Shown here: positions 1 to 64,000 of the stretch, piece after piece
Position numbering within the stretch: the stretch's first letter is position 1
Layout: each line of letters starts with the position of its first letter
Notes under the pieces: model-generated
The model's input: the letters and a program-made list of their open reading frames with translations, nothing else
What the model was told of the DNA's origin: nothing
The model's database searches: none
Position numbers and translations under genes: made by a program
NCBI GenBank assembly: GCA_945874765.1
Contig: CAMCHQ010000006.1
Coordinates: 1 to 64,000, forward strand
Reading direction: 5' to 3'
DNA from: an uncultured Clostridia bacterium
Lineage (GTDB): Bacteria; Bacillota; Clostridia; Oscillospirales; Acutalibacteraceae
Length of the DNA stretch: 64,000 bases

Positions 1-94
1 TCATTGTAACAAATGTGCCAAAACCGATTATCACTGCAAGAATTACGCTTAATATGCGCTTCCATAATTTCGTTTTGTATAAATTGTTTTCCAT
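1..94 (-). CDS. Secreted/membrane protein, N-terminal fragment (runs off window start)
   Basis: Reverse strand from 94 reads MENNLYKTKLWKRILSVILAVIIGFGTFVTM, signal-peptide-like, with GGAAG Shine-Dalgarno upstream. Confidence 0.6.
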   Translation of the reverse strand, partial: MENNLYKTKLWKRILSVILAVIIGFGTFVTM

Positions 95-337
95 CAAGAC
101 TTCCTTTCATTTATATATACTATAAATTTTTATATCAGTTATTTGTTTTTCTATCCTCCTTTTATTTTGTTAAATACACAAAGTATTTTGCAGTAATATA
201 GCAAATAAAGGAATTTAAATAAATACTTTTGTCTTATGTGTTGTAAAAAATGGCACATTTGCTTTTTAGTCTTTATTGTATGTATAATTCTTTTAGTGTA
301 TAATTAAATACGAATTAAACTATAGGGTGGTATTATA

Positions 338-1045
338 ATGAAAATTACAATATGTGACGATTCTCCTTTTGACGTTGAAGCTATATTTAATCTTATTGAA
401 AATGAAAACTTATGTATTGATGAATATAAATGCGAATTGCTATATTCGGGAACAGATTTACTGAATAAATATAAGAATGGTTTTAGAACTGATATTCTAT
501 TTTTAGATATTGAGATGCCGAATTCTTCCGGAATTGATACAGCAAAAGTTATAAGAGAATATGATAAAAACGTTATTATCATTTTTATATCAAGTCATTC
601 GGAACTTGTATTTGATACTTTTGACTGCGAAACTTTTAACTTTGTTACAAAGCCGATAAATAAAGAGAAGTTTTCAAATGTGATTAATATGGCTGTTCTT
701 AAATATAAAAGAAACAATGCTTATTTTGTGATTACTAAGGCACACGAATCAATTAAACTACCAATTGACAAAATTAAATATGCAGAGTGCTATAAAAAAC
801 ATATGATTTTTTATACATTTGAAGGGACTTATGAAATGAGGATAACGCTAAGTGAAACCTTAGCAAAATTAAATCAGTATGGTTTTATTCAAACGCATCA
901 AGGTTATTTAGTTAATATGAATTTAATTAAGAGGTTTGATGGATATGATATTATCCTAAAGGATGGCACTAAGGTAATGATGAGCGCAAGAAAAAAGGCA
1001 GAAGTCCTTTTAGCATATTCAGAATTTGTTGAAAGGTGGAAATAA
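338..1045 (+). CDS. LytTR-family response regulator (AgrA-like)
   Basis: Receiver domain (CDDSPFDVEAI, FLDIEMPNSSGID) plus LytTR DNA-binding C-terminus; in operon with GHKL kinase, AgrB and AgrD. Confidence 0.9.
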   Translation: MKITICDDSPFDVEAIFNLIENENLCIDEYKCELLYSGTDLLNKYKNGFRTDILFLDIEMPNSSGIDTAKVIREYDKNVIIIFISSHSELVFDTFDCETFNFVTKPINKEKFSNVINMAVLKYKRNNAYFVITKAHESIKLPIDKIKYAECYKKHMIFYTFEGTYEMRITLSETLAKLNQYGFIQTHQGYLVNMNLIKRFDGYDIILKDGTKVMMSARKKAEVLLAYSEFVERWK

Positions 1046-2325
1046 TATTGAACTATCTTGGATTTTTAAGCTGTGCAGTTGAAATAATATTATCAATTTA
1101 TTTTTTCAAAGCATTTGGAAATTTTAAATATAAAAGAAAAATAGTTATACCATTAATTATTACTTTTTATATTTTATATTCTTTATCTTTATTCTTTATA
1201 AAGAACACCGCTATTGTATTTATCATAAGTATAGTGATAACATTTTGTGTTTCATTATTGTTTGATTTTAAAATATTCAATAAAATACTTTTATCAATAA
1301 TAATTTCAATTATTTCATCTATTTCTGAGTTCATTTTAGCAATTATATTAAGTGCTTTTACACACGATATTACTTCTGTAAATAAAAATGTTTTTTCGTA
1401 TATTACCGGACTTTTATTTTCTAAATTTATTACATATTTAATTATTTTACTAATTTATAAAAGTAAACATAAATTAATGAACGAAATAAGTAATTTAAAT
1501 ATGACATGTTTGATAGTACTACCTATTTCAACAATATTTGTTATAATATCGCAATATGAATTCATTTTAAATGAAAAACGTATTCCTTTGATGGTTTTGT
1601 CAACAATGGGTTTGTTTTTACTTATTATCTCAAACATATTGATTTTCTATATCATCGATAGGCAAAATGAATTGATAGTAATTCGAGAAAAATTAAATGC
1701 GAGTAAAAAACTGCTAAAAGTACAAGCGGATTACTATGATGAACTAATCGGTTCAGAAAAGGAAATAAGAAAAATTAGGCATAATTTAAAAAGTCTTTTT
1801 CTTGGTTTAAAATCAATGTTGCAAAAAAATCAAATCAATGATGTGATAGAAAAAATAAATGAAAATCTAAGCGAAATAGACAAACAAATAATTACCACAT
1901 CAGGTGGTTCAACAATTTTAGATATGGTTCTTTTATCTAAATGTAAACTATCACAATTAAAAGGAATCACGATTACTTCAAGTAAAAAAGTGCTTTCAGC
2001 AATAAAAATGGAGGATGTTGATCAAGCAGTTTTGTTTTCAAATATTCTCGATAATGCTATTGAAGCGACTGAAAAAGAAATTGTAAAGACAATTGATATT
2101 AATGTATATTCAGATAATAACAATTTTATATTTAAGTGTTCAAATCCGTGCTCAACAAATATTAATGTAGATAAATTAAATACGACTAAAATTGATGAAA
2201 GAAATCATGGTTTTGGTATATTGAGTATTAAATCTATCGTAGAAAAATATCACGGAGAATATGTTTTTTCAAGAAATGGCAAAATGTTTAATATAAGTCT
2301 AATTATCCCTAATATTGACACTTAA
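1036..2325 (+). CDS. GHKL-domain sensor histidine kinase (AgrC-like); GTG start
   Basis: Multiple N-terminal TM segments, IRHNLKS H-box region, NILDNAIEAT N-box, HGFGILSIKSIVEKYHGE G-box. Confidence 0.9.
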   Translation: MEIILNYLGFLSCAVEIILSIYFFKAFGNFKYKRKIVIPLIITFYILYSLSLFFIKNTAIVFIISIVITFCVSLLFDFKIFNKILLSIIISIISSISEFILAIILSAFTHDITSVNKNVFSYITGLLFSKFITYLIILLIYKSKHKLMNEISNLNMTCLIVLPISTIFVIISQYEFILNEKRIPLMVLSTMGLFLLIISNILIFYIIDRQNELIVIREKLNASKKLLKVQADYYDELIGSEKEIRKIRHNLKSLFLGLKSMLQKNQINDVIEKINENLSEIDKQIITTSGGSTILDMVLLSKCKLSQLKGITITSSKKVLSAIKMEDVDQAVLFSNILDNAIEATEKEIVKTIDINVYSDNNNFIFKCSNPCSTNINVDKLNTTKIDERNHGFGILSIKSIVEKYHGEYVFSRNGKMFNISLIIPNIDT

Positions 2326-2368
2326 GCCGAAAAATATAACGAATAGGACATATCTATTAACTTTAAAC

Positions 2369-2413
2369 AAAAAGAAGACTACAATACATTTAATGTATTG
2401 TAGTCTTCTTTTT
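2369..2413 (+). terminator. Hairpin with T-tract between agrC-like gene and agrB (terminator/attenuator)
   Basis: AAAAAGAAGACTACAATACAT-TTA-ATGTATTGTAGTCTTCTTTTTT, near-perfect inverted repeat. Confidence 0.8.
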
Positions 2414-2424
2414 TGAGGTATATT

Positions 2425-3021
2425 ATGTATAATTCAATGGCAAAAAAACTAACCGATTTTTTTATTTTAAAAAAGATCATAAAGGAAGAAGAAAAAAATG
2501 TATATGTTTATTGTTTTGAAGTAATGATTTCTTCTTTTGTATATTTAGTATTATTTTTTACAATCGCAATTGTTCTTAAATGTTTATTACAATCAATTCT
2601 GTTTTTAACAGGTTTTTGGATTATAAGAAGTGTTGCAGGAGGCTACCACGCTAAAACATATACACGGTGTCATGTGCTGTTTATGTCAAATCAAATTTTT
2701 ATGATATTATTATGCTCGCTTTTAACTAATTATACCAAACATATTTTATTATTTATTTTTCTGTTAATAAGTATTATTTCAATTTTTGTTTTTTCACCAG
2801 TTGAACATAAAAATAACAAACACAACTCAAAACAAATAAAAAAATTCAAATTTTTAAGTAGATTTTTAATTTTATTTATAACTATTATTTCATTAATTTT
2901 AGATAGAAATGGTTTTACTGAATATATTTTCCCTTTTGTTATCGGAAGTTTTTCAGTATCTTTTTCATTAATATTTGAAAAACTGAAAGATTGGAGGTGT
3001 AAAAATGAAGAAGTTCAATAA
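2425..3021 (+). CDS. agrB: AgrB-family accessory gene regulator / peptide-processing protease (ORF opens at 2413; ATG 2425 after GAGG favoured)
   Basis: IIRSVAGGYHAKTYTRC AgrB signature; multiple TM segments. Confidence 0.9.
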   Translation: MYNSMAKKLTDFFILKKIIKEEEKNVYVYCFEVMISSFVYLVLFFTIAIVLKCLLQSILFLTGFWIIRSVAGGYHAKTYTRCHVLFMSNQIFMILLCSLLTNYTKHILLFIFLLISIISIFVFSPVEHKNNKHNSKQIKKFKFLSRFLILFITIISLILDRNGFTEYIFPFVIGSFSVSFSLIFEKLKDWRCKNEEVQ

Positions 3022-3145
3022 TTTTTTGATGAAATTTGGTAGTACTTTTGCCGCATTGGCTATGATAATCGGTATGTCAACAAGTAATGCTGCTTGTAGA
3101 TTGTTTTTTTATCAAAACGAAGTCCCTGAAGAATTGAAAAAATAA
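3005..3145 (+). CDS. agrD: AgrD cyclic-lactone autoinducer prepeptide, 46 aa (absent from ORF track)
   Basis: MKKFNNFLMKFGSTFAALAMIIGMSTSNAACRLFFYQNEVPEELKK; GGAGG upstream; overlaps end of agrB; C...xEVPEEL layout typical of AgrD. Confidence 0.9.
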   Translation: MKKFNNFLMKFGSTFAALAMIIGMSTSNAACRLFFYQNEVPEELKK

Positions 3146-3154
3146 TGCCAATAA

Positions 3155-3189
3155 AAAAAGAAGTCATACAATTATTGTATGACTTCTTT
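3155..3189. terminator. Bidirectional terminator between agrD and convergent XRE gene
   Basis: AAAAGAAGTCATACAA-TTA-TTGTATGACTTCTTTT. Confidence 0.8.
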
Positions 3190-3657
3190 TACTTCTATAT
3201 TAAAGAGTTCTGATAGCAAAGTTATTTCGGTGATTGTAAATACTTCAATGCAATTTTCTTTGTTAATATATTTTAGTTCATCAATATTCAAGTGTTTTGA
3301 AACATCTAAATAAGATACTTTATTATTAATTCTAAGTTGCTTAATTATATTTGAAATATTCTTTTGGAATTCTATCATTTCAAATAAAAGATTGTTATTG
3401 CTTAAAATTTTATTAATATCTATTTTTTTATTTTCGTTTAAATTTGTCTCTATAAATAACGGAGTTGAAAAAAATATTATATTGTTAATTGGTATGTTAA
3501 ATATTTTTGAAATTAGAAAAATATAATTAATAGGGAAATCAAATCGATGTGATTCATACGCATGATATTTATATGCACTTATGTTCAATAATTTTGCAAA
3601 AGATGCTGTAGACATTTTATAAAACTTTCTTAACTCTTTAATATTATTATAATACAT
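3172..3657 (-). CDS. XRE-type HTH regulator (ORF open to 3702; ATG at 3657 likelier)
   Basis: MYYNNIKELRKFYKMSTASFAKLLNISAYKYHAYES... HTH-like N-terminus. Confidence 0.65.
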   Translation of the reverse strand: MYYNNIKELRKFYKMSTASFAKLLNISAYKYHAYESHRFDFPINYIFLISKIFNIPINNIIFFSTPLFIETNLNENKKIDINKILSNNNLLFEMIEFQKNISNIIKQLRINNKVSYLDVSKHLNIDELKYINKENCIEVFTITEITLLSELFNIEVKEVIQ

Positions 3658-3686
3658 TTTACTCACCAAAAATATTTTACTATAAC

Positions 3687-3779
3687 CAATACTAATAGTC
3701 AATAATATTGATTATTGTTTCTTTTAATATTTTTCACATAAGCTATACTAATAGTAAATAAAGTTATCTATTGGTATAG
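3687..3779. promoter_or_regulatory. Three copies of an operator-like 12-mer between divergent HTH genes
   Basis: CAATACTAATAG (3687-3698), CTATACTAATAG (3743-3754), inverted CTATTGGTATAG (3768-3779). Confidence 0.55.
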
Positions 3780-3791
3780 GCGGGTGTTTGT

Positions 3792-4133
3792 TTGGTTAAT
3801 GAATTAGGTAAATTGATAAAAAAGTATAGGAAAGAAAATAAACTTACGCAATTCGAATTTGCCGGACTTGTTGGAATAAGTGAATATTATGTAGGAGCAA
3901 TTGAACGAGGTAGTAAGGTGCCTGGTAGAGACACACTTATAAAGTTATCAAATCAGCTTGATGTTCCTATAGAACAATTATTAAATTATGAATCAAATTA
4001 TGAATTGAAAATTGAATCAGATATAATCTACACAGAAATTTGTAGTTTAAATTCTCAGCAAAAAGAATTCGTCTTGGATAGTTTAAAACGGATGACAAGC
4101 TTTTTTAAAAACCAAAACGATGAGAAGAAATAA
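3792..4133 (+). CDS. XRE-family HTH transcriptional regulator
   Basis: GKLIKKYRKENKLTQFEFAGLVGISEYYVGAIERGSKVPGRDTLIKLSNQLDV. Confidence 0.85.
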   Translation: MVNELGKLIKKYRKENKLTQFEFAGLVGISEYYVGAIERGSKVPGRDTLIKLSNQLDVPIEQLLNYESNYELKIESDIIYTEICSLNSQQKEFVLDSLKRMTSFFKNQNDEKK

Positions 4134-4269
4134 TTATTATTTCTTTACTTACACATAAGCCGTTTTTTATAACAGATAGGCAAATATCATTGATAAAATT
4201 AAATATAATGTTACTGTAAATTTATTATGATGTTATTTTTACAGTTATTCAAAAAAAGATTAATTTTTT

Positions 4270-4322
4270 AAAGAGCAGATATATAGTCCTGTGACTGGAA
4301 CTATAATTATCTGCTCTTTTAT
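4270..4322 (+). terminator. Intrinsic terminator
   Basis: AAAGAGCAGATA...TATCTGCTCTTTT followed by T-rich tract. Confidence 0.7.
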
Positions 4323-4415
4323 TTTTTTATATAAATTTTGGAATGAAATATGTGCTAAATATCCATAATCTTTGATTTTTGAAAATTCACAAATCAAAAA
4401 TCAAGGAGAATATAG

Positions 4416-4940
4416 ATGAAAAGGATATGTGAAATATATGATATTTCCAAAGATTATGAAATGCCAACAGGTACTGTTTTAATAATTGTCAGCGATATTG
4501 AAAAAGATAAAATTATTTCAATATTATTAAATACAAAATTAAAAGAAGATATGGTGTTTAATAACACCGAATGGCAAGAATATCTTGAAATTAACAACAA
4601 ATATAACCGTAACGAAGCTAAACATCAAATGCGAGAAATAAGGCAATCGAAAAGGCTTGAGAGTGATATTTCTCACATTTATGAAATTGATATAGGAGAA
4701 TCATTAGAAAATGAAGAAATTGAAATGTACTTAAAAAATTTCTTGTTAAATCTAAAACCTGTTCAAAGACGCAGGTTTGAAATGTATTACATAGATAACC
4801 TTACATATCGTCAAATAGCAGATATTGAAAAGCGAAATATCAAGTCAATTTATGAATCTGTACAAGCAGGAAAAAAGAAATTTTTAAAATATTTGGACAA
4901 ACACCCCAACAAAAATACCCCAACAAGTTTAAGTTTATGA
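4416..4940 (+). CDS. Sigma-70 region-4-like / HTH protein of integration module, copy A
   Basis: C-terminal RRRFEMYYIDNLTYRQIADIEKRNIKSIYESVQAGKKKFLK; homologous to 57373-57861. Confidence 0.7.
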   Translation: MKRICEIYDISKDYEMPTGTVLIIVSDIEKDKIISILLNTKLKEDMVFNNTEWQEYLEINNKYNRNEAKHQMREIRQSKRLESDISHIYEIDIGESLENEEIEMYLKNFLLNLKPVQRRRFEMYYIDNLTYRQIADIEKRNIKSIYESVQAGKKKFLKYLDKHPNKNTPTSLSL

Positions 4941-5254
4941 AAGGACATCCTTTCGTACAACTTAATACGCATTCATCAGATACTTTCCTGCTGTTGTGCA
5001 AAGCACAAGCCACTTTACCAATTACGCCAAGACGCATTAGCTGAGCGACAAATAATCGGTATAAAATTCGGACTGCTACCGAAACGGCGATAACAGGCAG
5101 CAGGTATAATGATACTCCTGCTCAGTCACAAGTCGAGCGTGATAAAACCGTCGCAACTAATGAGAGCAGCTCGGATGAACTCGGAGAGGTGAAACTCCTG
5201 TGGAGTCTGCTCGCAACAGACCGTTTGATGATTTCCTTTTGATAATTGGGGTGT
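4915..5254 (+). ncRNA. Candidate structured RNA, copy A
   Basis: Closed by ATACCCCAA(4915-4923)/TTGGGGTGT(5246-5254); internal helices covary with copy B at 57874-58219. Confidence 0.65.
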
Positions 5255-5282
5255 CGGGGACAAATTATATTATCTTCTGATA

Positions 5283-5321
5283 AAAGCCAACTGTAGTTAA
5301 TTCTGTGGTTGGCTTTTTACA
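5283..5321 (+). terminator. Terminator-like hairpin between structured RNA and mazF
   Basis: AAAGCCAAC...TTAATTCTG...GTTGGCTTTTT; equivalent hairpin with different stem but same loop in copy B. Confidence 0.65.
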
Positions 5322-5352
5322 TAGGCAAAAGTCTATGAAGGAGGTATATAAA

Positions 5353-5724
5353 ATGAAAGACAAAAAAATACTCAGAGGCGATATGTTTTATGCTAATCTC
5401 GGTAGAGGTATAGGTTCGGAGCAAAAAGGCTACCGACCAGTTCTTGTTATTCAAAATGATGTCGGTAACAAATTCAGTCCTACAGTAATTGTTGCTTCTA
5501 TAACAAGTAGAGTCGGAATCAAAGCAAAGCTGCCTACGCATTATTTCATAAACACAGAAGACGGACTCCAAGCTCCGTCTATTATTTTGCTTGAACAAAT
5601 AAGAACGATTGATAAAAAACGACTTGATTCATATATAGGTCATTTAAGTCAAAAGAATATTGACGGCGTTAATGAGGCTATATTGATTAGCTTAGGATTT
5701 AATGATAGGGATGTGTCTTTATAA
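5353..5724 (+). CDS. mazF: MazF/PemK-family toxin-like endoribonuclease, copy A (ORF opens at 5305; ATG 5353 after GGAGG)
   Basis: LRGDMFYANLGRGIGSEQKGYRPVLVIQND...VIVASITS...LLEQIRTIDKKRL. Confidence 0.9.
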   Translation: MKDKKILRGDMFYANLGRGIGSEQKGYRPVLVIQNDVGNKFSPTVIVASITSRVGIKAKLPTHYFINTEDGLQAPSIILLEQIRTIDKKRLDSYIGHLSQKNIDGVNEAILISLGFNDRDVSL

Positions 5725-5757
5725 TATAATGAAAATAATTAAAAGGAAAAATAATCT

Positions 5758-5946
5758 ATGGAAAAGGTTTTAATGAGCATCAAAGAGGTTTGCGAGTATA
5801 CAGGGTGGGGAATGACCAAAACTCGTGAGATATTGAAGCGAAGTGATAGCGATTTTACAATACGAGTAGGAAACAGACTGTATGTAAACAAGAAACTTTT
5901 TGATGATTACTTAGTCAAGTGTGCGAAAAACAAAACAGATATTTAA
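5758..5946 (+). CDS. xis: Excisionase-like HTH protein, copy A
   Basis: SIKEVCEYTGWGMTKTREILKRS...VGNRLYVNKKLFDDYL; directly upstream of integrase. Confidence 0.8.
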   Translation: MEKVLMSIKEVCEYTGWGMTKTREILKRSDSDFTIRVGNRLYVNKKLFDDYLVKCAKNKTDI

Positions 5947-6018
5947 TCGCATAATTGCTGATTTTGAAAAAAATGAGTATTATTTGAAGTGTAATATCGA
6001 TATTTCAAATAAAGCGAA

Positions 6019-7233
6019 ATGAGGCGTTATCTTATGGGAAAGGATATAAACGGTAAAGAACTGGGGAAGGGAATTACCCAAAGAAATGACGGACGATATA
6101 ATGCAAGAGTAACAATAAATGGTGTGAAGATTAATTTATATGATTATAATTTGTCATTGCTGAAAAAGAATTTAGAAGCAAAAAAATTGAAGGTTTTACG
6201 AGATGATTATTCAACCAGACCTAATATAAGTTTAAATCAATGGTATAAAGATGAATGGTTTCCCGTATATAAATCGCCATATCTAAAAGATGAAGTTAAT
6301 CGTCACAATTATATTGTTCGTTACGAAAATACTTTCGGTAGGTTGCTAGGAAACAGAAGAATTAGTTGCATAACAGAAATACTAATACAAAAAGCAGCTA
6401 ATTCTTTAATAGATGATTTTGGCTACAGTACAAAATTTATAAGAGAAAGCGTTTCCTCATTGAAGGAAGCATTTAATGCAGCTGTGACGAATCATTTGAT
6501 AAGCCGAAATCCGTCTTCAAATATAGTTGTTAAAAATGATAATCTTGTATCGGAGCGTGTAGTTATGACAGATGAACAGCAAATGCAATTTTTAAATATT
6601 GCAAAACACAGATATTACAGTGAGGTGTATCAAATACTATTGTCTACAGGAATGAGAATAGGCGAATTGACAGGACTTCAATGGGATGACATTGATTTTG
6701 AAAATAAAGAAATTCATATCAGGCACTCTATGCAGACGGCTTATCTTAACGGTAAGAAAATTTTGAATATGACAACACCGAAAACTTCTAACTCAATTCG
6801 TGATATCCCGATGTTTGACGGTGTTGAAAAGTTGTTTGTTTCTTGGAAAGAAAAACAAGATAAAGCTAAAAAAGAATTGGGTAGACGATGGAGATTGCCT
6901 AAAGAATTTGAAAATTTGGTTTTTACAAGTTCTTTGGGTTCACCATTAACAAGATATGTTCTTTCAAATGATATAAATAAAATAGTTAGTATATTGAATA
7001 AAAACGAAGAATATTTGGCAGAACAGGAAAACAGAAAACCACAAAAGTTTCCGAAAATTCATCCACATTCGTTTAGACATACTTTTGCAACCCGATGTTT
7101 TGAGAAAAACTTGAAACCTGTTTTCATTATGAGTATAATGGGACACAGTAATTATGAAACTACATTGTCCTATACTCATTTGCTGAAAAAATCAAACGAC
7201 CAACAGGTCAGTTTGGCAGGTTCTTTTGTATGA
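6019..7233 (+). CDS. int: Tyrosine recombinase / Tn916-type integrase, copy A (likely start 6034)
   Basis: STGMRIGELTGLQWDDID, HPHSFRHTFATRCFE, MGHSNYETTLSYTHL catalytic motifs. Confidence 0.95.
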   Translation: MRRYLMGKDINGKELGKGITQRNDGRYNARVTINGVKINLYDYNLSLLKKNLEAKKLKVLRDDYSTRPNISLNQWYKDEWFPVYKSPYLKDEVNRHNYIVRYENTFGRLLGNRRISCITEILIQKAANSLIDDFGYSTKFIRESVSSLKEAFNAAVTNHLISRNPSSNIVVKNDNLVSERVVMTDEQQMQFLNIAKHRYYSEVYQILLSTGMRIGELTGLQWDDIDFENKEIHIRHSMQTAYLNGKKILNMTTPKTSNSIRDIPMFDGVEKLFVSWKEKQDKAKKELGRRWRLPKEFENLVFTSSLGSPLTRYVLSNDINKIVSILNKNEEYLAEQENRKPQKFPKIHPHSFRHTFATRCFEKNLKPVFIMSIMGHSNYETTLSYTHLLKKSNDQQVSLAGSFV

Positions 7234-7295
7234 TTTTTAGTTGAAAATATTAGTTGATTTGCATTATGATAAGTTGCGATAATCTATGATATGAA

Positions 7296-7352
7296 TTTGC
7301 GTAAAAATTTTTTTGCGTATTTAGTTTTGAGTTTTTGCGTAAAGAATGCGTA
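7296..7352. repeat. Four direct TTTGCGTA-type repeats downstream of int A
   Basis: TTTGCGTA at 7296, 7312, 7334 and ATGCGTA at 7346. Confidence 0.6.
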
Positions 7353-7415
7353 TTGATTATCTCGATTGGTCTAAAGCCTTATGAATACTGGCTTTTGAAA
7401 AAATACTTTGCAAAG

Positions 7416-7430
7416 CAAATCAACGGCTAA
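7416..7430. repeat. Candidate attachment-site direct repeat (left), CAAATCAACGGCTAA
   Basis: Exact 15-bp match to 61110-61124 beyond the second int. Confidence 0.4.
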
Positions 7431-7463
7431 GACTTCTGCAAAAATTTCAAAAAAATTTGATTT

Positions 7464-7499
7464 AAACGGCTTAAAACCAACGGTTTTAAGCCGTTTTTA
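7464..7499. terminator. Strong terminator-like hairpin
   Basis: AAACGGCTTAAAACC-AAC-GGTTTTAAGCCGTTTTT. Confidence 0.75.
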
Positions 7500-7514
7500 C
7501 ATGTCAAATAAAAA

Positions 7515-7633
7515 TGAGGCAAAATTTGCTTAATTATCATAATTTATCATAATTTTTCGTATCGTTTTGAGGCGAAATTTGGGCAGAAACTGAGGCAAAT
7601 ATGAAGTAAAGAATCTTCTGCTAAGTTGCCTCA
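7515..7633. repeat. Iteron-like TGAGGC(A/G)AA motifs at left end of ICE
   Basis: 7515-7523, 7568-7576, 7591-7599 and an inverted 8/9-match copy at 7625-7633. Confidence 0.55.
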
Positions 7634-7733
7634 AAAATAACATATATCAAATATTCTAAATTATTAGGTGTGTAATTATAGAAATATAACTGCACGCCTT
7701 TATTTTTTTTCTTAAAAATAGAAAGGGGATATA

Positions 7734-8564
7734 ATGATGTCAAAATGCAAAACGATTGCGATATGCAATCAAAAAGGTGGTGTTGGAAAGACAACCACAA
7801 CAGTAAATCTCGGTGTAGGATTAGCAATGAAAGGTAAAAGAGTTTTGCTTGTTGATGCAGACCCACAGGGAGATTTAACAGTAAGTCTTGGGTGGAAAGA
7901 TAATGACAATTTATCAATTACACTCGCAAACAAGATTATGGACTTTATTCAAGATAAGAACAGTTTCCCTGATGATGTTATTCTTCATCATGCGGAGGGC
8001 GTAGATTTAATTCCGGCAAATTTGGAATTGTCTGCACTTGAATTAAGCCTTGTTAATGCTATGAGCAGAGAGGTAGCACTTAAAGGATATTTGAATACAG
8101 TTAAAGATAAGTATGATTATATCCTTATTGATTGTATGCCCTCACTCAGTATGATAACGGTTAATGCTCTTTCCTCCGCAGATAGTGTAATTATTCCTGT
8201 TCAGGCACAATTCCTTTCTGCAAAGGGTATGCAACAGCTCGTACAAACCATAGCAAAGGTAAAAAGGCAAATTAACCCTCATTTGAAAATTGACGGAGTT
8301 CTCTTTACTCTCGTCGACAGCAGGACAAATCTTGCGAAAAGTACGCAGGATGCTATTAAATTTGCTTATGGTAAGAATGTTAAAATATTTAATACTAATA
8401 TACCTATTGCAATTAAGGCTGCTGAAACAAGCTCAAAGGGAAAAAGCATATATACTTACGCTCCAAAAAGCACAGTAGCACAGGCTTATGAAGAATTGAC
8501 AAAGGAGGTGCTCGGAATTGCGCAAAGAGAGAAACACAGATTTTATGCTGAACAGTTTAGATGA
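7734..8564 (+). CDS. parA: ParA/Soj-family partition ATPase
   Basis: AICNQKGGVGKTTTTVNLGVGLA deviant Walker A; VDADPQGDLT. Confidence 0.95.
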   Translation: MMSKCKTIAICNQKGGVGKTTTTVNLGVGLAMKGKRVLLVDADPQGDLTVSLGWKDNDNLSITLANKIMDFIQDKNSFPDDVILHHAEGVDLIPANLELSALELSLVNAMSREVALKGYLNTVKDKYDYILIDCMPSLSMITVNALSSADSVIIPVQAQFLSAKGMQQLVQTIAKVKRQINPHLKIDGVLFTLVDSRTNLAKSTQDAIKFAYGKNVKIFNTNIPIAIKAAETSSKGKSIYTYAPKSTVAQAYEELTKEVLGIAQREKHRFYAEQFR

Positions 8565-9456
8565 TTTGTTTACATCTCAAAACGAGAGAGATAACGGATA
8601 TTTGCCTAATATACAGGATATTCCGTTAGAACTTCTTGACGATTTCCCTAACCACCCATTCAAAGTGCGTGATGATGAAGATATGCTCAAGCTCATTGGA
8701 AGTGTTTCCGAGCGTGGTGTTCTCGTTCCTGCCATTGTAAGACCAAAGGCAGATGGCAGATATGAACTCATATCAGGACACCGAAGAAAAAGAGCAAGCG
8801 AATGTGCTGAAAAGAAAACACTTCGTTGTATGGTATCGGATTTAGATGATGATGCCGCTACTATTATAATGGTAGATAGTAATATTCAAAGAACTGATAT
8901 ATTACCAAGTGAAAAAGCATTTGCTTATAAGATGAAACTTGATGCAATGAAACATCAAGGACAACGCACAGATTTAACTTCTCGCCCAGTGGGCAAGAAG
9001 TTATTATCAATAGAAAAACTTGCCGAAGATGTAGATGAAAGTTCAAGACAAATTCAACGATATGTTCGCTTGACTTATCTTGTGCCGGAACTTCTTGAAA
9101 TGGTTGACGAAGGCAGAATTAAAATGCGACCTGCCGTAGAAATATCATATCTTGATGAAGATAATCAGCGTGATTTGGTAGATGCCATTGATACGGAAGA
9201 TTGCACACCCTCACACGCACAAACTATCAAAATGCGTAAATTCTTTGACGAGGGCAAATTAAGTTCTGATATCATAACATCAATTATGCAAGAGGAAAAA
9301 CCAAATCAAAAGGAAAAAATTGTCATTCCAAACAAGACGGTTGAGAAATATATCCCAAAGTCCATTCCTGCCGAAAAAAGACAGGATTATGTTTGCAAGG
9401 CTTTGGAGCATTACGGTAAATATTTGCAAAGAATGAGGGATAGAGAAAGCAGGTAA
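8518..9456 (+). CDS. parB: ParB-family partition/nuclease-like protein
   Basis: ISGHRRKRASECAEKKTLRCMV, NIQRTDILPSEKAFAYKMKLDAMKHQG; TTG start after AAGGAGG. Confidence 0.9.
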   Translation: MRKERNTDFMLNSLDDLFTSQNERDNGYLPNIQDIPLELLDDFPNHPFKVRDDEDMLKLIGSVSERGVLVPAIVRPKADGRYELISGHRRKRASECAEKKTLRCMVSDLDDDAATIIMVDSNIQRTDILPSEKAFAYKMKLDAMKHQGQRTDLTSRPVGKKLLSIEKLAEDVDESSRQIQRYVRLTYLVPELLEMVDEGRIKMRPAVEISYLDEDNQRDLVDAIDTEDCTPSHAQTIKMRKFFDEGKLSSDIITSIMQEEKPNQKEKIVIPNKTVEKYIPKSIPAEKRQDYVCKALEHYGKYLQRMRDRESR

Positions 9457-9666
9457 TGTAATTACAAATTTTCTCTATCCCTTTCCCACACCCTAACCCT
9501 AATAATTCAATAACCTACCGAAAAGAGTAAACTATCTCTATCAAGAGAGTGTTTATAAATTCAACAACATAGAGAAAGAAGTGATGCTTATGATTTGATT
9601 ATTAAATCGCACTATTGCTTTTCAAATTACACAGGAGTAATATGAAAGTGAAAGGAGCGATTGATT

Positions 9667-10230
9667 ATGAAAAAAGTCGGTTTAATAGCAACGATTGTGA
9701 TTGCAGCAATGCTTATTGCGGGTTGTGGAAATAGCAATAACGCTGATAATAAGACAACAGTTAATGAAAGTTTGGCTGTTTCTTTTTCGGTTGGTAATAC
9801 AGAAAATAGCAATAGTGAAATTGACAAAGAAAATCAAAGCAGTACAGAGGTTACTACAACGGAGCCAACTACTGCTGAAACTACCACACGAAAAGAAACA
9901 ACTACAACTCAAAAAGCAACACAAAGCAAAACAACCACCAAATCTGCCACAAAGCAGAGTACAACTCAAACGAAACAAACCACTACAAAAAAAGAAACCA
10001 CAACCAAAAAAGTGACTACCACAAAGAAAGTCACAACAACTGAAGAAGTATGGGACTGTAATGTTGACGGTCATACTTCCGAAACAGGTCAAATAGGTTG
10101 GGTAAACAGTTTTGACGAAGCACAAGAAAAGACATTGAGATATATTGACGAAAATGCTGACTCAGGTAATTTTAGAGTTGAACAATGCCATATCTGCGGA
10201 AAATATACAGCGTATGTGACTTTGCATTAG
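9667..10230 (+). CDS. Lipoprotein with long Thr/Lys-rich spacer and Cys-containing C-terminal domain
   Basis: Lipobox LIAGC; TTTTQKATQSKTTTKS... linker; CNVDGH...CHICGKYTAY C-terminus. Confidence 0.75.
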   Translation: MKKVGLIATIVIAAMLIAGCGNSNNADNKTTVNESLAVSFSVGNTENSNSEIDKENQSSTEVTTTEPTTAETTTRKETTTTQKATQSKTTTKSATKQSTTQTKQTTTKKETTTKKVTTTKKVTTTEEVWDCNVDGHTSETGQIGWVNSFDEAQEKTLRYIDENADSGNFRVEQCHICGKYTAYVTLH

Positions 10231-10243
10231 AAGTTAATGCAAC

Positions 10244-10277
10244 AAAAAGAGCCGAGATCTAATCGGCTCTTTTTTTG
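10244..10277 (+). terminator. Intrinsic terminator
   Basis: AAAAAGAGCCGA-GATCTAA-TCGGCTCTTTTTTTG. Confidence 0.85.
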
Positions 10278-10309
10278 TTTCTAAATTTTAAGTGAAAGGA
10301 TGGATTTTT

Positions 10310-13300
10310 TTGAAAAAGAAATTCAAACAGTTAGTGGCAATGCTTTTGTCATTGCTTATTATCATTTCAACATTTCCGGCAACGGTTTATGCGTCAACCT
10401 TCATAACAGATATGAATAGTGACGCAGAGTTCGGTATAGTGAGTGGAAGTTACGATAAATACGGACACGAGATGCACTATGCCAAATATGACGGCAAAAC
10501 ATATATTGTGTTTTGTGTGCAGTATGAAAAGACTTCTCCTACGGGTACAACATACGAATACGGAAAAGATTTTGTTAAGTATGTAAACCGTTCGGGAGAT
10601 ACTTACAGGAAAATAGCCGACTATATCGCATTCGGATATACATTGCAGTACGGTGACGGTTTACCAAACACAAAAGCAGAATGGATTGCCGCCTGTTGTA
10701 CGCAACAATTTGTTTGGGAAACGCTCGGTGTTAATCCCACAAGATCATCGTGGGACAGCACATATATGAGTGATAGTCTGTATAAATCTTGGCTTGCCGA
10801 CACAGAGGACTTGATTGATTTGTACTATAACAAGCAAGTATCCTTTAACGGCAGTATAAAGACAATCAATCTCGGTGGCTCTGTTACTCTTACAGACTCA
10901 AATGGTGTGCTGAAATATTATCCGACATTTTCAAAAACAATTGATAAAGTTACTTTTTCGCACACAAAAGGCGAAAACAAGTTGACAGTATCAGTTGCAG
11001 AAAACTGCACAACTCATTCAGTTAAATTCAAATCTGTATCGCATAATATTTTTATGGATTTACCAACAGGAGATAGTTATGATTCCGATACAATGAACTA
11101 TGTGTATTTTGATTTTGACAACGGAGATATTCAAAATCTTATGTTTTCAAAACAAGCCGATCCGCAGACTTTCGCTGTTGATATTAATGTTCAGTTCGGT
11201 AATTTAAAAATCACAAAGACATCAGAGGATAATATCGTTAAAGGAATGGTGTTTACCGTTAAAGGAAACGGTAAAACCTACACAATGACTACCGATGCAA
11301 ACGGTACGGCAGAGCTTAACAATATTCCTGTTGGTACTTATACAATAAGTGAAAACGATATTATCAGATATGTTAAACAGACAGACAAAACCGTTACAGT
11401 ATCAGACGGAAAAACAGCTAATGTGTCATTTAATAATATCTTGAAGAAATTCAGGGTAACTGTTACCAAGAGTGATATTGAAGAAGGACATGCACAGGGT
11501 GATGCCAAATTAAGCGGCGCAGTATATGGTATCTATAAAGGAGAACAGCTCATTGATACCTATACAACTGATGAAAACGCATCTTTCGCAACAAAGTATT
11601 ATGTTTGTGATGATGATTGGACTATCCGTGAAATCACGGCAAGCGAGGGATATTTGCTTGATACCCGTGTGCATAAAGTCGGTGCAGAGCCTAAGCTCTA
11701 TACCGTTGAATTCAATGACACGGCAAATGCAGTAACAGAACAGGTCATCAAAGGCAACATTGCTATTATCAAGCATACAGATGACGGCTCTACTCAAATT
11801 GAAACTGCTGAAAAAGGTGCAGAATTTCAAATCTATCTTAAATCGGCAGGCTCATTTGTAAATGCAGACAAGGACGAAAGAGATACCATCGTTTGTGATG
11901 AGGACGGTTTTGCAAGTTCAAAACTTTTGCCCTACGGTGTTTACACAGTACACCAAACAAAAGGTTGGGACGGACGAGAGAAAATAAAGGACTTTGATGT
12001 GTTTATCAACTCTGACGGCAAGACCTATAAATTCCTTATCAACAATGCTAACTTTGAAAGCTATCTCAAGGTTGTAAAACTTGATAAGGAAACAGGAAAA
12101 CAGATTGCATACGAGGGTGCGGCTTTTGAAATATATGATAGTGACGGACACCGTGTTAATATGCAATTTACCTATCCGCAGGTAACAACAATTCACACAT
12201 TCTATACCAATAGCGAGGGTTATCTCATAACTCCCGAAAAGCTCCCATATGGTGATTATACACTCGTTGAAGTTCAGGCTCCATACGGATATGTTCTTGA
12301 CTCAACACCTATTCCGTTTACCATTACACAGGAAAACAGTTCAACTGATACAGGTGTAACGGTAGTTAAGGTTAAAGCAAGAGATATGGCACAGAAAGGC
12401 ACAATCAGCATTACAAAAACAGGCGAAATCTTTTCAAGTGTTGATGTAACCGATGATGTTTACACACCACAGTATAGTGTTGGAAATCTTAAGGATGCAG
12501 TATTCGAAATTTACGCAGCCGAGGACATTACAACACTTGACGGAACAATAAGATACTATCAGGGCGAGAAGGTCGATGAGATTACCACCGGAGCAAATGG
12601 CATTGCAAAATCAAAGCAGTTATACCTCGGTAAATATACAGTAATCGAGAAAACTGCTCCAAACGGCTTTGTAAATTCAAACGAACAGTATGATGTAGAA
12701 CTGACTTATGCAGGACAGAATGTTTCTGTTACCTCAACTGCTCTTACTGTCAACAATGACAGACAGAAAGTAACTGTATCACTTGAAAAAGCACTTGAAA
12801 AAGATAAGCTCTTTAATATCGGTGATAATGACGAAATCTTGTCTGTTAAGTTTGGTGTTTTTGCAAATGAAGATATAATTGCCGCAGATGGCTCAATTAT
12901 TCCAAAAGATGCATTAATAACTTATGCAAATTGCAATGAGAAAGGTAAGATCTCCTTTGGTTGTGATTTACCAATCGGTTACAGGTTTTATGTTAAGGAA
13001 ATCGCAACAGATGAGCAGTATATTCTTTCCGATACAAAATACGAGTTTGAAACTGCTTATGCCGGACAGGAAACAGAAGTCATTGCAATAAATATCAATG
13101 ACGGCAAGCCGATTGATAACACTATTAAAAGAGGAAAGGTATCAGGCGTAAAGAAAGACGAAAACGGCAACGCACTCGGCGGAGCTTTAATAGGTCTATT
13201 CAAAGCAGACACAACAGAATACACAAAGGAAAATGCCTTAATGACTGCCACATCTGCTGATGACGGCAGTTTTTATTTTGACAATGTGCCTTATGGTAAT

Positions 13301-14134
13301 TGGTGTGTTAGAGAAATAGCGCCCCCTACTGCTTTTGTTCTCAATGAGCAGATTTTTGATGTCAACATAGCCGAAAATGAACAGGTAGTTGAAATTGAAA
13401 TTGTCAACAAATTTATACGAGGCAATATCGCTTTAACAAAGGTTGACAAGGACTATCCCGATAACAGGCTCACAGGAGCAGAATTTGAAGTATTTGAGGA
13501 TACTAACGGCAATGGCAAATATGACAACGAGGATAAGTCAGTCGGCAAATTAACCGAAATTGAAACAGGTATTTATGCTATGAATGACCTTGTTTACGGT
13601 CAGTATTTTGTCCGTGAAATTAAGGCACCTGAAAACTTCCTCCTTGACGAAAATGTTTATTCTGTATTCATTGATACAGACGGCAAAACCTACATTGTCG
13701 AAAATGAGGCAGGTGTAGGCTTTATCAATGCTGCTATGACAGGCTCGCTGAAAATCATCAAAACATCTTCGGACGGTAAAGTGGAGGGCTTTTCTTTCCG
13801 TGTAACAGGTGTAAACGGATATGACAAAACATTCAAGACCGATAAAAACGGAGAAATCCTCATTGAAAACCTCCGTATCGGCGAATATCACATAGCAGAG
13901 GTTTCGGACAAGGTTTCCGCAGGCTACATCTTGGCTGATGATAAGGACGCAACTGTTAAGGCAGATGCAACTACCATAGTTAAGATGCACAACGAGAAGA
14001 AAAAGACTCCAAAAACAAGTGATAACATCAACAAGAGAGCATTAGCTACGGCTATGAGCGTATCTGCACTTGGAGCAGTATCACTTGCTTGTTATCTTCT
14101 CAAAAAGAAAAAGAACAATAAGGAGGAAAAGTAA
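10310..14134 (+). CDS. Surface adhesin: signal peptide, thioester-type domain, multiple Cna-B/SpaA repeats, C-terminal sorting signal (TTG start)
   Basis: YIVFCVQYEK and CTQQFVWE; repeated Y(T/S)(I/V)xE...FxN Cna-B cores; TPKTSDN + hydrophobic helix + KKKKNNKEEK. Confidence 0.85.
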   Translation: MKKKFKQLVAMLLSLLIIISTFPATVYASTFITDMNSDAEFGIVSGSYDKYGHEMHYAKYDGKTYIVFCVQYEKTSPTGTTYEYGKDFVKYVNRSGDTYRKIADYIAFGYTLQYGDGLPNTKAEWIAACCTQQFVWETLGVNPTRSSWDSTYMSDSLYKSWLADTEDLIDLYYNKQVSFNGSIKTINLGGSVTLTDSNGVLKYYPTFSKTIDKVTFSHTKGENKLTVSVAENCTTHSVKFKSVSHNIFMDLPTGDSYDSDTMNYVYFDFDNGDIQNLMFSKQADPQTFAVDINVQFGNLKITKTSEDNIVKGMVFTVKGNGKTYTMTTDANGTAELNNIPVGTYTISENDIIRYVKQTDKTVTVSDGKTANVSFNNILKKFRVTVTKSDIEEGHAQGDAKLSGAVYGIYKGEQLIDTYTTDENASFATKYYVCDDDWTIREITASEGYLLDTRVHKVGAEPKLYTVEFNDTANAVTEQVIKGNIAIIKHTDDGSTQIETAEKGAEFQIYLKSAGSFVNADKDERDTIVCDEDGFASSKLLPYGVYTVHQTKGWDGREKIKDFDVFINSDGKTYKFLINNANFESYLKVVKLDKETGKQIAYEGAAFEIYDSDGHRVNMQFTYPQVTTIHTFYTNSEGYLITPEKLPYGDYTLVEVQAPYGYVLDSTPIPFTITQENSSTDTGVTVVKVKARDMAQKGTISITKTGEIFSSVDVTDDVYTPQYSVGNLKDAVFEIYAAEDITTLDGTIRYYQGEKVDEITTGANGIAKSKQLYLGKYTVIEKTAPNGFVNSNEQYDVELTYAGQNVSVTSTALTVNNDRQKVTVSLEKALEKDKLFNIGDNDEILSVKFGVFANEDIIAADGSIIPKDALITYANCNEKGKISFGCDLPIGYRFYVKEIATDEQYILSDTKYEFETAYAGQETEVIAININDGKPIDNTIKRGKVSGVKKDENGNALGGALIGLFKADTTEYTKENALMTATSADDGSFYFDNVPYGNWCVREIAPPTAFVLNEQIFDVNIAENEQVVEIEIVNKFIRGNIALTKVDKDYPDNRLTGAEFEVFEDTNGNGKYDNEDKSVGKLTEIETGIYAMNDLVYGQYFVREIKAPENFLLDENVYSVFIDTDGKTYIVENEAGVGFINAAMTGSLKIIKTSSDGKVEGFSFRVTGVNGYDKTFKTDKNGEILIENLRIGEYHIAEVSDKVSAGYILADDKDATVKADATTIVKMHNEKKKTPKTSDNINKRALATAMSVSALGAVSLACYLLKKKKNNKEEK

Positions 14135-14226
14135 TGGAGCCAAAGGCTATTATAGGCATTGTTATTGTTGTGGCAATCGTTGTTGCAATCGTGATTATGC
14201 AGATAAAAAGAAAAAGTAAAGACTAA
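14134..14226 (+). CDS. 30-aa single-TM peptide (absent from ORF track)
   Basis: MEPKAIIGIVIVVAIVVAIVIMQIKRKSKD; start overlaps adhesin stop; AGGAGG upstream. Confidence 0.6.
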   Translation: MEPKAIIGIVIVVAIVVAIVIMQIKRKSKD

Positions 14227-14320
14227 ATTCAGTACTCAATGGGCAGTAAAGTTTTGGCTGTCCTTTTTTATTGAAAAAAATTTAATTAAATGAGTCTTAA
14301 CTGAAAAAGAGTGATTTTAT

Positions 14321-14902
14321 ATGAATGAAAGCAAAAGAATCATAACTGATTACGAGATTATTCAGTCATTTTATGTTGGAGAAAAAGAGGTTGTTGTAGG
14401 CGAAAACAAAAATGCCGAATACAGATATATTTGCGGCTATTACGAAAGTAACGAAATCTTTGAAAGGATAAATGATTGCAGAGCAAGCAATGATTATCTT
14501 GATATTATGACCTTGTTTTGTGATAGAGCAAAGGAACAAGTAGAGTTGTGTAAACAAACACAAAAAACTGAAATCGGAATTTTAACACCTGATATGTATT
14601 CTCCTGTTGATATTTATGATGATTTAACAGGCAAAGTAGTTGTCGAAAAAATTGACAATCTCCGTAGAGAATATCAAAACGCAGAAAATCAACTTTTCTA
14701 TGTAACAGGTGGTAACGGAGCAAAGCCTAACGCAAGAGGAACAAAGGTTTTTGGCTATTCCTTTGCAAGCAAAAAGCATTGCTATATCCGCCGATATGAT
14801 GTTGAAGGTGTTGTCGATAAAGCAACATTACCCGAATGGGTAAAGACAGACCTTGCCGAAATAATAAAGCAGATTAAGCGAGAAGAAAAGGAGGTTAGAT
14901 AA
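14321..14902 (+). CDS. Conserved ICE hypothetical protein
   Basis: Long ORF, coupled to next gene (TAATG). Confidence 0.7.
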   Translation: MNESKRIITDYEIIQSFYVGEKEVVVGENKNAEYRYICGYYESNEIFERINDCRASNDYLDIMTLFCDRAKEQVELCKQTQKTEIGILTPDMYSPVDIYDDLTGKVVVEKIDNLRREYQNAENQLFYVTGGNGAKPNARGTKVFGYSFASKKHCYIRRYDVEGVVDKATLPEWVKTDLAEIIKQIKREEKEVR

Positions 14903-15171
14903 TGGATATTCGCACTAATGCAGGATACATCATTACCGATTGCGTCCATATCGGTGAAACTGAATTTGTACTTGGTGTTCATTCAAAACACCCTGATATG
15001 TTCGTTACTTGGGAATACAACAAGGAAAATGACAGCTATTTTTGGGGACACTATCACACCGACTTGCTTGCAGCTCAAAAGGATTTGAATAAAAGGTGTC
15101 AAGACGAAATAAAGCGTTATGAATGCCTTTATGGTCGTGATAAAAACAAAGAACGGGATATTGAAAGATGA
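14902..15171 (+). CDS. ICE hypothetical protein
   Basis: Overlapping start/stop with neighbours; co-directional operon. Confidence 0.7.
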   Translation: MDIRTNAGYIITDCVHIGETEFVLGVHSKHPDMFVTWEYNKENDSYFWGHYHTDLLAAQKDLNKRCQDEIKRYECLYGRDKNKERDIER

Positions 15172-15326
15172 AAGAAAATCAATATGACTGTTCAAAGTGC
15201 AATTACAGGGACAGGAGTATTAACTTCTGTGGCTTTTGCACTAAAAAACTTCTAAAAGAAATTAAGGAGGCAAAAGATGAGCGAAAAAAGAACAATTTTT
15301 CAGCAGAGAATGAGAGTGCTGAATAA
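15168..15326 (+). CDS. 52-aa paired-CxxC zinc-ribbon-like peptide (absent from ORF track)
   Basis: MKENQYDCSKCNYRDRSINFCGFCTKKLLKEIKEAKDERKKNNFSAENESAE; ATGA overlap with upstream gene. Confidence 0.6.
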   Translation: MKENQYDCSKCNYRDRSINFCGFCTKKLLKEIKEAKDERKKNNFSAENESAE

Positions 15327-15507
15327 GCTCTATAACTACGGTTGCAAAACCGAAAAGGACTTGCAGAAACTTACCCTTGAAAACATCCTTGAAATTAACG
15401 GCATAACAATACCTGAAATGTCGGTTATAACCGAACTGCAAAAGCAGGTTAAGGCAGGTACTCTCTACTCTTATCTCGGAGGTGGAGAAAATGAGCAAAG
15501 CGATTGA
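15277..15507 (+). CDS. ICE hypothetical protein
   Basis: AAGGAGG upstream; operon context. Confidence 0.65.
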   Translation: MSEKRTIFQQRMRVLNKLYNYGCKTEKDLQKLTLENILEINGITIPEMSVITELQKQVKAGTLYSYLGGGENEQSD

Positions 15508-16213
15508 TTTGACTTTCCGTTGTGCCAAAGAAAATGAGACAAAATATGCTTTCACTCAAAGTCAGCAGATTAAAATGCAGACGGGATATGTGGGCTATCT
15601 TCGTGGGGATTTCGGCATAAACGGAAACAATTTTTATTTTTCTTGGAATGATGAAATTGATGTTAGAAAAACACCCGAATTTCAAAGCGAATTTGACAAT
15701 GTTATAAACGCTTTGCGTGATGATCCGAAATACAGAGGTATATTACGCAACCGTGAAGATATGAAACTGCTTTGTTGTGCAAGACCTCAAAGCCGCATTG
15801 AAAGTGATGAAAGGTCGGATATGTACTGTTTTAGAGCAGATACAGAAAAGTATTCCTATATCATAAGATGTCAAACACATAGCGGTGATTATAACTTCTA
15901 TGTAACTGCATACGAAAAGGAACACCTTGATAGGCATATAAAAAATGCAGAAAAAGGTATCCGTTTCATAACAAGCAACTATCAACCGCTTTTTACTTTG
16001 CCTGACGGCAGTAAAATAAAAATCACTACGCCAAACGGTAATACACTAATACGCACCTGCCGATATATAGATGAGTATCATTTGGAATTGGGAGACATTC
16101 TTTATCACATTTGCGAATTTGCCGAGCGAATGGAAATGCAGGGAAATAAGGTCGAGCCTTTTGATGATGCTCCAAAAAAAGAGCGAGTGCGTACACCTGA
16201 ATTTGAAAGATAG
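15491..16213 (+). CDS. ICE hypothetical protein (ORF opens at 15482)
   Basis: GGAGG upstream of ATG 15491; operon context. Confidence 0.7.
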   Translation: MSKAIDLTFRCAKENETKYAFTQSQQIKMQTGYVGYLRGDFGINGNNFYFSWNDEIDVRKTPEFQSEFDNVINALRDDPKYRGILRNREDMKLLCCARPQSRIESDERSDMYCFRADTEKYSYIIRCQTHSGDYNFYVTAYEKEHLDRHIKNAEKGIRFITSNYQPLFTLPDGSKIKITTPNGNTLIRTCRYIDEYHLELGDILYHICEFAERMEMQGNKVEPFDDAPKKERVRTPEFER

Positions 16214-16224
16214 GAGGAGTTAAA

Positions 16225-16776
16225 ATGACAAAAGACAGATATGTTCTTTGGACTGACATCAATCTTGATTTTGACGATTGGAAAGATGACTTGCAGAGCG
16301 AGTATCCGGAATTAAGTGAGAATGAGCTTATTGAAAAAATGTACGAAATTAACGCCGATTATCTTGACGATGAAAGAGTTAATCTCAACAGGCAACTCTC
16401 ACAGCCTATCCTTATAATCGGAGATTTGGGATTATGGAATGGTCGAGCAAACGGCTACAAAATGATTGACTCCGGCAATCTTAAAGATTGCTTATACACC
16501 AATAGCAATATGGCTGAATGGTATGTGGATAAAAGAGGAGATTTAAGATGTGATGTAGTACATCACGATGGCACTAATCACTATCTTTACCGTGTTTTCA
16601 AAGACGGTGTAAGTGAAACACAGATTGAAAATCTGCAAAACAAAATCTACTTTGGTAAGGCAACGAGAGCCGACATCACAAGAGTAACAAGACGGCTCGG
16701 TGATGAAATCAATAAGGTGTATAACATTGACTTGCCTTTTGCAAGAGAAAAGCAACCAAGAGAAATAGAGAGATAG
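16225..16776 (+). CDS. ICE hypothetical protein
   Basis: GGAGG SD; operon context. Confidence 0.7.
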   Translation: MTKDRYVLWTDINLDFDDWKDDLQSEYPELSENELIEKMYEINADYLDDERVNLNRQLSQPILIIGDLGLWNGRANGYKMIDSGNLKDCLYTNSNMAEWYVDKRGDLRCDVVHHDGTNHYLYRVFKDGVSETQIENLQNKIYFGKATRADITRVTRRLGDEINKVYNIDLPFAREKQPREIER

Positions 16777-16790
16777 GAGTTGATTAAATA

Positions 16791-19700
16791 ATGCCTAATA
16801 AATTTGAGCTGATTACAAAAGCATACAGTGATGGGTGTGCTGATGTAATTCGCTCCCCTCAAAATTGGTGTGAATTTCTTTCTTCTGCCTGCTATAATTA
16901 CCGCTTGCGTTTTGATGAACAACTCCTTATTTTCCTTCAAAGACCTGACGCAACGGCAGTTCTTGAATTTGAAAAGTGGAACAAGAGGTTTAACCGTAAA
17001 ATAAACCGAAACGCAAAAGGTATTGCAGTATTCGCAGATGTTGAAAGAACGAAAATAAAACACTACTTTGATATTTCCGATACTAACGAAAATGAATTAT
17101 CCCGCCCTGTCCCTATATGGAAATATAAGGACGAGTATGAGAATGATGTTATTGAAACACTTGAAAACACCTTCGGTACTTTAAGCAATAAAAACGATAT
17201 TGTTGATGCAGTAATGTCAGCCGCAGATAACGCAGTTGAGGACAATACCGTTGACTATATCGCAGAGCTGCCGAATATTAAGAATGACAGTTTTCTTGAA
17301 GAACTCGACGATGACAGTATTTCAACAATATATCGCAGAGTAATCAAAAACAGTGTTGCCTTTATGGTGCTTACAAGACTTGGAATAAATGCAAACGAGT
17401 ATTTCAGCCGTGAAGATTTTGAGGACGCAGTTAATTTCAATACTACCGAAACTCTTAATGCTCTCGGCTACGCAACAAGTGATATTACGGAAATAGCACT
17501 TAATGAAGTGTCAAAAACCGTACTGTCATTGGAAAAATCAAATCGCATAATTGCAAAAACCGAAAAGGCAGAATATATTAAAGCCGAAAACAAAAATATA
17601 GAAAGGAGTGTTTCAAATGACACAAATCACTTACAGAAAACAGGGCGAAGTGCAGATACCGAACTTGGTACTTCCGACACAGAAGAATTTGACATTGAGC
17701 AGATATGGTCAGTTGAGGAAAAAGTTTCTCAAGGAGGAGCATCGTCTGCTGTATTACAACCTTTTGACAACGGGCAAGCTCGACAGCCATCTGCAAGAGG
17801 TGGACGAGAGAGCGAAATCAATGGAGGAATCATTGATGAAGAAAATGTCAGTTCAGGAGGGCTTGACCGAAGAGCTGAAAGCAACCGACCAAATGGCTTG
17901 GGTGCAGGGAATGAACAACTTGAAACAGAGGGTGCAGGAAATCGTGATGAAAGAGGTAATTTACGCTCTGTAACTGATGAATTACCACCGTTTTTGGATA
18001 ATGATTTGATTATGGGTGTTCTTGAAAATTCCGATGATGATTTAGTTTATAAAAAATCGTTCATTGCGGAAAAATTCAAGGAATTGAGCGAAAGAGAAAG
18101 AATACCATTTACTCAAACTCTCTACGGTGGGCGTTTTACAGAATACAACATCAACAATACAATAGTCGGCTTAAAAGCAGAAAAGGACGGACTTCTTATG
18201 TACGAGGGAACTTACAAATCTCGCACAAAGGAGTCCGGTTTTTCTTGGGAAATTGTTGCAGAGCTTATTGGTCAGTTGATTGATAGCGGAAAATACCTGC
18301 CGAAAGAAAAGAAAGAACAGGAACAAGAACAATCTGCACAAATCGGTTTATTTGACTATGTTGCCGATATACCCGAAGAACAACATGTTGACGAAAGCAA
18401 TCAGGTTTCTTTATTTACCGACTTCGGTGTATCACAGCAGATTATTGATGAGGCTCTTTGTATCGGTGCCAATGATACAAACAGTACACTTGATATTGCG
18501 ATGTTCTTTCGTCGTGACAGAGGTACAGAGTACAATACTGAATTTCTTAAAAAACACTATAAAACTAACGGCGCAGGCTTTTATTTCAATAACGAACAGG
18601 TATCAGTTTGGTATAACGAAAACGGCTTTAATGTTGCAAAAGGCACTACTGCTCAAAAGCCTTCCGCTACCCATTTAACTTGGGAACAGGTTGCAAAGCG
18701 TATTCGTGCATTGCTTGATATGGGCAGATATATTCCACAGGAAAAACTTGATATGATTGATGACAGAGAATTATCCATTGTGTCCGACCGTATCATTGCT
18801 TTTGTTCGTGATATGGACGATGAAGAAAGCTCTGAATATTTACCGAGAGGTAAAAAGATTGTTGACAATGTTCTCGGCTATCCTGATGAAGTTGCTGCTC
18901 TAAAAGAGTATTTGTCGGACGGTAATAATAGTGTTGCATTATTTAGAGAATACTCAAAATTTGCAAAGGCTTATGAAAACGGAATGATTAATCTATATAA
19001 ATACAATTACGAATATTCCGTGCCTTATGTATATGAAGTATTCAAGGGTATGCAAATTGAGCCTATCAATTTCAAAACTGCTGATGATTTTAACCCTAAC
19101 AGGCAATACTTTATTTCAAACGATGAAATTGATAATTTCCTTCGCAGAGGAAAAAGCAGTGCCGAAAGCAGATTTAGGATATACACAGGATTTGTCAGCA
19201 GACCTGAACGAGCAGACAGGGTAAAATTCATCAAGGATTATTACGGTTTAAGCGGCTCTTATTCGGGCAATGACAATTTAGATAGCTCTCCAAAAGGTTT
19301 AACAATAAGTCACGGCAATATAATGGAGCCATACGCAAAGGTAGTCTTAAAATGGAGTCAGGTTGAAAAGCATATTGATGATATGATTAAAAACAACCGT
19401 TTCTTTTATGACAGCGACTTTGACGAATTGCAGAACATATACAAAAGAGATATATCATATTCAGTCGAGAGTTTTTTCAATGACCTGCCTGATGAATATG
19501 CTAAACCGTACCCAAAGGAAACCGAAACATACAATATAAGCTATGTAGTTCGTGACAAACTCGATAATCCGCAGGAGCTTGACAACATTGAAAAAATGAT
19601 GTCTGATGCAATGGATTTGATGGGCGAGGATTACAACGGTTATAAGTATCGTAAACAGGAATATGATGATTTTGTTGCTTTCAAAAACGGTACTTATGCT

Positions 19701-22700
19701 CCGTATAAGGTGCCTGAAAAGGCACAGCCAAAGCCACCGCATACATTTACAAGCAAATTCAGTAAGCCTGCCGAAAATGAAACTGCTTTACCTGAATGGC
19801 TTACCGAATACCGTGAAATCAAGGCAGAAAACCCACAGGCTATTGTTTTCTATCAGCAGGGCGATTTTTATGAAGCCTTTGAACAGGACGCAGTAAAAGT
19901 CGCTAATGAGCTTGACCTCGTTTTAACAGGCAGACACATAAATGAGAATACAGGCGAACGCATTGCAATGTGCGGTTTTCCTAAACATTCGCTTGATAAG
20001 TATATGAAACACTTTGTGGATAAGGGATATAAAATTGCAGTATCTTCTCTTGAAAATGACGAAAGGAAAACAATTTGGTATGCTCCCGATTATCCCGAAA
20101 ATGTGCAAAAAGCTCTTGACCTTATAGCAAAATACAAAAAGGACGAGTTTGGGTATGACGATGACGCACCTTATGAAGATTTGTCCGATATTGGTCTTGC
20201 TTTCACAAGCACCGATGACGGTGAGTTTGATATTGATGTAGGTGTTGACCTTGTTAATTTCTGTATTACTCAAAGAGTGGGCGGAACTGTAACCAATGAA
20301 AGAAAGTACAACTCTCTTGATGAACTTATCACAAATGAGCTTGAGAGCCTTTCTTTTGATGATTTGGTTTTCCTTGATGAAAATACCTTAAAAGCAATTA
20401 AAAGTCGTGATACGGACGATATAAAAGCTCCTGTAATCAGGCAAAATGACCTTGCAACAAGGCTTGTTGACTTCATAAAAAACACCGATTTTTATGATTA
20501 TCAAGATAATCTGCAAATCGGCGAAACTGATGAAGATGCGATAGAAGATATGTCAAAACATATTGGTGACAAAACATTCTGTGAAGGTGTCATATCGTAT
20601 CTCACGGATTATGTTGCAATGGAAAGTACTGACTTACATGAATCAAAGGCTATGGACGGTGTACTTGATTTAGATAATGAAAATGTACTTAATAAGCATC
20701 AATTATTGCTTACCGACCTTATTAAGCATACAAATGAACTCGAAAATCAAGAGATTACACCTGCATTTCAAGCACCGCCAAAAGCAAACCCATATACTTT
20801 TGATTTGCACCCTGAGATACCGATTGCCGACAGACACAATTATAACTTTGCCGAAAAAGAAATTGAAACAGTTGGCAAAAAAGAGCGTTTCCGTAGAAAT
20901 ATGGAGGCTATCCGAGTTCTTAAAGAGTGCGAATTTGACAATCGCTTTGCAACACCTGAAGAACAAGAGATTTTATCAGGCTATGTCGGTTGGGGTGGCA
21001 TTTCAGAGGCATTTGATGAAAACAACGATGCGTGGGCAGACGAATTCCGGGAATTATATGCTGCCCTTTCTCCTACCGAATATGAGGCGGCAAGAAGAAG
21101 TACGCTGACAGCCTTTTATACCCCACAGCCTGTTATATCTGCTATCTACAAAGCACTTGATAAATTAGGCTTTAAGCAGGGTAATATTCTTGAGCCTTGT
21201 TGTGCAATCGGTAATTTTATCGGTATGCTCCCTCAAAATATGCAGGATAGTAAAATCTACGGTGTTGAGATCGACAATATCTCGGCAGGTATCGCACAAC
21301 AGCTTTATCAAAAGTCATCTATTATGACGGCTCCCTTTGAAAAGGCTGAACTTCCCGACAGCTTCTTTGATGCAGTTGTGGGCAATGTGCCTTTCGGAGA
21401 TTTTTCACTTGCCGATAAAAAGTACGATAAGTACCATTTCCTTATCCACGATTACTTCTTTGCCAAGTCCCTCGATAAGTTAAGACCGGGTGGAGTTATG
21501 TGTCTTGTAACTTCCAAAGGTACTATGGACAAAGAAAACTCCGACGTGCGTAGATATATTGCACAGAGAGCAGAGCTTCTCGGTGCAATAAGACTTCCTG
21601 ACAACACCTTTAAGGGCAACGCAGGTACAGAGGTAACATCGGATATTCTCATACTTCAAAAGCGTGACAGAGTGGTTGATATTGAACCCGATTGGTTATT
21701 CCTTGACGAAAATGCTAACGGAATACGAATGAATAAGTATTTTGTTGAGCATCCCGATATGGTACTCGGCGAAATGGTTATGCAATCAGGAAGATTTAAG
21801 CCTGAAAGTGCTTGTAAAGCCTATGAGGACAGAACTCTTGAGGAACAACTCGATATTGCCGTACAAAACATAAATGGCGAAATCACGGAATACACCATTG
21901 AAGATGTTGAGGAAAACGAGGTAAACTATATCCCTGCCGACCCTAATGTACGCAACTATTCCTTTACCGTTGTGGACGGCACTATCTATTACCGAGAAAA
22001 CTCGGTTATGCGAGAGGTAGAAACCTCCGAAACAGGTAAGAACAGAATTAAGGGTATGATTGAAATAAGGGACTGTGTTAAAAATCTTCTTGAAATGCAG
22101 ACCAATGATTACCCCGACTATGATATTGAAAAAGAGCAGCACAGACTTAACGAAATATATGATAAATTCGTTAAAAAGTATGGATATATTAACAGTAGAG
22201 GTAACTCAACAGCCTTTTCCGATGACAGCTCATATTTCCTTATCTGTTCTCTTGAAGTATTCAAAAATGACGAATTTGAACGCAAGGCTGATATATTCAC
22301 AAAACGAACTATTAAGCGGCATATTGCTAAAACTCACGCAGATACCTCCATTGAGGCTTACGGTATCTCAATAGGCGAAAAAGCAAAAATTGATATGCCC
22401 TTTATGTGTCAGCTTACAGGGAAAAGCGAGGAGGAGATATTCGTTGATTTGAATGGCGTAATTTTCCTTAACCCCGACTATGACGAAAACAACAAGGGTG
22501 TATCAAAGTATTTACCTGCTGATGAATACCTGTCGGGAAATGTTCGCAGAAAGCTCCGTCAGGCAAGAGAGATAGCTGAGAATGACGATAGATTTGCGGT
22601 TAATGTCGACGCACTCGAAAAGGTACAGCCTGTTGACTTAAAAGCAACCGAAATTGAAGTACATCTCGGTGTTACTTGGTTGCCTATTGAAATCATTAAC

Positions 22701-25673
22701 AAGTTTATGTATGAAACCTTTAATACATCTTATTACGCAAGAGGAGCAATTAAAGTGCATTACAATGAGCTTGCTAATGTATGGAATATAGAACACAAGG
22801 CGGCTGACAACACAAATCTTACCGTCACTCAAAAATACGGCACAAGCAGAAAGAACGCTTATCATATTCTCGAAGCAACACTTAATCTTCGTAATGTTCG
22901 TGTCTTTGATTATGAGGAGGACGAGAACGGAAAAAGAGTTGCAATACTCAACAAAAAAGAAACTGCCATAGCACAATCTAAACAAGAGCTTATTAAGCAG
23001 GCTTTCAAGAATTGGATATGGAAAGACCCCGATAGGCGTGAATATCTCTGCAAGCTCTACAACGAAAAGTTTAACAGTATTCGTCCTCGTGAGTATGACG
23101 GAAGTCATATTGTTTTTGAGGGAATGAATCCTGAAATAACTTTGAGAAAGCATCAGCAGGACGCAGTTGCAAGAGGACTTTACGGAGGTAATACGCTCCT
23201 CGCTCATTGCGTAGGTGCAGGTAAAACATACACTATGGCTGCAACAGCTATGGAGAGTAAAAGACTTGGTTTATGCTCCAAGTCTTTATTTGTTGTACCT
23301 AATCATCTTGTATCACAATGGGCAAGTGAATTTTTAACTCTTTATCCTTCTGCAAAGATTCTTGCCACAACTAAAAAGGACTTTGAAACAAAGAACAGAA
23401 AAAAGTTTTGCGGCAGGATTGCAACGGGAGATTATGACGCAATCATAATCGGTCATTCACAGTTTGAAAAGATACCTGTGAGCATAGGCAGACAGATGTT
23501 TACTCTGCAAAAACAAATTGATGAAATTATTGAAGGAATTTCCGAATTAAAGGCAAGCAACGGCGAAAGGTTTTCCGTAAAGCAGTTGGAGGCTACGAAA
23601 ACAAGGCTTGAGACTAAGCTTAAAAAGCTCAATGACCAAAGCGACAAGGACGATGTAGTAACCTTTGAAGAACTCGGTGTTGACCGCCTTTTCGTTGATG
23701 AGGCACACTACTACAAAAACCTTTTTGTGTATTCAAAAATGCGAAATGTAGGCGGCATATCACAGGTTGAGGCAAACAAGTCAAGCGATATGTTTATGAA
23801 GTGCCAATACCTTGACGAGCTTACAGACAGCAAGGGTATAACCTTTGCTACGGGTACACCGATAAGCAATTCAATGGTTGAACTTTACACAATGCAACGA
23901 TACTTGCAGTACGATTTATTGAGAGAGTACGGTTATGTCAATTTTGACAGTTGGGCGGCTCAATACGGCGAAACAGTAACTACTATTGAGCTTACGCCGG
24001 AGGGAACGGGATACCGTTCAAAAGTCCGTTTTGCAAGGTTTAACAACCTGCCTGAGCTTATGTCAATGTTCAAGGAGTGTGCGGATATACAGACCTCGGA
24101 TATGCTCAAACTTCCCGTACCGAATGTTGAGCATCACAACATTTCCGTTAAGCCATCAGAGTTCCAAGTCGAAATGGTTGAACAACTCGGAGAACGAGCC
24201 GAAAAGATAAGGGCAGGAGATGTTAAGCCGTATGTGGATAATATGCTAAATATTACTAATGACGGCAGAAAGCTCGCACTTGACCAAAGGCTTATTAACC
24301 CAACACTTCCCGACTTTGAGGGAAGTAAGGTAAATGAATGTGTGAGAAATGTTTATGACGTTTGGGCAGAAAATTCCGATAAAAAGTCAACTCAACTTGT
24401 CTTTTGCGACCTTTCTACACCGACAACAAAAGGCTCGGTTGAGGTAACAGATGCAGAGGTAACGGATAACGAGGATATTCCCGAAACATTCAAAAACATC
24501 TATGTTGATATTCGCAATAAGCTGATTGCAAAAGGTGTTCCTGCCGAAGAAATAGCTTTCATTCACGAGGCTAACAACGATAAGCAAAAGGCAGATTTAT
24601 TTGCCAAAGTTCGTGCAGGTAAAGTTCGTGTTTTGCTCGGCTCAACACAGAAAATGGGTGCAGGTACTAATGTTCAGGATAAGATAATTGCCTCACATGA
24701 TATTGATTGCCCTTGGCGTCCTTCCGACCTTGAACAGAGAGCAGGAAGAACAGTTAGACAAGGCAACGAAAACGATACCGTTCATCTGTACCGATATGTA
24801 ACCGAGAATACCTTTGACGCATATTTGTATCAGCTCGTGGAAACAAAGCAGAAATTTGTCGGTCAGGTAATGACAAGCAAAACCCCTGTTCGTTCCATTG
24901 AAGATGTTGACGAGGCGGCTCTTTCCTATGCCGAAATTAAGATGCTTGCAACAGGCAATCCTCACATTAAAGAGAAAATGGATTTGGATATGCAGGTGCA
25001 AAATCTTAAAATGCTCCAAAGCAATTACTACTCCGAAAGATTTGATCTTGAGGATAAGGTTACAAGAGAATACCCACAGGATATTGCAAGATACACCTCG
25101 CAGATAAAGGCTCTCAAAGTTGATATTGAAACTGCAAATAAAACCCTTAAAGCGTCTGCCGATTACTTCAACGGTATGGATATTAACGGTGAGCATTACA
25201 CCGAAAAGAAAGCCGCAGGCGAGGCAATTATCCGCATTATGAAGTCTTTTAAGAACTCATTGGAAACATTGCCTGTGGGCAGTTACAGAGGCTTTACGAT
25301 GGAAATGTATATTTCAAAAGGCTTTCGTTTAGAGTATATTCTTGCTATTCGTGGTGCAATGACACACACGATAAATCTCGGTACAGACGCACTCGGCAAC
25401 ATAACCCGTATAGACAACTGTATTGACCATTTGGCAGGCGATTTGGAAAAGGCTGAAAAGAAACTTGCCGAAACAGAAAAACAGCTTGAAATTGCCAAAG
25501 AAAGCCTCAAGGAGCCGTTCTCTCGTGAGGAAGAACTCCAAGAAAAACAGGCTCGTCTTAACGAACTCAACGCCCTGCTTAATGTTGATAAAAGGGACAA
25601 TGAATTCTGTGACGAAGAGCCTGATGAGAGCGAAATAAAACAGCCTAAAAGAGAAAGGAACATAGAACGATAA
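16791..25673 (+). CDS. Giant ICE protein: N6-adenine methylase-like + SNF2/DEAH helicase with embedded MutS domain-I-like segment
   Basis: ILEPCCAIGNFIGMLP (SAM motif I), VVGNVPFG (NPPF-like), LLAHCVGAGKTYTMAA (Walker A), LFVDEAHYYKN (DEAH), QRAGRTVRQGN; FYQQGDFYEAFEQDAVKVANELDLVLTGR (MutS I-like). Confidence 0.9.
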   Translation: MPNKFELITKAYSDGCADVIRSPQNWCEFLSSACYNYRLRFDEQLLIFLQRPDATAVLEFEKWNKRFNRKINRNAKGIAVFADVERTKIKHYFDISDTNENELSRPVPIWKYKDEYENDVIETLENTFGTLSNKNDIVDAVMSAADNAVEDNTVDYIAELPNIKNDSFLEELDDDSISTIYRRVIKNSVAFMVLTRLGINANEYFSREDFEDAVNFNTTETLNALGYATSDITEIALNEVSKTVLSLEKSNRIIAKTEKAEYIKAENKNIERSVSNDTNHLQKTGRSADTELGTSDTEEFDIEQIWSVEEKVSQGGASSAVLQPFDNGQARQPSARGGRESEINGGIIDEENVSSGGLDRRAESNRPNGLGAGNEQLETEGAGNRDERGNLRSVTDELPPFLDNDLIMGVLENSDDDLVYKKSFIAEKFKELSERERIPFTQTLYGGRFTEYNINNTIVGLKAEKDGLLMYEGTYKSRTKESGFSWEIVAELIGQLIDSGKYLPKEKKEQEQEQSAQIGLFDYVADIPEEQHVDESNQVSLFTDFGVSQQIIDEALCIGANDTNSTLDIAMFFRRDRGTEYNTEFLKKHYKTNGAGFYFNNEQVSVWYNENGFNVAKGTTAQKPSATHLTWEQVAKRIRALLDMGRYIPQEKLDMIDDRELSIVSDRIIAFVRDMDDEESSEYLPRGKKIVDNVLGYPDEVAALKEYLSDGNNSVALFREYSKFAKAYENGMINLYKYNYEYSVPYVYEVFKGMQIEPINFKTADDFNPNRQYFISNDEIDNFLRRGKSSAESRFRIYTGFVSRPERADRVKFIKDYYGLSGSYSGNDNLDSSPKGLTISHGNIMEPYAKVVLKWSQVEKHIDDMIKNNRFFYDSDFDELQNIYKRDISYSVESFFNDLPDEYAKPYPKETETYNISYVVRDKLDNPQELDNIEKMMSDAMDLMGEDYNGYKYRKQEYDDFVAFKNGTYAPYKVPEKAQPKPPHTFTSKFSKPAENETALPEWLTEYREIKAENPQAIVFYQQGDFYEAFEQDAVKVANELDLVLTGRHINENTGERIAMCGFPKHSLDKYMKHFVDKGYKIAVSSLENDERKTIWYAPDYPENVQKALDLIAKYKKDEFGYDDDAPYEDLSDIGLAFTSTDDGEFDIDVGVDLVNFCITQRVGGTVTNERKYNSLDELITNELESLSFDDLVFLDENTLKAIKSRDTDDIKAPVIRQNDLATRLVDFIKNTDFYDYQDNLQIGETDEDAIEDMSKHIGDKTFCEGVISYLTDYVAMESTDLHESKAMDGVLDLDNENVLNKHQLLLTDLIKHTNELENQEITPAFQAPPKANPYTFDLHPEIPIADRHNYNFAEKEIETVGKKERFRRNMEAIRVLKECEFDNRFATPEEQEILSGYVGWGGISEAFDENNDAWADEFRELYAALSPTEYEAARRSTLTAFYTPQPVISAIYKALDKLGFKQGNILEPCCAIGNFIGMLPQNMQDSKIYGVEIDNISAGIAQQLYQKSSIMTAPFEKAELPDSFFDAVVGNVPFGDFSLADKKYDKYHFLIHDYFFAKSLDKLRPGGVMCLVTSKGTMDKENSDVRRYIAQRAELLGAIRLPDNTFKGNAGTEVTSDILILQKRDRVVDIEPDWLFLDENANGIRMNKYFVEHPDMVLGEMVMQSGRFKPESACKAYEDRTLEEQLDIAVQNINGEITEYTIEDVEENEVNYIPADPNVRNYSFTVVDGTIYYRENSVMREVETSETGKNRIKGMIEIRDCVKNLLEMQTNDYPDYDIEKEQHRLNEIYDKFVKKYGYINSRGNSTAFSDDSSYFLICSLEVFKNDEFERKADIFTKRTIKRHIAKTHADTSIEAYGISIGEKAKIDMPFMCQLTGKSEEEIFVDLNGVIFLNPDYDENNKGVSKYLPADEYLSGNVRRKLRQAREIAENDDRFAVNVDALEKVQPVDLKATEIEVHLGVTWLPIEIINKFMYETFNTSYYARGAIKVHYNELANVWNIEHKAADNTNLTVTQKYGTSRKNAYHILEATLNLRNVRVFDYEEDENGKRVAILNKKETAIAQSKQELIKQAFKNWIWKDPDRREYLCKLYNEKFNSIRPREYDGSHIVFEGMNPEITLRKHQQDAVARGLYGGNTLLAHCVGAGKTYTMAATAMESKRLGLCSKSLFVVPNHLVSQWASEFLTLYPSAKILATTKKDFETKNRKKFCGRIATGDYDAIIIGHSQFEKIPVSIGRQMFTLQKQIDEIIEGISELKASNGERFSVKQLEATKTRLETKLKKLNDQSDKDDVVTFEELGVDRLFVDEAHYYKNLFVYSKMRNVGGISQVEANKSSDMFMKCQYLDELTDSKGITFATGTPISNSMVELYTMQRYLQYDLLREYGYVNFDSWAAQYGETVTTIELTPEGTGYRSKVRFARFNNLPELMSMFKECADIQTSDMLKLPVPNVEHHNISVKPSEFQVEMVEQLGERAEKIRAGDVKPYVDNMLNITNDGRKLALDQRLINPTLPDFEGSKVNECVRNVYDVWAENSDKKSTQLVFCDLSTPTTKGSVEVTDAEVTDNEDIPETFKNIYVDIRNKLIAKGVPAEEIAFIHEANNDKQKADLFAKVRAGKVRVLLGSTQKMGAGTNVQDKIIASHDIDCPWRPSDLEQRAGRTVRQGNENDTVHLYRYVTENTFDAYLYQLVETKQKFVGQVMTSKTPVRSIEDVDEAALSYAEIKMLATGNPHIKEKMDLDMQVQNLKMLQSNYYSERFDLEDKVTREYPQDIARYTSQIKALKVDIETANKTLKASADYFNGMDINGEHYTEKKAAGEAIIRIMKSFKNSLETLPVGSYRGFTMEMYISKGFRLEYILAIRGAMTHTINLGTDALGNITRIDNCIDHLAGDLEKAEKKLAETEKQLEIAKESLKEPFSREEELQEKQARLNELNALLNVDKRDNEFCDEEPDESEIKQPKRERNIER
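17617..17973 (+). CDS. tnpV: TnpV-like transposon-encoded protein nested in an alternative frame inside the giant ORF
   Basis: MTQITYRKQGEVQIPNLVLPTQKNLTLSRYGQLRKKFLKEEHRLLYYNLLTTGKLDSHLQEVDERA...LTEELKATDQMAWVQGMNNLKQRVQEIVMKEVIYAL; GAAAGGAG SD before ATG. Confidence 0.75.
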   Translation: MTQITYRKQGEVQIPNLVLPTQKNLTLSRYGQLRKKFLKEEHRLLYYNLLTTGKLDSHLQEVDERAKSMEESLMKKMSVQEGLTEELKATDQMAWVQGMNNLKQRVQEIVMKEVIYAL

Positions 25674-25677
25674 TGAA

Positions 25678-25714
25678 GATTAGCCGACTGTATTTTTATA
25701 AGTCGGCTATTTTT
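25678..25714 (+). terminator. Intrinsic terminator
   Basis: TAGCCGACT...AGTCGGCTATTTTTT. Confidence 0.8.
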
Positions 25715-25728
25715 TATCGTTTACGGAG

Positions 25729-26100
25729 GTGTTTTTAATGACAAAAAATGAAATGTTAAATCAAAAAGTCTGTGATAAAATGCAGGCTGAACTCGACGAA
25801 TTTATTGCCGAACTTAAAACTAAATCATCATCAGAGATTATTGAATGTGCCTATGAACTTATATACAAAGAGGACATTTTACAGAGCTTTGATTTTGATA
25901 TTCGGGGTAATAACCCACTAACAAATGAACAGGCAAAGGCTTTGCTTTCTCTTAAAAATCCTCTTGATTATCTCTATCAGGAATGGGTTGAATATGATGG
26001 CTCTATACTGGATACCCTGCGTTTAAGTAATGATTTTGCTATTGATAAGCAGATTGAACATATTAAATCACGAGCCGAAAGGGAAAGAGAGTGCAGGTAG
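25729..26100 (+). CDS. ICE hypothetical protein
   Basis: ORF in operon, start near 25738 after GGAGG. Confidence 0.65.
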   Translation: MFLMTKNEMLNQKVCDKMQAELDEFIAELKTKSSSEIIECAYELIYKEDILQSFDFDIRGNNPLTNEQAKALLSLKNPLDYLYQEWVEYDGSILDTLRLSNDFAIDKQIEHIKSRAERERECR

Positions 26101-27128
26101 TTATGCCATATTACAGCAGAGAAATTATTGACAAAATAAGGGATATAGACTTGCTGACTTATCTTGAAAATTATGAGCCTAATGAGCTTGTAAAACTTAA
26201 CGAGCGAATGTACTCAACAAGAGAACACGACAGTTTGAAAATATCAAACGGTATGTGGTGTTGGTGGAGCAGAAGAATAGGCGGCAAGTCTGCTCTTGAT
26301 TTTTTAATTAAGGTAAGAGGTATGAAATTTGTTGATGCAGTAAGTCTGTTGCTGAACAAAACTGCTATTCAACCGCCTATCTATTCAAAGCCTTTGGCTG
26401 TACCAAAAGCCAAGAAACTTATCTTGCCTGGAAAGGCAACAGACAATAGCCGTCTTGCTTTGTACTTGCAGAAGGACAGAGGAATTAATGAAGAAATAGT
26501 TGAATATTGCATCAAAAACAACCTGATATATGAGGGATTATATAAGAGTGAAAAGTCGGATAAAGTATTCCGAAATGCAGTCTTTGTAGGCTATGATTCA
26601 TCAGGTCAGGCAAAGTATGCTGCATACCGTAGCCTTAACAAAAGCAGGTACATGGGTGATTGCTCCGGCAGTACAAAGGAGTATTCTTTTCGGCTCGGTG
26701 CAAACAAAGACAGTAACGAGCTGCATCTGTTTGAATGTGCAATAGACGCCCTATCATTTGCAACTTTGCTTAAAATGAAAGGTCATAATTGGCAGGAATA
26801 CAACCTTATTTCCCTTTCAGGAGTGTACCAACCGAAAGAGCAAATTGAGGAAAGTACGGTACCTATCGCACTTGCCAATTATCTTAAAGAAAACCCAAAT
26901 ATAAACACAGTAAAACTGCATTTGGATAACGATTATACAGGCAGAATGGCAACAAAAGCCCTGCAAGTTATTCTACCTAAAAATATAAAAGTCATTGACA
27001 AACCCGTTAAGTACGGCAAAGATGTCAATGACTTTTTGCTTATCAAAAAAGGCATCTTGAAGCCTTTCAAATACAATTGGAGGAACGAGAAAAATGTCAA
27101 AAAAGAAAGTTTATGCCCTACTCGTTGA
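26091..27128 (+). CDS. TOPRIM/DUF3991-type primase-like protein
   Basis: SRRIGGKSALDFLIKVRGMKFVDAVSLLL; LHLFECAIDALSFATLL; VKLHLDNDYTGRMATKAL TOPRIM DxD-like motif. Confidence 0.85.
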   Translation: MQVVMPYYSREIIDKIRDIDLLTYLENYEPNELVKLNERMYSTREHDSLKISNGMWCWWSRRIGGKSALDFLIKVRGMKFVDAVSLLLNKTAIQPPIYSKPLAVPKAKKLILPGKATDNSRLALYLQKDRGINEEIVEYCIKNNLIYEGLYKSEKSDKVFRNAVFVGYDSSGQAKYAAYRSLNKSRYMGDCSGSTKEYSFRLGANKDSNELHLFECAIDALSFATLLKMKGHNWQEYNLISLSGVYQPKEQIEESTVPIALANYLKENPNINTVKLHLDNDYTGRMATKALQVILPKNIKVIDKPVKYGKDVNDFLLIKKGILKPFKYNWRNEKNVKKESLCPTR

Positions 27129-27819
27129 GCCTAATAACAAGCCGAAAATAACAGAGCTTGAGGAGGACGATAAGGCAATTAAAGAGATTGTCGGAGGAGA
27201 ATATGACAGTATTTATTACCCCGATGATGAGGTCGCAATTCTATATAACAAGAACGGAGTTAAGGACGGTCATACGCTTAACAGAGTAATCCGTAAGACA
27301 GAAATTAACGAACAAAATATGTCATATACGGAGCTTAAATCTCTGTTTAGAAAGGCTGAAAATGAAGGCAAACACATTGTCGGTTACATCACATTTACTG
27401 AGGATAGCTTTGATAAAAAGTACCCTTTAGGTGCAAGAACTTATGCTGTGAGTAGTAACAATAAAGCCTTTCAATCGGGTATGGGCGGTTACTCTATTTA
27501 CGGTTCGTCAGTTGATAATTCCGATCCATTTGTAAGGTTGGAAAGGTATATGAAAGACGAACACGGCGGTGCTGAAGGTTGGAGGATTGAGCGTTGCTAT
27601 ACAAGAGATGTTACACCTTTGGTTGATATGATTGTTGCCGATAACTTCCTTGTTTGCTATGTACCAAACGAAAAATACACAGTTGAGGACATTCCACAGG
27701 AGCTTGTTGATAAGTATTTCAAAGAGTTTGAAAAGCCTGATAATTTCTTCCGTAAAGCAAACGGAGAGATTGCAGTTATCAATGAAAACCGCAAGTCAAA
27801 AGATGATATGGAACGGTAA
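27094..27819 (+). CDS. DUF3846-like ICE protein
   Basis: MSKKKVYALLVEPNNKPKITELEEDDKAIKEIVGGEYDSIYYPDDEVAILYN. Confidence 0.65.
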   Translation: MSKKKVYALLVEPNNKPKITELEEDDKAIKEIVGGEYDSIYYPDDEVAILYNKNGVKDGHTLNRVIRKTEINEQNMSYTELKSLFRKAENEGKHIVGYITFTEDSFDKKYPLGARTYAVSSNNKAFQSGMGGYSIYGSSVDNSDPFVRLERYMKDEHGGAEGWRIERCYTRDVTPLVDMIVADNFLVCYVPNEKYTVEDIPQELVDKYFKEFEKPDNFFRKANGEIAVINENRKSKDDMER

Positions 27820-27883
27820 AATTGCCGAGAAAAATCCTTTTCGGGTGGTTAAAATGGCAAAGCTCAATACCGTTGCATTGTCT

Positions 27884-27958
27884 TAACCAGCAGACTGTTT
27901 GTAATTACATTTGTAATTTCAAACAGTAAATGCCGGTTAGGGATAAATCCCTAAAACC
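27884..27958. other. Candidate oriT: nested inverted repeats upstream of DUF3789/mobC/relaxase
   Basis: CTGTTTG(27895-27901)...CAAACAG(27920-27926) with inner AATTACA/TGTAATT; outer TAACC/GGTTA; adjacent GGGATAAATCCC. Confidence 0.4.
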
Positions 27959-27995
27959 CTTTTACAAAAATCAAATCACAGGAGGAAAAATTACA

Positions 27996-28160
27996 ATGAA
28001 AGTTTTAATATTCTTTATCGCATTTATTCTTGGAGGAATGGCAGGCATAGTTACTATGTGCCTTGCTCAAATCAACAGAGAAAGCGAGGCACAGCTCGAA
28101 AAAATTTCTCAACAGGAAAACAAAAACAAGGAGGAAGAAAAATGCAGAGAAACATCATAA
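27996..28160 (+). CDS. DUF3789-like small membrane protein
   Basis: MKVLIFFIAFILGGMAGIVTMCLAQINRESEAQL; GGAGG SD. Confidence 0.75.
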   Translation: MKVLIFFIAFILGGMAGIVTMCLAQINRESEAQLEKISQQENKNKEEEKCRETS

Positions 28161-28480
28161 GACAATTTCGTTTTAACCAAGAGGAAAACGAAGTGTTAAA
28201 GGAAAAGGCAAAGAAATGTTGCATCACCGACTCTGCTCTTGTTCGTATGCTTGTTCTTGGTTTTATTCCAAAGCCAAAGCCTGAAAAAGAATTTTACGAT
28301 GCTTTGCGTTATCTTTCTTCAATGAGTAACAGTTTGCACCAAATCTCTGCAAAGGCAAATGCACTCAATTTTATTGATGTTCCTAAACTTGACAAGACGA
28401 TTGAAAGTGTTGAAAAGCTCAAGGAAGATTTGTATGAGTGTTACATCAAACCCGACAGAGATGATGACAAGTGGCAGTAA
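28142..28480 (+). CDS. mobC: MobC-type relaxosome accessory protein
   Basis: RNIIRQFRFNQEENEVLKEKAKKCCITDSALVRMLVLG; upstream of relaxase. Confidence 0.8.
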   Translation: MQRNIIRQFRFNQEENEVLKEKAKKCCITDSALVRMLVLGFIPKPKPEKEFYDALRYLSSMSNSLHQISAKANALNFIDVPKLDKTIESVEKLKEDLYECYIKPDRDDDKWQ

Positions 28481-29883
28481 CTAAATTATGGAAGGTAACG
28501 GATAGACTTGACCGAGTTCTTGACTATGCAGAAGATGAAGAAAAAACACGCAAGCCTAAATATTCTAATACTCAATGGCAGGCACTTAAAGATGTTTTGG
28601 AATATGCCAAAGACGAAGAAAAAACGGAACAGGAATTATTTGTTACAGGTATTAACTGTAACGCAAGTAAAGCTCGTGAGCAGTTCGTTATGGTTAAAGA
28701 GCAATATAACAAGACAGGCGGAATACAAGCCTATCACGGATATATCAGTTTTAAGAATACTGATGAACTATCTCCCGAACTTGCTCATCAAATCGGCATT
28801 GAGTTTGCAAACAAGGTTTGGGGCGAGAGATTTCAAATTGTTGTTACTACCCATTTGAATACAAAATGTTTGCATTGCCATTATGTCATTAACTCTGTTT
28901 CACTTGTTGACGGTAAAATGTTAGCCAATAAGGAAAAGGCTTGGTTTTATTTTCATCATATAGCAGATGAAATATGCAGAAAGTACGGACTTTTTGTTAT
29001 TGAAAATCCCGACAGAAACAACGAGCCTGATTTTATCACTTTGCAGGATAAACAAAGTGTAAAAGAACAATCGGGTATTCCCACAAGAAGAAATCTTGTT
29101 CGCTTTGCCGTTGACGAGGCTGTTGAGCATAGCAGAACAATGGAAGAATTCAAAAGGTATCTTTCAAAAATGGGATATAAATACAGGATTAGTCCTACAC
29201 TCAAATATTGGTCTGTTACTGCTGACGGTTGGAAACAACCCGTTAGGTTATATAGGCTCGGAGAAAACTATACAAACATTAGAATACAGGAACGAGTTGC
29301 AGAAAACGCTTTGTATATGAGCTTGAACGCAAAGCCTTTTCAAAAGGCACATTATGTTCCTTACAATGAATTTAATCCGCTTAAAGCAAAAGGCAGTTTA
29401 TATAACCTATATCTCTATTACTGTTATCGGCTTGGAGCGTTTGATAAACCTAACGAAAAACAGAAAACAAGAGAGTATAACAGACTTCATTATCTTCTTC
29501 GTGAGGATTTGATGAAGGTAGATAAATATTCACAGGAGGCAGAGCTGCTCGGAAAGAATCACATTGATACTTCCGAACAGCTTTTCTCATATAAAGAGTC
29601 TGTGGAAAAGGAAATTGAAACCTTAACAGATGAAAGAAAACACCTGAGAAACAAAATACGTCATAAGGACATAAGTGAGGTTGAGCTTTCACAGATTAAG
29701 AAAGAAATATCCGACATATCCGCAAGGCTCAAAAAACTACGCAACGAGCTTAATCTCTGCAATGATATTGCCGAGCGTTCCCACATTGTTGAGGAGAAAG
29801 TTCAGCAGATTGAAAAAGATGAGAATAAGCAGGAGCGTAAATACAAATCAAAGGAGGAAAGACTTGATGAACAGTTCAGGTGA
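28471..29883 (+). CDS. MOBP-type relaxase/mobilization nuclease
   Basis: AYHGYISFKNTDELSPELAHQIGIEFANKVWGERFQIVVTTHLNTKCLHCHYVINSVS (HxHxxxN-like motif). Confidence 0.9.
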   Translation: MAVTKLWKVTDRLDRVLDYAEDEEKTRKPKYSNTQWQALKDVLEYAKDEEKTEQELFVTGINCNASKAREQFVMVKEQYNKTGGIQAYHGYISFKNTDELSPELAHQIGIEFANKVWGERFQIVVTTHLNTKCLHCHYVINSVSLVDGKMLANKEKAWFYFHHIADEICRKYGLFVIENPDRNNEPDFITLQDKQSVKEQSGIPTRRNLVRFAVDEAVEHSRTMEEFKRYLSKMGYKYRISPTLKYWSVTADGWKQPVRLYRLGENYTNIRIQERVAENALYMSLNAKPFQKAHYVPYNEFNPLKAKGSLYNLYLYYCYRLGAFDKPNEKQKTREYNRLHYLLREDLMKVDKYSQEAELLGKNHIDTSEQLFSYKESVEKEIETLTDERKHLRNKIRHKDISEVELSQIKKEISDISARLKKLRNELNLCNDIAERSHIVEEKVQQIEKDENKQERKYKSKEERLDEQFR

Positions 29884-30688
29884 TGCAGCCGAACAAGTTG
29901 TAAGGCTGTCCCTTGAAGGCTTTGAGGTTGTAGCCAAAGTATCCGGCGAGGCGGCAAAGAGTATTGCCGTACTTCTCATTTCTGCTCTCAAACAGGAACA
30001 GAAAACAAAGGGAAAGGCAAGACTTACAAATATGATTAAGTCGGGCAAGGAACTTAAAGTTTACACGGTGCAACAAAAAGACCTCAAAGAGTTCACAAAA
30101 CACGCAAAGAAATACGGTGTCCTTTATACCGTTTTGCGTGACAAAAACAACAAGGACAAAAATGCTTTTGTTGATATTATCGCAAGAGCTGATGATGCGT
30201 CAAAAATTCAAAGAATTATTGACCGATTTGACCTTACTACTGTTGATAAGGGTACCATTGTATCTCAATCGGAAAAGGCTATTGAAGAACGCAAAAAGAA
30301 AGCAGAAGAAAAAACCGACAAATCGGAAAACAATGAATTTTTTGACGAAATATTTGCCGAGAACAGTTCGGAAAAATCTGCTGATGAGAGCGAACATAAG
30401 CCTATCCAAAGAGAAAACCCTTTTACACCTCAGACGGAAAAAAGCCCTCCGTCCGAGAACGGCTCTATCGGGGAAAGTACATTATCTAACGAGGGTACTG
30501 TTGTAAAAGATAAGAAACCGTCAGTTAGAGAGAAACTTAACGAGTACAGACGGCAGATTAAGCAACAGAAAGAGCAGGATAAGCAAACCCCTGTTGTTGA
30601 TGAAAAGCCAAAGGCAGACAAAAAGCCTGCCGTAACAGAGCATCAGCAACCTAAACCAATTAAAAATAAAAAACCAAAGGAGAGATAA
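29867..30688 (+). CDS. PcfB/DUF3801-family conjugation protein
   Basis: AAEQVVRLSLEGFEVVAKVSGEAAKSIAVLLISALKQEQKTKGKARLTNMIKSGKELKVY; frame of ORF 29675-30688, ATG 29867 after GGAGG. Confidence 0.8.
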   Translation: MNSSGDAAEQVVRLSLEGFEVVAKVSGEAAKSIAVLLISALKQEQKTKGKARLTNMIKSGKELKVYTVQQKDLKEFTKHAKKYGVLYTVLRDKNNKDKNAFVDIIARADDASKIQRIIDRFDLTTVDKGTIVSQSEKAIEERKKKAEEKTDKSENNEFFDEIFAENSSEKSADESEHKPIQRENPFTPQTEKSPPSENGSIGESTLSNEGTVVKDKKPSVREKLNEYRRQIKQQKEQDKQTPVVDEKPKADKKPAVTEHQQPKPIKNKKPKER

Positions 30689-30691
30689 TTT

Positions 30692-31570
30692 ATGTCTTAC
30701 ACACCAAAACAGAGAACATTCAAAAAGCGTGAGAGCAAGGAGGAATTTGCGGCACGCAAAAAAGCCGAAAAAGAACAGGCTTACGAAATCATTGACAATT
30801 CCATTACGGATATAATGCAAGATGATGAACACTTTAAGGAGTATCTTCATTTTCAGTCCCGTATGGAAAGGTACACCGTATCAAACACATTACTGATTAT
30901 GGCACAATGCCCTGACGCAACTCAGCTCAAATCCGCAAATTCGTGGGGAGAGCTTGACGCATCTATTAACAAAGGCGAAAAAGGAATTAAAATCCTTGAG
31001 CCTCATGATTACATTGATGAAAACGGCGAGCAAAGAACATCATACAATGTCAAATATGTATTTGATGTTTCACAGACAAATGCTCAGCCACAGCCTGCAA
31101 AGTCTTTTGACCATTCACCAAAGGCACTTGTTAAGGCTATGCTTAATGCAACGGCTCTTAACAAGTCGGCAGTTGATGAACTTCCTATCAATAACTCAAC
31201 TGCATACTTTGATGATAAGAGCAAAACTCTTATGATTAAAAGACATTCCGAGACACTTGCAATGTTCAAGGATATTGCAAGAGAGCTTTCACTTGCAGAA
31301 ATTGCCAACAACAGTGATGAATACAATCGTACCGAGTGTATTCCGTCTGCCGTATGTGCGTCATATATGCTTTGTGAAAAGTACGGCATTGATAACTCCG
31401 ACATAAATGTTGCAAGTGCCAAAACAATGTGGAACGGCAAGGAAAACAAAGATATTCGCACAATGCTTACAATGGCGAATGACAGCGTTTATTCCGTAAG
31501 CAAAGACATTTATGTTGAAATGAACAAAGCAAAGGACAAGGAGCCGAAAACACAGGAACAGACAAGATAG
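30692..31570 (+). CDS. ArdC-like ssDNA-binding/antirestriction N-terminal domain protein
   Basis: FQSRMERYTVSNTLLIMAQCPDATQLKSANSWGELDASINKGEKGIKILEP. Confidence 0.75.
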   Translation: MSYTPKQRTFKKRESKEEFAARKKAEKEQAYEIIDNSITDIMQDDEHFKEYLHFQSRMERYTVSNTLLIMAQCPDATQLKSANSWGELDASINKGEKGIKILEPHDYIDENGEQRTSYNVKYVFDVSQTNAQPQPAKSFDHSPKALVKAMLNATALNKSAVDELPINNSTAYFDDKSKTLMIKRHSETLAMFKDIARELSLAEIANNSDEYNRTECIPSAVCASYMLCEKYGIDNSDINVASAKTMWNGKENKDIRTMLTMANDSVYSVSKDIYVEMNKAKDKEPKTQEQTR

Positions 31571-31583
31571 GAGGTAACTATCC

Positions 31584-31781
31584 GTGAAAGAAGAACGATA
31601 CTATCTTGTACTTAACGATGACGAACAGAGCCTTTTAATAAGGTCTTTGAATGACGAAAGAACTGCTCAATTAAAAAACGGCAAAGCCGTTGATTCCATT
31701 GATGAGCTTATCGTAAAAGTTGGCAAAGCACCTTTGAAAAAGATTAAAGTTCTTGAAAGGTCGGATTGCTGTGCGAGATAA
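31584..31781 (+). CDS. Small ICE hypothetical protein
   Basis: GGAGG SD; overlaps virD4 start. Confidence 0.6.
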   Translation: MKEERYYLVLNDDEQSLLIRSLNDERTAQLKNGKAVDSIDELIVKVGKAPLKKIKVLERSDCCAR

Positions 31782-33591
31782 GAATGATAAACAGGCTATT
31801 ATTATTCTTTCCGTTCTCGGTATTGCTCCTGTAATATGGCTTGGCTTGTGTATTGCTCCGTCAGTACACGGCGGACTTGCAGAGATTATCCCTGCATTAG
31901 CAAACGCAATTAACAATCCATTTGATATTAGCTTATGTGAGGACAGCTTAAAAACTGTCCTCATTTTGCTTTTAATCTATGCCCTTGTAATTTGCGTTAT
32001 CATCTCAAGCCTACGCAATTACCGTAAAGGCGAAGAACACGGTTCAGCTAAGTGGGGAGATGCAAATAAGGTAAACAAGAAATACCGCCAAAAGCCTGAA
32101 AACAATAACAAGATTATGACACAGAATGTTGCTATTGGACTTAACAATAAAAAGCATAGACGAAACCTAAATACTCTTGTTTGCGGCGGCTCAGGTGCAG
32201 GTAAAACCTTTTTCTATGCAAAGCCTAACCTTATGCAATGTAACTGCTCCTTTGTTATTACAGACCCGAAGGGCGAAATTCTCCGTGATTGCGGACAAAT
32301 GTTAATTGATGAAGGATACAAAGTTCTCGTACTCGACCTTATCAATATGGAGCAAAGTGATTGCTATAACCCATTTGTATATCTCAAAACAGATAATGAT
32401 GTGCAAAGGCTTGTAACCAATCTCTTTAAGGCAACAACACCGAAGAACTCAACGAATAGTGATCCTTTTTGGGATAACTTGGCACAAACGCTATTACTTG
32501 CCCTTGTATTTTTTCTGCATTATGAGGCTCCCGAAGAAGAACAGAATTTTGCAATGGTAATGGAAATGATACGAGCAGGAGCTATTGATGATGAAGAAGA
32601 ACAATCATTTAGTCCGCTTGATTCACTATTTAATGAGTTAGAAAGCAGAAACCCTGAACATATAGCCGTGAAATACTACCGCAGCTATCATTCAGGCTCC
32701 AACAAAACTCTTAAATCTATTCAAATTACCCTTATATCAAGACTTGATAAATTCAATCTTGACAGTCTTGCATCATTGACTATATGTGATGAGCTTGATT
32801 TGGAAAAGCTCGGAGAAGAAAAGACGGCTTTGTTTGCAGTTATCCCCGATAATGATACAAGCTTTAATTTTCTTGTATCAATGCTTTATTCACAGCTCTT
32901 TCAATCTTTGTTCTACACGGCAGATAAAATCTACAAGGGTGCATTGCCCGTACCTGTTCATTTCCTTATGGACGAATTTGCCAATGTCAGCTTGCCCGAT
33001 GACTTTGACAAAATCCTGTCTGTAATGCGTTCTCGTGGCGTTTCTGTATCAATCATTATACAGAATATGGCTCAGCTCAAAGCCTTGTTTGAAAAGCAAT
33101 GGGAAAGCATAGTCGGTAACTGTGATGAATTTCTTTATCTGGGCGGTAACGAACAATCAACACACAAATATGTTTCCGAACTGCTTGGTAAAGAAACCAT
33201 TGATACAAACACCTACGGTAAAAGCTCAGGCAGGAACGGTAATTATTCAACCAATTACCAAATCAGCGGCAGAGAGCTTATGACACCTGATGAGGTGCGT
33301 ATGCTTGATAACAAGTATGCAATACTCTTTATTCGTGGCGAAAGACCTATACTTGATTTGAAATACGATATATTCAAACACCCTAAATTTTCTCTTACAG
33401 AGGACGGAGGAGCAAAGCCATATATCCATAATCCTATTGATGAAGATACAATGACTATTTCGTTCCCGAATATGTCGCTTAAAAATATTGACAGTATTGA
33501 GGTTGAAGATTACGGATTTGAGCTTGTTGCAGATATTGACCTTGAAAAAGAATTTGAAATGGAGGAAAATTCAAATGAAAAAACTAAATAG
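31753..33591 (+). CDS. virD4: VirD4/TraG-type conjugative coupling ATPase
   Basis: TLVCGGSGAGKTFFYAKPNLMQCNCSFVITDPKGEILRD; FLMDEFANVSLPDDFDKILSVMRSRGVSVSIIIQNMAQLK. Confidence 0.95.
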   Translation: MKGRIAVRDKNDKQAIIILSVLGIAPVIWLGLCIAPSVHGGLAEIIPALANAINNPFDISLCEDSLKTVLILLLIYALVICVIISSLRNYRKGEEHGSAKWGDANKVNKKYRQKPENNNKIMTQNVAIGLNNKKHRRNLNTLVCGGSGAGKTFFYAKPNLMQCNCSFVITDPKGEILRDCGQMLIDEGYKVLVLDLINMEQSDCYNPFVYLKTDNDVQRLVTNLFKATTPKNSTNSDPFWDNLAQTLLLALVFFLHYEAPEEEQNFAMVMEMIRAGAIDDEEEQSFSPLDSLFNELESRNPEHIAVKYYRSYHSGSNKTLKSIQITLISRLDKFNLDSLASLTICDELDLEKLGEEKTALFAVIPDNDTSFNFLVSMLYSQLFQSLFYTADKIYKGALPVPVHFLMDEFANVSLPDDFDKILSVMRSRGVSVSIIIQNMAQLKALFEKQWESIVGNCDEFLYLGGNEQSTHKYVSELLGKETIDTNTYGKSSGRNGNYSTNYQISGRELMTPDEVRMLDNKYAILFIRGERPILDLKYDIFKHPKFSLTEDGGAKPYIHNPIDEDTMTISFPNMSLKNIDSIEVEDYGFELVADIDLEKEFEMEENSNEKTK

Positions 33592-33913
33592 CGAAAAGAA
33601 ATCTCCTTTAACAAAGGCAGATAAAAAAACAAGCAGAGTGCTTGCTGTTGTTACAGCTTTTGTACTCTGCTTTTCTTGTTGTACTGTGGCTTATGCCGCC
33701 GATGATCCACTTGCAGTAATTAACAACCTTTCAACCTTTATCTTCGGACTTATCCGTGCCGTTGGTCTTATTATCCTCGGCTTTGGTATTGTGCAGGTAG
33801 GACTTTCACTTAAATCCCACGATCCGTCACAGAGGGCAAACGGCTTTCTTACTCTTGCCGGTGGAGTAGTTATTACCTTCGCAAAGGAAATCCTTGACTT
33901 GATTGTGGGATGA
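33575..33913 (+). CDS. Maff2-like small membrane protein
   Basis: DDPLAVINNLSTFIFGLIRAVGLIILGFGIVQVGLSLKSHDPSQRANGFLTLAGGVVI; ATG in frame at 33575. Confidence 0.75.
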   Translation: MKKLNSEKKSPLTKADKKTSRVLAVVTAFVLCFSCCTVAYAADDPLAVINNLSTFIFGLIRAVGLIILGFGIVQVGLSLKSHDPSQRANGFLTLAGGVVITFAKEILDLIVG

Positions 33914-33922
33914 TTTTATTTT

Positions 33923-33956
33923 AGCAAGCGACTTATTTTATAAGTTGCTTGCTTAT
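33923..33956 (+). terminator. Hairpin between Maff2-like and virB6-like genes
   Basis: AGCAAGCGACTTA-TTT-TATAAGTTGCTTGCTT. Confidence 0.6.
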
Positions 33957-33969
33957 TGGAGGTGTTTTA

Positions 33970-34806
33970 ATGTCAGATAATTGGGTAGTACAAAACCTTG
34001 AAAATGCTCTTAATACTTGGAATGAAAAGTTATCGGAAATTTGGGGATTGCTTACTCAATCACCGCAGGACTTCAAAGGCGGAGGAATTTGGGAGGTTAT
34101 CGTCAATATTAACTCAGCAGTACAGGCAATCGGTTATGCGTTGCTTGTACTTTTTTTCGTTATAGGAATGGTAAAAACCTGTTCTTCATTTGTTGATGTA
34201 AAGAAACCTGAACACGCACTAAAACTATTTATCCGTTTTGCCATTGCTAAAGGCTTGGTAACTTACGGTATGGAGCTTATGCTTGCTCTGTTTGATATTG
34301 TGCAGGGTGTTATTTCAACCATTATGAATAGTGCAGGCTTGGGAGCTAATTCAGATACAACCTTACCTGATGAAATGGTAACTGCTATTGAAGAATGTGG
34401 CTTTTTTGAGTCAATACCCCTATGGGCAGTAACCTTAATCGGAAGTCTGTTCATAACGGTTTTGTCATTTATACTGATACTTACCGTTTACGGTAGATTT
34501 TTCAAAATATATATGTTTACTGCTCTTGCACCTATTCCGTTTTCAACCTTTGCCGGAGAGCCCACACAAAATGTCGGCAGGTCATTTATAAAATCGTATT
34601 GCGGCGTTCTTCTTGAAGGAGCAGTTATCATACTTGCTTGCATCATATTTTCACTATATGCGTCATCACCGCCGCAGGTCGATACAGGTGCGGCGGCAGT
34701 TACTATGGTGTGGAAATATGTTGGAGAGCTTGTATTTAATATGCTTGTTCTTGTTGGAACAGTAAAAATGTCAGACCGCATCATTCACGAAATGATGGGA
34801 ATGTAA
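33970..34806 (+). CDS. VirB6/TrbL-like conjugation membrane protein
   Basis: Polytopic; FALPIPFSTFAGE-like stretch (FTALAPIPFSTFAGEPTQNVGRSFIKSYCGVLLEGAVII); GGAGG before ATG 33970. Confidence 0.8.
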   Translation: MSDNWVVQNLENALNTWNEKLSEIWGLLTQSPQDFKGGGIWEVIVNINSAVQAIGYALLVLFFVIGMVKTCSSFVDVKKPEHALKLFIRFAIAKGLVTYGMELMLALFDIVQGVISTIMNSAGLGANSDTTLPDEMVTAIEECGFFESIPLWAVTLIGSLFITVLSFILILTVYGRFFKIYMFTALAPIPFSTFAGEPTQNVGRSFIKSYCGVLLEGAVIILACIIFSLYASSPPQVDTGAAAVTMVWKYVGELVFNMLVLVGTVKMSDRIIHEMMGM

Positions 34807-34820
34807 TTTGGAGGTGAATT

Positions 34821-35408
34821 ATGAGTTACAAAGATACAGTAATAAAAAGTGACGACCCGCAGGCTATTGAAAAACTTAAAATGAAGTTAGAACAATGCCA
34901 AAATGCTCAAGAGGAAATGAAAAAGCAAAATGCTTATTTCAAAAAACACGGCACTATGGTTGGTTATCCTGATTTAACCGAAGAAATGGCAAAAGCAAAG
35001 GACAGGAGAATTGCTGATAGCTATTCGTGGGAAAAGAAACCGTATCCGTCTTATGCTTTGCAAAATAATAATCAAGAAATCAATAGACTTAAAAAGCGAA
35101 TTGAGGAGCTAACGCAAAACAAAGATTTAGGATTTGTCGGTTGGGAATTTGAGGGCGGTAAGGCTGTACCAAATACAAATAATAACCGTTTACAGTTGCT
35201 TTTTGATGAAAAGCCGAGCGAGGAACAGAGGGCTATATTGAAACAAAATGGTTTTAGATGGGCGCCGTCTGAACAGGCTTGGCAAAGACAACTTAATTCA
35301 AACGCCTTTTATGCAGCGAACAGAATACCGTTTATTCAGCCAAAGGACAACAGTAATATTATTAAAATTCAGCCAAAAGCTCCCACAAAGGACGATATTT
35401 CAAGATAA
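34821..35408 (+). CDS. ICE hypothetical protein
   Basis: AEMAKAKDRR... coiled N-terminus; FDEKPSEEQRAILKQNGFRWAPSEQAWQRQL. Confidence 0.7.
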   Translation: MSYKDTVIKSDDPQAIEKLKMKLEQCQNAQEEMKKQNAYFKKHGTMVGYPDLTEEMAKAKDRRIADSYSWEKKPYPSYALQNNNQEINRLKKRIEELTQNKDLGFVGWEFEGGKAVPNTNNNRLQLLFDEKPSEEQRAILKQNGFRWAPSEQAWQRQLNSNAFYAANRIPFIQPKDNSNIIKIQPKAPTKDDISR

Positions 35409-35420
35409 GGAGGAATTTGT

Positions 35421-35792
35421 TTGGATATACAAATCAACAAAGAGTTTCGTGATTACAGCGAAACAATATATTTTGGACTTAATATGAGGCAACTTGTTTT
35501 CTCTGCCGGAGCAGTAGGAGTAGCAGTTGGCTCATATTTTTTACTCAAACCGTATTTGAGTATGGAAACATTGTCTTGGCTTTGCATAATCCTTGCTGCT
35601 CCCTTTGCCGTCCTTGGTTTTGTTACCTACAATGGTATGACTGCCGAGCAGTTTATATGGGCGTGGCTGAAATCGGAGGTTTTAATACCTAAACGGCTTA
35701 TCTTTAAGGCAGAGGACAGACTACGCAGGGAAAGCAAGGACGCAATCAGAAAAAAGGAAAGAGAGGTTTTTAAGAATAATGAAAAGTCTTAA
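35421..35792 (+). CDS. PrgI-family (VirB3-like) protein
   Basis: INKEFRDYSETIYFGLNMRQLVFSAGAVGVAVGSYFLLKPYL. Confidence 0.85.
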   Translation: MDIQINKEFRDYSETIYFGLNMRQLVFSAGAVGVAVGSYFLLKPYLSMETLSWLCIILAAPFAVLGFVTYNGMTAEQFIWAWLKSEVLIPKRLIFKAEDRLRRESKDAIRKKEREVFKNNEKS

Positions 35793-38106
35793 AAGAATGA
35801 GGAAAAACGAAAAGGAAAAATTCGTTATTCCTAAATCAGTACAAGATGTTATCCCTATCAAAGCCGTCTATAAAGACGGCATTTTTCTTGTGGGTAATAA
35901 TCTGTATTCAAAAACATTTAAGTTTACCGATATCAACTACAATATCGCAAGTGATGAAGATAAGCAGGAGCTTATGAAAGGCTATTGGGCGGTCATAAAT
36001 TCCTTCGGTGCAGGTGTTACCGTTAAGATGACGATTAACAATCATCAGCTTGACAGAGCAGAATTTGAGAAATCTATTCTTCTTCGATACGAATATGACG
36101 GACTTGATAACTACCGCAAGGAGTACAACGATATGCTCCTTGACAAAGCGGCTTTATCAAACTGCATAGTGCAGGATAAATACTTTACTGTAACAGTAAG
36201 CAAAAAGAGTATTGATGACGCAAGAGCGTTTTTCAATCGTGTCGGCAATGACCTTACTGCAAGGCTTTCACGAATTGACAGTAAAAGCCTGCCCGTTAAT
36301 GCTGAGGAAAGATTGCGTATTTTCCACAATTTCTACCGTTCGGGAGATGAACAAAACTACAACCTTGACTTTGAACTGCTCCAAAATCAAGGTTGTGATA
36401 TTAGGGACTATATCTGCCCTGATTCAATGGAATTTGAAAACGATTATATGAAAATCAATGACAAGTATTGCAGAGTGATTTTTCTACGCAATTACGGAAC
36501 ATTTGTAAGTGATGATACAATCGCAGAGCTGACATCAATTAACAGAAATCTTATGCTTTCCGTTGATTTTCTTCCTACACCTACGGACGAGGCTACCAAA
36601 GAGGTTGACAAGGTGTTACTCGGTATTCAAACTGAAAAGGCAAACTACAACAGAAAACAGGTGCAAAATCAAAATTACGGTGCTACAAACTATGACCTTG
36701 AACAGCGTGAGGCTGAAATTCTTGAAGTCAAAAACGATATGCGAAACCGTGACCAAAGACTTTACAGTACCTTAATCACTATGGTTATTACCGCCGACAC
36801 AAAGCAGGAGCTTGACAATGTTACAGATACAGTATTTTCAATGGTATCAAACGGCAGTACGGCACAGTTTGCTATACTCCGTTATCAGCAACTCGATGGA
36901 CTTAATACCGTTTTGCCATTCGGTGTTAGACGCATTAACTGTTTTAGAACTTTAACTACCGAATCACTTGCGGCATTTATGCCATTTAACGCTCAGGAAG
37001 TAAGACACACTCACGGAACATATTACGGACAGAACACAATAAGCGGTAATATGATTTTCGTTAATCGTAACCAACTGCTCAATGGTAACTGTATTGTTCT
37101 TGGTGTTTCCGGAGGCGGTAAATCATTCTTTGTTAAGGAGGACGCAACCTCAATTATACTTGCTAATCCTAATGCTGACGTGCTAATAATCGATCCTGAA
37201 CGAGAGTACAACTTACTTGTTAATGCTCTTGGTGGCGAGGTTGTCAATATTTCCTCAAATTCCGAAAATCATATCAATGCAATGGATATGAATAAGAACT
37301 ATGAGGACGATAAAAACCCTATTGCCACAAAGTCAGAATTTATTATGTCACTTTGCGAGCAGCTTATCGGCGGCACAGTCGGACCAAAAGATAAGTCTAT
37401 CATTGACCGCTGTTGCCGCAATGTTTATGCAAATTACATCAAGAGTGGGTATAAGATTACACCACCAACATTGAAGGATTTTAGAGAGGAATTATTAAAT
37501 CAGCCTGAAACAGAGGCACAGGAGCTTGCTCTTGCTCTTGAGCTTTTCACAGACGGCTCACTTAATACATTTGCTCAACCAACCAATGTTGATATTAACA
37601 ACCGCCTTATCTGTTATGATATTCTTGACCTCGGAGAGCAGCTACTTCCTGTCGGTATGCTTGTGGTGCTTGATAACATTCTCAACCGAATCACATCAAA
37701 TAGGACAAAGGGCAGAACAACATATATTTTCATTGATGAAATTTATCTGCTTTTTGCACAGAAATACACGGCTGATTTCCTTTACAGAGTATGGAAGCGA
37801 GTTAGAAAGTACGGAGCCTTCGCAACAGGCATTACGCAGAATGTTGGAGATATGCTTCAAAGCAACACGGCAAGAACGATGCTCGCAAACTCCGAATTTA
37901 CCGTTATGCTTAATCAAAACGGAAGTGATAGGCTTGACCTTTCTAAGCTCCTTAACATTTCGGATAATCAAACGGAGTTCTTTACCAATGTTCAGGCAGG
38001 ACACGGCTTAATGAAAATCGGCGGGCATTTTGTGCCGTATGCTAACGAGTTTCCAAAAAATACAGAGCTTTATAAATTAATGACCACTAAACCGGGTGAG
38101 GCTTAA
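35779..38106 (+). CDS. virB4: VirB4-type conjugation ATPase
   Basis: GNCIVLGVSGGGKSFFVKEDAT Walker A; VLIIDPEREY; TTYIFIDEIYLLFA Walker B. Confidence 0.95.
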   Translation: MKSLKRMRKNEKEKFVIPKSVQDVIPIKAVYKDGIFLVGNNLYSKTFKFTDINYNIASDEDKQELMKGYWAVINSFGAGVTVKMTINNHQLDRAEFEKSILLRYEYDGLDNYRKEYNDMLLDKAALSNCIVQDKYFTVTVSKKSIDDARAFFNRVGNDLTARLSRIDSKSLPVNAEERLRIFHNFYRSGDEQNYNLDFELLQNQGCDIRDYICPDSMEFENDYMKINDKYCRVIFLRNYGTFVSDDTIAELTSINRNLMLSVDFLPTPTDEATKEVDKVLLGIQTEKANYNRKQVQNQNYGATNYDLEQREAEILEVKNDMRNRDQRLYSTLITMVITADTKQELDNVTDTVFSMVSNGSTAQFAILRYQQLDGLNTVLPFGVRRINCFRTLTTESLAAFMPFNAQEVRHTHGTYYGQNTISGNMIFVNRNQLLNGNCIVLGVSGGGKSFFVKEDATSIILANPNADVLIIDPEREYNLLVNALGGEVVNISSNSENHINAMDMNKNYEDDKNPIATKSEFIMSLCEQLIGGTVGPKDKSIIDRCCRNVYANYIKSGYKITPPTLKDFREELLNQPETEAQELALALELFTDGSLNTFAQPTNVDINNRLICYDILDLGEQLLPVGMLVVLDNILNRITSNRTKGRTTYIFIDEIYLLFAQKYTADFLYRVWKRVRKYGAFATGITQNVGDMLQSNTARTMLANSEFTVMLNQNGSDRLDLSKLLNISDNQTEFFTNVQAGHGLMKIGGHFVPYANEFPKNTELYKLMTTKPGEA

Positions 38107-38141
38107 CAGCCTCACTCGGTTTTTCTCAGGAGGTAGAAGAA

Positions 38142-38867
38142 ATGAAAAAGAAATTATGCGTTTTTGCCCTTATCGTGCTGACTGCAATTTTTGCGGTCAG
38201 CACATATTTTTTACTCACTCAAAATATTGAGGATAAAAAACAGATGAACGATTTTGAAGAAATACAGGACATTGTTGACGATAACTCCAACGAAATATAC
38301 TCACTTGGTATATACTCGGATTTATATGAGCAAAACAGCGATTTTATGGCTTGGATAAAGATAGAGGGGACAAATATCAACTATCCTGTAATGCGTTCAA
38401 AAGACAATCCTAACTATTATCTAAATCACAATTTCAACAAGGAATACTCTCGTTTCGGTGTTCCGTATATGCAGGAGGATTGCGATATGCAATCGGACAA
38501 TATTGTAATCTACGGACACAATATGCAAAACAAATCAATGTTTAACGAGCTGACTAATTACAAGAGTAAACATTTCTATGAAAAGCATAAAAACATTATC
38601 ATAGATTCGGTTTTAGAGCATAGAAAGTATGAGGTTATTGCCGTTTTCAAAACTGTGGCCTACGAAAGCAACAGTTTTGAATATTATAACTTCGTAAATG
38701 CAAGCACAGAAGATGATTACAGAGCCTACATTGAAAAATGCAAGGCTCTATCTCTTTATGACACAGGCATTGATGCAAAATACGGAGATAAGCTCATTAC
38801 CTTATCAACTTGTGAGTATTCACAGGACAACGGAAGATTTGTTGTTGTGGCAAAGCTCGTTGATTGA
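38142..38867 (+). CDS. Class B-type sortase
   Basis: DFMAWIKIEGTNINYPVMRSKDNPNYYL; IVIYGHNMQNKSMF; LITLSTCEYSQDNGRFVVVAKL. Confidence 0.9.
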   Translation: MKKKLCVFALIVLTAIFAVSTYFLLTQNIEDKKQMNDFEEIQDIVDDNSNEIYSLGIYSDLYEQNSDFMAWIKIEGTNINYPVMRSKDNPNYYLNHNFNKEYSRFGVPYMQEDCDMQSDNIVIYGHNMQNKSMFNELTNYKSKHFYEKHKNIIIDSVLEHRKYEVIAVFKTVAYESNSFEYYNFVNASTEDDYRAYIEKCKALSLYDTGIDAKYGDKLITLSTCEYSQDNGRFVVVAKLVD

Positions 38868-38879
38868 TGAGGTGGTTTT

Positions 38880-40607
38880 ATGTCAAACATAAAGATTAAG
38901 CAAACGGCTGAAACCGTTATTAAGACCTCGGAGAACATAGGCATTGTCAACGAAAAAATAAAAGATGTCGGTGTTCGTACAAAAGAAAAAATCAATAATG
39001 CCACCGAGCAAACTAATTCAAATTCTCCTGAACAGTACGCAGTTGAAAAGGTGCAGGAAAAAGCAAAAGACGGCGCAGATTACGCCGTCTATGAATTTAA
39101 CCGCAAGGGCAGAAAAAGTGTTGAGGAAACAAAGAAAAATATTGAAACCGCAAAAATGACACTTGAAGATGTTAAGGCTCGCAGGAAAACACAGCAGGCA
39201 GAACGCACAGTTAAGGAAACGCAAAATACTGTCAATGCAGATGTTACCTTTAGCTCGCAAGCAGAAACACCGAAATCTCCTGTAAAAAATCCGCCAAAGC
39301 AGGCTAATAACACCATTAAAACAGGAAACGCACAAACCGTTAAGGCAACACAAAAAGTATCAAAAAAAGCAACAGAAAAAGCCTCCGCAAAAGCGGTTAA
39401 GAAATCAGCTCAAACAAATGCTATTGCAGTGACTAAAACGGCTGAAAAATCACGCAAGGCAGCAGAACGGTTAAAGCAAACTGCAAAGGAAACAAAAAGA
39501 TTTGTTCAACTTCTTATTAAGTTCTTGAGCAAAGCACTTAAAGCGGCAGATACGGCGGCTAAAAGCCTTGTATCTGCCGTTATTGCAGGCGGTTGGGTAT
39601 CTGTTGTGGTAATTATTCTTTTGTGTCTTTTTGCGGCTCTTGCAAGCTCATTTTACGGTATATTCTTTTCAACAGAAACATCGGAAACGGGAATGAATAT
39701 CTCAAGCGTAATTCAGGAAATCAATAATGAATATGACTCGAAAATTGATGAAATCAAGTCAAAAGGAAATTATGATGAGGTTGAGATAAACGGCATCAAG
39801 GCGAATTGGAAAGATATTCTCGCAGTATATGCAGTCAAGGTTACTACCGATAAGGATAATCCTATGGAGATAGCGACCATTGACGAAAACAAAAAATCAA
39901 TACTGCTGAATATCTTTTGGGATATGAACATTATTGATACAAAATCAGAAGAACGCACTAAAACTGAAGAAGTAAAATCTACCGACGAACACGGTAACGA
40001 AATTATAACCGTTGTCGAAACAAAAATTAAGGTATTAACAATTACCATATTAGGCAAAACGGCAAGTGAAATAGCAAGTCAATATTACTTTGATGATGAG
40101 CAAAACAAATACCTTAACGAGCTTATGAGTGAAAAGAACGATAAACTATGGGCGTCAATCATATTCAATGTTGGTAACAACACAAGCAAAATTGATATTG
40201 GCTCAATAGATTTTGCTGATGAAACGGCAAACGATACTCAAAAGAAAATCGTAGCCGTTGCAACCAATTACCAAAACTACGGCATTTCAGCAGGCTCCGG
40301 CTACTGTCAGGCGTGGGTTGCTGATGTGTACCAAGCTGTTACAGGCTCACGAGGCTCGGCTCATTGTGCATTATGTGCCGCAGATATGTGGGCAGTATCA
40401 AGTGATTGGAGCAAGATACCTGTGGGAGCAACAGTTTACGGTTATGCCTCCAACCCCTACGGTCATGTCGGCATCTATATCGGTAACGGACAGGTAATAC
40501 ACAATCTCTCCGGCACAGTAAAGGTACAATCCCTCGAAAGTTGGGTTGAAGATTTCAAAGGCTTTGCTTGGGGATGGGAGAATGGTAATAATCTATTTAG
40601 TAAATAG
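38880..40607 (+). CDS. Conjugation-associated CHAP/NlpC-like peptidoglycan hydrolase
   Basis: SGYCQAWVADVYQAVTGS catalytic Cys; YGHVGIYIGNGQVIHN catalytic His; central TM. Confidence 0.85.
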   Translation: MSNIKIKQTAETVIKTSENIGIVNEKIKDVGVRTKEKINNATEQTNSNSPEQYAVEKVQEKAKDGADYAVYEFNRKGRKSVEETKKNIETAKMTLEDVKARRKTQQAERTVKETQNTVNADVTFSSQAETPKSPVKNPPKQANNTIKTGNAQTVKATQKVSKKATEKASAKAVKKSAQTNAIAVTKTAEKSRKAAERLKQTAKETKRFVQLLIKFLSKALKAADTAAKSLVSAVIAGGWVSVVVIILLCLFAALASSFYGIFFSTETSETGMNISSVIQEINNEYDSKIDEIKSKGNYDEVEINGIKANWKDILAVYAVKVTTDKDNPMEIATIDENKKSILLNIFWDMNIIDTKSEERTKTEEVKSTDEHGNEIITVVETKIKVLTITILGKTASEIASQYYFDDEQNKYLNELMSEKNDKLWASIIFNVGNNTSKIDIGSIDFADETANDTQKKIVAVATNYQNYGISAGSGYCQAWVADVYQAVTGSRGSAHCALCAADMWAVSSDWSKIPVGATVYGYASNPYGHVGIYIGNGQVIHNLSGTVKVQSLESWVEDFKGFAWGWENGNNLFSK

Positions 40608-40655
40608 TAATATAACTTTATAATCTTAATTATAGTTATCAAATCAATGTATAAC

Positions 40656-40681
40656 AACGCAGTCTTGAAAAGACTGCGTTG
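40656..40681. terminator. Bidirectional terminator-like hairpin
   Basis: AACGCAGTC-TTGAAAA-GACTGCGTT. Confidence 0.7.
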
Positions 40682-40687
40682 TTAGTA

Positions 40688-41992
40688 TTATTCAGAAGTA
40701 GTTTTTAGCAATATAGAAGTTTGAAAAATATTTTTGCTATTATTATAATTAGAATCAAGATTTCCAGAGTATCTTTTAACAATTCTTGAAATGCTTTTAA
40801 GTCCTATACCATGCAGATTTTTGTTTCTTTTTGTAGATACGTAAAAATCACCAATTGTTTTTGGTTCCGTATCGGATGAATTCATTATGTCAAATAAAAT
40901 ATATTTTTCATTACGATTGTCAATATTAAGTTCAATTTGTTTTTTTTCTGATGATTTTGCAGCTTCATAAGCATTTTCAAGCAAATTATCTAACAATGCT
41001 GTTAAATCACTATCTGTAATAAATGAGAAATCAATATTCCTAATATCAACTATTAGGTTAATATTATTATCATTACATAGCTGAGCATATCTACTTACTA
41101 TAACATTTACTAATTTATTATTACTATATTGTTTAAGTGATTTGATTTCATATCCTTCATATATTGAGTCAACATATTCTATGATTTTGTAATTTTCGTT
41201 TGAATTTGATAATTCCCTAATATTTAGCAAACATCTTTTTATATCATGTATCAAAATATTTGATGAGTCATATTGCCTTTCTAATTCAAGATAATACTCT
41301 TGATTTATTTCTTCTTTTTGTTTTTCGAGTTGAAGCTCTGTGTTTTTAGTTAATGTTGATATGATTTTTTCGTGTACTAAAAATACAATAATGTTAATTA
41401 TGAGAAGTAGAGAAGAAATTATCATAAAAAGAATGTTTGCTATTTGATCTAAATCAAGATTAATAGATACATATACAAGTGACATAATTAATACTACTGA
41501 TGTTAATGGAAGAAAAAATAGTAAATATGAGTAATCTTTATCAATTGTGTTTTCCTTTTCCTTTAAAGAAAATTTTGAAGCTACATAAGCAAACACAAAG
41601 TAAAGAGTTTTTGTTCCTATTGTTTCTAATGTAAATATATATGGATTTGTGGAGTAATTTTTCAAATCAATTTTAAATAATAATGTAGCTAAATATATGA
41701 TGATTAATTCCGTAACTATCATTAAACTTTCTAATAGCAATACATTGAAAAGCACCTGGTTAATTGATGAATAATAGCATACATATGCTATTGCAAAATT
41801 ACAGATAAGGAAACTTAACAGATTTAAGTATGGAATATTAGTAAAATTTAATGCAAACTGAATAATAAAAGATACTATATATGATAAAAGTAATTGTTTA
41901 TTTGACACTTTTTGAGTTAATTTTTTGCTAAGATATATGTATGAAACAAATTGCTCAAAAATATATGTAAGTAAAAAGCATATTGTTGTCAT
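40688..41992 (-). CDS. GHKL sensor histidine kinase (AgrC-like), second agr system
   Basis: N-terminal TM helices; NILIHDIKRCLLN; LLDNLLENAYEAA; LHGIGLKSISRIVKRYSG. Confidence 0.9.
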   Translation of the reverse strand: MTTICFLLTYIFEQFVSYIYLSKKLTQKVSNKQLLLSYIVSFIIQFALNFTNIPYLNLLSFLICNFAIAYVCYYSSINQVLFNVLLLESLMIVTELIIIYLATLLFKIDLKNYSTNPYIFTLETIGTKTLYFVFAYVASKFSLKEKENTIDKDYSYLLFFLPLTSVVLIMSLVYVSINLDLDQIANILFMIISSLLLIINIIVFLVHEKIISTLTKNTELQLEKQKEEINQEYYLELERQYDSSNILIHDIKRCLLNIRELSNSNENYKIIEYVDSIYEGYEIKSLKQYSNNKLVNVIVSRYAQLCNDNNINLIVDIRNIDFSFITDSDLTALLDNLLENAYEAAKSSEKKQIELNIDNRNEKYILFDIMNSSDTEPKTIGDFYVSTKRNKNLHGIGLKSISRIVKRYSGNLDSNYNNSKNIFQTSILLKTTSE

Positions 41993-42708
41993 TTTAAACC
42001 TCCTGCAAAATCAAAAAATGCTTTTTTGAAAGTAGCGTATTTTCTTTGGGAAATATAAGTAGAAATAGTTTCGAAATTACCTTTTCTTAAAACTATAGTT
42101 GTTTTATTAAAATCAATTACATTCTGCAAATTAATTAAAATACTATTGTGAGAAAATACAAAGCATTCATTTTGATCAATCTTTTGACGTAATTCTTTAG
42201 GTTTTATATTTGTATAAAAATCCCCTCTATTAGTATAAATAATGGATCCATATTTTTGATTTTCAATATATAAAATATCTTTTGTTTTTATCAAATGAAC
42301 TTCATCATTATTAGTTATGGTTATTGTTTTACTAATGAGACGATATTCTTCAACGGCTTCTTTTAGATTAGAATAAAAGCGGTTTTTATCGATTGGCTTT
42401 GATAAGTATCTAAAAACATGTATTCTCATTGCACTGTCCAAGTAGTTTTGAAAAGAAGTTAATACAATTACAATAGTATCAGAATTTAATTCTTTTAGTT
42501 TTTCCGATAATCTTAATCCATTAATTCCAGGCATTTCAATATCAACAATAGCTATGTCATAAGATTTATTGTCTTTTAATATGAAATCCCCTGAATTCTT
42601 TATATCAATTTGAAATTTTATTCTATATTTCTTTTCAAAAATAGAGATAAGTTCCTTTATTTGTTTTGTTATTTCAGGATTATCATCACATATTAATAGT
42701 TTAATCAT
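41989..42708 (-). CDS. LytTR response regulator (AgrA-like), second agr system
   Basis: LLICDDNPEITKQIKE; AIVDIEMPGINGLRLSEKLK; C-terminal LytTR region. Confidence 0.9.
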   Translation of the reverse strand: MIKLLICDDNPEITKQIKELISIFEKKYRIKFQIDIKNSGDFILKDNKSYDIAIVDIEMPGINGLRLSEKLKELNSDTIVIVLTSFQNYLDSAMRIHVFRYLSKPIDKNRFYSNLKEAVEEYRLISKTITITNNDEVHLIKTKDILYIENQKYGSIIYTNRGDFYTNIKPKELRQKIDQNECFVFSHNSILINLQNVIDFNKTTIVLRKGNFETISTYISQRKYATFKKAFFDFAGGLK

Positions 42709-42711
42709 TAA

Positions 42712-42755
42712 AAATCCCCTCCAATTACTTAATTATACATTATTGGAGGGGATTT
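42712..42755 (-). promoter_or_regulatory. 14-bp perfect hairpin containing the SD of the AgrA-like gene
   Basis: Reverse-strand AAATCCCCTCCAAT-16 nt-ATTGGAGGGGATTTTTAATG. Confidence 0.75.
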
Positions 42756-42764
42756 GTCACTATT

Positions 42765-43088
42765 TTACTTTTGTTGATTTAATACACATTGAATTATATC
42801 ACTAATAAGAGATAAAGATTTGTCATTACATAATTTTAAATTATCAATTATACTTTGAGGAATATCATTAGTTTTTATCGTGCCTAAGAGAAACATATCT
42901 GGAGTAGTTTCCAATTTTAAACATAGGTTAGCGAATGTCGTTAAGCTTGGTATAGAATGACCGTTTTCAATATTAGATAAATAGTTGTTTGATAAATCTG
43001 CCATCTCTGCTAATTCGTTTTGTTTATAACCTAGTGCCATTCTTCTTTGTGCAATTCGTTTTCCCAAAGATTCAAAATCGATATACAT
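42765..43088 (-). CDS. XRE-family HTH regulator
   Basis: GKRIAQRRMALGYKQNELAEMADLSNNYLSNIENGHSIPSLTTFANLCLKLE. Confidence 0.9.
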   Translation of the reverse strand: MYIDFESLGKRIAQRRMALGYKQNELAEMADLSNNYLSNIENGHSIPSLTTFANLCLKLETTPDMFLLGTIKTNDIPQSIIDNLKLCNDKSLSLISDIIQCVLNQQK

Positions 43089-43141
43089 AAATAATCACCT
43101 CATTTTTATACTAACAAGAGTGATTTCCATTGTTAACAAAG

Positions 43142-43164
43142 TATAAGTGTAATATACACTTATA
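43142..43164. promoter_or_regulatory. Operator-like perfect palindrome in divergent agr intergenic region
   Basis: TATAAGTGTA-ATA-TACACTTATA. Confidence 0.65.
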
Positions 43165-43235
43165 AATTAAAAATATGTAATATTTCAAAATAAATATACT
43201 TTTACATTATAAAAAACAGAAAAATATCTATAAAT

Positions 43236-43270
43236 TTATCGTTTTTGCTAAATTCTATATCGTTTTTTCT
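43236..43270 (+). promoter_or_regulatory. Candidate LytTR (AgrA) binding direct repeats upstream of agrD
   Basis: TATCGTTTTT at 43237 and 43258, period 21 bp. Confidence 0.6.
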
Positions 43271-43326
43271 ATTTTAAACACAAACAATTAATAATATGTT
43301 AGAATTTCAACAAGGAGTGATATATT

Positions 43327-43482
43327 ATGAAAAAAATTAAAAATTTTTTGAAAAAAATCTCACCAGCAATTGTTTGCTGCTTAACAATGGTTTTAGCAAT
43401 TAATGCTAATTCGGCAAGTTGTTTTCTTATTAATGAACCAAAAGAACCGAAGTCAGTAGAAAAATTCAAGTTATTTAAATAA
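43327..43482 (+). CDS. agrD: AgrD-like autoinducer prepeptide, 51 aa (absent from ORF track)
   Basis: MKKIKNFLKKISPAIVCCLTMVLAINANSASCFLINEPKEPKSVEKFKLFK; AAGGAG SD; TAATG overlap with agrB. Confidence 0.9.
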   Translation: MKKIKNFLKKISPAIVCCLTMVLAINANSASCFLINEPKEPKSVEKFKLFK

Positions 43483-44066
43483 TGGATATGTTTTATAAAA
43501 AACTATCTTTGTATTTATCAGAGAATCAAAATATTAGTAAAGATGATAAAGAATTATATGAATATGCTGCTAAAGTAGTGACTCATGGAATTATTAATAT
43601 TTTTATTACAATTTTAATTGGTATACTTTTTGGAATGTTAAAAGAATGCGTATGTTTATTTATAACTTTTTTCATTTTGAGAAAATTTACAGGTGGCTTA
43701 CATGCCAACAAATATATTTATTGTCTCATTAGTTCAATTGTTTTAATGATATTATCATTATTCATAATTCAATACTTAGAACAAAATTCTTGTCATATGT
43801 TGTTTTTAGGTATATTGATTGTTTTTACAATATTGATTTGGATTTTTGCGCCTATTGATAATAAAAGAAAGAAGCTATCAATTAAAGAGAAAAAGGTATA
43901 TAAATATTTTTCTGTGATTTTGTCATTGGTTTTTTTATTAATAGTTTTGTTTCTTATGTACAAAAACTTTATTATAGCGTATTCATTCGGTATTGGAGTA
44001 ATCATTACATCCATATTATTGATATTAGCCTTTTTTAAAGATAAGTTGTTGCAAATAGGTGGATAA
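43482..44066 (+). CDS. agrB: AgrB-family protein
   Basis: FFILRKFTGGLHANKYIYC AgrB signature. Confidence 0.9.
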   Translation: MDMFYKKLSLYLSENQNISKDDKELYEYAAKVVTHGIINIFITILIGILFGMLKECVCLFITFFILRKFTGGLHANKYIYCLISSIVLMILSLFIIQYLEQNSCHMLFLGILIVFTILIWIFAPIDNKRKKLSIKEKKVYKYFSVILSLVFLLIVLFLMYKNFIIAYSFGIGVIITSILLILAFFKDKLLQIGG

Positions 44067-44067
44067 T

Positions 44068-45846
44068 ATGTTGTCTAATTTAAAATATATGTTATCAAAT
44101 TGGATTGAGTGGGATAAAAAAAGTTTACTTTTTTTCTTTGTCAGAGTCCCGGCTCTTGTTCTTCATCCGATTGTAACGGCATACATACCAAAGGCTATGA
44201 TTGACTGCATTGAAAAGGGTGTTACAACAGAGCGGTTAATTCTTGTTGTTGCACTTTTAAGTCTACTTTTAACCTTTACCATATGGATGGATCCATTTAT
44301 GAAGGAGCTTATCAGAGGCGGGGCAAGAATTGTAAGAATGCGCTATGCTGTTATGGCATTCCGAAAAAATCTTTCAACAGATTATGTAAACATAGAAAGC
44401 CTTGAGGGCAGAGAGCTGCACAAAAGAGCAGAAGCCTTTTACAATGCAAGGTTTTCATCGGGTGCAGATTTCATTGAAGAATGCAACAATTTTCTTGTTT
44501 GTATAATCGGCGTTATTGCATCTACCATTTTGATTTACAAAATCAACATTTTAATGATTCTGCTTATTCTTTTAACCTGCGTTGGCGAATTTATCATATT
44601 AAAGGTTTTAAATAAAAAGCAGAAAATAATGCTTGATGACAGTTCAAAGCTTTCATCAAAGCTTGATTATTTTTATAAATTGAGCAAAAGCAGTAATGCC
44701 TCTAAAGAAATTAAATTGTACGGCTTTCAGGATTATTTTATTTACACAGTTGCTAAAATCACATCTAATATTGAAAGAATAATTGCAAAATACACAAATC
44801 AAAGTGCGTCAGTAAGCGGAATAAGAGCAGTATTAAATCTGATTCGCCAGCTTATTTCTTATGTATATCTAATTTATCTTGTAACAATTGGCTGTTTAAC
44901 GGTATCAGAATTCGTTTTTTATTTTGGAATTATAACAGGCTTTTCAAACTGGATTGTTAACCTTGTTTTTTCTTACTCAAAAATTGAACGCAGTGCGTAC
45001 GACTGTGCCGTTTTTCGCAAATATATTGAAAGCGAAAATGAGAGCAAAGATAAGCCTAACGTTGATTTTAGCGATATTGAGTCTATTGAATTCATAGACG
45101 TTTCATTTACATATCCATCAGCTGAAAAAAGCACGATAAATAATATGTCCTTTAAAATAAACAAGGGCGAAAATATTGCAATAGTCGGCGAAAACGGAGC
45201 AGGTAAAACAACAGCAATTAAACTTCTCTGCGGTCTTTATTATCCTACAAGCGGCGATATACTCATTAACGGCAAAAGCAGCAGAGATTTTTCAAGCGAA
45301 AGTTACTTTGATTTGTTTTCAGCTGTTTTTCAGGACTATTTCTTTATGCCGATGACCATTGCTGAAAATATCAGTGCCAAAAAAGAATATGACAGGGAAA
45401 AACTTTATTCTGCATTTAAGGAAGCAGGCGTTTTGGAAAAGATAAATGCTTTGCCGGATAAGGAAAAATCATTAATGGATAAGAATGTTTATAAAAACGC
45501 AGTTGATTTTTCAGGCGGAGAAAAGCAAAAATTGCTTTTTGCAAAGGCTGTTTACAAGAATGCCCCTGTTCTGATTCTTGATGAACCGACAGCTGCGCTT
45601 GATCCGATTTCGGAGAACGAACTTTATCTGAAATATAATGAATTAACGGAAAACAAGATTTCGTTTTTCATTTCTCATAGGCTTTCTTCAACGAGATTCT
45701 GCAACAGGATTTTGTTTATCAAAGACGGCAGAATTGCTGAGAGCGGAACGCACGAGGAACTTATGGCACAGAAGGGTGCATATTACAGAATGTATCAGAT
45801 TCAGAGCTACTACTATAAGGAAATGGAGGTGGCTGTGAATGAGTAA
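44068..45846 (+). CDS. ABC transporter, permease/ATPase fusion (ORF opens 44059)
   Basis: IVGENGAGKTTAIKLLCG; DFSGGEKQKLLFAKAVYKNAPVLILDEPTAALD; N-terminal TM domain. Confidence 0.9.
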   Translation: MLSNLKYMLSNWIEWDKKSLLFFFVRVPALVLHPIVTAYIPKAMIDCIEKGVTTERLILVVALLSLLLTFTIWMDPFMKELIRGGARIVRMRYAVMAFRKNLSTDYVNIESLEGRELHKRAEAFYNARFSSGADFIEECNNFLVCIIGVIASTILIYKINILMILLILLTCVGEFIILKVLNKKQKIMLDDSSKLSSKLDYFYKLSKSSNASKEIKLYGFQDYFIYTVAKITSNIERIIAKYTNQSASVSGIRAVLNLIRQLISYVYLIYLVTIGCLTVSEFVFYFGIITGFSNWIVNLVFSYSKIERSAYDCAVFRKYIESENESKDKPNVDFSDIESIEFIDVSFTYPSAEKSTINNMSFKINKGENIAIVGENGAGKTTAIKLLCGLYYPTSGDILINGKSSRDFSSESYFDLFSAVFQDYFFMPMTIAENISAKKEYDREKLYSAFKEAGVLEKINALPDKEKSLMDKNVYKNAVDFSGGEKQKLLFAKAVYKNAPVLILDEPTAALDPISENELYLKYNELTENKISFFISHRLSSTRFCNRILFIKDGRIAESGTHEELMAQKGAYYRMYQIQSYYYKEMEVAVNE

Positions 45847-47662
45847 TATGAAAACAGTTTTTAAAATTTATAAGGAAATCCAAAGCCTTGAAAAAAAAGT
45901 TTTGCCGGCTGTAACCGTTCAGTCAATTGTTTCATCGCTTAAGCCATTTATAAACATACTGTTTACAGCTAAAATTATAAATCTATTGAGTGACGGCAAG
46001 GATTTCAAAAACATTATGCTCTACATAGCAATTGCTGTTGCAATAAACTTTATCCTGTTTTTCCTTGGCAGTTTTTTGGATGAATACAGCCAGAATTTAA
46101 GAAATCTTTTGTTGAATAAAGAAAACAAAAAGGTTGCATCCAAGTTGTTCGGAACAGAATATCAGAAGCTTGAAAACAGCGAATATAAAGAGCTTATTCA
46201 CAAGCACGAAGAGGCTGAAAAAAGCAGATGGTCTCGCTTTCCCTATTTTGTATGGACAACATACAGATTTTTAAATGGCTTATTTACCTTAATCATTTCA
46301 GTTATTATCATTTTCCCTCTTCTTAAGGTTGGATTTACAAGAACAGGAGATACCTTTTTTGAAAAGCCGATATTTCTGATTACTATAATCAGCGCAATCC
46401 TTGCAATGGCTGTTATTATTCTTCTTGTGGCAGTAAATATCAATAAATCATATTTAAAGGCAAACGAAAGCTATGCTGAACTAGACAGGATTTTTTATTC
46501 ATTACTTGACATTTTCGGAGATTACAGAACGGGCAAGGAAATTAGAATTTACAAGGAGCAGGATTTAATAGATAGCATTGCTACAAGCAAGATTTTAACA
46601 GACGGCGAAAAGACACTCCGTAAAATCTCCATGCACACAGCAAAGGCAAGCTCTTTTGTTGCGCTACTCGGTGCAGTAGTCGGATTTGGTGTTTATTTGT
46701 TTATTGGCATTAAAGGCTTACTTGGTCTTTTTAGTATAGGCTCGCTTGTACTTTACTGCGGTTCGTTTATGCAGATTATAAATGGCATTATGATGATGGC
46801 TAACACATTTGGAAAACTTCAGGAAATTATACCGCTTGCAAAATGCTATTTTGAAATTCTTGATATGAAAGATGATATGGAATATGGCGAAAAGGAGATT
46901 GACTTAACAGATAAGTTTGAAATAGAATTCAGGAATGTTTCTTTTAAATATCCGAATGCCGAAAATTATTCATTAAAGAACATTAATATCAAAATCAAAA
47001 ACGGCGAAAAACTTGCGGTAGTCGGCAGAAACGGTAGCGGTAAAACAACATTTATTAAACTGCTTTGCAGACTCTATGATGCAACTGAAGGTGAAATTCT
47101 GATTAATGATATAAACATTAAGGAATATTCAAAAAACGGTATCATGAAGCTTTATTCCGTTGTTTTTCAGGATTTCAAAATCTTTTCAACAACGCTTTCG
47201 CAGAACATTTCAGCAGGCGAAGCATATGATTATGATAAACTTTATAAAGTGCTTGATGAAGCTAATATCAAAGATAGAGTGCTGAAAATGGAGCATAAGG
47301 AAAACACTTATCTTTATAAGGATTTAGACAAGTCAGGCATTGAGATTTCAGGCGGCGAGGCACAAAAGCTTGCTCTTGCAAGAGCTTTATACAAGGATGC
47401 ACCGATTGTTATTCTTGACGAGCCTACGGCGGCACTTGATCCGATTGCCGAAAATGAAATATACAGCCGATTTAATTCCTTTATTGAAAGCAAAACAGCA
47501 ATTTATATTTCTCACCGATTATCAAGCTGTGCGTTCTGTAACAGTATTGCAGTATTTGACAAAGCTGAATTAGTTGAAACAGGAACACACCATCAGCTGA
47601 TTGAAAAAAACGGTAAATACAGCGAGTTATGGAACGCACAGGCGCAGTATTATTTAATTTGA
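45839..47662 (+). CDS. ABC transporter, permease/ATPase fusion (heterodimer partner)
   Basis: VVGRNGSGKTTFIKLLCR; EISGGEAQKLALARALYKDAPIVILDEPTAALD. Confidence 0.9.
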   Translation: MSNMKTVFKIYKEIQSLEKKVLPAVTVQSIVSSLKPFINILFTAKIINLLSDGKDFKNIMLYIAIAVAINFILFFLGSFLDEYSQNLRNLLLNKENKKVASKLFGTEYQKLENSEYKELIHKHEEAEKSRWSRFPYFVWTTYRFLNGLFTLIISVIIIFPLLKVGFTRTGDTFFEKPIFLITIISAILAMAVIILLVAVNINKSYLKANESYAELDRIFYSLLDIFGDYRTGKEIRIYKEQDLIDSIATSKILTDGEKTLRKISMHTAKASSFVALLGAVVGFGVYLFIGIKGLLGLFSIGSLVLYCGSFMQIINGIMMMANTFGKLQEIIPLAKCYFEILDMKDDMEYGEKEIDLTDKFEIEFRNVSFKYPNAENYSLKNINIKIKNGEKLAVVGRNGSGKTTFIKLLCRLYDATEGEILINDINIKEYSKNGIMKLYSVVFQDFKIFSTTLSQNISAGEAYDYDKLYKVLDEANIKDRVLKMEHKENTYLYKDLDKSGIEISGGEAQKLALARALYKDAPIVILDEPTAALDPIAENEIYSRFNSFIESKTAIYISHRLSSCAFCNSIAVFDKAELVETGTHHQLIEKNGKYSELWNAQAQYYLI

Positions 47663-47742
47663 TACTTTAATTTTGTATATTCAATAATAAAATTATTATT
47701 AGTAGTATTAGAAATTATACTATTTAATAAAATAATATTTCA

Positions 47743-48855
47743 ATGATAAATGTGAAGGTGATAATCATGAATATATTGGAAGATGATATAAATAAACTAA
47801 TTTTGAATATGAAAGAAAGACAAGATTCTGTACATTATTATTCATATATTAAGAATCCCAAAAACCTTATTTATTGTAATGATGAAAGCAATAAAATAAT
47901 TAATGATAAAAAAAGTATATTATTTAGGCAAAAAGCTAAGGAAAAAATAATTGAGGAAGAATTAGATTTGTTTGATTCATTTGGAATTGAAATTATTGGA
48001 ATCAAAGGTCCTTTTATAAAAGATGAATATTATGGGGAAATTCCAAGAGTTTATAATGATTTGGATTTATTAGTGAGAAGTGATGATGCAAAATATTTTT
48101 ATGAAAAATTAAAGAATTGTGGGTATAAAATAAAAAGCAAAACATTTTATGATAATCCAATAATAAATATGAAATTATTACCAAAATTATATATGGAAAA
48201 TACTCAAACTTTAATGCTGTACAATAAAGAAAAAGGTGTTTCTATAGATCTTCATTCAAATTTAAATATAACTAATGCACATTTTACAAAAACTACTACT
48301 AAATTTTCGACAGAAGAGTTTTTTGAAAATTCTAAACAATTTAAGAGTTTTAGTAATATAAAGCAATTAGACATTTATGACAATCTTTGCTATATAATTA
48401 GGCATTTATTAAAACATCATATATTCTATGGGAAAACACAAATTGGCTTGAAAACATTTATACAACATATAATGGATTTTGCTGTGATTGTGAATTCTGA
48501 AAACTTTTCTGAAAAACATTTTATTGAAAGAATAATTAAATACAATCTTTCAGCTGAATCTGTTTTTTGTATCAATCTTTATAATAGTATATTTTTAAAT
48601 TGCAGAATAATAGGAATTGAAGAATTTTATAAAATATACAAAAGTATAGAAAAATCTTGTAAATGGAGATCTATATTAGAAACTTCTTTAAATATGGATA
48701 TAACGGATTTGATGATTGGTAATTTTTGTTTTGATTTTCCCATTTTATATCACTGTGTTGAATTCTGTCAGAATATTAAAAACAAAAAATTAGGATGGTT
48801 TTTGCAAGCCTTGATAGTTAATCCATTTGCATTAAAATACATATCAAGTAAATAG
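47743..48855 (+). CDS. Nucleotidyltransferase-like protein (NTP_transf_5 type)
   Basis: GIEIIGIKGPFIKDEYYGEIPRVYNDLDLLVRSDDAKYFYEKLKNCGYKI. Confidence 0.75.
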   Translation: MINVKVIIMNILEDDINKLILNMKERQDSVHYYSYIKNPKNLIYCNDESNKIINDKKSILFRQKAKEKIIEEELDLFDSFGIEIIGIKGPFIKDEYYGEIPRVYNDLDLLVRSDDAKYFYEKLKNCGYKIKSKTFYDNPIINMKLLPKLYMENTQTLMLYNKEKGVSIDLHSNLNITNAHFTKTTTKFSTEEFFENSKQFKSFSNIKQLDIYDNLCYIIRHLLKHHIFYGKTQIGLKTFIQHIMDFAVIVNSENFSEKHFIERIIKYNLSAESVFCINLYNSIFLNCRIIGIEEFYKIYKSIEKSCKWRSILETSLNMDITDLMIGNFCFDFPILYHCVEFCQNIKNKKLGWFLQALIVNPFALKYISSK

Positions 48856-48972
48856 TATTAAGGTTTATTATTTGTAGATTTAGTAGTAAAATCAGTATTT
48901 ATTAGAATTTTTTATTTGAATGAGTAAATTGGAAATAGTCAAAAATAATAAAACAAAATTGAGGAATTAAAT

Positions 48973-49860
48973 ATGAATAAAACAATTAACAACATTTATG
49001 TTGTAGCTGAAATAGGATGCAATCATATGGGAGATATGAATATAGCTAAAAAAATGATAGAAATAGCAGCTCTATATTGTAATGTAAATGCAGTTAAATT
49101 TCAAAAACGATGCATTAAAGAGTTGTTAAATGACCAACAATATAATGCTCCACACCCTAATCCAAAAAATGCGTTTGGCAAAACATATGGAAAACATAGG
49201 GAAGCACTAGAATTTAACATAGCACAGCACAAAGAACTTTTTGATTATTGTAAAGAAAATAATATTACATATACCGCTTCGGTTTGGGATTTTACATCGG
49301 CTATGGAAATAGCTTCATTGCAACCGAAATACATAAAGATACCATCGGCATCAAACACAAATTATCACATGCTAAAATGGTTATGTGAAAATTATTTTGG
49401 TGAAATACATTTATCGTTGGGAATGACTTCTCTTGAAGAGGAAGAAAATATTATTAAATTATTCATTGATTCTCATAGAAACAAAGATTTAGTGCTTTAT
49501 GCTTGCACTTCTGGTTACCCTGTTCCATATAATGAAACGTGTATAATGGAAATTATTAGGCTTAAAGAAAAATATGGTGATATTATTAAAAAAATTGGTT
49601 ACTCAGGACATCATATTGGTATATCTATTGATAACGCAATAGCAGCACTTGGCGCAGAAGTGATAGAACGTCATTTTACACTTAATAAAGATTGGAAAGG
49701 TACTGATCATAAAGCATCACTACTACCAAATGAGATGAAGGAATTAGTGAATGAACTAAAATTAATTCCTGAAATTATGTGTTACAAACAAGAAGAAATT
49801 TTGCCTATTGAAAAAATACAAAGAACAAAGTTAAAAACTTACAAGGAAATATATGTATGA
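48973..49860 (+). CDS. neuB: NeuB-family sialic/nonulosonic acid (or KDN-phosphate) synthase without visible SAF domain
   Basis: VVAEIGCNHMGDMNIAKKMIEIA...AVKFQKR; KIPSASNTNYHML; LHLSLGMT-like; YACTSGYP; GYSGHHIGISIDNAIAALGAEVIERHFTL. Confidence 0.9.
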   Translation: MNKTINNIYVVAEIGCNHMGDMNIAKKMIEIAALYCNVNAVKFQKRCIKELLNDQQYNAPHPNPKNAFGKTYGKHREALEFNIAQHKELFDYCKENNITYTASVWDFTSAMEIASLQPKYIKIPSASNTNYHMLKWLCENYFGEIHLSLGMTSLEEEENIIKLFIDSHRNKDLVLYACTSGYPVPYNETCIMEIIRLKEKYGDIIKKIGYSGHHIGISIDNAIAALGAEVIERHFTLNKDWKGTDHKASLLPNEMKELVNELKLIPEIMCYKQEEILPIEKIQRTKLKTYKEIYV

Positions 49861-51020
49861 ATGTAGCTTTAATACCAGTGCGTGGAGGTAGCAAGTCTAT
49901 ACCTTATAAAAATATTAAGTATATAAATGGAAAACCATTAATATTTTGGACTTTAAAAGCAGCTAGTGAATGTAAATATATTGATGCTATTTATGTAGCT
50001 ACAGAAGATTCTAAAATCAAAAAAACAGTGGAAGAATTTCATTTTAAAAAAGCAAAGGTTATAACAAGAAGTCATGAAAGTGCATCTGATACAGCATCAA
50101 CAGAAATTGTTATGTTGGAATTTGCAGAACAATATGATTTTGATAATATTGTATTAATACAAGCAACCTCACCATTATTAACTGCTCTTGATTTAAATCA
50201 AGGCTTTGAAAAAATGTGTAATCAAAATATTGATAGTGTGTTATCTGTTGTTGAACAAAAAAGATTCATTTGGAAAAATATAAAAGATGGAAGTGTTAAA
50301 CCTCAAAATTATGATGTATATTATCGTCCAAGGAGACAAGATTTTGAAGGCGTTCTTGTTGAAAATGGAGCATTTTACATTACAAAAAAAGATTTTCTTA
50401 TAAAATATAAAAGTCGTATATCTGGAAATATTGGTGCAGTAAGAATGCCAGAAAATACATATTTTGAGATTGATGAACCAGAAGATTTTACGATTATAGA
50501 AACACTTATGAAAATTCGGGACAGTAAAAAGGTACGCAGTACAAATATCCAAAAAATAAAATTGTTTCTAACGGATTGTGATGGCTGTTTAACTGATGGA
50601 GGAATGTATATATCGGACAATGGTTGTGAAATTAAGAAATTTAATGCACAAGACGGAAAAGGATTACAATTATTAAGGGAAAGTGATGTTAAGACAGGTA
50701 TTATTACAGGTGAAACATCTAATTTAATTAATGAAAGAGCTAAAAAACTGAAGATTGACTATTTGAAAATGGGGATTGTTGATAAGAAATCAATAGTATG
50801 TGATTTGTGTGAAGAAATGAAAATCACTCCGAATCAGGTAGCATATGTCGGTGATGATATTAATGATTTAGAAGTTATTAATATGGTTGGAGTTGGTTGT
50901 TGTGTTAACAATGCAATGGAATGTGTAAAGAACATAGCTGATTATATTTCACCATATTCTGGTGGAAGTGGTGCCGTTAGAGATTGTATTGAACACTTAT
51001 ATAGAAATAATTTAATATAA
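49857..51020 (+). CDS. neuA: Bifunctional CMP-nonulosonate cytidylyltransferase + KdsC-like HAD phosphatase
   Basis: IPVRGGSKSIPYKNIKYINGKPLI (cytidylyltransferase); LFLTDCDGCLTDGGMYISDNG...KKFNAQDGKGLQLL...VAYVGDDINDLEVINMVGVGCCVNNA (HAD). Confidence 0.9.
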   Translation: MNVALIPVRGGSKSIPYKNIKYINGKPLIFWTLKAASECKYIDAIYVATEDSKIKKTVEEFHFKKAKVITRSHESASDTASTEIVMLEFAEQYDFDNIVLIQATSPLLTALDLNQGFEKMCNQNIDSVLSVVEQKRFIWKNIKDGSVKPQNYDVYYRPRRQDFEGVLVENGAFYITKKDFLIKYKSRISGNIGAVRMPENTYFEIDEPEDFTIIETLMKIRDSKKVRSTNIQKIKLFLTDCDGCLTDGGMYISDNGCEIKKFNAQDGKGLQLLRESDVKTGIITGETSNLINERAKKLKIDYLKMGIVDKKSIVCDLCEEMKITPNQVAYVGDDINDLEVINMVGVGCCVNNAMECVKNIADYISPYSGGSGAVRDCIEHLYRNNLI

Positions 51021-51039
51021 TACTTTTAGAGGGAATGAT

Positions 51040-52020
51040 ATGAAGGTTTATCAAAAAGATGAAGGTTTTTATAGATATATAGATGTATTTCTTTTACAAG
51101 AAATGAAAGAAAATGGATTTAATAGATTTGATATAATTGTGCGTTTGTTAGCCATAGAGAATTATTACGAAAAAAATGTTTATGGATTTAATCTCTATGA
51201 TTTAATGCAAAAAGAACGATTTAAACAAAAACCATATATATGCGAGGCACAAGAGAAAAATAGTTGTAAAAAATTTCAAAGGTTGATTAGAAGTGTAGAG
51301 AGCAAGGGATATATGAACAATGAAAATCCGTTGATTTTAAATGATTGTAATCATTTAATTAATGGATCACATAGATTAGCATTGTGTTTTTTTCATAATA
51401 TTGATTTAGTGAAATGTGCATATTCACATAAAGATGATGTATATCATGATCATATTAAATATGATTTAAGCTGGTTTGAAAAATGTTTTAATAAAGAAGA
51501 ATGTTTGATTATTAAACAGAGGATGTTAGAACTTATTAGAGAAAGAGGATTTCTGACATATTCAATAATATGGCCCTGTGCATATTCACTGATAGATAAA
51601 ATTGAAAATATACTTTTACAATTTTTTGATATAGTTTCATATTATGATTTAAACTTTGATAATGAACGAAACCTAAAAAAATTTGTAAAATTAGTATATT
51701 CTAATGATCCTTATAGAGCTGAAAGAGTTAATGATAAATTAGTTAATTTTAATTACAATGAAGAAAATAAGTGTATAAGAATGTATCAATTGAAATATTA
51801 TACACAAGATGAGCTGATAAAAAATGTAATATATGAAGGAAAAGATATGCGGTTTAATACAATTGAGTATTTACAGAATACAAAACATACAATTAGAAGT
51901 GCAATAAAAGAAATAATGAAAGAATATGTTTTTGATAATGCATTTCATTGTGGGCAAACAATTAGTGAAAATATTTTTCTTCAACAAATATATGAACAAT
52001 ATCAGAATGAAATGGTATAA
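51040..52020 (+). CDS. Uncharacterised protein with ParB/sulfiredoxin-like GSHR motif
   Basis: NPLILNDCNHLINGSHRLALCFFHNIDLVKC. Confidence 0.55.
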   Translation: MKVYQKDEGFYRYIDVFLLQEMKENGFNRFDIIVRLLAIENYYEKNVYGFNLYDLMQKERFKQKPYICEAQEKNSCKKFQRLIRSVESKGYMNNENPLILNDCNHLINGSHRLALCFFHNIDLVKCAYSHKDDVYHDHIKYDLSWFEKCFNKEECLIIKQRMLELIRERGFLTYSIIWPCAYSLIDKIENILLQFFDIVSYYDLNFDNERNLKKFVKLVYSNDPYRAERVNDKLVNFNYNEENKCIRMYQLKYYTQDELIKNVIYEGKDMRFNTIEYLQNTKHTIRSAIKEIMKEYVFDNAFHCGQTISENIFLQQIYEQYQNEMV

Positions 52021-52025
52021 TAGCT

Positions 52026-54125
52026 ATGAAAAATAAAGTATATGCAAATGCCTTATTAACTTGTGGACCTAGATTATGTGAAATCGAAGATTTTTTAGAA
52101 TGTTGTGAAAAGAAAATCTACAATTTTAGGATTCATCTTGGAAAAACAGATCGTGATAATATAAAGATTATAAAAAATCTAATTAGTGTACAAAATATAG
52201 TCAATTATAAATTGGGTATTTATATTGATTTACCGACAACTAGACCGCGGTTAGGAAAAAACTTAACAAATATTAATAAGGCAATTGTTTCAAAAGGGGA
52301 TTGCTTTAATATTATTTTTCAAAATAATTCCATGTGGAAATATAATATGAATACATTAGATAACAATATATATTTTTTTAACTTTGATAAGTATAAGCAT
52401 AAACTAAAAAATGGAAATCGTATTATGTTAAAAGACGGAAGTTATTCTGGAGTTATAACGAAAGTTAATGATTATGGAGCAGAAGTTAAGTGTACTAGTG
52501 ATGTCACATTATATGATTCAGAATCAATAGTATTTCCCGATTTTCAAATAGAATATGAGGTTTTTGATTCTAATACTAAGCATATATTGCAAGAGATAAA
52601 GAAAAATGATATTCAGATTGATAAATTTATTATTTCCTTTTGTCATAGTAGACAAATGGTGATTGATGTTCGAAAATATTTAAATAACTTGTTAGGATAT
52701 GATGTTTTTATAATGGCGAAAATAGAAGATCTATATGGAGTGAAAAACATCAATGAAATTGCTTTAGAAGCAGATTCGGTTATGATTGGGAGAGGTGATT
52801 TAGGACCATCAATTGGATTTGATAATTTACCCAAAACACAAGAAAGTCTTGTATTAAAGGTCAAAGAAATTGGAAAACCAATATATATTGCTACACAATT
52901 TTTGGAAGAGCTTGCTCAAAATAACCATATTTGCCCTTCTGAACTTAATGATATATTTTTGGCAATTATTCAAAAAGCTGATGGGATTATGTTATCTGGT
53001 GAAGCTGGAGCAAGTCCTAATTCAAAAAAATGTATAGATACTTTATATAGAATGATAAATTATTATAGATTTCCGGAGGAAAACAGTATGAAAAATTCAA
53101 ATACACACACACAGATTTTAGCAACTATGGGACCTACACTACAAAGTGTTGAAGATGTTTCCAGAATGATAGAGCTTGGTGTCAATCAATTTAGAATTCA
53201 TATGGGACTTAGGACTCGTGACTTTTGTGGTTACTATTGTAATGCATTAAAGGCTTCAAAACAATTAGGAAAGATAATAAATGTTTTATTGGATTTGCCG
53301 TCAACACGTCCAAGAGTTTTCAACATGGATGAATATACTTATTCTGAAGGTGAATTTGCGTATGTTTTTGATTGTGCATCAGCTATAAATGAAGACGATG
53401 GTTATACAAATATACCATTACCTAATCTTACTGATATAATTCAGTATATTAAAATAGGTGAACATATAATGTTCCGTGATGGACATGTAGTATTTGAAGT
53501 TAAAGAAAAATTTGACACGAGAATTCTTGTACAATGTCAAAAATCAGATTTATGTATTAAAACGGGCGCATCAAGTTGTTTCCCAGAAAGTGAAGTTCTT
53601 TTTCAGCCTATAGATAAAATTGATGTTTCATATTTGGAAAGGATGAAATCTGAAGGTATGTGTCCACAAAGAGTTGCTATTTCTTTTGCCGCTACAGTAG
53701 AACAGATAAAAATCGTAAGAAAGATTTTAAAAGAAATATGGCCTAATGATAACATAGAGGTAATATGCAAAATTGAAAGTAAATTAGGATTGAAAAATAT
53801 AAACGAATTGATTGAATTTTCTGATGGGATTATGATTGCTCGAGGCGATTTATTGTTATGTATTAATCCGTATGAAATGCCCAAAATACAACTTGAACTT
53901 GCAAAAAAATGTACAGAAGCAAAGAAAACACTAATAATCGCAACAGAGTTTTTTGAACGTTTTGCAGAGACTGGTATCGTTAATAGAGCCGAATTATCAG
54001 ATGTTGCGTTAGCGGTAAGACAAGGGGCAAATTCTATTATGTTGGCGAGAGAAACTGGTAATAGCAAATATAGTCTTGATTGTGTAAAAATAATTAATTC
54101 AATTATAAATAACGAAAATAAATGA
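52026..54125 (+). CDS. Tandem double pyruvate-kinase-like protein
   Basis: Two halves each with KIExxxGxxNINE...(I/A)RGDL; half 2 also NRAELSDVALAVRQGANSIMLARETG; both halves carry LP(T/S)TRPR where PK has KGPEIR. Confidence 0.85.
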   Translation: MKNKVYANALLTCGPRLCEIEDFLECCEKKIYNFRIHLGKTDRDNIKIIKNLISVQNIVNYKLGIYIDLPTTRPRLGKNLTNINKAIVSKGDCFNIIFQNNSMWKYNMNTLDNNIYFFNFDKYKHKLKNGNRIMLKDGSYSGVITKVNDYGAEVKCTSDVTLYDSESIVFPDFQIEYEVFDSNTKHILQEIKKNDIQIDKFIISFCHSRQMVIDVRKYLNNLLGYDVFIMAKIEDLYGVKNINEIALEADSVMIGRGDLGPSIGFDNLPKTQESLVLKVKEIGKPIYIATQFLEELAQNNHICPSELNDIFLAIIQKADGIMLSGEAGASPNSKKCIDTLYRMINYYRFPEENSMKNSNTHTQILATMGPTLQSVEDVSRMIELGVNQFRIHMGLRTRDFCGYYCNALKASKQLGKIINVLLDLPSTRPRVFNMDEYTYSEGEFAYVFDCASAINEDDGYTNIPLPNLTDIIQYIKIGEHIMFRDGHVVFEVKEKFDTRILVQCQKSDLCIKTGASSCFPESEVLFQPIDKIDVSYLERMKSEGMCPQRVAISFAATVEQIKIVRKILKEIWPNDNIEVICKIESKLGLKNINELIEFSDGIMIARGDLLLCINPYEMPKIQLELAKKCTEAKKTLIIATEFFERFAETGIVNRAELSDVALAVRQGANSIMLARETGNSKYSLDCVKIINSIINNENK

Positions 54126-54133
54126 GGTAATTT

Positions 54134-55669
54134 ATGTTTAATAATGAATTTAATGTTTTATTGGTGGCTCCCAATTTTATTGAAAAATGGAATAAATTGG
54201 AATTATCATGTAAGGAAAACCTATCAATTAATGCATTATCTGCATATTTAATTGGTAAAGGATATAATGTAACTACGATTAATGCTCAATTCGAGAATTG
54301 GGATAATGAGAGAGTGCTTGAAGAAGTAAAAGACAAAAATTTTCATTTTATAGGTGTTTCATGTTCTCCGCAAAAATTGTATTTAGCTAGTAAAGATTTT
54401 ATAAAGAAAGCTCGAAAGCAGTATCCGAATACTTGTATCACAATAGGTGGAGTTTTTCCAAGTTTGAGTTATAAAGATATATTGAATGATTTACCTGAAG
54501 TTGATTATGTATCAACAGGAGAAGGTGAATTTGCATTAGAGCAAATATGCCTTCATATACAACATGAAATTAAAGATTTGAGTCAAATCTCTGGATTGGC
54601 ATATAGGGAAAATGGAGTAATTAAAATAAATAAAGCAAACAGAATTGCAGACTTGGATGTATTGCCATTTCCAATAAGAGATAAAAGAACTTTTGAAAAT
54701 GTTAAGGGTATTTTTGCTAATGTAATCGCAGGACGAGGTTGTTATGGAAATTGTAGTTTTTGTTCTATTCATAGTGCATATGAGTATCGGCAAAGAATAT
54801 GTAGATCCCCGAAAAATGTTGTTGATGAAATAGAAATTCTAGTTAATAAATATGGTGTACAATTTATACAATTTCACGATGATATTTTTTATGATTATTC
54901 ACCAAGGAGTCAAAAATGGTTAAATGAGTTTATAAAAGAAATAGAGAATAGAAAATTAAAATTCAATTTTAGAATTTATTTGAGACCAAATGATGTTCGT
55001 GAAAAGGAATTAATAAAATTAAAAGAAATAGGATTAGATACAGTGTTTATAGGAATAGAGTCAGGAGTACAAAGAATACTTAATGAAATGCGAAAAGGAA
55101 TTACTGTTTTGCAGGCAGAAGAAGCAATTAAAACGTTAAGAAAAGTTAATATTAATGTACATATGGGCTTTATAACAATAGTTCCAACTATGACTTTTGA
55201 AGAGCTAAAAGAAAACTATGATTTTCTATATCGAGTAGGTTCAGATAATGATGCCAATTTTCATAATAGATTAAATATTTATAATGGCTGTTATTATGAA
55301 AAAATCCTGTCAGATCAAGGCTTATTAATTGAAAAAGAAAATTTTTGGGATATTCATACATATAAATTTTCTGATATTAGAGTTAAATTGTATCATGATT
55401 ATCTACAAATTGTTAAGGGATACTCGAAATCTTTTAAACATAAAGCTAATAGTATTGTTTCAATGTATGGTCAAAAATATACTTCATTAGTAAATGAAAT
55501 TTTATCATTTACATGGACACAGGTTACAAGAGTTTTACTAAAATTTGTTGAAACATTAAATATTGAGGATAAAGTTGATGAATCAAAAATTGTTTTTGTT
55601 AAAAATATATTTATTGAAAATGAAAAAAATTTATTAGAATTGGAGAAAAAATGTGAATGTCAAAAATGA
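54134..55669 (+). CDS. B12-binding-domain radical SAM protein
   Basis: GRGCYGNCSFCSIHSAY CxxxCxxC; N-terminal cobalamin-binding-like domain (INALSAYLIGKGYNVTTINAQ...IGVSC...ITIGGVFPS). Confidence 0.9.
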   Translation: MFNNEFNVLLVAPNFIEKWNKLELSCKENLSINALSAYLIGKGYNVTTINAQFENWDNERVLEEVKDKNFHFIGVSCSPQKLYLASKDFIKKARKQYPNTCITIGGVFPSLSYKDILNDLPEVDYVSTGEGEFALEQICLHIQHEIKDLSQISGLAYRENGVIKINKANRIADLDVLPFPIRDKRTFENVKGIFANVIAGRGCYGNCSFCSIHSAYEYRQRICRSPKNVVDEIEILVNKYGVQFIQFHDDIFYDYSPRSQKWLNEFIKEIENRKLKFNFRIYLRPNDVREKELIKLKEIGLDTVFIGIESGVQRILNEMRKGITVLQAEEAIKTLRKVNINVHMGFITIVPTMTFEELKENYDFLYRVGSDNDANFHNRLNIYNGCYYEKILSDQGLLIEKENFWDIHTYKFSDIRVKLYHDYLQIVKGYSKSFKHKANSIVSMYGQKYTSLVNEILSFTWTQVTRVLLKFVETLNIEDKVDESKIVFVKNIFIENEKNLLELEKKCECQK

Positions 55670-57128
55670 GAAAAACAATGAAATAGAGAAATTTTTAAAT
55701 TTTGAATCGAAATATTGTTTTGATTATGAAATAGATAATGTTTTAGTCTGGAAATATTTAAGGGAATTTATATATGATGAGTATATTCATAAAGTTTATA
55801 ATACTCAAAATAGAGTTCCATCATATAGTAATTTTAAGTTTGGAGTATTTTTCATAGGACAATTATTTAGATTATTTTCAATTAATAATGATTTAACTCA
55901 TAAAGACATCGTATTTTTAAATTTTCCAAGAAAGACAAGAATTGATGGTTGTTACCAATGTCCACAACTCGAACCATTAATTAGAAAATTTGAAGGGAAT
56001 TGTTGCATATTAGAAAACCCTTTTTGGATTGAAGATAAATCATATTTAGTAAGTCATTTTGAACAAAAAAAAGATAATATGATTTATACAGACAAAATCG
56101 AAATCCTTCATAGATTGAGAATCATATTATTAGTTTTATTTAAAAGAAAAGAATTTAAAAAAAAGTATCATAAAAAGATTTTATATTTTTGCAATGATAT
56201 TAATAATAATTTGTGTTTGAAAATTGATAATGATAAACTCATAAATCAAATTTTCTGGTATATATCATTTGAAAAATATGCTTTAAATCAATATAGGAGA
56301 ATTTTAAAACGATTATCTCCAAAATGTTTGATTGAAGTTTATACTCCCAACCATCATATTGCATTGATGAACACAGTAGCACATGAATTAAAAATACCTA
56401 TAATAGATGTTCAGCATGGAGCTATTGGAGAATATGAACCGATTATGTACTCTTATCATAAAAAGTATAATTATCCGCATTTAAGTGACTATATTTTTTG
56501 CTTTGGTGATTATTGGAAAAAAAAGAAGAATTTCCATGTTAATGACAAATGTGTTATACCAGTGGGTGTTCCTTTTTTAGAAAATCAAGTTCATAAAGTG
56601 GACAATCATGCAAACAGAAAAGATACAATAGTTATTATTTCACAAGCCAGATATAGTAAACTTTTTTATAATTTGGCAGAAGAACTTCAGAAAAAATTTA
56701 AAAAAACATCAAAAAAAATACTGCTTAAACTTCATCCATATGAATATAGTTTGTATAATCAAGGATATTATAGAAAACTTATACAAAATGGAGTTCAAGT
56801 TGATGCTGGTTTGGAAAAACATTTATATACTTACTTTGAAAATGCACAGTGCGTAATCGGAATTAATTCAACAGCACTTTATGAGGCAATAGCTTTTAAA
56901 ATTCCAATTTATATATATAACAATAAATATGGTACAGAAAATTTAATAGAGTTAAGTAAATCTGTTGCCCTTATACAAATTTTTAATGATGTTGAGGATT
57001 TAATAGATAAAATTGAACAAAATGGTAAGGTTGTTATGTTAGATGATAGCAATGATATATTTTCAACAAATGCTATGAGTAGAACAGTGATGGCGATTAA
57101 GCAAATATGTGACATTGAGATTTCTTGA
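55653..57128 (+). CDS. GT-B-like surface polysaccharide / nonulosonate transferase-like protein
   Basis: KIPIIDVQHGAIGEYEPIMYSYHKKYN; ILLKLHPYEYS; VIGINSTALYEAIAFKIPIYIYNN. Confidence 0.65.
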   Translation: MNVKNEKNNEIEKFLNFESKYCFDYEIDNVLVWKYLREFIYDEYIHKVYNTQNRVPSYSNFKFGVFFIGQLFRLFSINNDLTHKDIVFLNFPRKTRIDGCYQCPQLEPLIRKFEGNCCILENPFWIEDKSYLVSHFEQKKDNMIYTDKIEILHRLRIILLVLFKRKEFKKKYHKKILYFCNDINNNLCLKIDNDKLINQIFWYISFEKYALNQYRRILKRLSPKCLIEVYTPNHHIALMNTVAHELKIPIIDVQHGAIGEYEPIMYSYHKKYNYPHLSDYIFCFGDYWKKKKNFHVNDKCVIPVGVPFLENQVHKVDNHANRKDTIVIISQARYSKLFYNLAEELQKKFKKTSKKILLKLHPYEYSLYNQGYYRKLIQNGVQVDAGLEKHLYTYFENAQCVIGINSTALYEAIAFKIPIYIYNNKYGTENLIELSKSVALIQIFNDVEDLIDKIEQNGKVVMLDDSNDIFSTNAMSRTVMAIKQICDIEIS

Positions 57129-57201
57129 AAATCTTGCATTTTTTAGCGTATTAATAAAAACTTTTTTAGAAAAATAATTTTAAAGATAACAATTATATTA
57201 G

Positions 57202-57249
57202 AAGCAGTTATAACTTTCAAAACTTTTTGAAAGTTATAACTGCTTTTTT
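57202..57249 (+). terminator. Strong intrinsic terminator after glycan cluster
   Basis: AAGCAGTTATAACTTTCAAAA-CTT-TTTGAAAGTTATAACTGCTTTTTT. Confidence 0.9.
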
Positions 57250-57372
57250 GTTATCCTACGGAGAAATTTGAAGGGATAACAATGATAGAACTCTGGCAGG
57301 AATATATAGCAAAATATCCATAAGCTCTGAATTTTTGAAATTCAAGACAATTCAAAATTCGGAGGTTTAAAT

Positions 57373-57861
57373 ATGAAGAAGATTTGTGAAATATATGATA
57401 TTTCTCAAGAATATGAAATGAAAGAAAAATCAGTTTTGATATGTGTAAGTGATTTAGATAAGGACAAGTTATTTGAAATACTGCCCGAACTAAAAAGCAA
57501 TTTCAGCGAAATTTTTGATAATTGTGAATGGCAAGAATATTTAGAAATAAATAAAGCCTATAACCGAAACGAATCTAAACACTATATGCGTGAAATAAGA
57601 CAATCAAAAAGAGTTGAAGCAGATGCTTTAATGAGGTACGAAACAGATACCATTAATGAAATCCTAAACAATTCTGAATTGAAAACCAAAATTGAATTTG
57701 CGTTATCAACTTTAGCACCTGTTCCGAAAAGAAGATTCTTAAAACACTATTCAGAACGCCTTACATACAGAGAAATAGCAAAGGAGGAAAATAAAGCAGT
57801 ATCAACGATTTATGAATCGGTAATGACTGCACGAAAAAAGTTTTTGAAAAATTTTGAATGA
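57373..57861 (+). CDS. Sigma-70 region-4-like / HTH protein of integration module, copy B
   Basis: Homologous to 4416-4940; KRRFLKHYSERLTYREIAKEENKAVSTIYESVMTARKKFLK. Confidence 0.7.
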   Translation: MKKICEIYDISQEYEMKEKSVLICVSDLDKDKLFEILPELKSNFSEIFDNCEWQEYLEINKAYNRNESKHYMREIRQSKRVEADALMRYETDTINEILNNSELKTKIEFALSTLAPVPKRRFLKHYSERLTYREIAKEENKAVSTIYESVMTARKKFLKNFE

Positions 57862-57873
57862 TATCCCGAACAA

Positions 57874-58219
57874 AACACCCCAAACAAGTTGAAGTTTATG
57901 AAAGGACTTACTTTCATACAACTGAATAAGTCAGTCATTAAATACATTCCTGTTGTTGTGAAAAGCACAAGCCACCTTAATAATTACGCCAAGACGCATT
58001 ACGCCGAGCGAACAATAATTATTATAAAAATCGGATTGCTACCGATTTGGCGATAACAGACAGCAGGCATAATGATACTCCCACCCAGTCACAGTCCGAG
58101 CGTGAAAAAACCGTCGCAGGCAATGAGGGTGGCTCGGAGCAACTCGGAGAGGTGAAATTCCTGTGGAGCTGATTAGCAAACAGCCGTTTAATGATTCCTT
58201 ATTTGCAATTCGGGGTGTT
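57874..58219 (+). ncRNA. Candidate structured RNA, copy B
   Basis: Closed by AACACCCC(57874-57881)/GGGGTGTT(58212-58219); covarying helices with copy A. Confidence 0.65.
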
Positions 58220-58247
58220 GAGGACAAATAGAATTGCTTTCATATAC

Positions 58248-58280
58248 AACAGCCGATGGATTAATTCTGTCGGCTGTTTC
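58248..58280 (+). terminator. Terminator-like hairpin between structured RNA and mazF, copy B
   Basis: AACAGCCGA...TTAATTCTG...TCGGCTGTT. Confidence 0.55.
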
Positions 58281-58314
58281 TTACATAGGCAAAGTCTATT
58301 AAGGAGGTTTATTT

Positions 58315-58683
58315 ATGAAAGGTAAAATTCTAAGAGGAGATATTTTTTATGCTGATTTAGGCAGAGGAATAGGCTCCGAGCAAAAAGGATACAGACCTGT
58401 ACTTATTATTCAAAATAATATAGGCAACAAATACAGTCCTACTGTTATTGTTGCATCAATTACAAGTAAAGTCGGAGTAAAAGCAAAACTGCCCACGCAT
58501 TATTTTGTTAATACCGAAAGCGGTCTTGAAGCACCATCGGTTGTTCTGCTTGAGCAAATACGGACTATTGATAAAAAGCGATTAGATTCATATATAGGTC
58601 ATTTAAGTGATACGCACATTAACTATATAGATAAAGCTCTTGCCATAAGTGTAGGACTTCAAGATAAATATTTATACACATAA
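58315..58683 (+). CDS. mazF: MazF/PemK-family toxin-like endoribonuclease, copy B
   Basis: LRGDIFYADLGRGIGSEQKGYRPVLIIQNN; close homologue of copy A. Confidence 0.9.
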   Translation: MKGKILRGDIFYADLGRGIGSEQKGYRPVLIIQNNIGNKYSPTVIVASITSKVGVKAKLPTHYFVNTESGLEAPSVVLLEQIRTIDKKRLDSYIGHLSDTHINYIDKALAISVGLQDKYLYT

Positions 58684-58713
58684 TATATATGAAAATAATT
58701 AACGGATAAGAAG

Positions 58714-58914
58714 GTGTCAATGTTAATGGAAAAAGTATTATTAAGTATTAAGGAAGTTTGTGAGTATACCGGTTGGGGTATGACAAAAACAAGAGAAATA
58801 TTAAAAAGATCTGAAAGCAGATTTACAGTTAGAGTAGGGAATAGACTATATGTAAATAAAGAACTTTTTGATGAATATTTAGTCAAATGTGCAAAATATC
58901 AGATTGATATATAA
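58714..58914 (+). CDS. xis: Excisionase-like HTH protein, copy B
   Basis: SIKEVCEYTGWGMTKTREILKRSESRFTVRVGNRLYVNKELF. Confidence 0.8.
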   Translation: MSMLMEKVLLSIKEVCEYTGWGMTKTREILKRSESRFTVRVGNRLYVNKELFDEYLVKCAKYQIDI

Positions 58915-59000
58915 TCGCATAATTGAAAGATTTGAAATAATGATTATCATTGTGAGTGTAATATCGATATTTCAAATTTTAAGAAATGAGGTAATTTTTT

Positions 59001-60206
59001 ATGGGCAAAGATTTAAAAGGAAAGGAAATAGGTAAAGGTTTTCATCAAAGAAAAGACGGTAGGTATGAGGCAAGAGCTCAAATAAACGGAAAGACAATAG
59101 ATATTTGTAATAAAAGTTTGACTGCTTTGAGAAAGATATTTGATGAAGAAAAAGCGAAGGCATTAAGAAATGAATATAATATTAGACCGAATGAAACATT
59201 GTTATCGTGGTATAATGAGTGGTTTGAGAAGTGTAAAGCTCCTCAACTGAAAAATGAAATGTGTGCTAAAAAATATGATGCAAAAATCAAGAATACATAT
59301 TTATCTATTCTTGGTGAGAAAAAACTTGAGTATTTATCTCAGTTAGATATTCAACAGGCAACTAATGAACTTATAACAAAAGGTTATGTTCAAAGAACAT
59401 TGGAGGAAGCATTAAGTGCAATTAAACAATGTATAGATGCTGCAATTGCTAATAAAATAATGCAGCATAATGTGTGTCTTGGTGTATGTGTAAAAGATGC
59501 TAAACCTATTGCCGAACGAAGAGTTCTTGAGCATTGGGAACAGGATTTGTTTATATCTCAGATTAAAGGAACATTTTATTATGAGCCATATATGATCCTG
59601 ATGCTTACAGGAATGAGAATAGGGGAGTTTTCTGCATTGAGATGGAGCGATATAGATTTCTATAAAAAAGAAATCTATATTAAACGTTCTATGTCAACTG
59701 CATATATAGATGGTACAAAATATGAAGAGATAACTTCTCCAAAAACAATATCAGGTTTCAGAACTATACCATTCTTTAGTAATGTGGAACAGTTATTTAA
59801 GGACTGGAGAGATAAACAGAATATTTGTAAAAGTAAAATGGGGAATAGATGGAGAGCAAAAGAAGAATTTGGGGATTTAGTTTTTACTACAAAATATGGC
59901 TCTCCCTTAACAAGATATGCTTTAGCGCATACCACTCAGATTATAGTTAAAAATATGCGTGCTATTGAAGGGTATAATGCTCAACAAGAAGGGCGAGAGC
60001 CAAGATTTATTGATAATATATATCCTCACGCATTCAGACATACTTTTGCAACAAGATGTTTTGAAAAAAAGATGGAGCCGTACTTTGTTCAAAAAATTAT
60101 GGGACATGCAAATTACAGTACAACATTATCCTATACTCATATATTAGAAAATAAATCTAATATGGAAAGAATGAAAGGTGAGGATTTGCTGGGATTGGTA
60201 TCATAG
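59001..60206 (+). CDS. int: Tyrosine recombinase / Tn916-type integrase, copy B
   Basis: LTGMRIGEFSALRWSDID; YPHAFRHTFATRCFE; MGHANYSTTLSYTHI. Confidence 0.95.
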   Translation: MGKDLKGKEIGKGFHQRKDGRYEARAQINGKTIDICNKSLTALRKIFDEEKAKALRNEYNIRPNETLLSWYNEWFEKCKAPQLKNEMCAKKYDAKIKNTYLSILGEKKLEYLSQLDIQQATNELITKGYVQRTLEEALSAIKQCIDAAIANKIMQHNVCLGVCVKDAKPIAERRVLEHWEQDLFISQIKGTFYYEPYMILMLTGMRIGEFSALRWSDIDFYKKEIYIKRSMSTAYIDGTKYEEITSPKTISGFRTIPFFSNVEQLFKDWRDKQNICKSKMGNRWRAKEEFGDLVFTTKYGSPLTRYALAHTTQIIVKNMRAIEGYNAQQEGREPRFIDNIYPHAFRHTFATRCFEKKMEPYFVQKIMGHANYSTTLSYTHILENKSNMERMKGEDLLGLVS

Positions 60207-60339
60207 TATTTTATGATGTAATATGTTTTAGAGCAAGCAATATCGCTTGCTCTTTTATCCTTGTTGCAAAAATACTTTTAATATGTTAGTATAGAATAAA
60301 CTATATGTTATGAAATATTGAAAACAGAGGTAATTATGC

Positions 60340-60933
60340 ATGCAAAAGACTACGAAAGATTATTTAATCGAACAGTATAATAATAGTCGTCAACATAGTA
60401 AATCTTCTTGTATCAAATTTTATTATGAATATAATGATGTTAAAGTTAATTTGTATTTTGATGCATATGAACCAAAAAGTACAAATCTATCATTAGTTTT
60501 GATATATGAAAAATATTATTACTTTAAAGTTATGAATATATTAAATAAAAACTTAGATAGTGAGTATTTGAAAGACATTCCAAATCAAATTTTGAATAGA
60601 ATATTAGTAGATAATTCCTTAAAAAATTTTTATGAAACTATGGAAATCAAGGTATTAAATAGTGAACCATTTAAAACTACATATAATGATAAAATTTTTT
60701 CTAACACTTTGAAATATAATAAAAAAGATGATGAATTACCATTCTGGTATTGTATTAGGCATAAACGAATGACTGATATAACATTAGAGAAATTATTACA
60801 GTCGATGGATATTTCGAGGAATACTCTACAAGAAATACAATCAAAAAGACTTACTCTAGTAAGAACACCTGATTGTAACAAAAGAAAAGAATTAACGGTA
60901 ATTTTAGAGGAATTCAATATTAAATTAAGTTAG
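60340..60933 (+). CDS. Uncharacterised protein between integrase and predicted element end
   Basis: 197-aa ORF; no family recognised; absent from module A. Confidence 0.55.
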   Translation: MQKTTKDYLIEQYNNSRQHSKSSCIKFYYEYNDVKVNLYFDAYEPKSTNLSLVLIYEKYYYFKVMNILNKNLDSEYLKDIPNQILNRILVDNSLKNFYETMEIKVLNSEPFKTTYNDKIFSNTLKYNKKDDELPFWYCIRHKRMTDITLEKLLQSMDISRNTLQEIQSKRLTLVRTPDCNKRKELTVILEEFNIKLS

Positions 60934-61109
60934 TGATAGCATACGATAGTTTATGATATGATTATGTGGCAAAATAAGTTTTGGGGCGATGAAAATGAGA
61001 TGTATTTTATCTGCTCTGAAAACATATAAAGTCAAAATTGAGGTAGCCGATTAAATCTATAATGCGGAAACACCGAGTTTAAGCCAAATTTGAAATCTTT
61101 TTTGCATTT

Positions 61110-61124
61110 CAAATCAACGGCTAA
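61110..61124. repeat. Candidate attachment-site direct repeat (right), CAAATCAACGGCTAA
   Basis: Exact 15-bp match to 7416-7430. Confidence 0.4.
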
Positions 61125-61258
61125 TTGAAATTTCAAATAAAATTTCATAACCTATTTGAACCCGTTAAAACGCACTGTTTTAGCGGGTTCTTGCTGTTTT
61201 TACACAATTGAAAATTTTTTATACTTTAGACAGTGAATGCATTTAACATTTAATAAAT

Positions 61259-61302
61259 TAAAGCTTCGCATTTAGCCGAAAGGTTAGATGCGAAGCTCTT
61301 TT
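61259..61302. terminator. Intrinsic terminator between element end and kinase gene
   Basis: AAAGCTTCGCAT...ATGCGAAGCTCTTTTTTT. Confidence 0.8.
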
Positions 61303-61303
61303 T

Positions 61304-62659
61304 TTATGCCGTTATTGCGTTTTTTACATTTGGAATTGATATCTCGACGCACCAGATATCCTCGTCTTTAATCACGTTGTAAGTGCCTTGATAGAAAGCA
61401 GAAATTTCCTTGACAATCAGCAAGCCGTTGCCGTGGTTGATGTCCCTCTTTTTAGATTTTTCAGCCTTTTTATTAAATCTGTTTTTGACTGAAATATCCA
61501 AACCGCTTGGCGAAACGGATAAATTCAGCTTGATTATTTTTTCGCCTTCAACTTTTTTTGAAGCGTTGATTGCGTTATCTATAACATTGCCCAAAAGCCT
61601 TGCCAAATCAAAATCGCTTATAGAAAGGGGATACGTTTCGTCGATTTCAGCCTCAAACTTAATGCCGAACTTGTTCGCTTCCTTTTGCTTGATGTAAAGG
61701 ACGGTGTTGATTGTATCGTTTGAGCAAACGCTGAACCCTGATATTCCGGCAAGACTGTTGTTTGTGCTTTTAAATATTTCAAGCGCCTTGTCGGGTTTCC
61801 CAATCTCGATAAAGCCCTGCGCCGTGGTGATAATGTTGTTTAAATCGTGCTTTATTTTTATAAACTCTCTTTTTTCCTCGTTGAACATTTGTATCTGCTC
61901 GTAATCAAGTGCACTTTTTAAAAGCGCTTTTTCGTTTTCAATGTTCTTTTCCTCGGTTTTCTCAAAACTGTCGATAAAAAATATTATTGAAAAGTCAATG
62001 ATTAGGCAAATAAGCGATAAAGCAATCATTAAATAATCCGTTTTGGAACTTTTGAAAAATGCGGCTCTGTCACTGCTTTCCTCCGTAACCCTGTAAATGT
62101 TCATAAGCTGCAAAGCAGAGAATATATGCGTGAACGGGAATATTAAAAATAATGTGTATTTAAGTCCGTATTTAAAACCGCTTTTCGATTTCGAATTGAT
62201 TACTTTTATCAGTATTACAAATATAAACGAAAAAGAAAAAGTAAATAAAAGAGTTGAAATATAGATAATCGTCGGTACTTTGTAGTTAAAGGCATTTGAA
62301 ATGTTGATGCCGAACATTGAAAGTGCCAAAGACGATGCAAGCGACGAAAGCGTATAAGTAACCAGGCTGAAAATCATTGAAATCACTCGGGCAAATAAGC
62401 TTGCGTTTGTGACAAAGAAGAGAACCGCAAAAAGCACAAGATAATATACCAATAAAATAATAATCTCGTTTTTCTCATTTGCTATCGGAAGGAATATGTA
62501 TGAAAAAACCATTCCTGAAACTACCATAGACAAAAAAGTCACGAAAGTGTTGTATTTGTCCTCCAAAACCTGATGAACTACATTAAATATAATAATTACC
62601 CTTACCAAATGCATTAAAAAGGTAAGCGGGAAAAATTGTGTTAAATCAACATATGCCAT
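61304..62659 (-). CDS. GHKL sensor histidine kinase
   Basis: Polytopic N-terminus; FIKIKHDLNNIITTAQG; LLGNVIDNAINASKK; HGNGLLIVKEISAFYQG. Confidence 0.9.
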   Translation of the reverse strand: MAYVDLTQFFPLTFLMHLVRVIIIFNVVHQVLEDKYNTFVTFLSMVVSGMVFSYIFLPIANEKNEIIILLVYYLVLFAVLFFVTNASLFARVISMIFSLVTYTLSSLASSLALSMFGINISNAFNYKVPTIIYISTLLFTFSFSFIFVILIKVINSKSKSGFKYGLKYTLFLIFPFTHIFSALQLMNIYRVTEESSDRAAFFKSSKTDYLMIALSLICLIIDFSIIFFIDSFEKTEEKNIENEKALLKSALDYEQIQMFNEEKREFIKIKHDLNNIITTAQGFIEIGKPDKALEIFKSTNNSLAGISGFSVCSNDTINTVLYIKQKEANKFGIKFEAEIDETYPLSISDFDLARLLGNVIDNAINASKKVEGEKIIKLNLSVSPSGLDISVKNRFNKKAEKSKKRDINHGNGLLIVKEISAFYQGTYNVIKDEDIWCVEISIPNVKNAITA

Positions 62660-62689
62660 TGCCGTTAAAATACTCCTTAATGTTTTCTA

Positions 62690-63403
62690 TTATATATTTT
62701 CTATATAATCCTTGTAAATGTCAACCATTTTAGAATATTTTTTCGGCGGAATAGGTATTTCATCACCTGAATTTACCTTGAACTTGTACTGCTCAAAACT
62801 TACTATGTGATTCATATTTACCATAAAACATTTGTGACAACGCAAAAAGTTAGGCGGAAGCGTCTTTTCGTATTCCTTAAGCGTGGAATAAATTGTTATA
62901 GGCTCTTCGTTTGTTATATGTAATACGAGATTGTTGTTGAACGTTTCAATATAAATAAGCTCGTTAAAATTAACCGCAATATTTTTACTGCCGGATTTCA
63001 CAATCGTCATATTGTTTTTCTTTTGCGTTGTGTTTTTCAAAGCTTTTCTCAATGCATTTGTAATCGATTCGTCATTCATCTTTTGCTTGATAATAAAATA
63101 ACAACAGTTGGTTTCGGAAAGATTATATGCGCATTGCGGATAAGACGTCATAAAAACAGATTGCGTGTAACTGTTTTTCAAATTTGAAATTGACCAGTCG
63201 ATAGCATTTCTGTCATTAACCATCACGTCCAAAAAGGCTATGTCAACTCTGTTGTTGTCATAATATTCCTTAAATGTGTCCAAATCCGTAAAACTTGTAA
63301 CAGTGTATTCAATGTCAATAAGCTTTGAAAGTGCATTTTTGATTTTATACGATAATATTTCATTAAATTCGATTGAATCATCGCAAATTGCTATTTTAAT
63401 CAT
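62690..63403 (-). CDS. LytTR response regulator
   Basis: IAICDDSIEFNEIL; IAFLDVMVNDRNAID; C-terminal LytTR (FLRCHKCFMVNMNHIVSFE). Confidence 0.9.
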   Translation of the reverse strand: MIKIAICDDSIEFNEILSYKIKNALSKLIDIEYTVTSFTDLDTFKEYYDNNRVDIAFLDVMVNDRNAIDWSISNLKNSYTQSVFMTSYPQCAYNLSETNCCYFIIKQKMNDESITNALRKALKNTTQKKNNMTIVKSGSKNIAVNFNELIYIETFNNNLVLHITNEEPITIYSTLKEYEKTLPPNFLRCHKCFMVNMNHIVSFEQYKFKVNSGDEIPIPPKKYSKMVDIYKDYIENI

Positions 63404-63670
63404 TGTTTTTTCTCCTGCTTGTGCAATTCATACATTTTATTATAGCATACTTTGTAAATTATAGATACATTATATCATTATTTTTACTCATTAGTGAAGT
63501 TATTTACCACGCAAAAACCGTCCGTCACCATAAACATATTGCCGAATGCTTTTAAATTAAGTAAAATTATTAACAATGTATAAACAAAAAGTGTAAGTGT
63601 TTATACAGGAGTATTTTTGAGAAATGAAAAAAGTTATTTTATTTGCAATTTTTAAACGGCGGTAATATTT

Positions 63671-63704
63671 TTAATCGCTTTTGAAAGATATTAATCGCTT
63701 TTGA
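63671..63704 (+). promoter_or_regulatory. Candidate LytTR-binding direct repeat
   Basis: TTAATCGCTTTTGA at 63671 and 63691, period 20 bp. Confidence 0.55.
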
Positions 63705-63729
63705 TTATTTGGTGAACGGAGAAGCTAAC

Positions 63730-64000
63730 GTGTCTAAATTGAAAGTAAAATTTAAGGACTCCCAAATAACGGTTAAGAGTAAGCTTGCAAAGGACGAACA
63801 GATTAATGCCCGTGAGCTTGAAATTCTTAACTCTAAAATAATACGTGGAATTATGAAGCCGACTGTAGAAGGAGAAAAGAAATTATCCTACCTGTCTCCG
63901 AGCGGAATTAAACTTGAGGCATATTTGAAAAAGGGTATTTCCAAAAACGATTTCTTCTTGGTAATAGCGCAAATATTAGAGGCAGTTAAGTCTATCGGCA
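63730..64000 (+). CDS. Partial uncharacterised CDS running off the window (GTG start)
   Basis: VSKLKVKFKDSQITVKSKLAKDEQINARELEILNSKIIRGIMKPTVEGEKKLSYLSPSGIKLEAYLKKGISKNDFFLVIAQILEAVKSIG open to the end; GGAG upstream. Confidence 0.6.
   Translation, partial: MSKLKVKFKDSQITVKSKLAKDEQINARELEILNSKIIRGIMKPTVEGEKKLSYLSPSGIKLEAYLKKGISKNDFFLVIAQILEAVKSIG

Follow-up and report, generated by a model that had tools for sequence, protein, structure and literature searches.

Two non-coding stretches of the window, the 64,000-nucleotide piece of DNA from an uncultured Clostridia bacterium that was analysed here, are, judged by sequence comparison, structured RNAs of ~320 nt and relatives of canT, the antiterminator of Tn916. 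It is highly probable that they do what canT does in Tn916, namely a processive antitermination that would switch on mazF, xis and int and, after excision, the transfer genes. The present analysis contributes conservation at the RNA level, homology to canT and the layout of terminators and att sites; antitermination, action in cis, processivity and orientation dependence have been shown for Tn916 (PMC11658703). By analogy, we infer both the same activity for the two window copies and the mode in which they would contact RNA polymerase. The kind of RNA (canT) and its core model (RF02913) are known already; what appears to be new is a family-wide structure backed by covariation, the identity of pemK RNA with canT, the shared boxA-like edge and the layout behind tsf.

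Extent and classification of the RNA

Both RNAs lie on the forward strand. Copy A (4953..5274) runs from a degenerate boxA-like 5′ edge through the end of a 3′ hairpin, with the Rfam core inside, and copy B (57914..58237) is 79% identical to it over the aligned columns; the two were placed in one alignment with 73 non-redundant relatives. An alignable non-coding stretch between a sigma-like gene and mazF in both modules had been described in the original prediction, and a reading of both sequences confirms it. In addition, the repeat families D3, D5 and D6 cover the non-coding stretches of both modules at 77–87% identity. The extent first proposed for copy A, 4915–5254, does contain a conserved RNA, but its bounds have to be moved to a start at ~4953 and an end at ~5274, with 4915–4940 still being part of the sigma ORF. 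Protein coding in the stretch was rejected, since copies A and B do not share their reading frames and length changes in the alignment break the frame.

No named RNA class had been recognized for the stretch. However, its 3′ part is the Rfam family RF02913 (pemK RNA) and the whole element is homologous to Tn916 canT, and by the prediction's own reckoning the Rfam match takes away its basic novelty. The cmscan matches are found at 5106..5203 in copy A, with the AUAAUGAUACUYC motif at the start (57.9 bits, gathering cut-off 34.8), and at 58069..58166 in copy B (59.5 bits). They comprise 98 nt in the 3′ part of each window RNA, less than a third of the RNA (~100 of ~320 nt), and the family is labelled a presumed cis-regulator. 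Conservation extends beyond the Rfam model by ~150–200 nt on the 5′ side and by 50–110 nt on the 3′ side (~190 loci), giving a conserved element of ~270–400 nt across relatives compared to the 61 positions of the model. A TTGAMAAYTGAATA motif stands at the start of the family consensus and a hairpin with the loop GGGGTGTYGAGGACAAAT at its end. Within the bacterial family of the window, 87 of 301 genomes have an RF02913 match above cut-off; within the phylum, 26 of 400 do.

RF02913 aside, the Rfam scan of the stretch returned no other family above cut-off. A sub-threshold match of 19 bits to the dinG RNA (RF03082) was seen at 5108–5226, where the core AAUGAUACUUC is held in common. The dinG RNA may be a relative of the antiterminators; a search for it among 251 genomes yielded one match only, which was below cut-off. 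A phage origin was rejected, with IMG/VR contigs containing no exact match to two probes and the one matching Streptococcus phage record being a carrier of a Tn916 copy.

Secondary structure and covariation

Covariation was scored with an APC-corrected G statistic over all column pairs of the alignment of 73 non-redundant copies having both ends. For the null, alignments with the same substitutions were simulated along the inferred tree. The script is R-scape-like and not R-scape itself, and the threshold was set at E<0.05. At this threshold 18 pairs are significant, all of them canonical in 78–100% of the sequences, and they fall in P2, P5, P6, P8, P9, P10, P11 and the long core-enclosing pair of the Rfam model. 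In a rerun with other settings 16 pairs were significant, again without a non-canonical one, and an analysis of only 30 window-like sequences gave four. Selection on RNA structure, which had been proposed from the two copies, is thus borne out with many more homologues. Furthermore, the paired cells contain 232 G-U against 61 A-C combinations, an approximately fourfold excess that argues for an RNA read from the + strand. The stability of single-sequence folds is unremarkable (z = -0.05 for A and -1.6 for B), and therefore the structural claim rests on comparison.

The long-range closing helix P1 is formed in copy A by TCATCAGAT/GTTTGATGA (4973–4981/5223–5231, 9/9 pairs) and in copy B by TCATTAAAT/GTTTAATGA (57935–57943/58186–58194), with a compensatory change from C-G to T-A compared to A. 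In an alignment-free test, 3′ partners were swapped among the 73 loci and duplex energies were compared over 100 shuffles. The P1 duplex energy of -13.4 compares with -8.6 (sd 0.26) after swapping, that of P2 is -11.4 compared to -7.5 and that of the P11 arms -7.1 compared to -2.7; each of these was reached in 0/100 shuffles. P2 (A 4987–4994/5097–5104; B 57949–57956/58060–58067) contains three significant covarying pairs that are 97–99% canonical. P4 (A 5016–5019/5058–5061 and 5021–5024/5053–5056; B 57977–57984/58018–58025) emerged from a stem scan in which a canonical fraction of 0.81 was observed against 0.62 expected, with 2–4 pair types per pair. Significant covarying pairs are likewise present in the P6 hairpin with its 7-nt loop (A 5067..5083; B 58028–58034/58042–58048), in P8 (5170–5175/5181–5186), in P9 (5187–5189/5197–5199) and in P10 (5205–5210/5216–5221), and the long pair 5117–5200 covaries significantly as well. 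Each pair of P7 (A 5118–5123/5164–5169; B 58081–58086/58127–58132) is canonical or G-U in 94–100% of 35 sequences, and the long-insert form has an inner stem (5131–5133/5156–5158) of which the pair 5132–5157 is significant in the long-insert subset. The 3′ hairpin P11 (A 5241–5246/5269–5274; B 58205–58211/58231–58237) carries GGGGTGTCGGGGACAAAT in its loop and has four significant pairs.

Several of these helices had been recognized from the two copies. CTGCTC/GAGCAG in A versus CCACCC/GGGTGG in B, the 7-nt-loop hairpin and CCTGCTG/CAGCAGG, which is part of P2, proved exact on checking the sequence, and GTCTG/CAGAC is present as described. The closing helix suggested at the time, ATACCCCAA/TTGGGGTGT (CCCC/GGGG), had to be abandoned: its GGGG sits in the loop of P11, a hairpin with a covarying stem, its CCCC partner is no family feature, and the two sides fail to co-change in the genus copy L070, which has CACCCTC and GGGATG at these places. 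P1, the actual closing helix, was absent from the earlier set.

Homology to Tn916 canT

In a blastn search with the stretch, the gap between orf8 and xis of a Tn916-type element was matched in pCF10 and further Enterococcus records, with 83% identity over 59 nt, and RF02913 scores 55 bits on Tn916, exactly at canT. The gap has been shown to be canT, which works as a processive antiterminator in cis and in one orientation (PMC11658703, Wirachman and Grossman 2024). canT is most probably an RNA and is needed for transfer-gene expression after excision; it acts on heterologous terminators and shows no action in trans (PMC11658703). Excision is normal in the canT deletion and S3 mutants of Tn916, the latter, canT(S3), being a change of ATA to TGC 283 nt after orf8 that lowers conjugation ~100-fold (PMC11658703). 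From the published coordinates the S3 site is L093:4001–4003 of the Tn916 locus, and the RF02913 match starts at L093:4001, which places the mutation at model positions 1–3. These positions are 81–97% conserved (145 loci), and the invariant core with the S3-sensitive ATA, ATAATGATACTCC, is present in both window copies. Some shorter canT fragments are active and S3 is without effect in a 400-bp fragment (PMC11658703), so that the published mapping of canT is not simple. Tn916 also forms the family helices P1 (3863–3869/4117–4123), P2 (9 bp), P4 and P5.

The authors of the canT study make no mention of Rfam, describe predicted structures as hard to interpret and leave structure analysis aside (PMC11658703). 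With its support for P1 and P2 and with S3 in the invariant core, the comparative structure makes this part of canT testable via compensatory mutants. The literature on pemK RNA and RF02913 that was examined, to which the 2017 defining paper does not belong, contains no tie to canT, and a literature search for canT returned the original paper alone (PMC11658703).

RefSeq annotates an antisense hypothetical protein across canT (L093 3944–4195, pCF10/Tn916); the protein of the antisense ORF across canT (orf5) is dispensable for conjugation (PMC11658703). Tn916 also carries the Rfam RNA SQ2397 (RF03532) at L093 2552–2781, labelled a cis-regulator of an HTH transcription factor.

The boxA-like motif at the 5′ edge

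With at most two mismatches, the 5′ motif recurs in the 16S-23S spacer of each of the 15 rRNA operons examined; these operons belong to six related genomes of the sample, the five assemblies of the window genus being without a 16S gene. We take this spacer motif to be the boxA bound by NusB and S10. Allowing up to 4 mismatches, a boxA-like motif is present in 111 of 145 non-redundant relatives, compared to 0.6 in shuffles. In both window copies boxA is degenerate and its 3′ part alone is kept. The active 452-bp fragment of Tn916 canT, which begins 126 nt after orf8 (PMC11658703), starts inside the boxA-like motif and keeps 14/20 nt of it. Given the degenerate boxA of the window copies and this fragment start, a Nus role via boxA, perhaps for processivity, is treated as hypothetical, and the chances for and against it seem about equal. 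A hairpin just before boxA was rejected as a defined helix, since its frequency (87/114 compared to 77 in shuffles) is not distinctive, though folds there are on average more stable.

Gene neighbourhoods of the pemK RNA family

The first downstream genes at 128 loci include 29 ParA, 28 PemK, 13 HTH_17, 12 serine recombinase, 4 ParB and 2 Tn916-Xis genes, and at least 58 of 129 upstream genes match sigma-70 region 4. As PemK is first downstream in only 28/128 loci, the description 'pemK regulator' is too narrow; the mix of downstream genes would fit an element heading mobile-element operons and not a dedicated PemK switch. Together with the canT homology, the sequences suggest that the RF02913 pemK RNA is the conserved core of canT-type antiterminators, which would give the presumed toxin-gene switch a job. 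A more tentative proposal, to which we assign slightly less than an even chance, is that pemK RNA forms the core of one widespread family of Clostridia and Bacilli ICE antiterminators, most members of which would borrow host rRNA antitermination by combining a 5′-edge boxA with a large folded RNA acting on RNA polymerase. The orphan Rfam family RF02913 gains a likely function, and the logic of canT is extended from Tn916 to many Clostridia elements, offering a signature for the control point where ICEs switch on transfer.

Tandem elements behind tsf

The window follows the arrangement of Tn916, with sigma gene, canT, mazF, xis, int and att in this order on the forward strand. The gene upstream of canT encodes sigma-70 region 4 (PF08281; A 4416..4940; B 57373–57861, just under the curated cut-off). 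Downstream of canT follow a MazF/PemK gene (PF02452; A 5353..5724; B 58315–58683), a Tn916-Xis family excisionase (PF09035; A 5758–5946; B 58723–58914) and a tyrosine integrase (PF00589; A 6019–7233; B 59001–60206). The MazF/PemK genes between canT and xis are without an adjoining mazE.

A 24-nt direct repeat (D7) that includes CAAATCAACGGCTAA follows int A and int B. Its copy at 7407..7430, at the 3′ end of tsf, bounds ICE-A on the right and ICE-B on the left, and its copy at 61101..61124 is the right boundary of ICE-B. An intact tsf terminates in the same 15 nt both on contig C14 of the same genome (1380–1394, L287) and in the genus member G294, which has no RF02913 match; the att site is thus the 3′ end of tsf (EF-Ts), downstream of rpsB. 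As read from these repeats, the arrangement is one of at least two ICEs in tandem at the tsf 3′ end. ICE-B spans 7.4 to 61.1 kb and encodes, in order, ParA, ParB, a SpaA-repeat protein, a 2960-aa methylase/helicase, a relaxase, VirD4, a TraG/VirB4-like ATPase, NlpC/P60, cargo and the sigma-canT-mazF-xis-int module. The window contains the right part only of ICE-A, with the contig starting at position 1. The flank past 61124 nearly repeats the post-tsf flank of C14, with its own strong hairpin, and is unlike that of G294, so that a third element or remnant may lie beyond 61124.

The 2960-aa protein of the transfer region (16791–25673) combines a MutS domain I-like stretch, an Eco57I-type methylase and an SNF2/ResIII helicase domain. 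Early in the ICE-B transfer region, a 1280-aa protein (10292–14134) with nine SpaA prealbumin-like repeats is likely a surface protein. Among the ICE-B cargo, at 48973–54125, are genes for a NeuB-family synthase and for a pyruvate kinase-barrel protein, a hint that surface-glycan genes are carried.

Terminators and proposed mechanism

Terminator-like hairpins are located directly 3′ of each RNA and before mazF, at 5282..5319 for canT A (-16.5 kcal/mol, z -5.7, followed by a T-run) and at 58248..58281 for canT B (-20.0 kcal/mol, z -7.6). Between att and parA, within ICE-B and close to its left end, a T1-like terminator is predicted (7466..7500; 13-bp stem, U-tract, -16.6 kcal/mol, z -5.65), and another terminator is predicted between int B and att (60230..60260, -14.6 kcal/mol). 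In the transcript of an excised circle, the predicted terminators downstream of canT are those at 7466–7500 and 60230–60260 and the hairpins after each RNA. As a rule for the family, a terminator immediately 3′ of the RNA was rejected, since one was found within 145 nt on that side at only 22/73 loci; the figure for other windows is 17%, and 6.2 would be expected in shuffles. A very long, near-perfect 20-bp terminator-like hairpin is present just upstream of the module B sigma gene (57200–57247).

Transcription from or upstream of the sigma-like gene would yield the RNA, which would fold as it emerges such that P1 encloses P2–P10 and the invariant AUAAUGAUACUYC motif stays single-stranded. The folded RNA would then alter the same RNA polymerase that made it, allowing intrinsic terminators to be passed, and, not stopped by the hairpins that follow the RNA and int, the altered polymerase would transcribe mazF, xis and int. 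In the excised circle, canT-B would precede the T1-like terminator and the transfer genes, and the polymerase could pass the joined att and this terminator and go on to transcribe parA and the transfer genes. As long as the element is integrated, the T1-like terminator would insulate the transfer genes from the preceding rpsB-tsf operon. T1 of Tn916 has been proposed as an insulator at the left end of the element, and an insulating left-end terminator makes sense here since the array lies directly behind the rpsB-tsf operon in the same direction. The tandem array leads to a further prediction: canT-A would already be upstream of the ICE-B transfer genes without excision, and the coupling to excision could weaken.

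Alternative explanations

The position of both window RNAs directly before mazF, with a strong hairpin between, and the Cis-reg type of RF02913 in Rfam would also fit a leader regulating mazF (pemK) in cis, in which RNA and hairpin form an attenuator or translational switch for the toxin. This is improbable, as PemK comes first in only about a fifth of the neighbourhoods, with parA, recombinases, xis and others elsewhere, and as the Tn916 RNA has no adjoining mazF and works on heterologous terminators. The ToxIN layout consists of a structured RNA, a terminator and a toxin gene. The order of RNA, terminator and MazF-fold toxin without an adjoining mazE resembles it, and the RNA could accordingly be imagined as the antitoxin of a solitary MazF in a type III-like toxin-antitoxin pair. 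However, no short tandem repeats were found in the stretch, canT is inactive in trans, and most relatives as well as Tn916 have the RNA without an adjoining mazF, which makes such a pair very improbable.

The proximity to xis and int, in the window as in Tn916, could in turn point to a feature of the DNA, such as Xis/Int binding sites, an origin of transfer or a regulatory DNA hairpin. That the element acts as DNA is extremely improbable given the excess of G-U over A-C in paired columns, expected of a + strand RNA, the normal excision of the Tn916 deletion and S3 mutants, the dependence of activity on orientation and the many relatives in which the RNA is not beside int.

Comparison with known systems

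RNA is also used for antitermination in the conjugation operon of plasmid pLS20, where conAn differs in that the protein ConAn1 is required as well (PMC8955417); a search of the whole plasmid gave no RF02913 match. The put RNA of phage HK022 and EAR of the B. subtilis eps operon share with the window RNAs processive antitermination by an RNA in cis (PMC11658703, PMC8955417); they were compared by description, with the Rfam scan of the stretch, which gave no other match, as the sequence side. Antitermination of rRNA operons through boxA (NusB/S10) is similar in that in most relatives the 5′ edge carries a motif hardly different from the boxA-like one in rRNA spacers of related genomes, whereas the canT family adds a large folded RNA and the window boxA is degenerate. 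Both window copies and Tn916 canT exceed the gathering cut-off of the RF02913 pemK RNA (34.8 bits), but the Rfam label is that of a cis-regulator and PemK is next to the RNA in about a fifth of loci.

The closest counterpart is canT of Tn916, which shares homologous sequence, the helices P1, P2, P4 and P5, and an S3 site that is the invariant core motif. It also shares the position between sigma/HTH regulator genes and xis-int, as well as a T1-like terminator at the opposite end of the element. In the window, unlike in Tn916, a mazF gene is inserted ahead of xis, a terminator-like hairpin follows the RNA immediately and boxA is degenerate; the window copies also possess P11 with a conserved loop, whereas Tn916 is without P11.

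Follow-up and report, generated by a model that had tools for sequence, protein, structure and literature searches.

Two RNA copies in adjoining mobile-element modules

The window, by which we mean the whole stretch of 64,000 nucleotides analysed here, carries two modules of the same gene order, in which Pfam identified a sigma-like gene, mazF, a Tn916-type excisionase gene (xis) and a tyrosine integrase gene (int), with a structured RNA lying between the sigma-like gene and mazF. One module spans 57373-60206 and the other 4416-7233, both on the + strand, and their RNAs are referred to as copies B and A, respectively (Table 1). The intergenic stretches of the two copies show a mean column identity of 82% when aligned, and both match the Rfam covariance model RF02913 (pemK RNA), with 59.5 bits for copy B and 57.9 bits for copy A against a gathering score of 34.8, so that the window RNA is a member of a described family. 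Rfam files this family as Cis-reg only, with no function assigned to it, and its model spans 61 positions. The first-pass annotation had placed copy B, at 57874-58219, in a second and independent sigma/RNA/MazF/Xis/Int module. The Pfam order and the RF02913 score bear out the module; the element is likewise real, but its limits are somewhat different, running from a hairpin and boxA-like motif (57898-57928) through a 3' hairpin, after which comes a terminator.

Table 1. Features of the two modules and of ICE B in the window
Feature	Position	Strand	Details
RNA, copy A	4950..5268	+	boxA-like motif 4950-4967; P1 about 4972-4979/5225-5232; core 5106-5203
3' parts, copy A	5242-5268; 5285-5314	+	3' hairpin, then terminator
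ICE B left att core, also the ICE A right end	7416..7430	+	
Terminator just inside ICE left end	7466..7494	+	Position of Tn916 T1
parA and parB	7734..9456	+	Start of ICE B conjugation operon (Pfam)
Intrinsic terminator within ICE B operon	10244..10274	+	
Strong intrinsic terminator	57200..57247	+	22-bp stem and T tract; parts cargo operon from module
Sigma-70 region-4-like protein	57373..57861	+	Sigma70_r4_2 PF08281, E 1.8e-5, just under curated cut-off
Hairpin (boxB-like)	57898..57917	+	atGAAAG-gactta-CTTTCat; directly 5' of, and overlapping, boxA-like motif
boxA-like motif, copy B	57911..57928	+	CTTTCATACAACTGAATA; diverged from family consensus
P1 5' strand	57933..57943	+	AGTCATTAAAT; pairs with 58186-58196
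pemK RNA core, copy B	58069..58166	+	First 3 nt ATA, counterpart of the bases altered in canT(S3)
P5 hairpin	58167..58185	+	GCTG/CAGC in copy B; GTCTG/CAGAC in copy A
P1 3' strand	58186..58196	+	GTTTAATGATT
3' hairpin	58206..58236	+	CAATTC-GGGGTGTTGAGGACAAATA-GAATTG, conserved loop
Intrinsic-terminator-like hairpin, RNA-mazF gap	58250..58276	+	
MazF/PemK-like toxin	58315..58683	+	PemK_toxin PF02452, E 5.9e-33
Tn916-type excisionase	58714..58914	+	Tn916-Xis PF09035, E 2.5e-7
Tyrosine integrase	59001..60206	+	Phage_integrase PF00589, E 3.2e-25
Intrinsic terminator 3' of int	60230..60253	+	
Right att core, end of ICE B	61110..61124	+	CAAATCAACGGCTAA

The two att cores form a 15-bp direct repeat, CAAATCAACGGCTAA, which is identical to the 3' end of tsf, covering the last codons of EF-Ts (ending in KQING and the stop), and in a genome of the same genus (G364) the stretch similar to the ICE right end breaks off at window position 61125. 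On the basis of the repeat, the tsf match and this break in similarity, we assigned ICE B to 7416-61124, about 53.7 kb. Module A ends at 7416 and is therefore part of a second ICE that abuts ICE B, so the module of copy B does belong to a separate ICE, but to one adjacent to, and in tandem with, the ICE of copy A. The 3' end of tsf was thus the integration site of two ICEs in tandem. An intact tsf sits on another contig of the same genome (L199, contig C14), with a near-identical terminator and then another recombinase-like gene.

Downstream of parA and parB, the ICE B operon encodes Toprim (26091), a relaxase (28471), VirD4 (31753) and a VirB4-like ATPase (35779), all recognised by Pfam. Near its left end, 3' of a terminator, lies a SpaA-type repeat adhesin of 1280 aa (10292-14134). 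No recognised antitoxin gene adjoins MazF in either copy (58315-58683 and 5305-5724). We also observed a short leader-like ORF, MIELWQEYIAKYP followed by a stop, at 57282-57323, 5' of the sigma-like gene; similar peptides of the pattern M..W....xxYP-stop occur 5' of the RNA in six other sites, for example MDLQSWQAAVAAYP in L091 and MKIMWQCYFAKYP in L107, each ending at a stop, and this leader is possibly a conserved uORF.

RNA architecture beyond the Rfam model

The RNA is real and conserved, and the support for its structure is comparative rather than drawn from single-sequence folding energy, which was unremarkable (MFE z -0.43 for copy A and -1.73 for copy B). Usually 130-260 nt 5' of the core, the family carries a boxA-like 19-mer with the consensus GNWCYTTGAMAAYTGAATA, matched at 14 or more of its 19 positions in 55 of the 84 sites vs 0.8% of shuffles, and sharply bounded, with conservation near 0 bits on both sides of the 19 bases. 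The rRNA leaders of two RNA-carrying genomes, G108 and G599, inspected in place of the host, contain the same boxA motif before 16S (GTTCCTTGAAAATTGAACA and GGTCATTGAAAACTGAACA). The search of the host assembly for an rRNA leader boxA found no 16S start, the rrn leader of G343 gave a weak match to the motif, and no 16S was present within the stretch of pBM400 that was read. The motif is strong in the family and in Tn916, where it equals the consensus exactly, but diverged in both window copies (CTTTCGTACAACTTAATA in copy A); same-genus relatives have CTTTCATAAACTGAATA. A hairpin usually lies 5' of boxA, with a mean folding z of -2.45 over 60 sites, a few of which are terminators, and the copy A counterpart of the boxB-like hairpin is GAAAGGacatCCTTTC.

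A closing helix, P1, forms between the bases directly 3' of boxA and a strand that lies about 20 nt past the core. Native partners gave a mean score of 10.25 vs 7.25 for swapped ones, none of 5000 permutations reached the native mean, and all four Watson-Crick pairs occur at each of seven positions among 28 distinct strands; between close relatives, TCATCAAA/TTTGATGA in L175 corresponds to TCATTAAA/TTTAATGA in copy B. The start of the core, A(T/C)AATGATACT, is almost invariant across the family. The 3' hairpin has a different stem in copy A than in copy B; 29/84 sites carry its loop motif GGGGTGTYGAGGACAAATA within 220 nt, and no shuffle does. We did not adopt an outer ACACCCC/GGGGTGT stem, to which the limits given in the first-pass annotation point; this pairing is doubtful because GGGGTGT forms part of that conserved loop. 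Tandem copies were seen in L033 (four, 5292-6725) and L034 (two, 4613-5571), each with its own boxA-like motif and spaced about 430-890 nt. The four in L033 are the shortest forms of the RNA, and they reveal a minimal unit of boxA, P1 and core.

Distribution and genomic context of the family

RF02913 was found in 139/394 genomes of the order, 26/399 of the phylum and 17/60 of the genus, and in none of 14 control genomes. An exact pattern search across the genome contigs gave no matches. Gene context was read in the 78 of the 84 sites taken that had at least 3 kb downstream. A same-strand recombinase lay within 4 kb downstream in 63 of these 78 (tyrosine-type in 27, serine-type in 37), ParA was downstream in 10, and one or the other was present in 71. 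A sigma-like gene preceded the RNA in 49/78 sites and MazF followed it within 4 kb in 23/78. These counts do not agree with the constant sigma/RNA/mazF co-occurrence for which the first-pass annotation had proposed a survey; its view of the RNA as a stable part of the integration module holds in that the RNA is conserved in such mobile-element modules, but not in any tie to an integrase clade or to MazF.

The element usually has no pemK/mazF adjoining, so the family name is misleading. Copies lie either at the recombinase end, from where transcription would run over the junction once the element is circular, or immediately ahead of parA/parB, in some cases with no recombinase; what stays constant is thus that the RNA heads a mobile-element operon, and neither MazF nor an integrase clade.

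The pemK core coincides with Tn916 canT

In Tn916, canT is a proven cis-acting processive antiterminator that lies between orf8 and xis, acts processively on distant and heterologous terminators, and is required for conjugation and dispensable for excision, with no rescue in trans (PMC11658703). Only in the excised element does it bring the transfer genes under its promoter, and the overlapping orf5 was shown not to work as a protein (PMC11658703). Two lesions abolished antitermination and sharply lowered conjugation: canT(S3), which replaces ATA by TGC at nt 283, counted from the orf8 stop, and a 162-nt deletion of nt 229-390 (PMC11658703).

In the pCF10 Tn916-family element (L053), RF02913 matches canT with 55 bits (E 1.2e-8) at 16923-16823, minus strand. 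Position 16923 is nt 283 after the orf8 stop; the bases altered in S3 are precisely the first three of the match, all of which is lost in the inactive deletion. Both lesions therefore map onto the RF02913 match, and the published genetics already demonstrate that antitermination requires the pemK core. The pemK family corresponds to the core of canT, an identity that appears to have gone unrecognised: a literature search that had most subscription papers outside its reach found no paper joining pemK RNA to canT, and the canT study makes no mention of Rfam and states that it did not assess how the RNAs of relatives fold (PMC11658703).

The canT and window RNAs share an RF02913 core with a ATAATGATACT start, a boxA-like motif and a covarying P1, as well as a sigma-like gene 5' (in the window at the position of Tn916 orf7) and a Tn916-type xis 3', then int; in both Tn916 and the window, terminators stand at the element left end and within the operon. 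The window copies differ from canT in that mazF separates the RNA from xis, a terminator follows the RNA directly, boxA is diverged, and there is an extra 3' hairpin with a GGGGTGTYGAGGACAAATA-type loop that is absent from Tn916; an orf8-like gene is missing from the gap between the sigma-like gene and the RNA. A related stretch occupies the same place in the vanB Tn1549-type element of pMG2200, in the order sigma / HTH / RNA / xis / int, and neither the Tn916 nor the Tn1549 RNA copy is accompanied by MazF.

A functional analogue is conAn2 of pLS20, a large RNA that heads a Gram-positive conjugation operon and gives processive antitermination (PMC8955417); its bipartite system differs in needing the protein ConAn1 for processivity. 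No RF02913 match was found in pLS20 1200-6500 at E up to 5. A short stretch of the conAn2 region (L054 3205-3255), GCGAGTGACGGTTTTCACCGGTCGTAGACGGCAAG, resembles the pemK insert CGAGCGTGATAAAACCGTCGCAGGCAATGAG, and a distant relationship between conAn2 and canT is possible from this resemblance. The put and EAR antiterminator RNAs also act by RNA-based antitermination in cis, and boxA-dependent rRNA antitermination has in common with the pemK family the boxA-like 19-mer of its leaders. To our knowledge, the pemK core has no counterpart in the rRNA boxA, put or EAR systems.

Proposed mechanism and alternative explanations

We consider it quite likely that the window RNA is a canT-type cis-acting processive antiterminator. 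It would be made near the start of a transcript initiating 5' of the sigma-like gene, where we infer the promoter to lie, and the nascent RNA would offer the boxA-like sequence and then the P1-closed folded domain holding the pemK core. Together these would modify the elongating polymerase, probably through putative recruitment of Nus factors, and the modified polymerase would pass the terminators before mazF and after int. After excision and circularisation it would also cross the ICE junction and pass the terminators just inside the left end and within the ICE B operon; with these terminators ignored on the circle, parA/parB and the conjugation genes would be expressed mainly from the excised circle. 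The terminators sit where the antitermination model needs them, and antitermination by the window copies themselves would follow by analogy with Tn916. In the tandem array, copy A already stands upstream of the ICE B left-end terminator and parA, so some read-through is predicted even before excision.

Several observations run against the antiterminator reading. Both window boxA motifs are diverged, and single-sequence z-scores are weak. The active Tn916 canT fragment is 452 bp and begins at nt 126 (PMC11658703), five bases into a boxA that starts at nt 121, so the first five boxA bases are dispensable there. Across 81 sites, predicted terminators downstream of the RNA showed no excess on the transcribed strand (48, vs 46 on the opposite strand and 3 in shuffles), and their enrichment does not discriminate between strands.

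Alternatively, the RNA could be a local attenuator or riboswitch that senses something and governs only the adjacent terminator, thereby controlling mazF-xis-int, as might be expected from the Cis-reg class in Rfam and from the terminator hairpin that lies within about 60 nt 3' of both window copies and ahead of mazF. We hold this to be unlikely, as Tn916 canT directly precedes xis and works processively on distant, heterologous terminators (PMC11658703), the terminator stems of copies A and B differ, and no alternative terminator pairing with the conserved RNA was seen by eye. The succession of RNA, terminator and MazF-fold toxin, with mazF 3' of both copies, also resembles type III systems, in which case the RNA would be an antitoxin neutralising MazF; the scarcity of MazF across the sites, its absence beside the Tn916 and Tn1549 copies, and the nature of the window RNA as a single folded unit rather than short tandem repeats make this very improbable.

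The first-pass annotation had proposed a regulator of excision, a trans-acting RNA or a partner of Int/Xis or MazF, and the RNA does lie beside xis and int, in the two window copies as in many relatives. It also precedes serine recombinases, and parA/parB with no recombinase; mutation of canT leaves excision normal, and there is no complementation of the mutants in trans (PMC11658703). All of these proposals are disfavoured by a Tn916 homologue that acts in cis on transcription and is dispensable for excision, and control of excision by a trans-acting RNA or an Int/Xis partner has, in our estimate, barely any likelihood. We rejected a conserved coding stretch or leader ORF, to which we give next to no chance: copy B has a short open frame, VELISKQPFNDSLFAIRGVEDK, at its 3' end, but a one-base indel before GGGGTGT breaks it between the copies, conservation tracks the covarying helices with their compensatory changes, and Tn916 orf5 does not act as a protein (PMC11658703).

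Significance

Rather than a partner of excision or of a toxin, the RNA is with good probability a processive antiterminator. For the pemK family as a whole, we judge it on balance probable that it represents one widespread class of processive antiterminators, built of boxA plus pemK core and stackable in tandem, which links expression of the transfer operon to excision in ICEs whose recombinase is of the tyrosine or serine type. If true, this class would combine, in its mechanism, boxA recruitment of the rRNA type with a new RNA domain.

The link between pemK and canT offers a function for an RNA family that had none assigned and was named after the wrong gene, and supplies the comparative structure that the canT study had stated as not pursued. 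It makes testable how antibiotic-resistance ICEs such as Tn916 and Tn1549 (vanB) hold back expression of their transfer genes until they have excised. In many gut-bacterial mobile elements this RNA very probably turns on transfer genes, and if this RNA switch is common to them, conjugation in gut Firmicutes would have a general control point in it.
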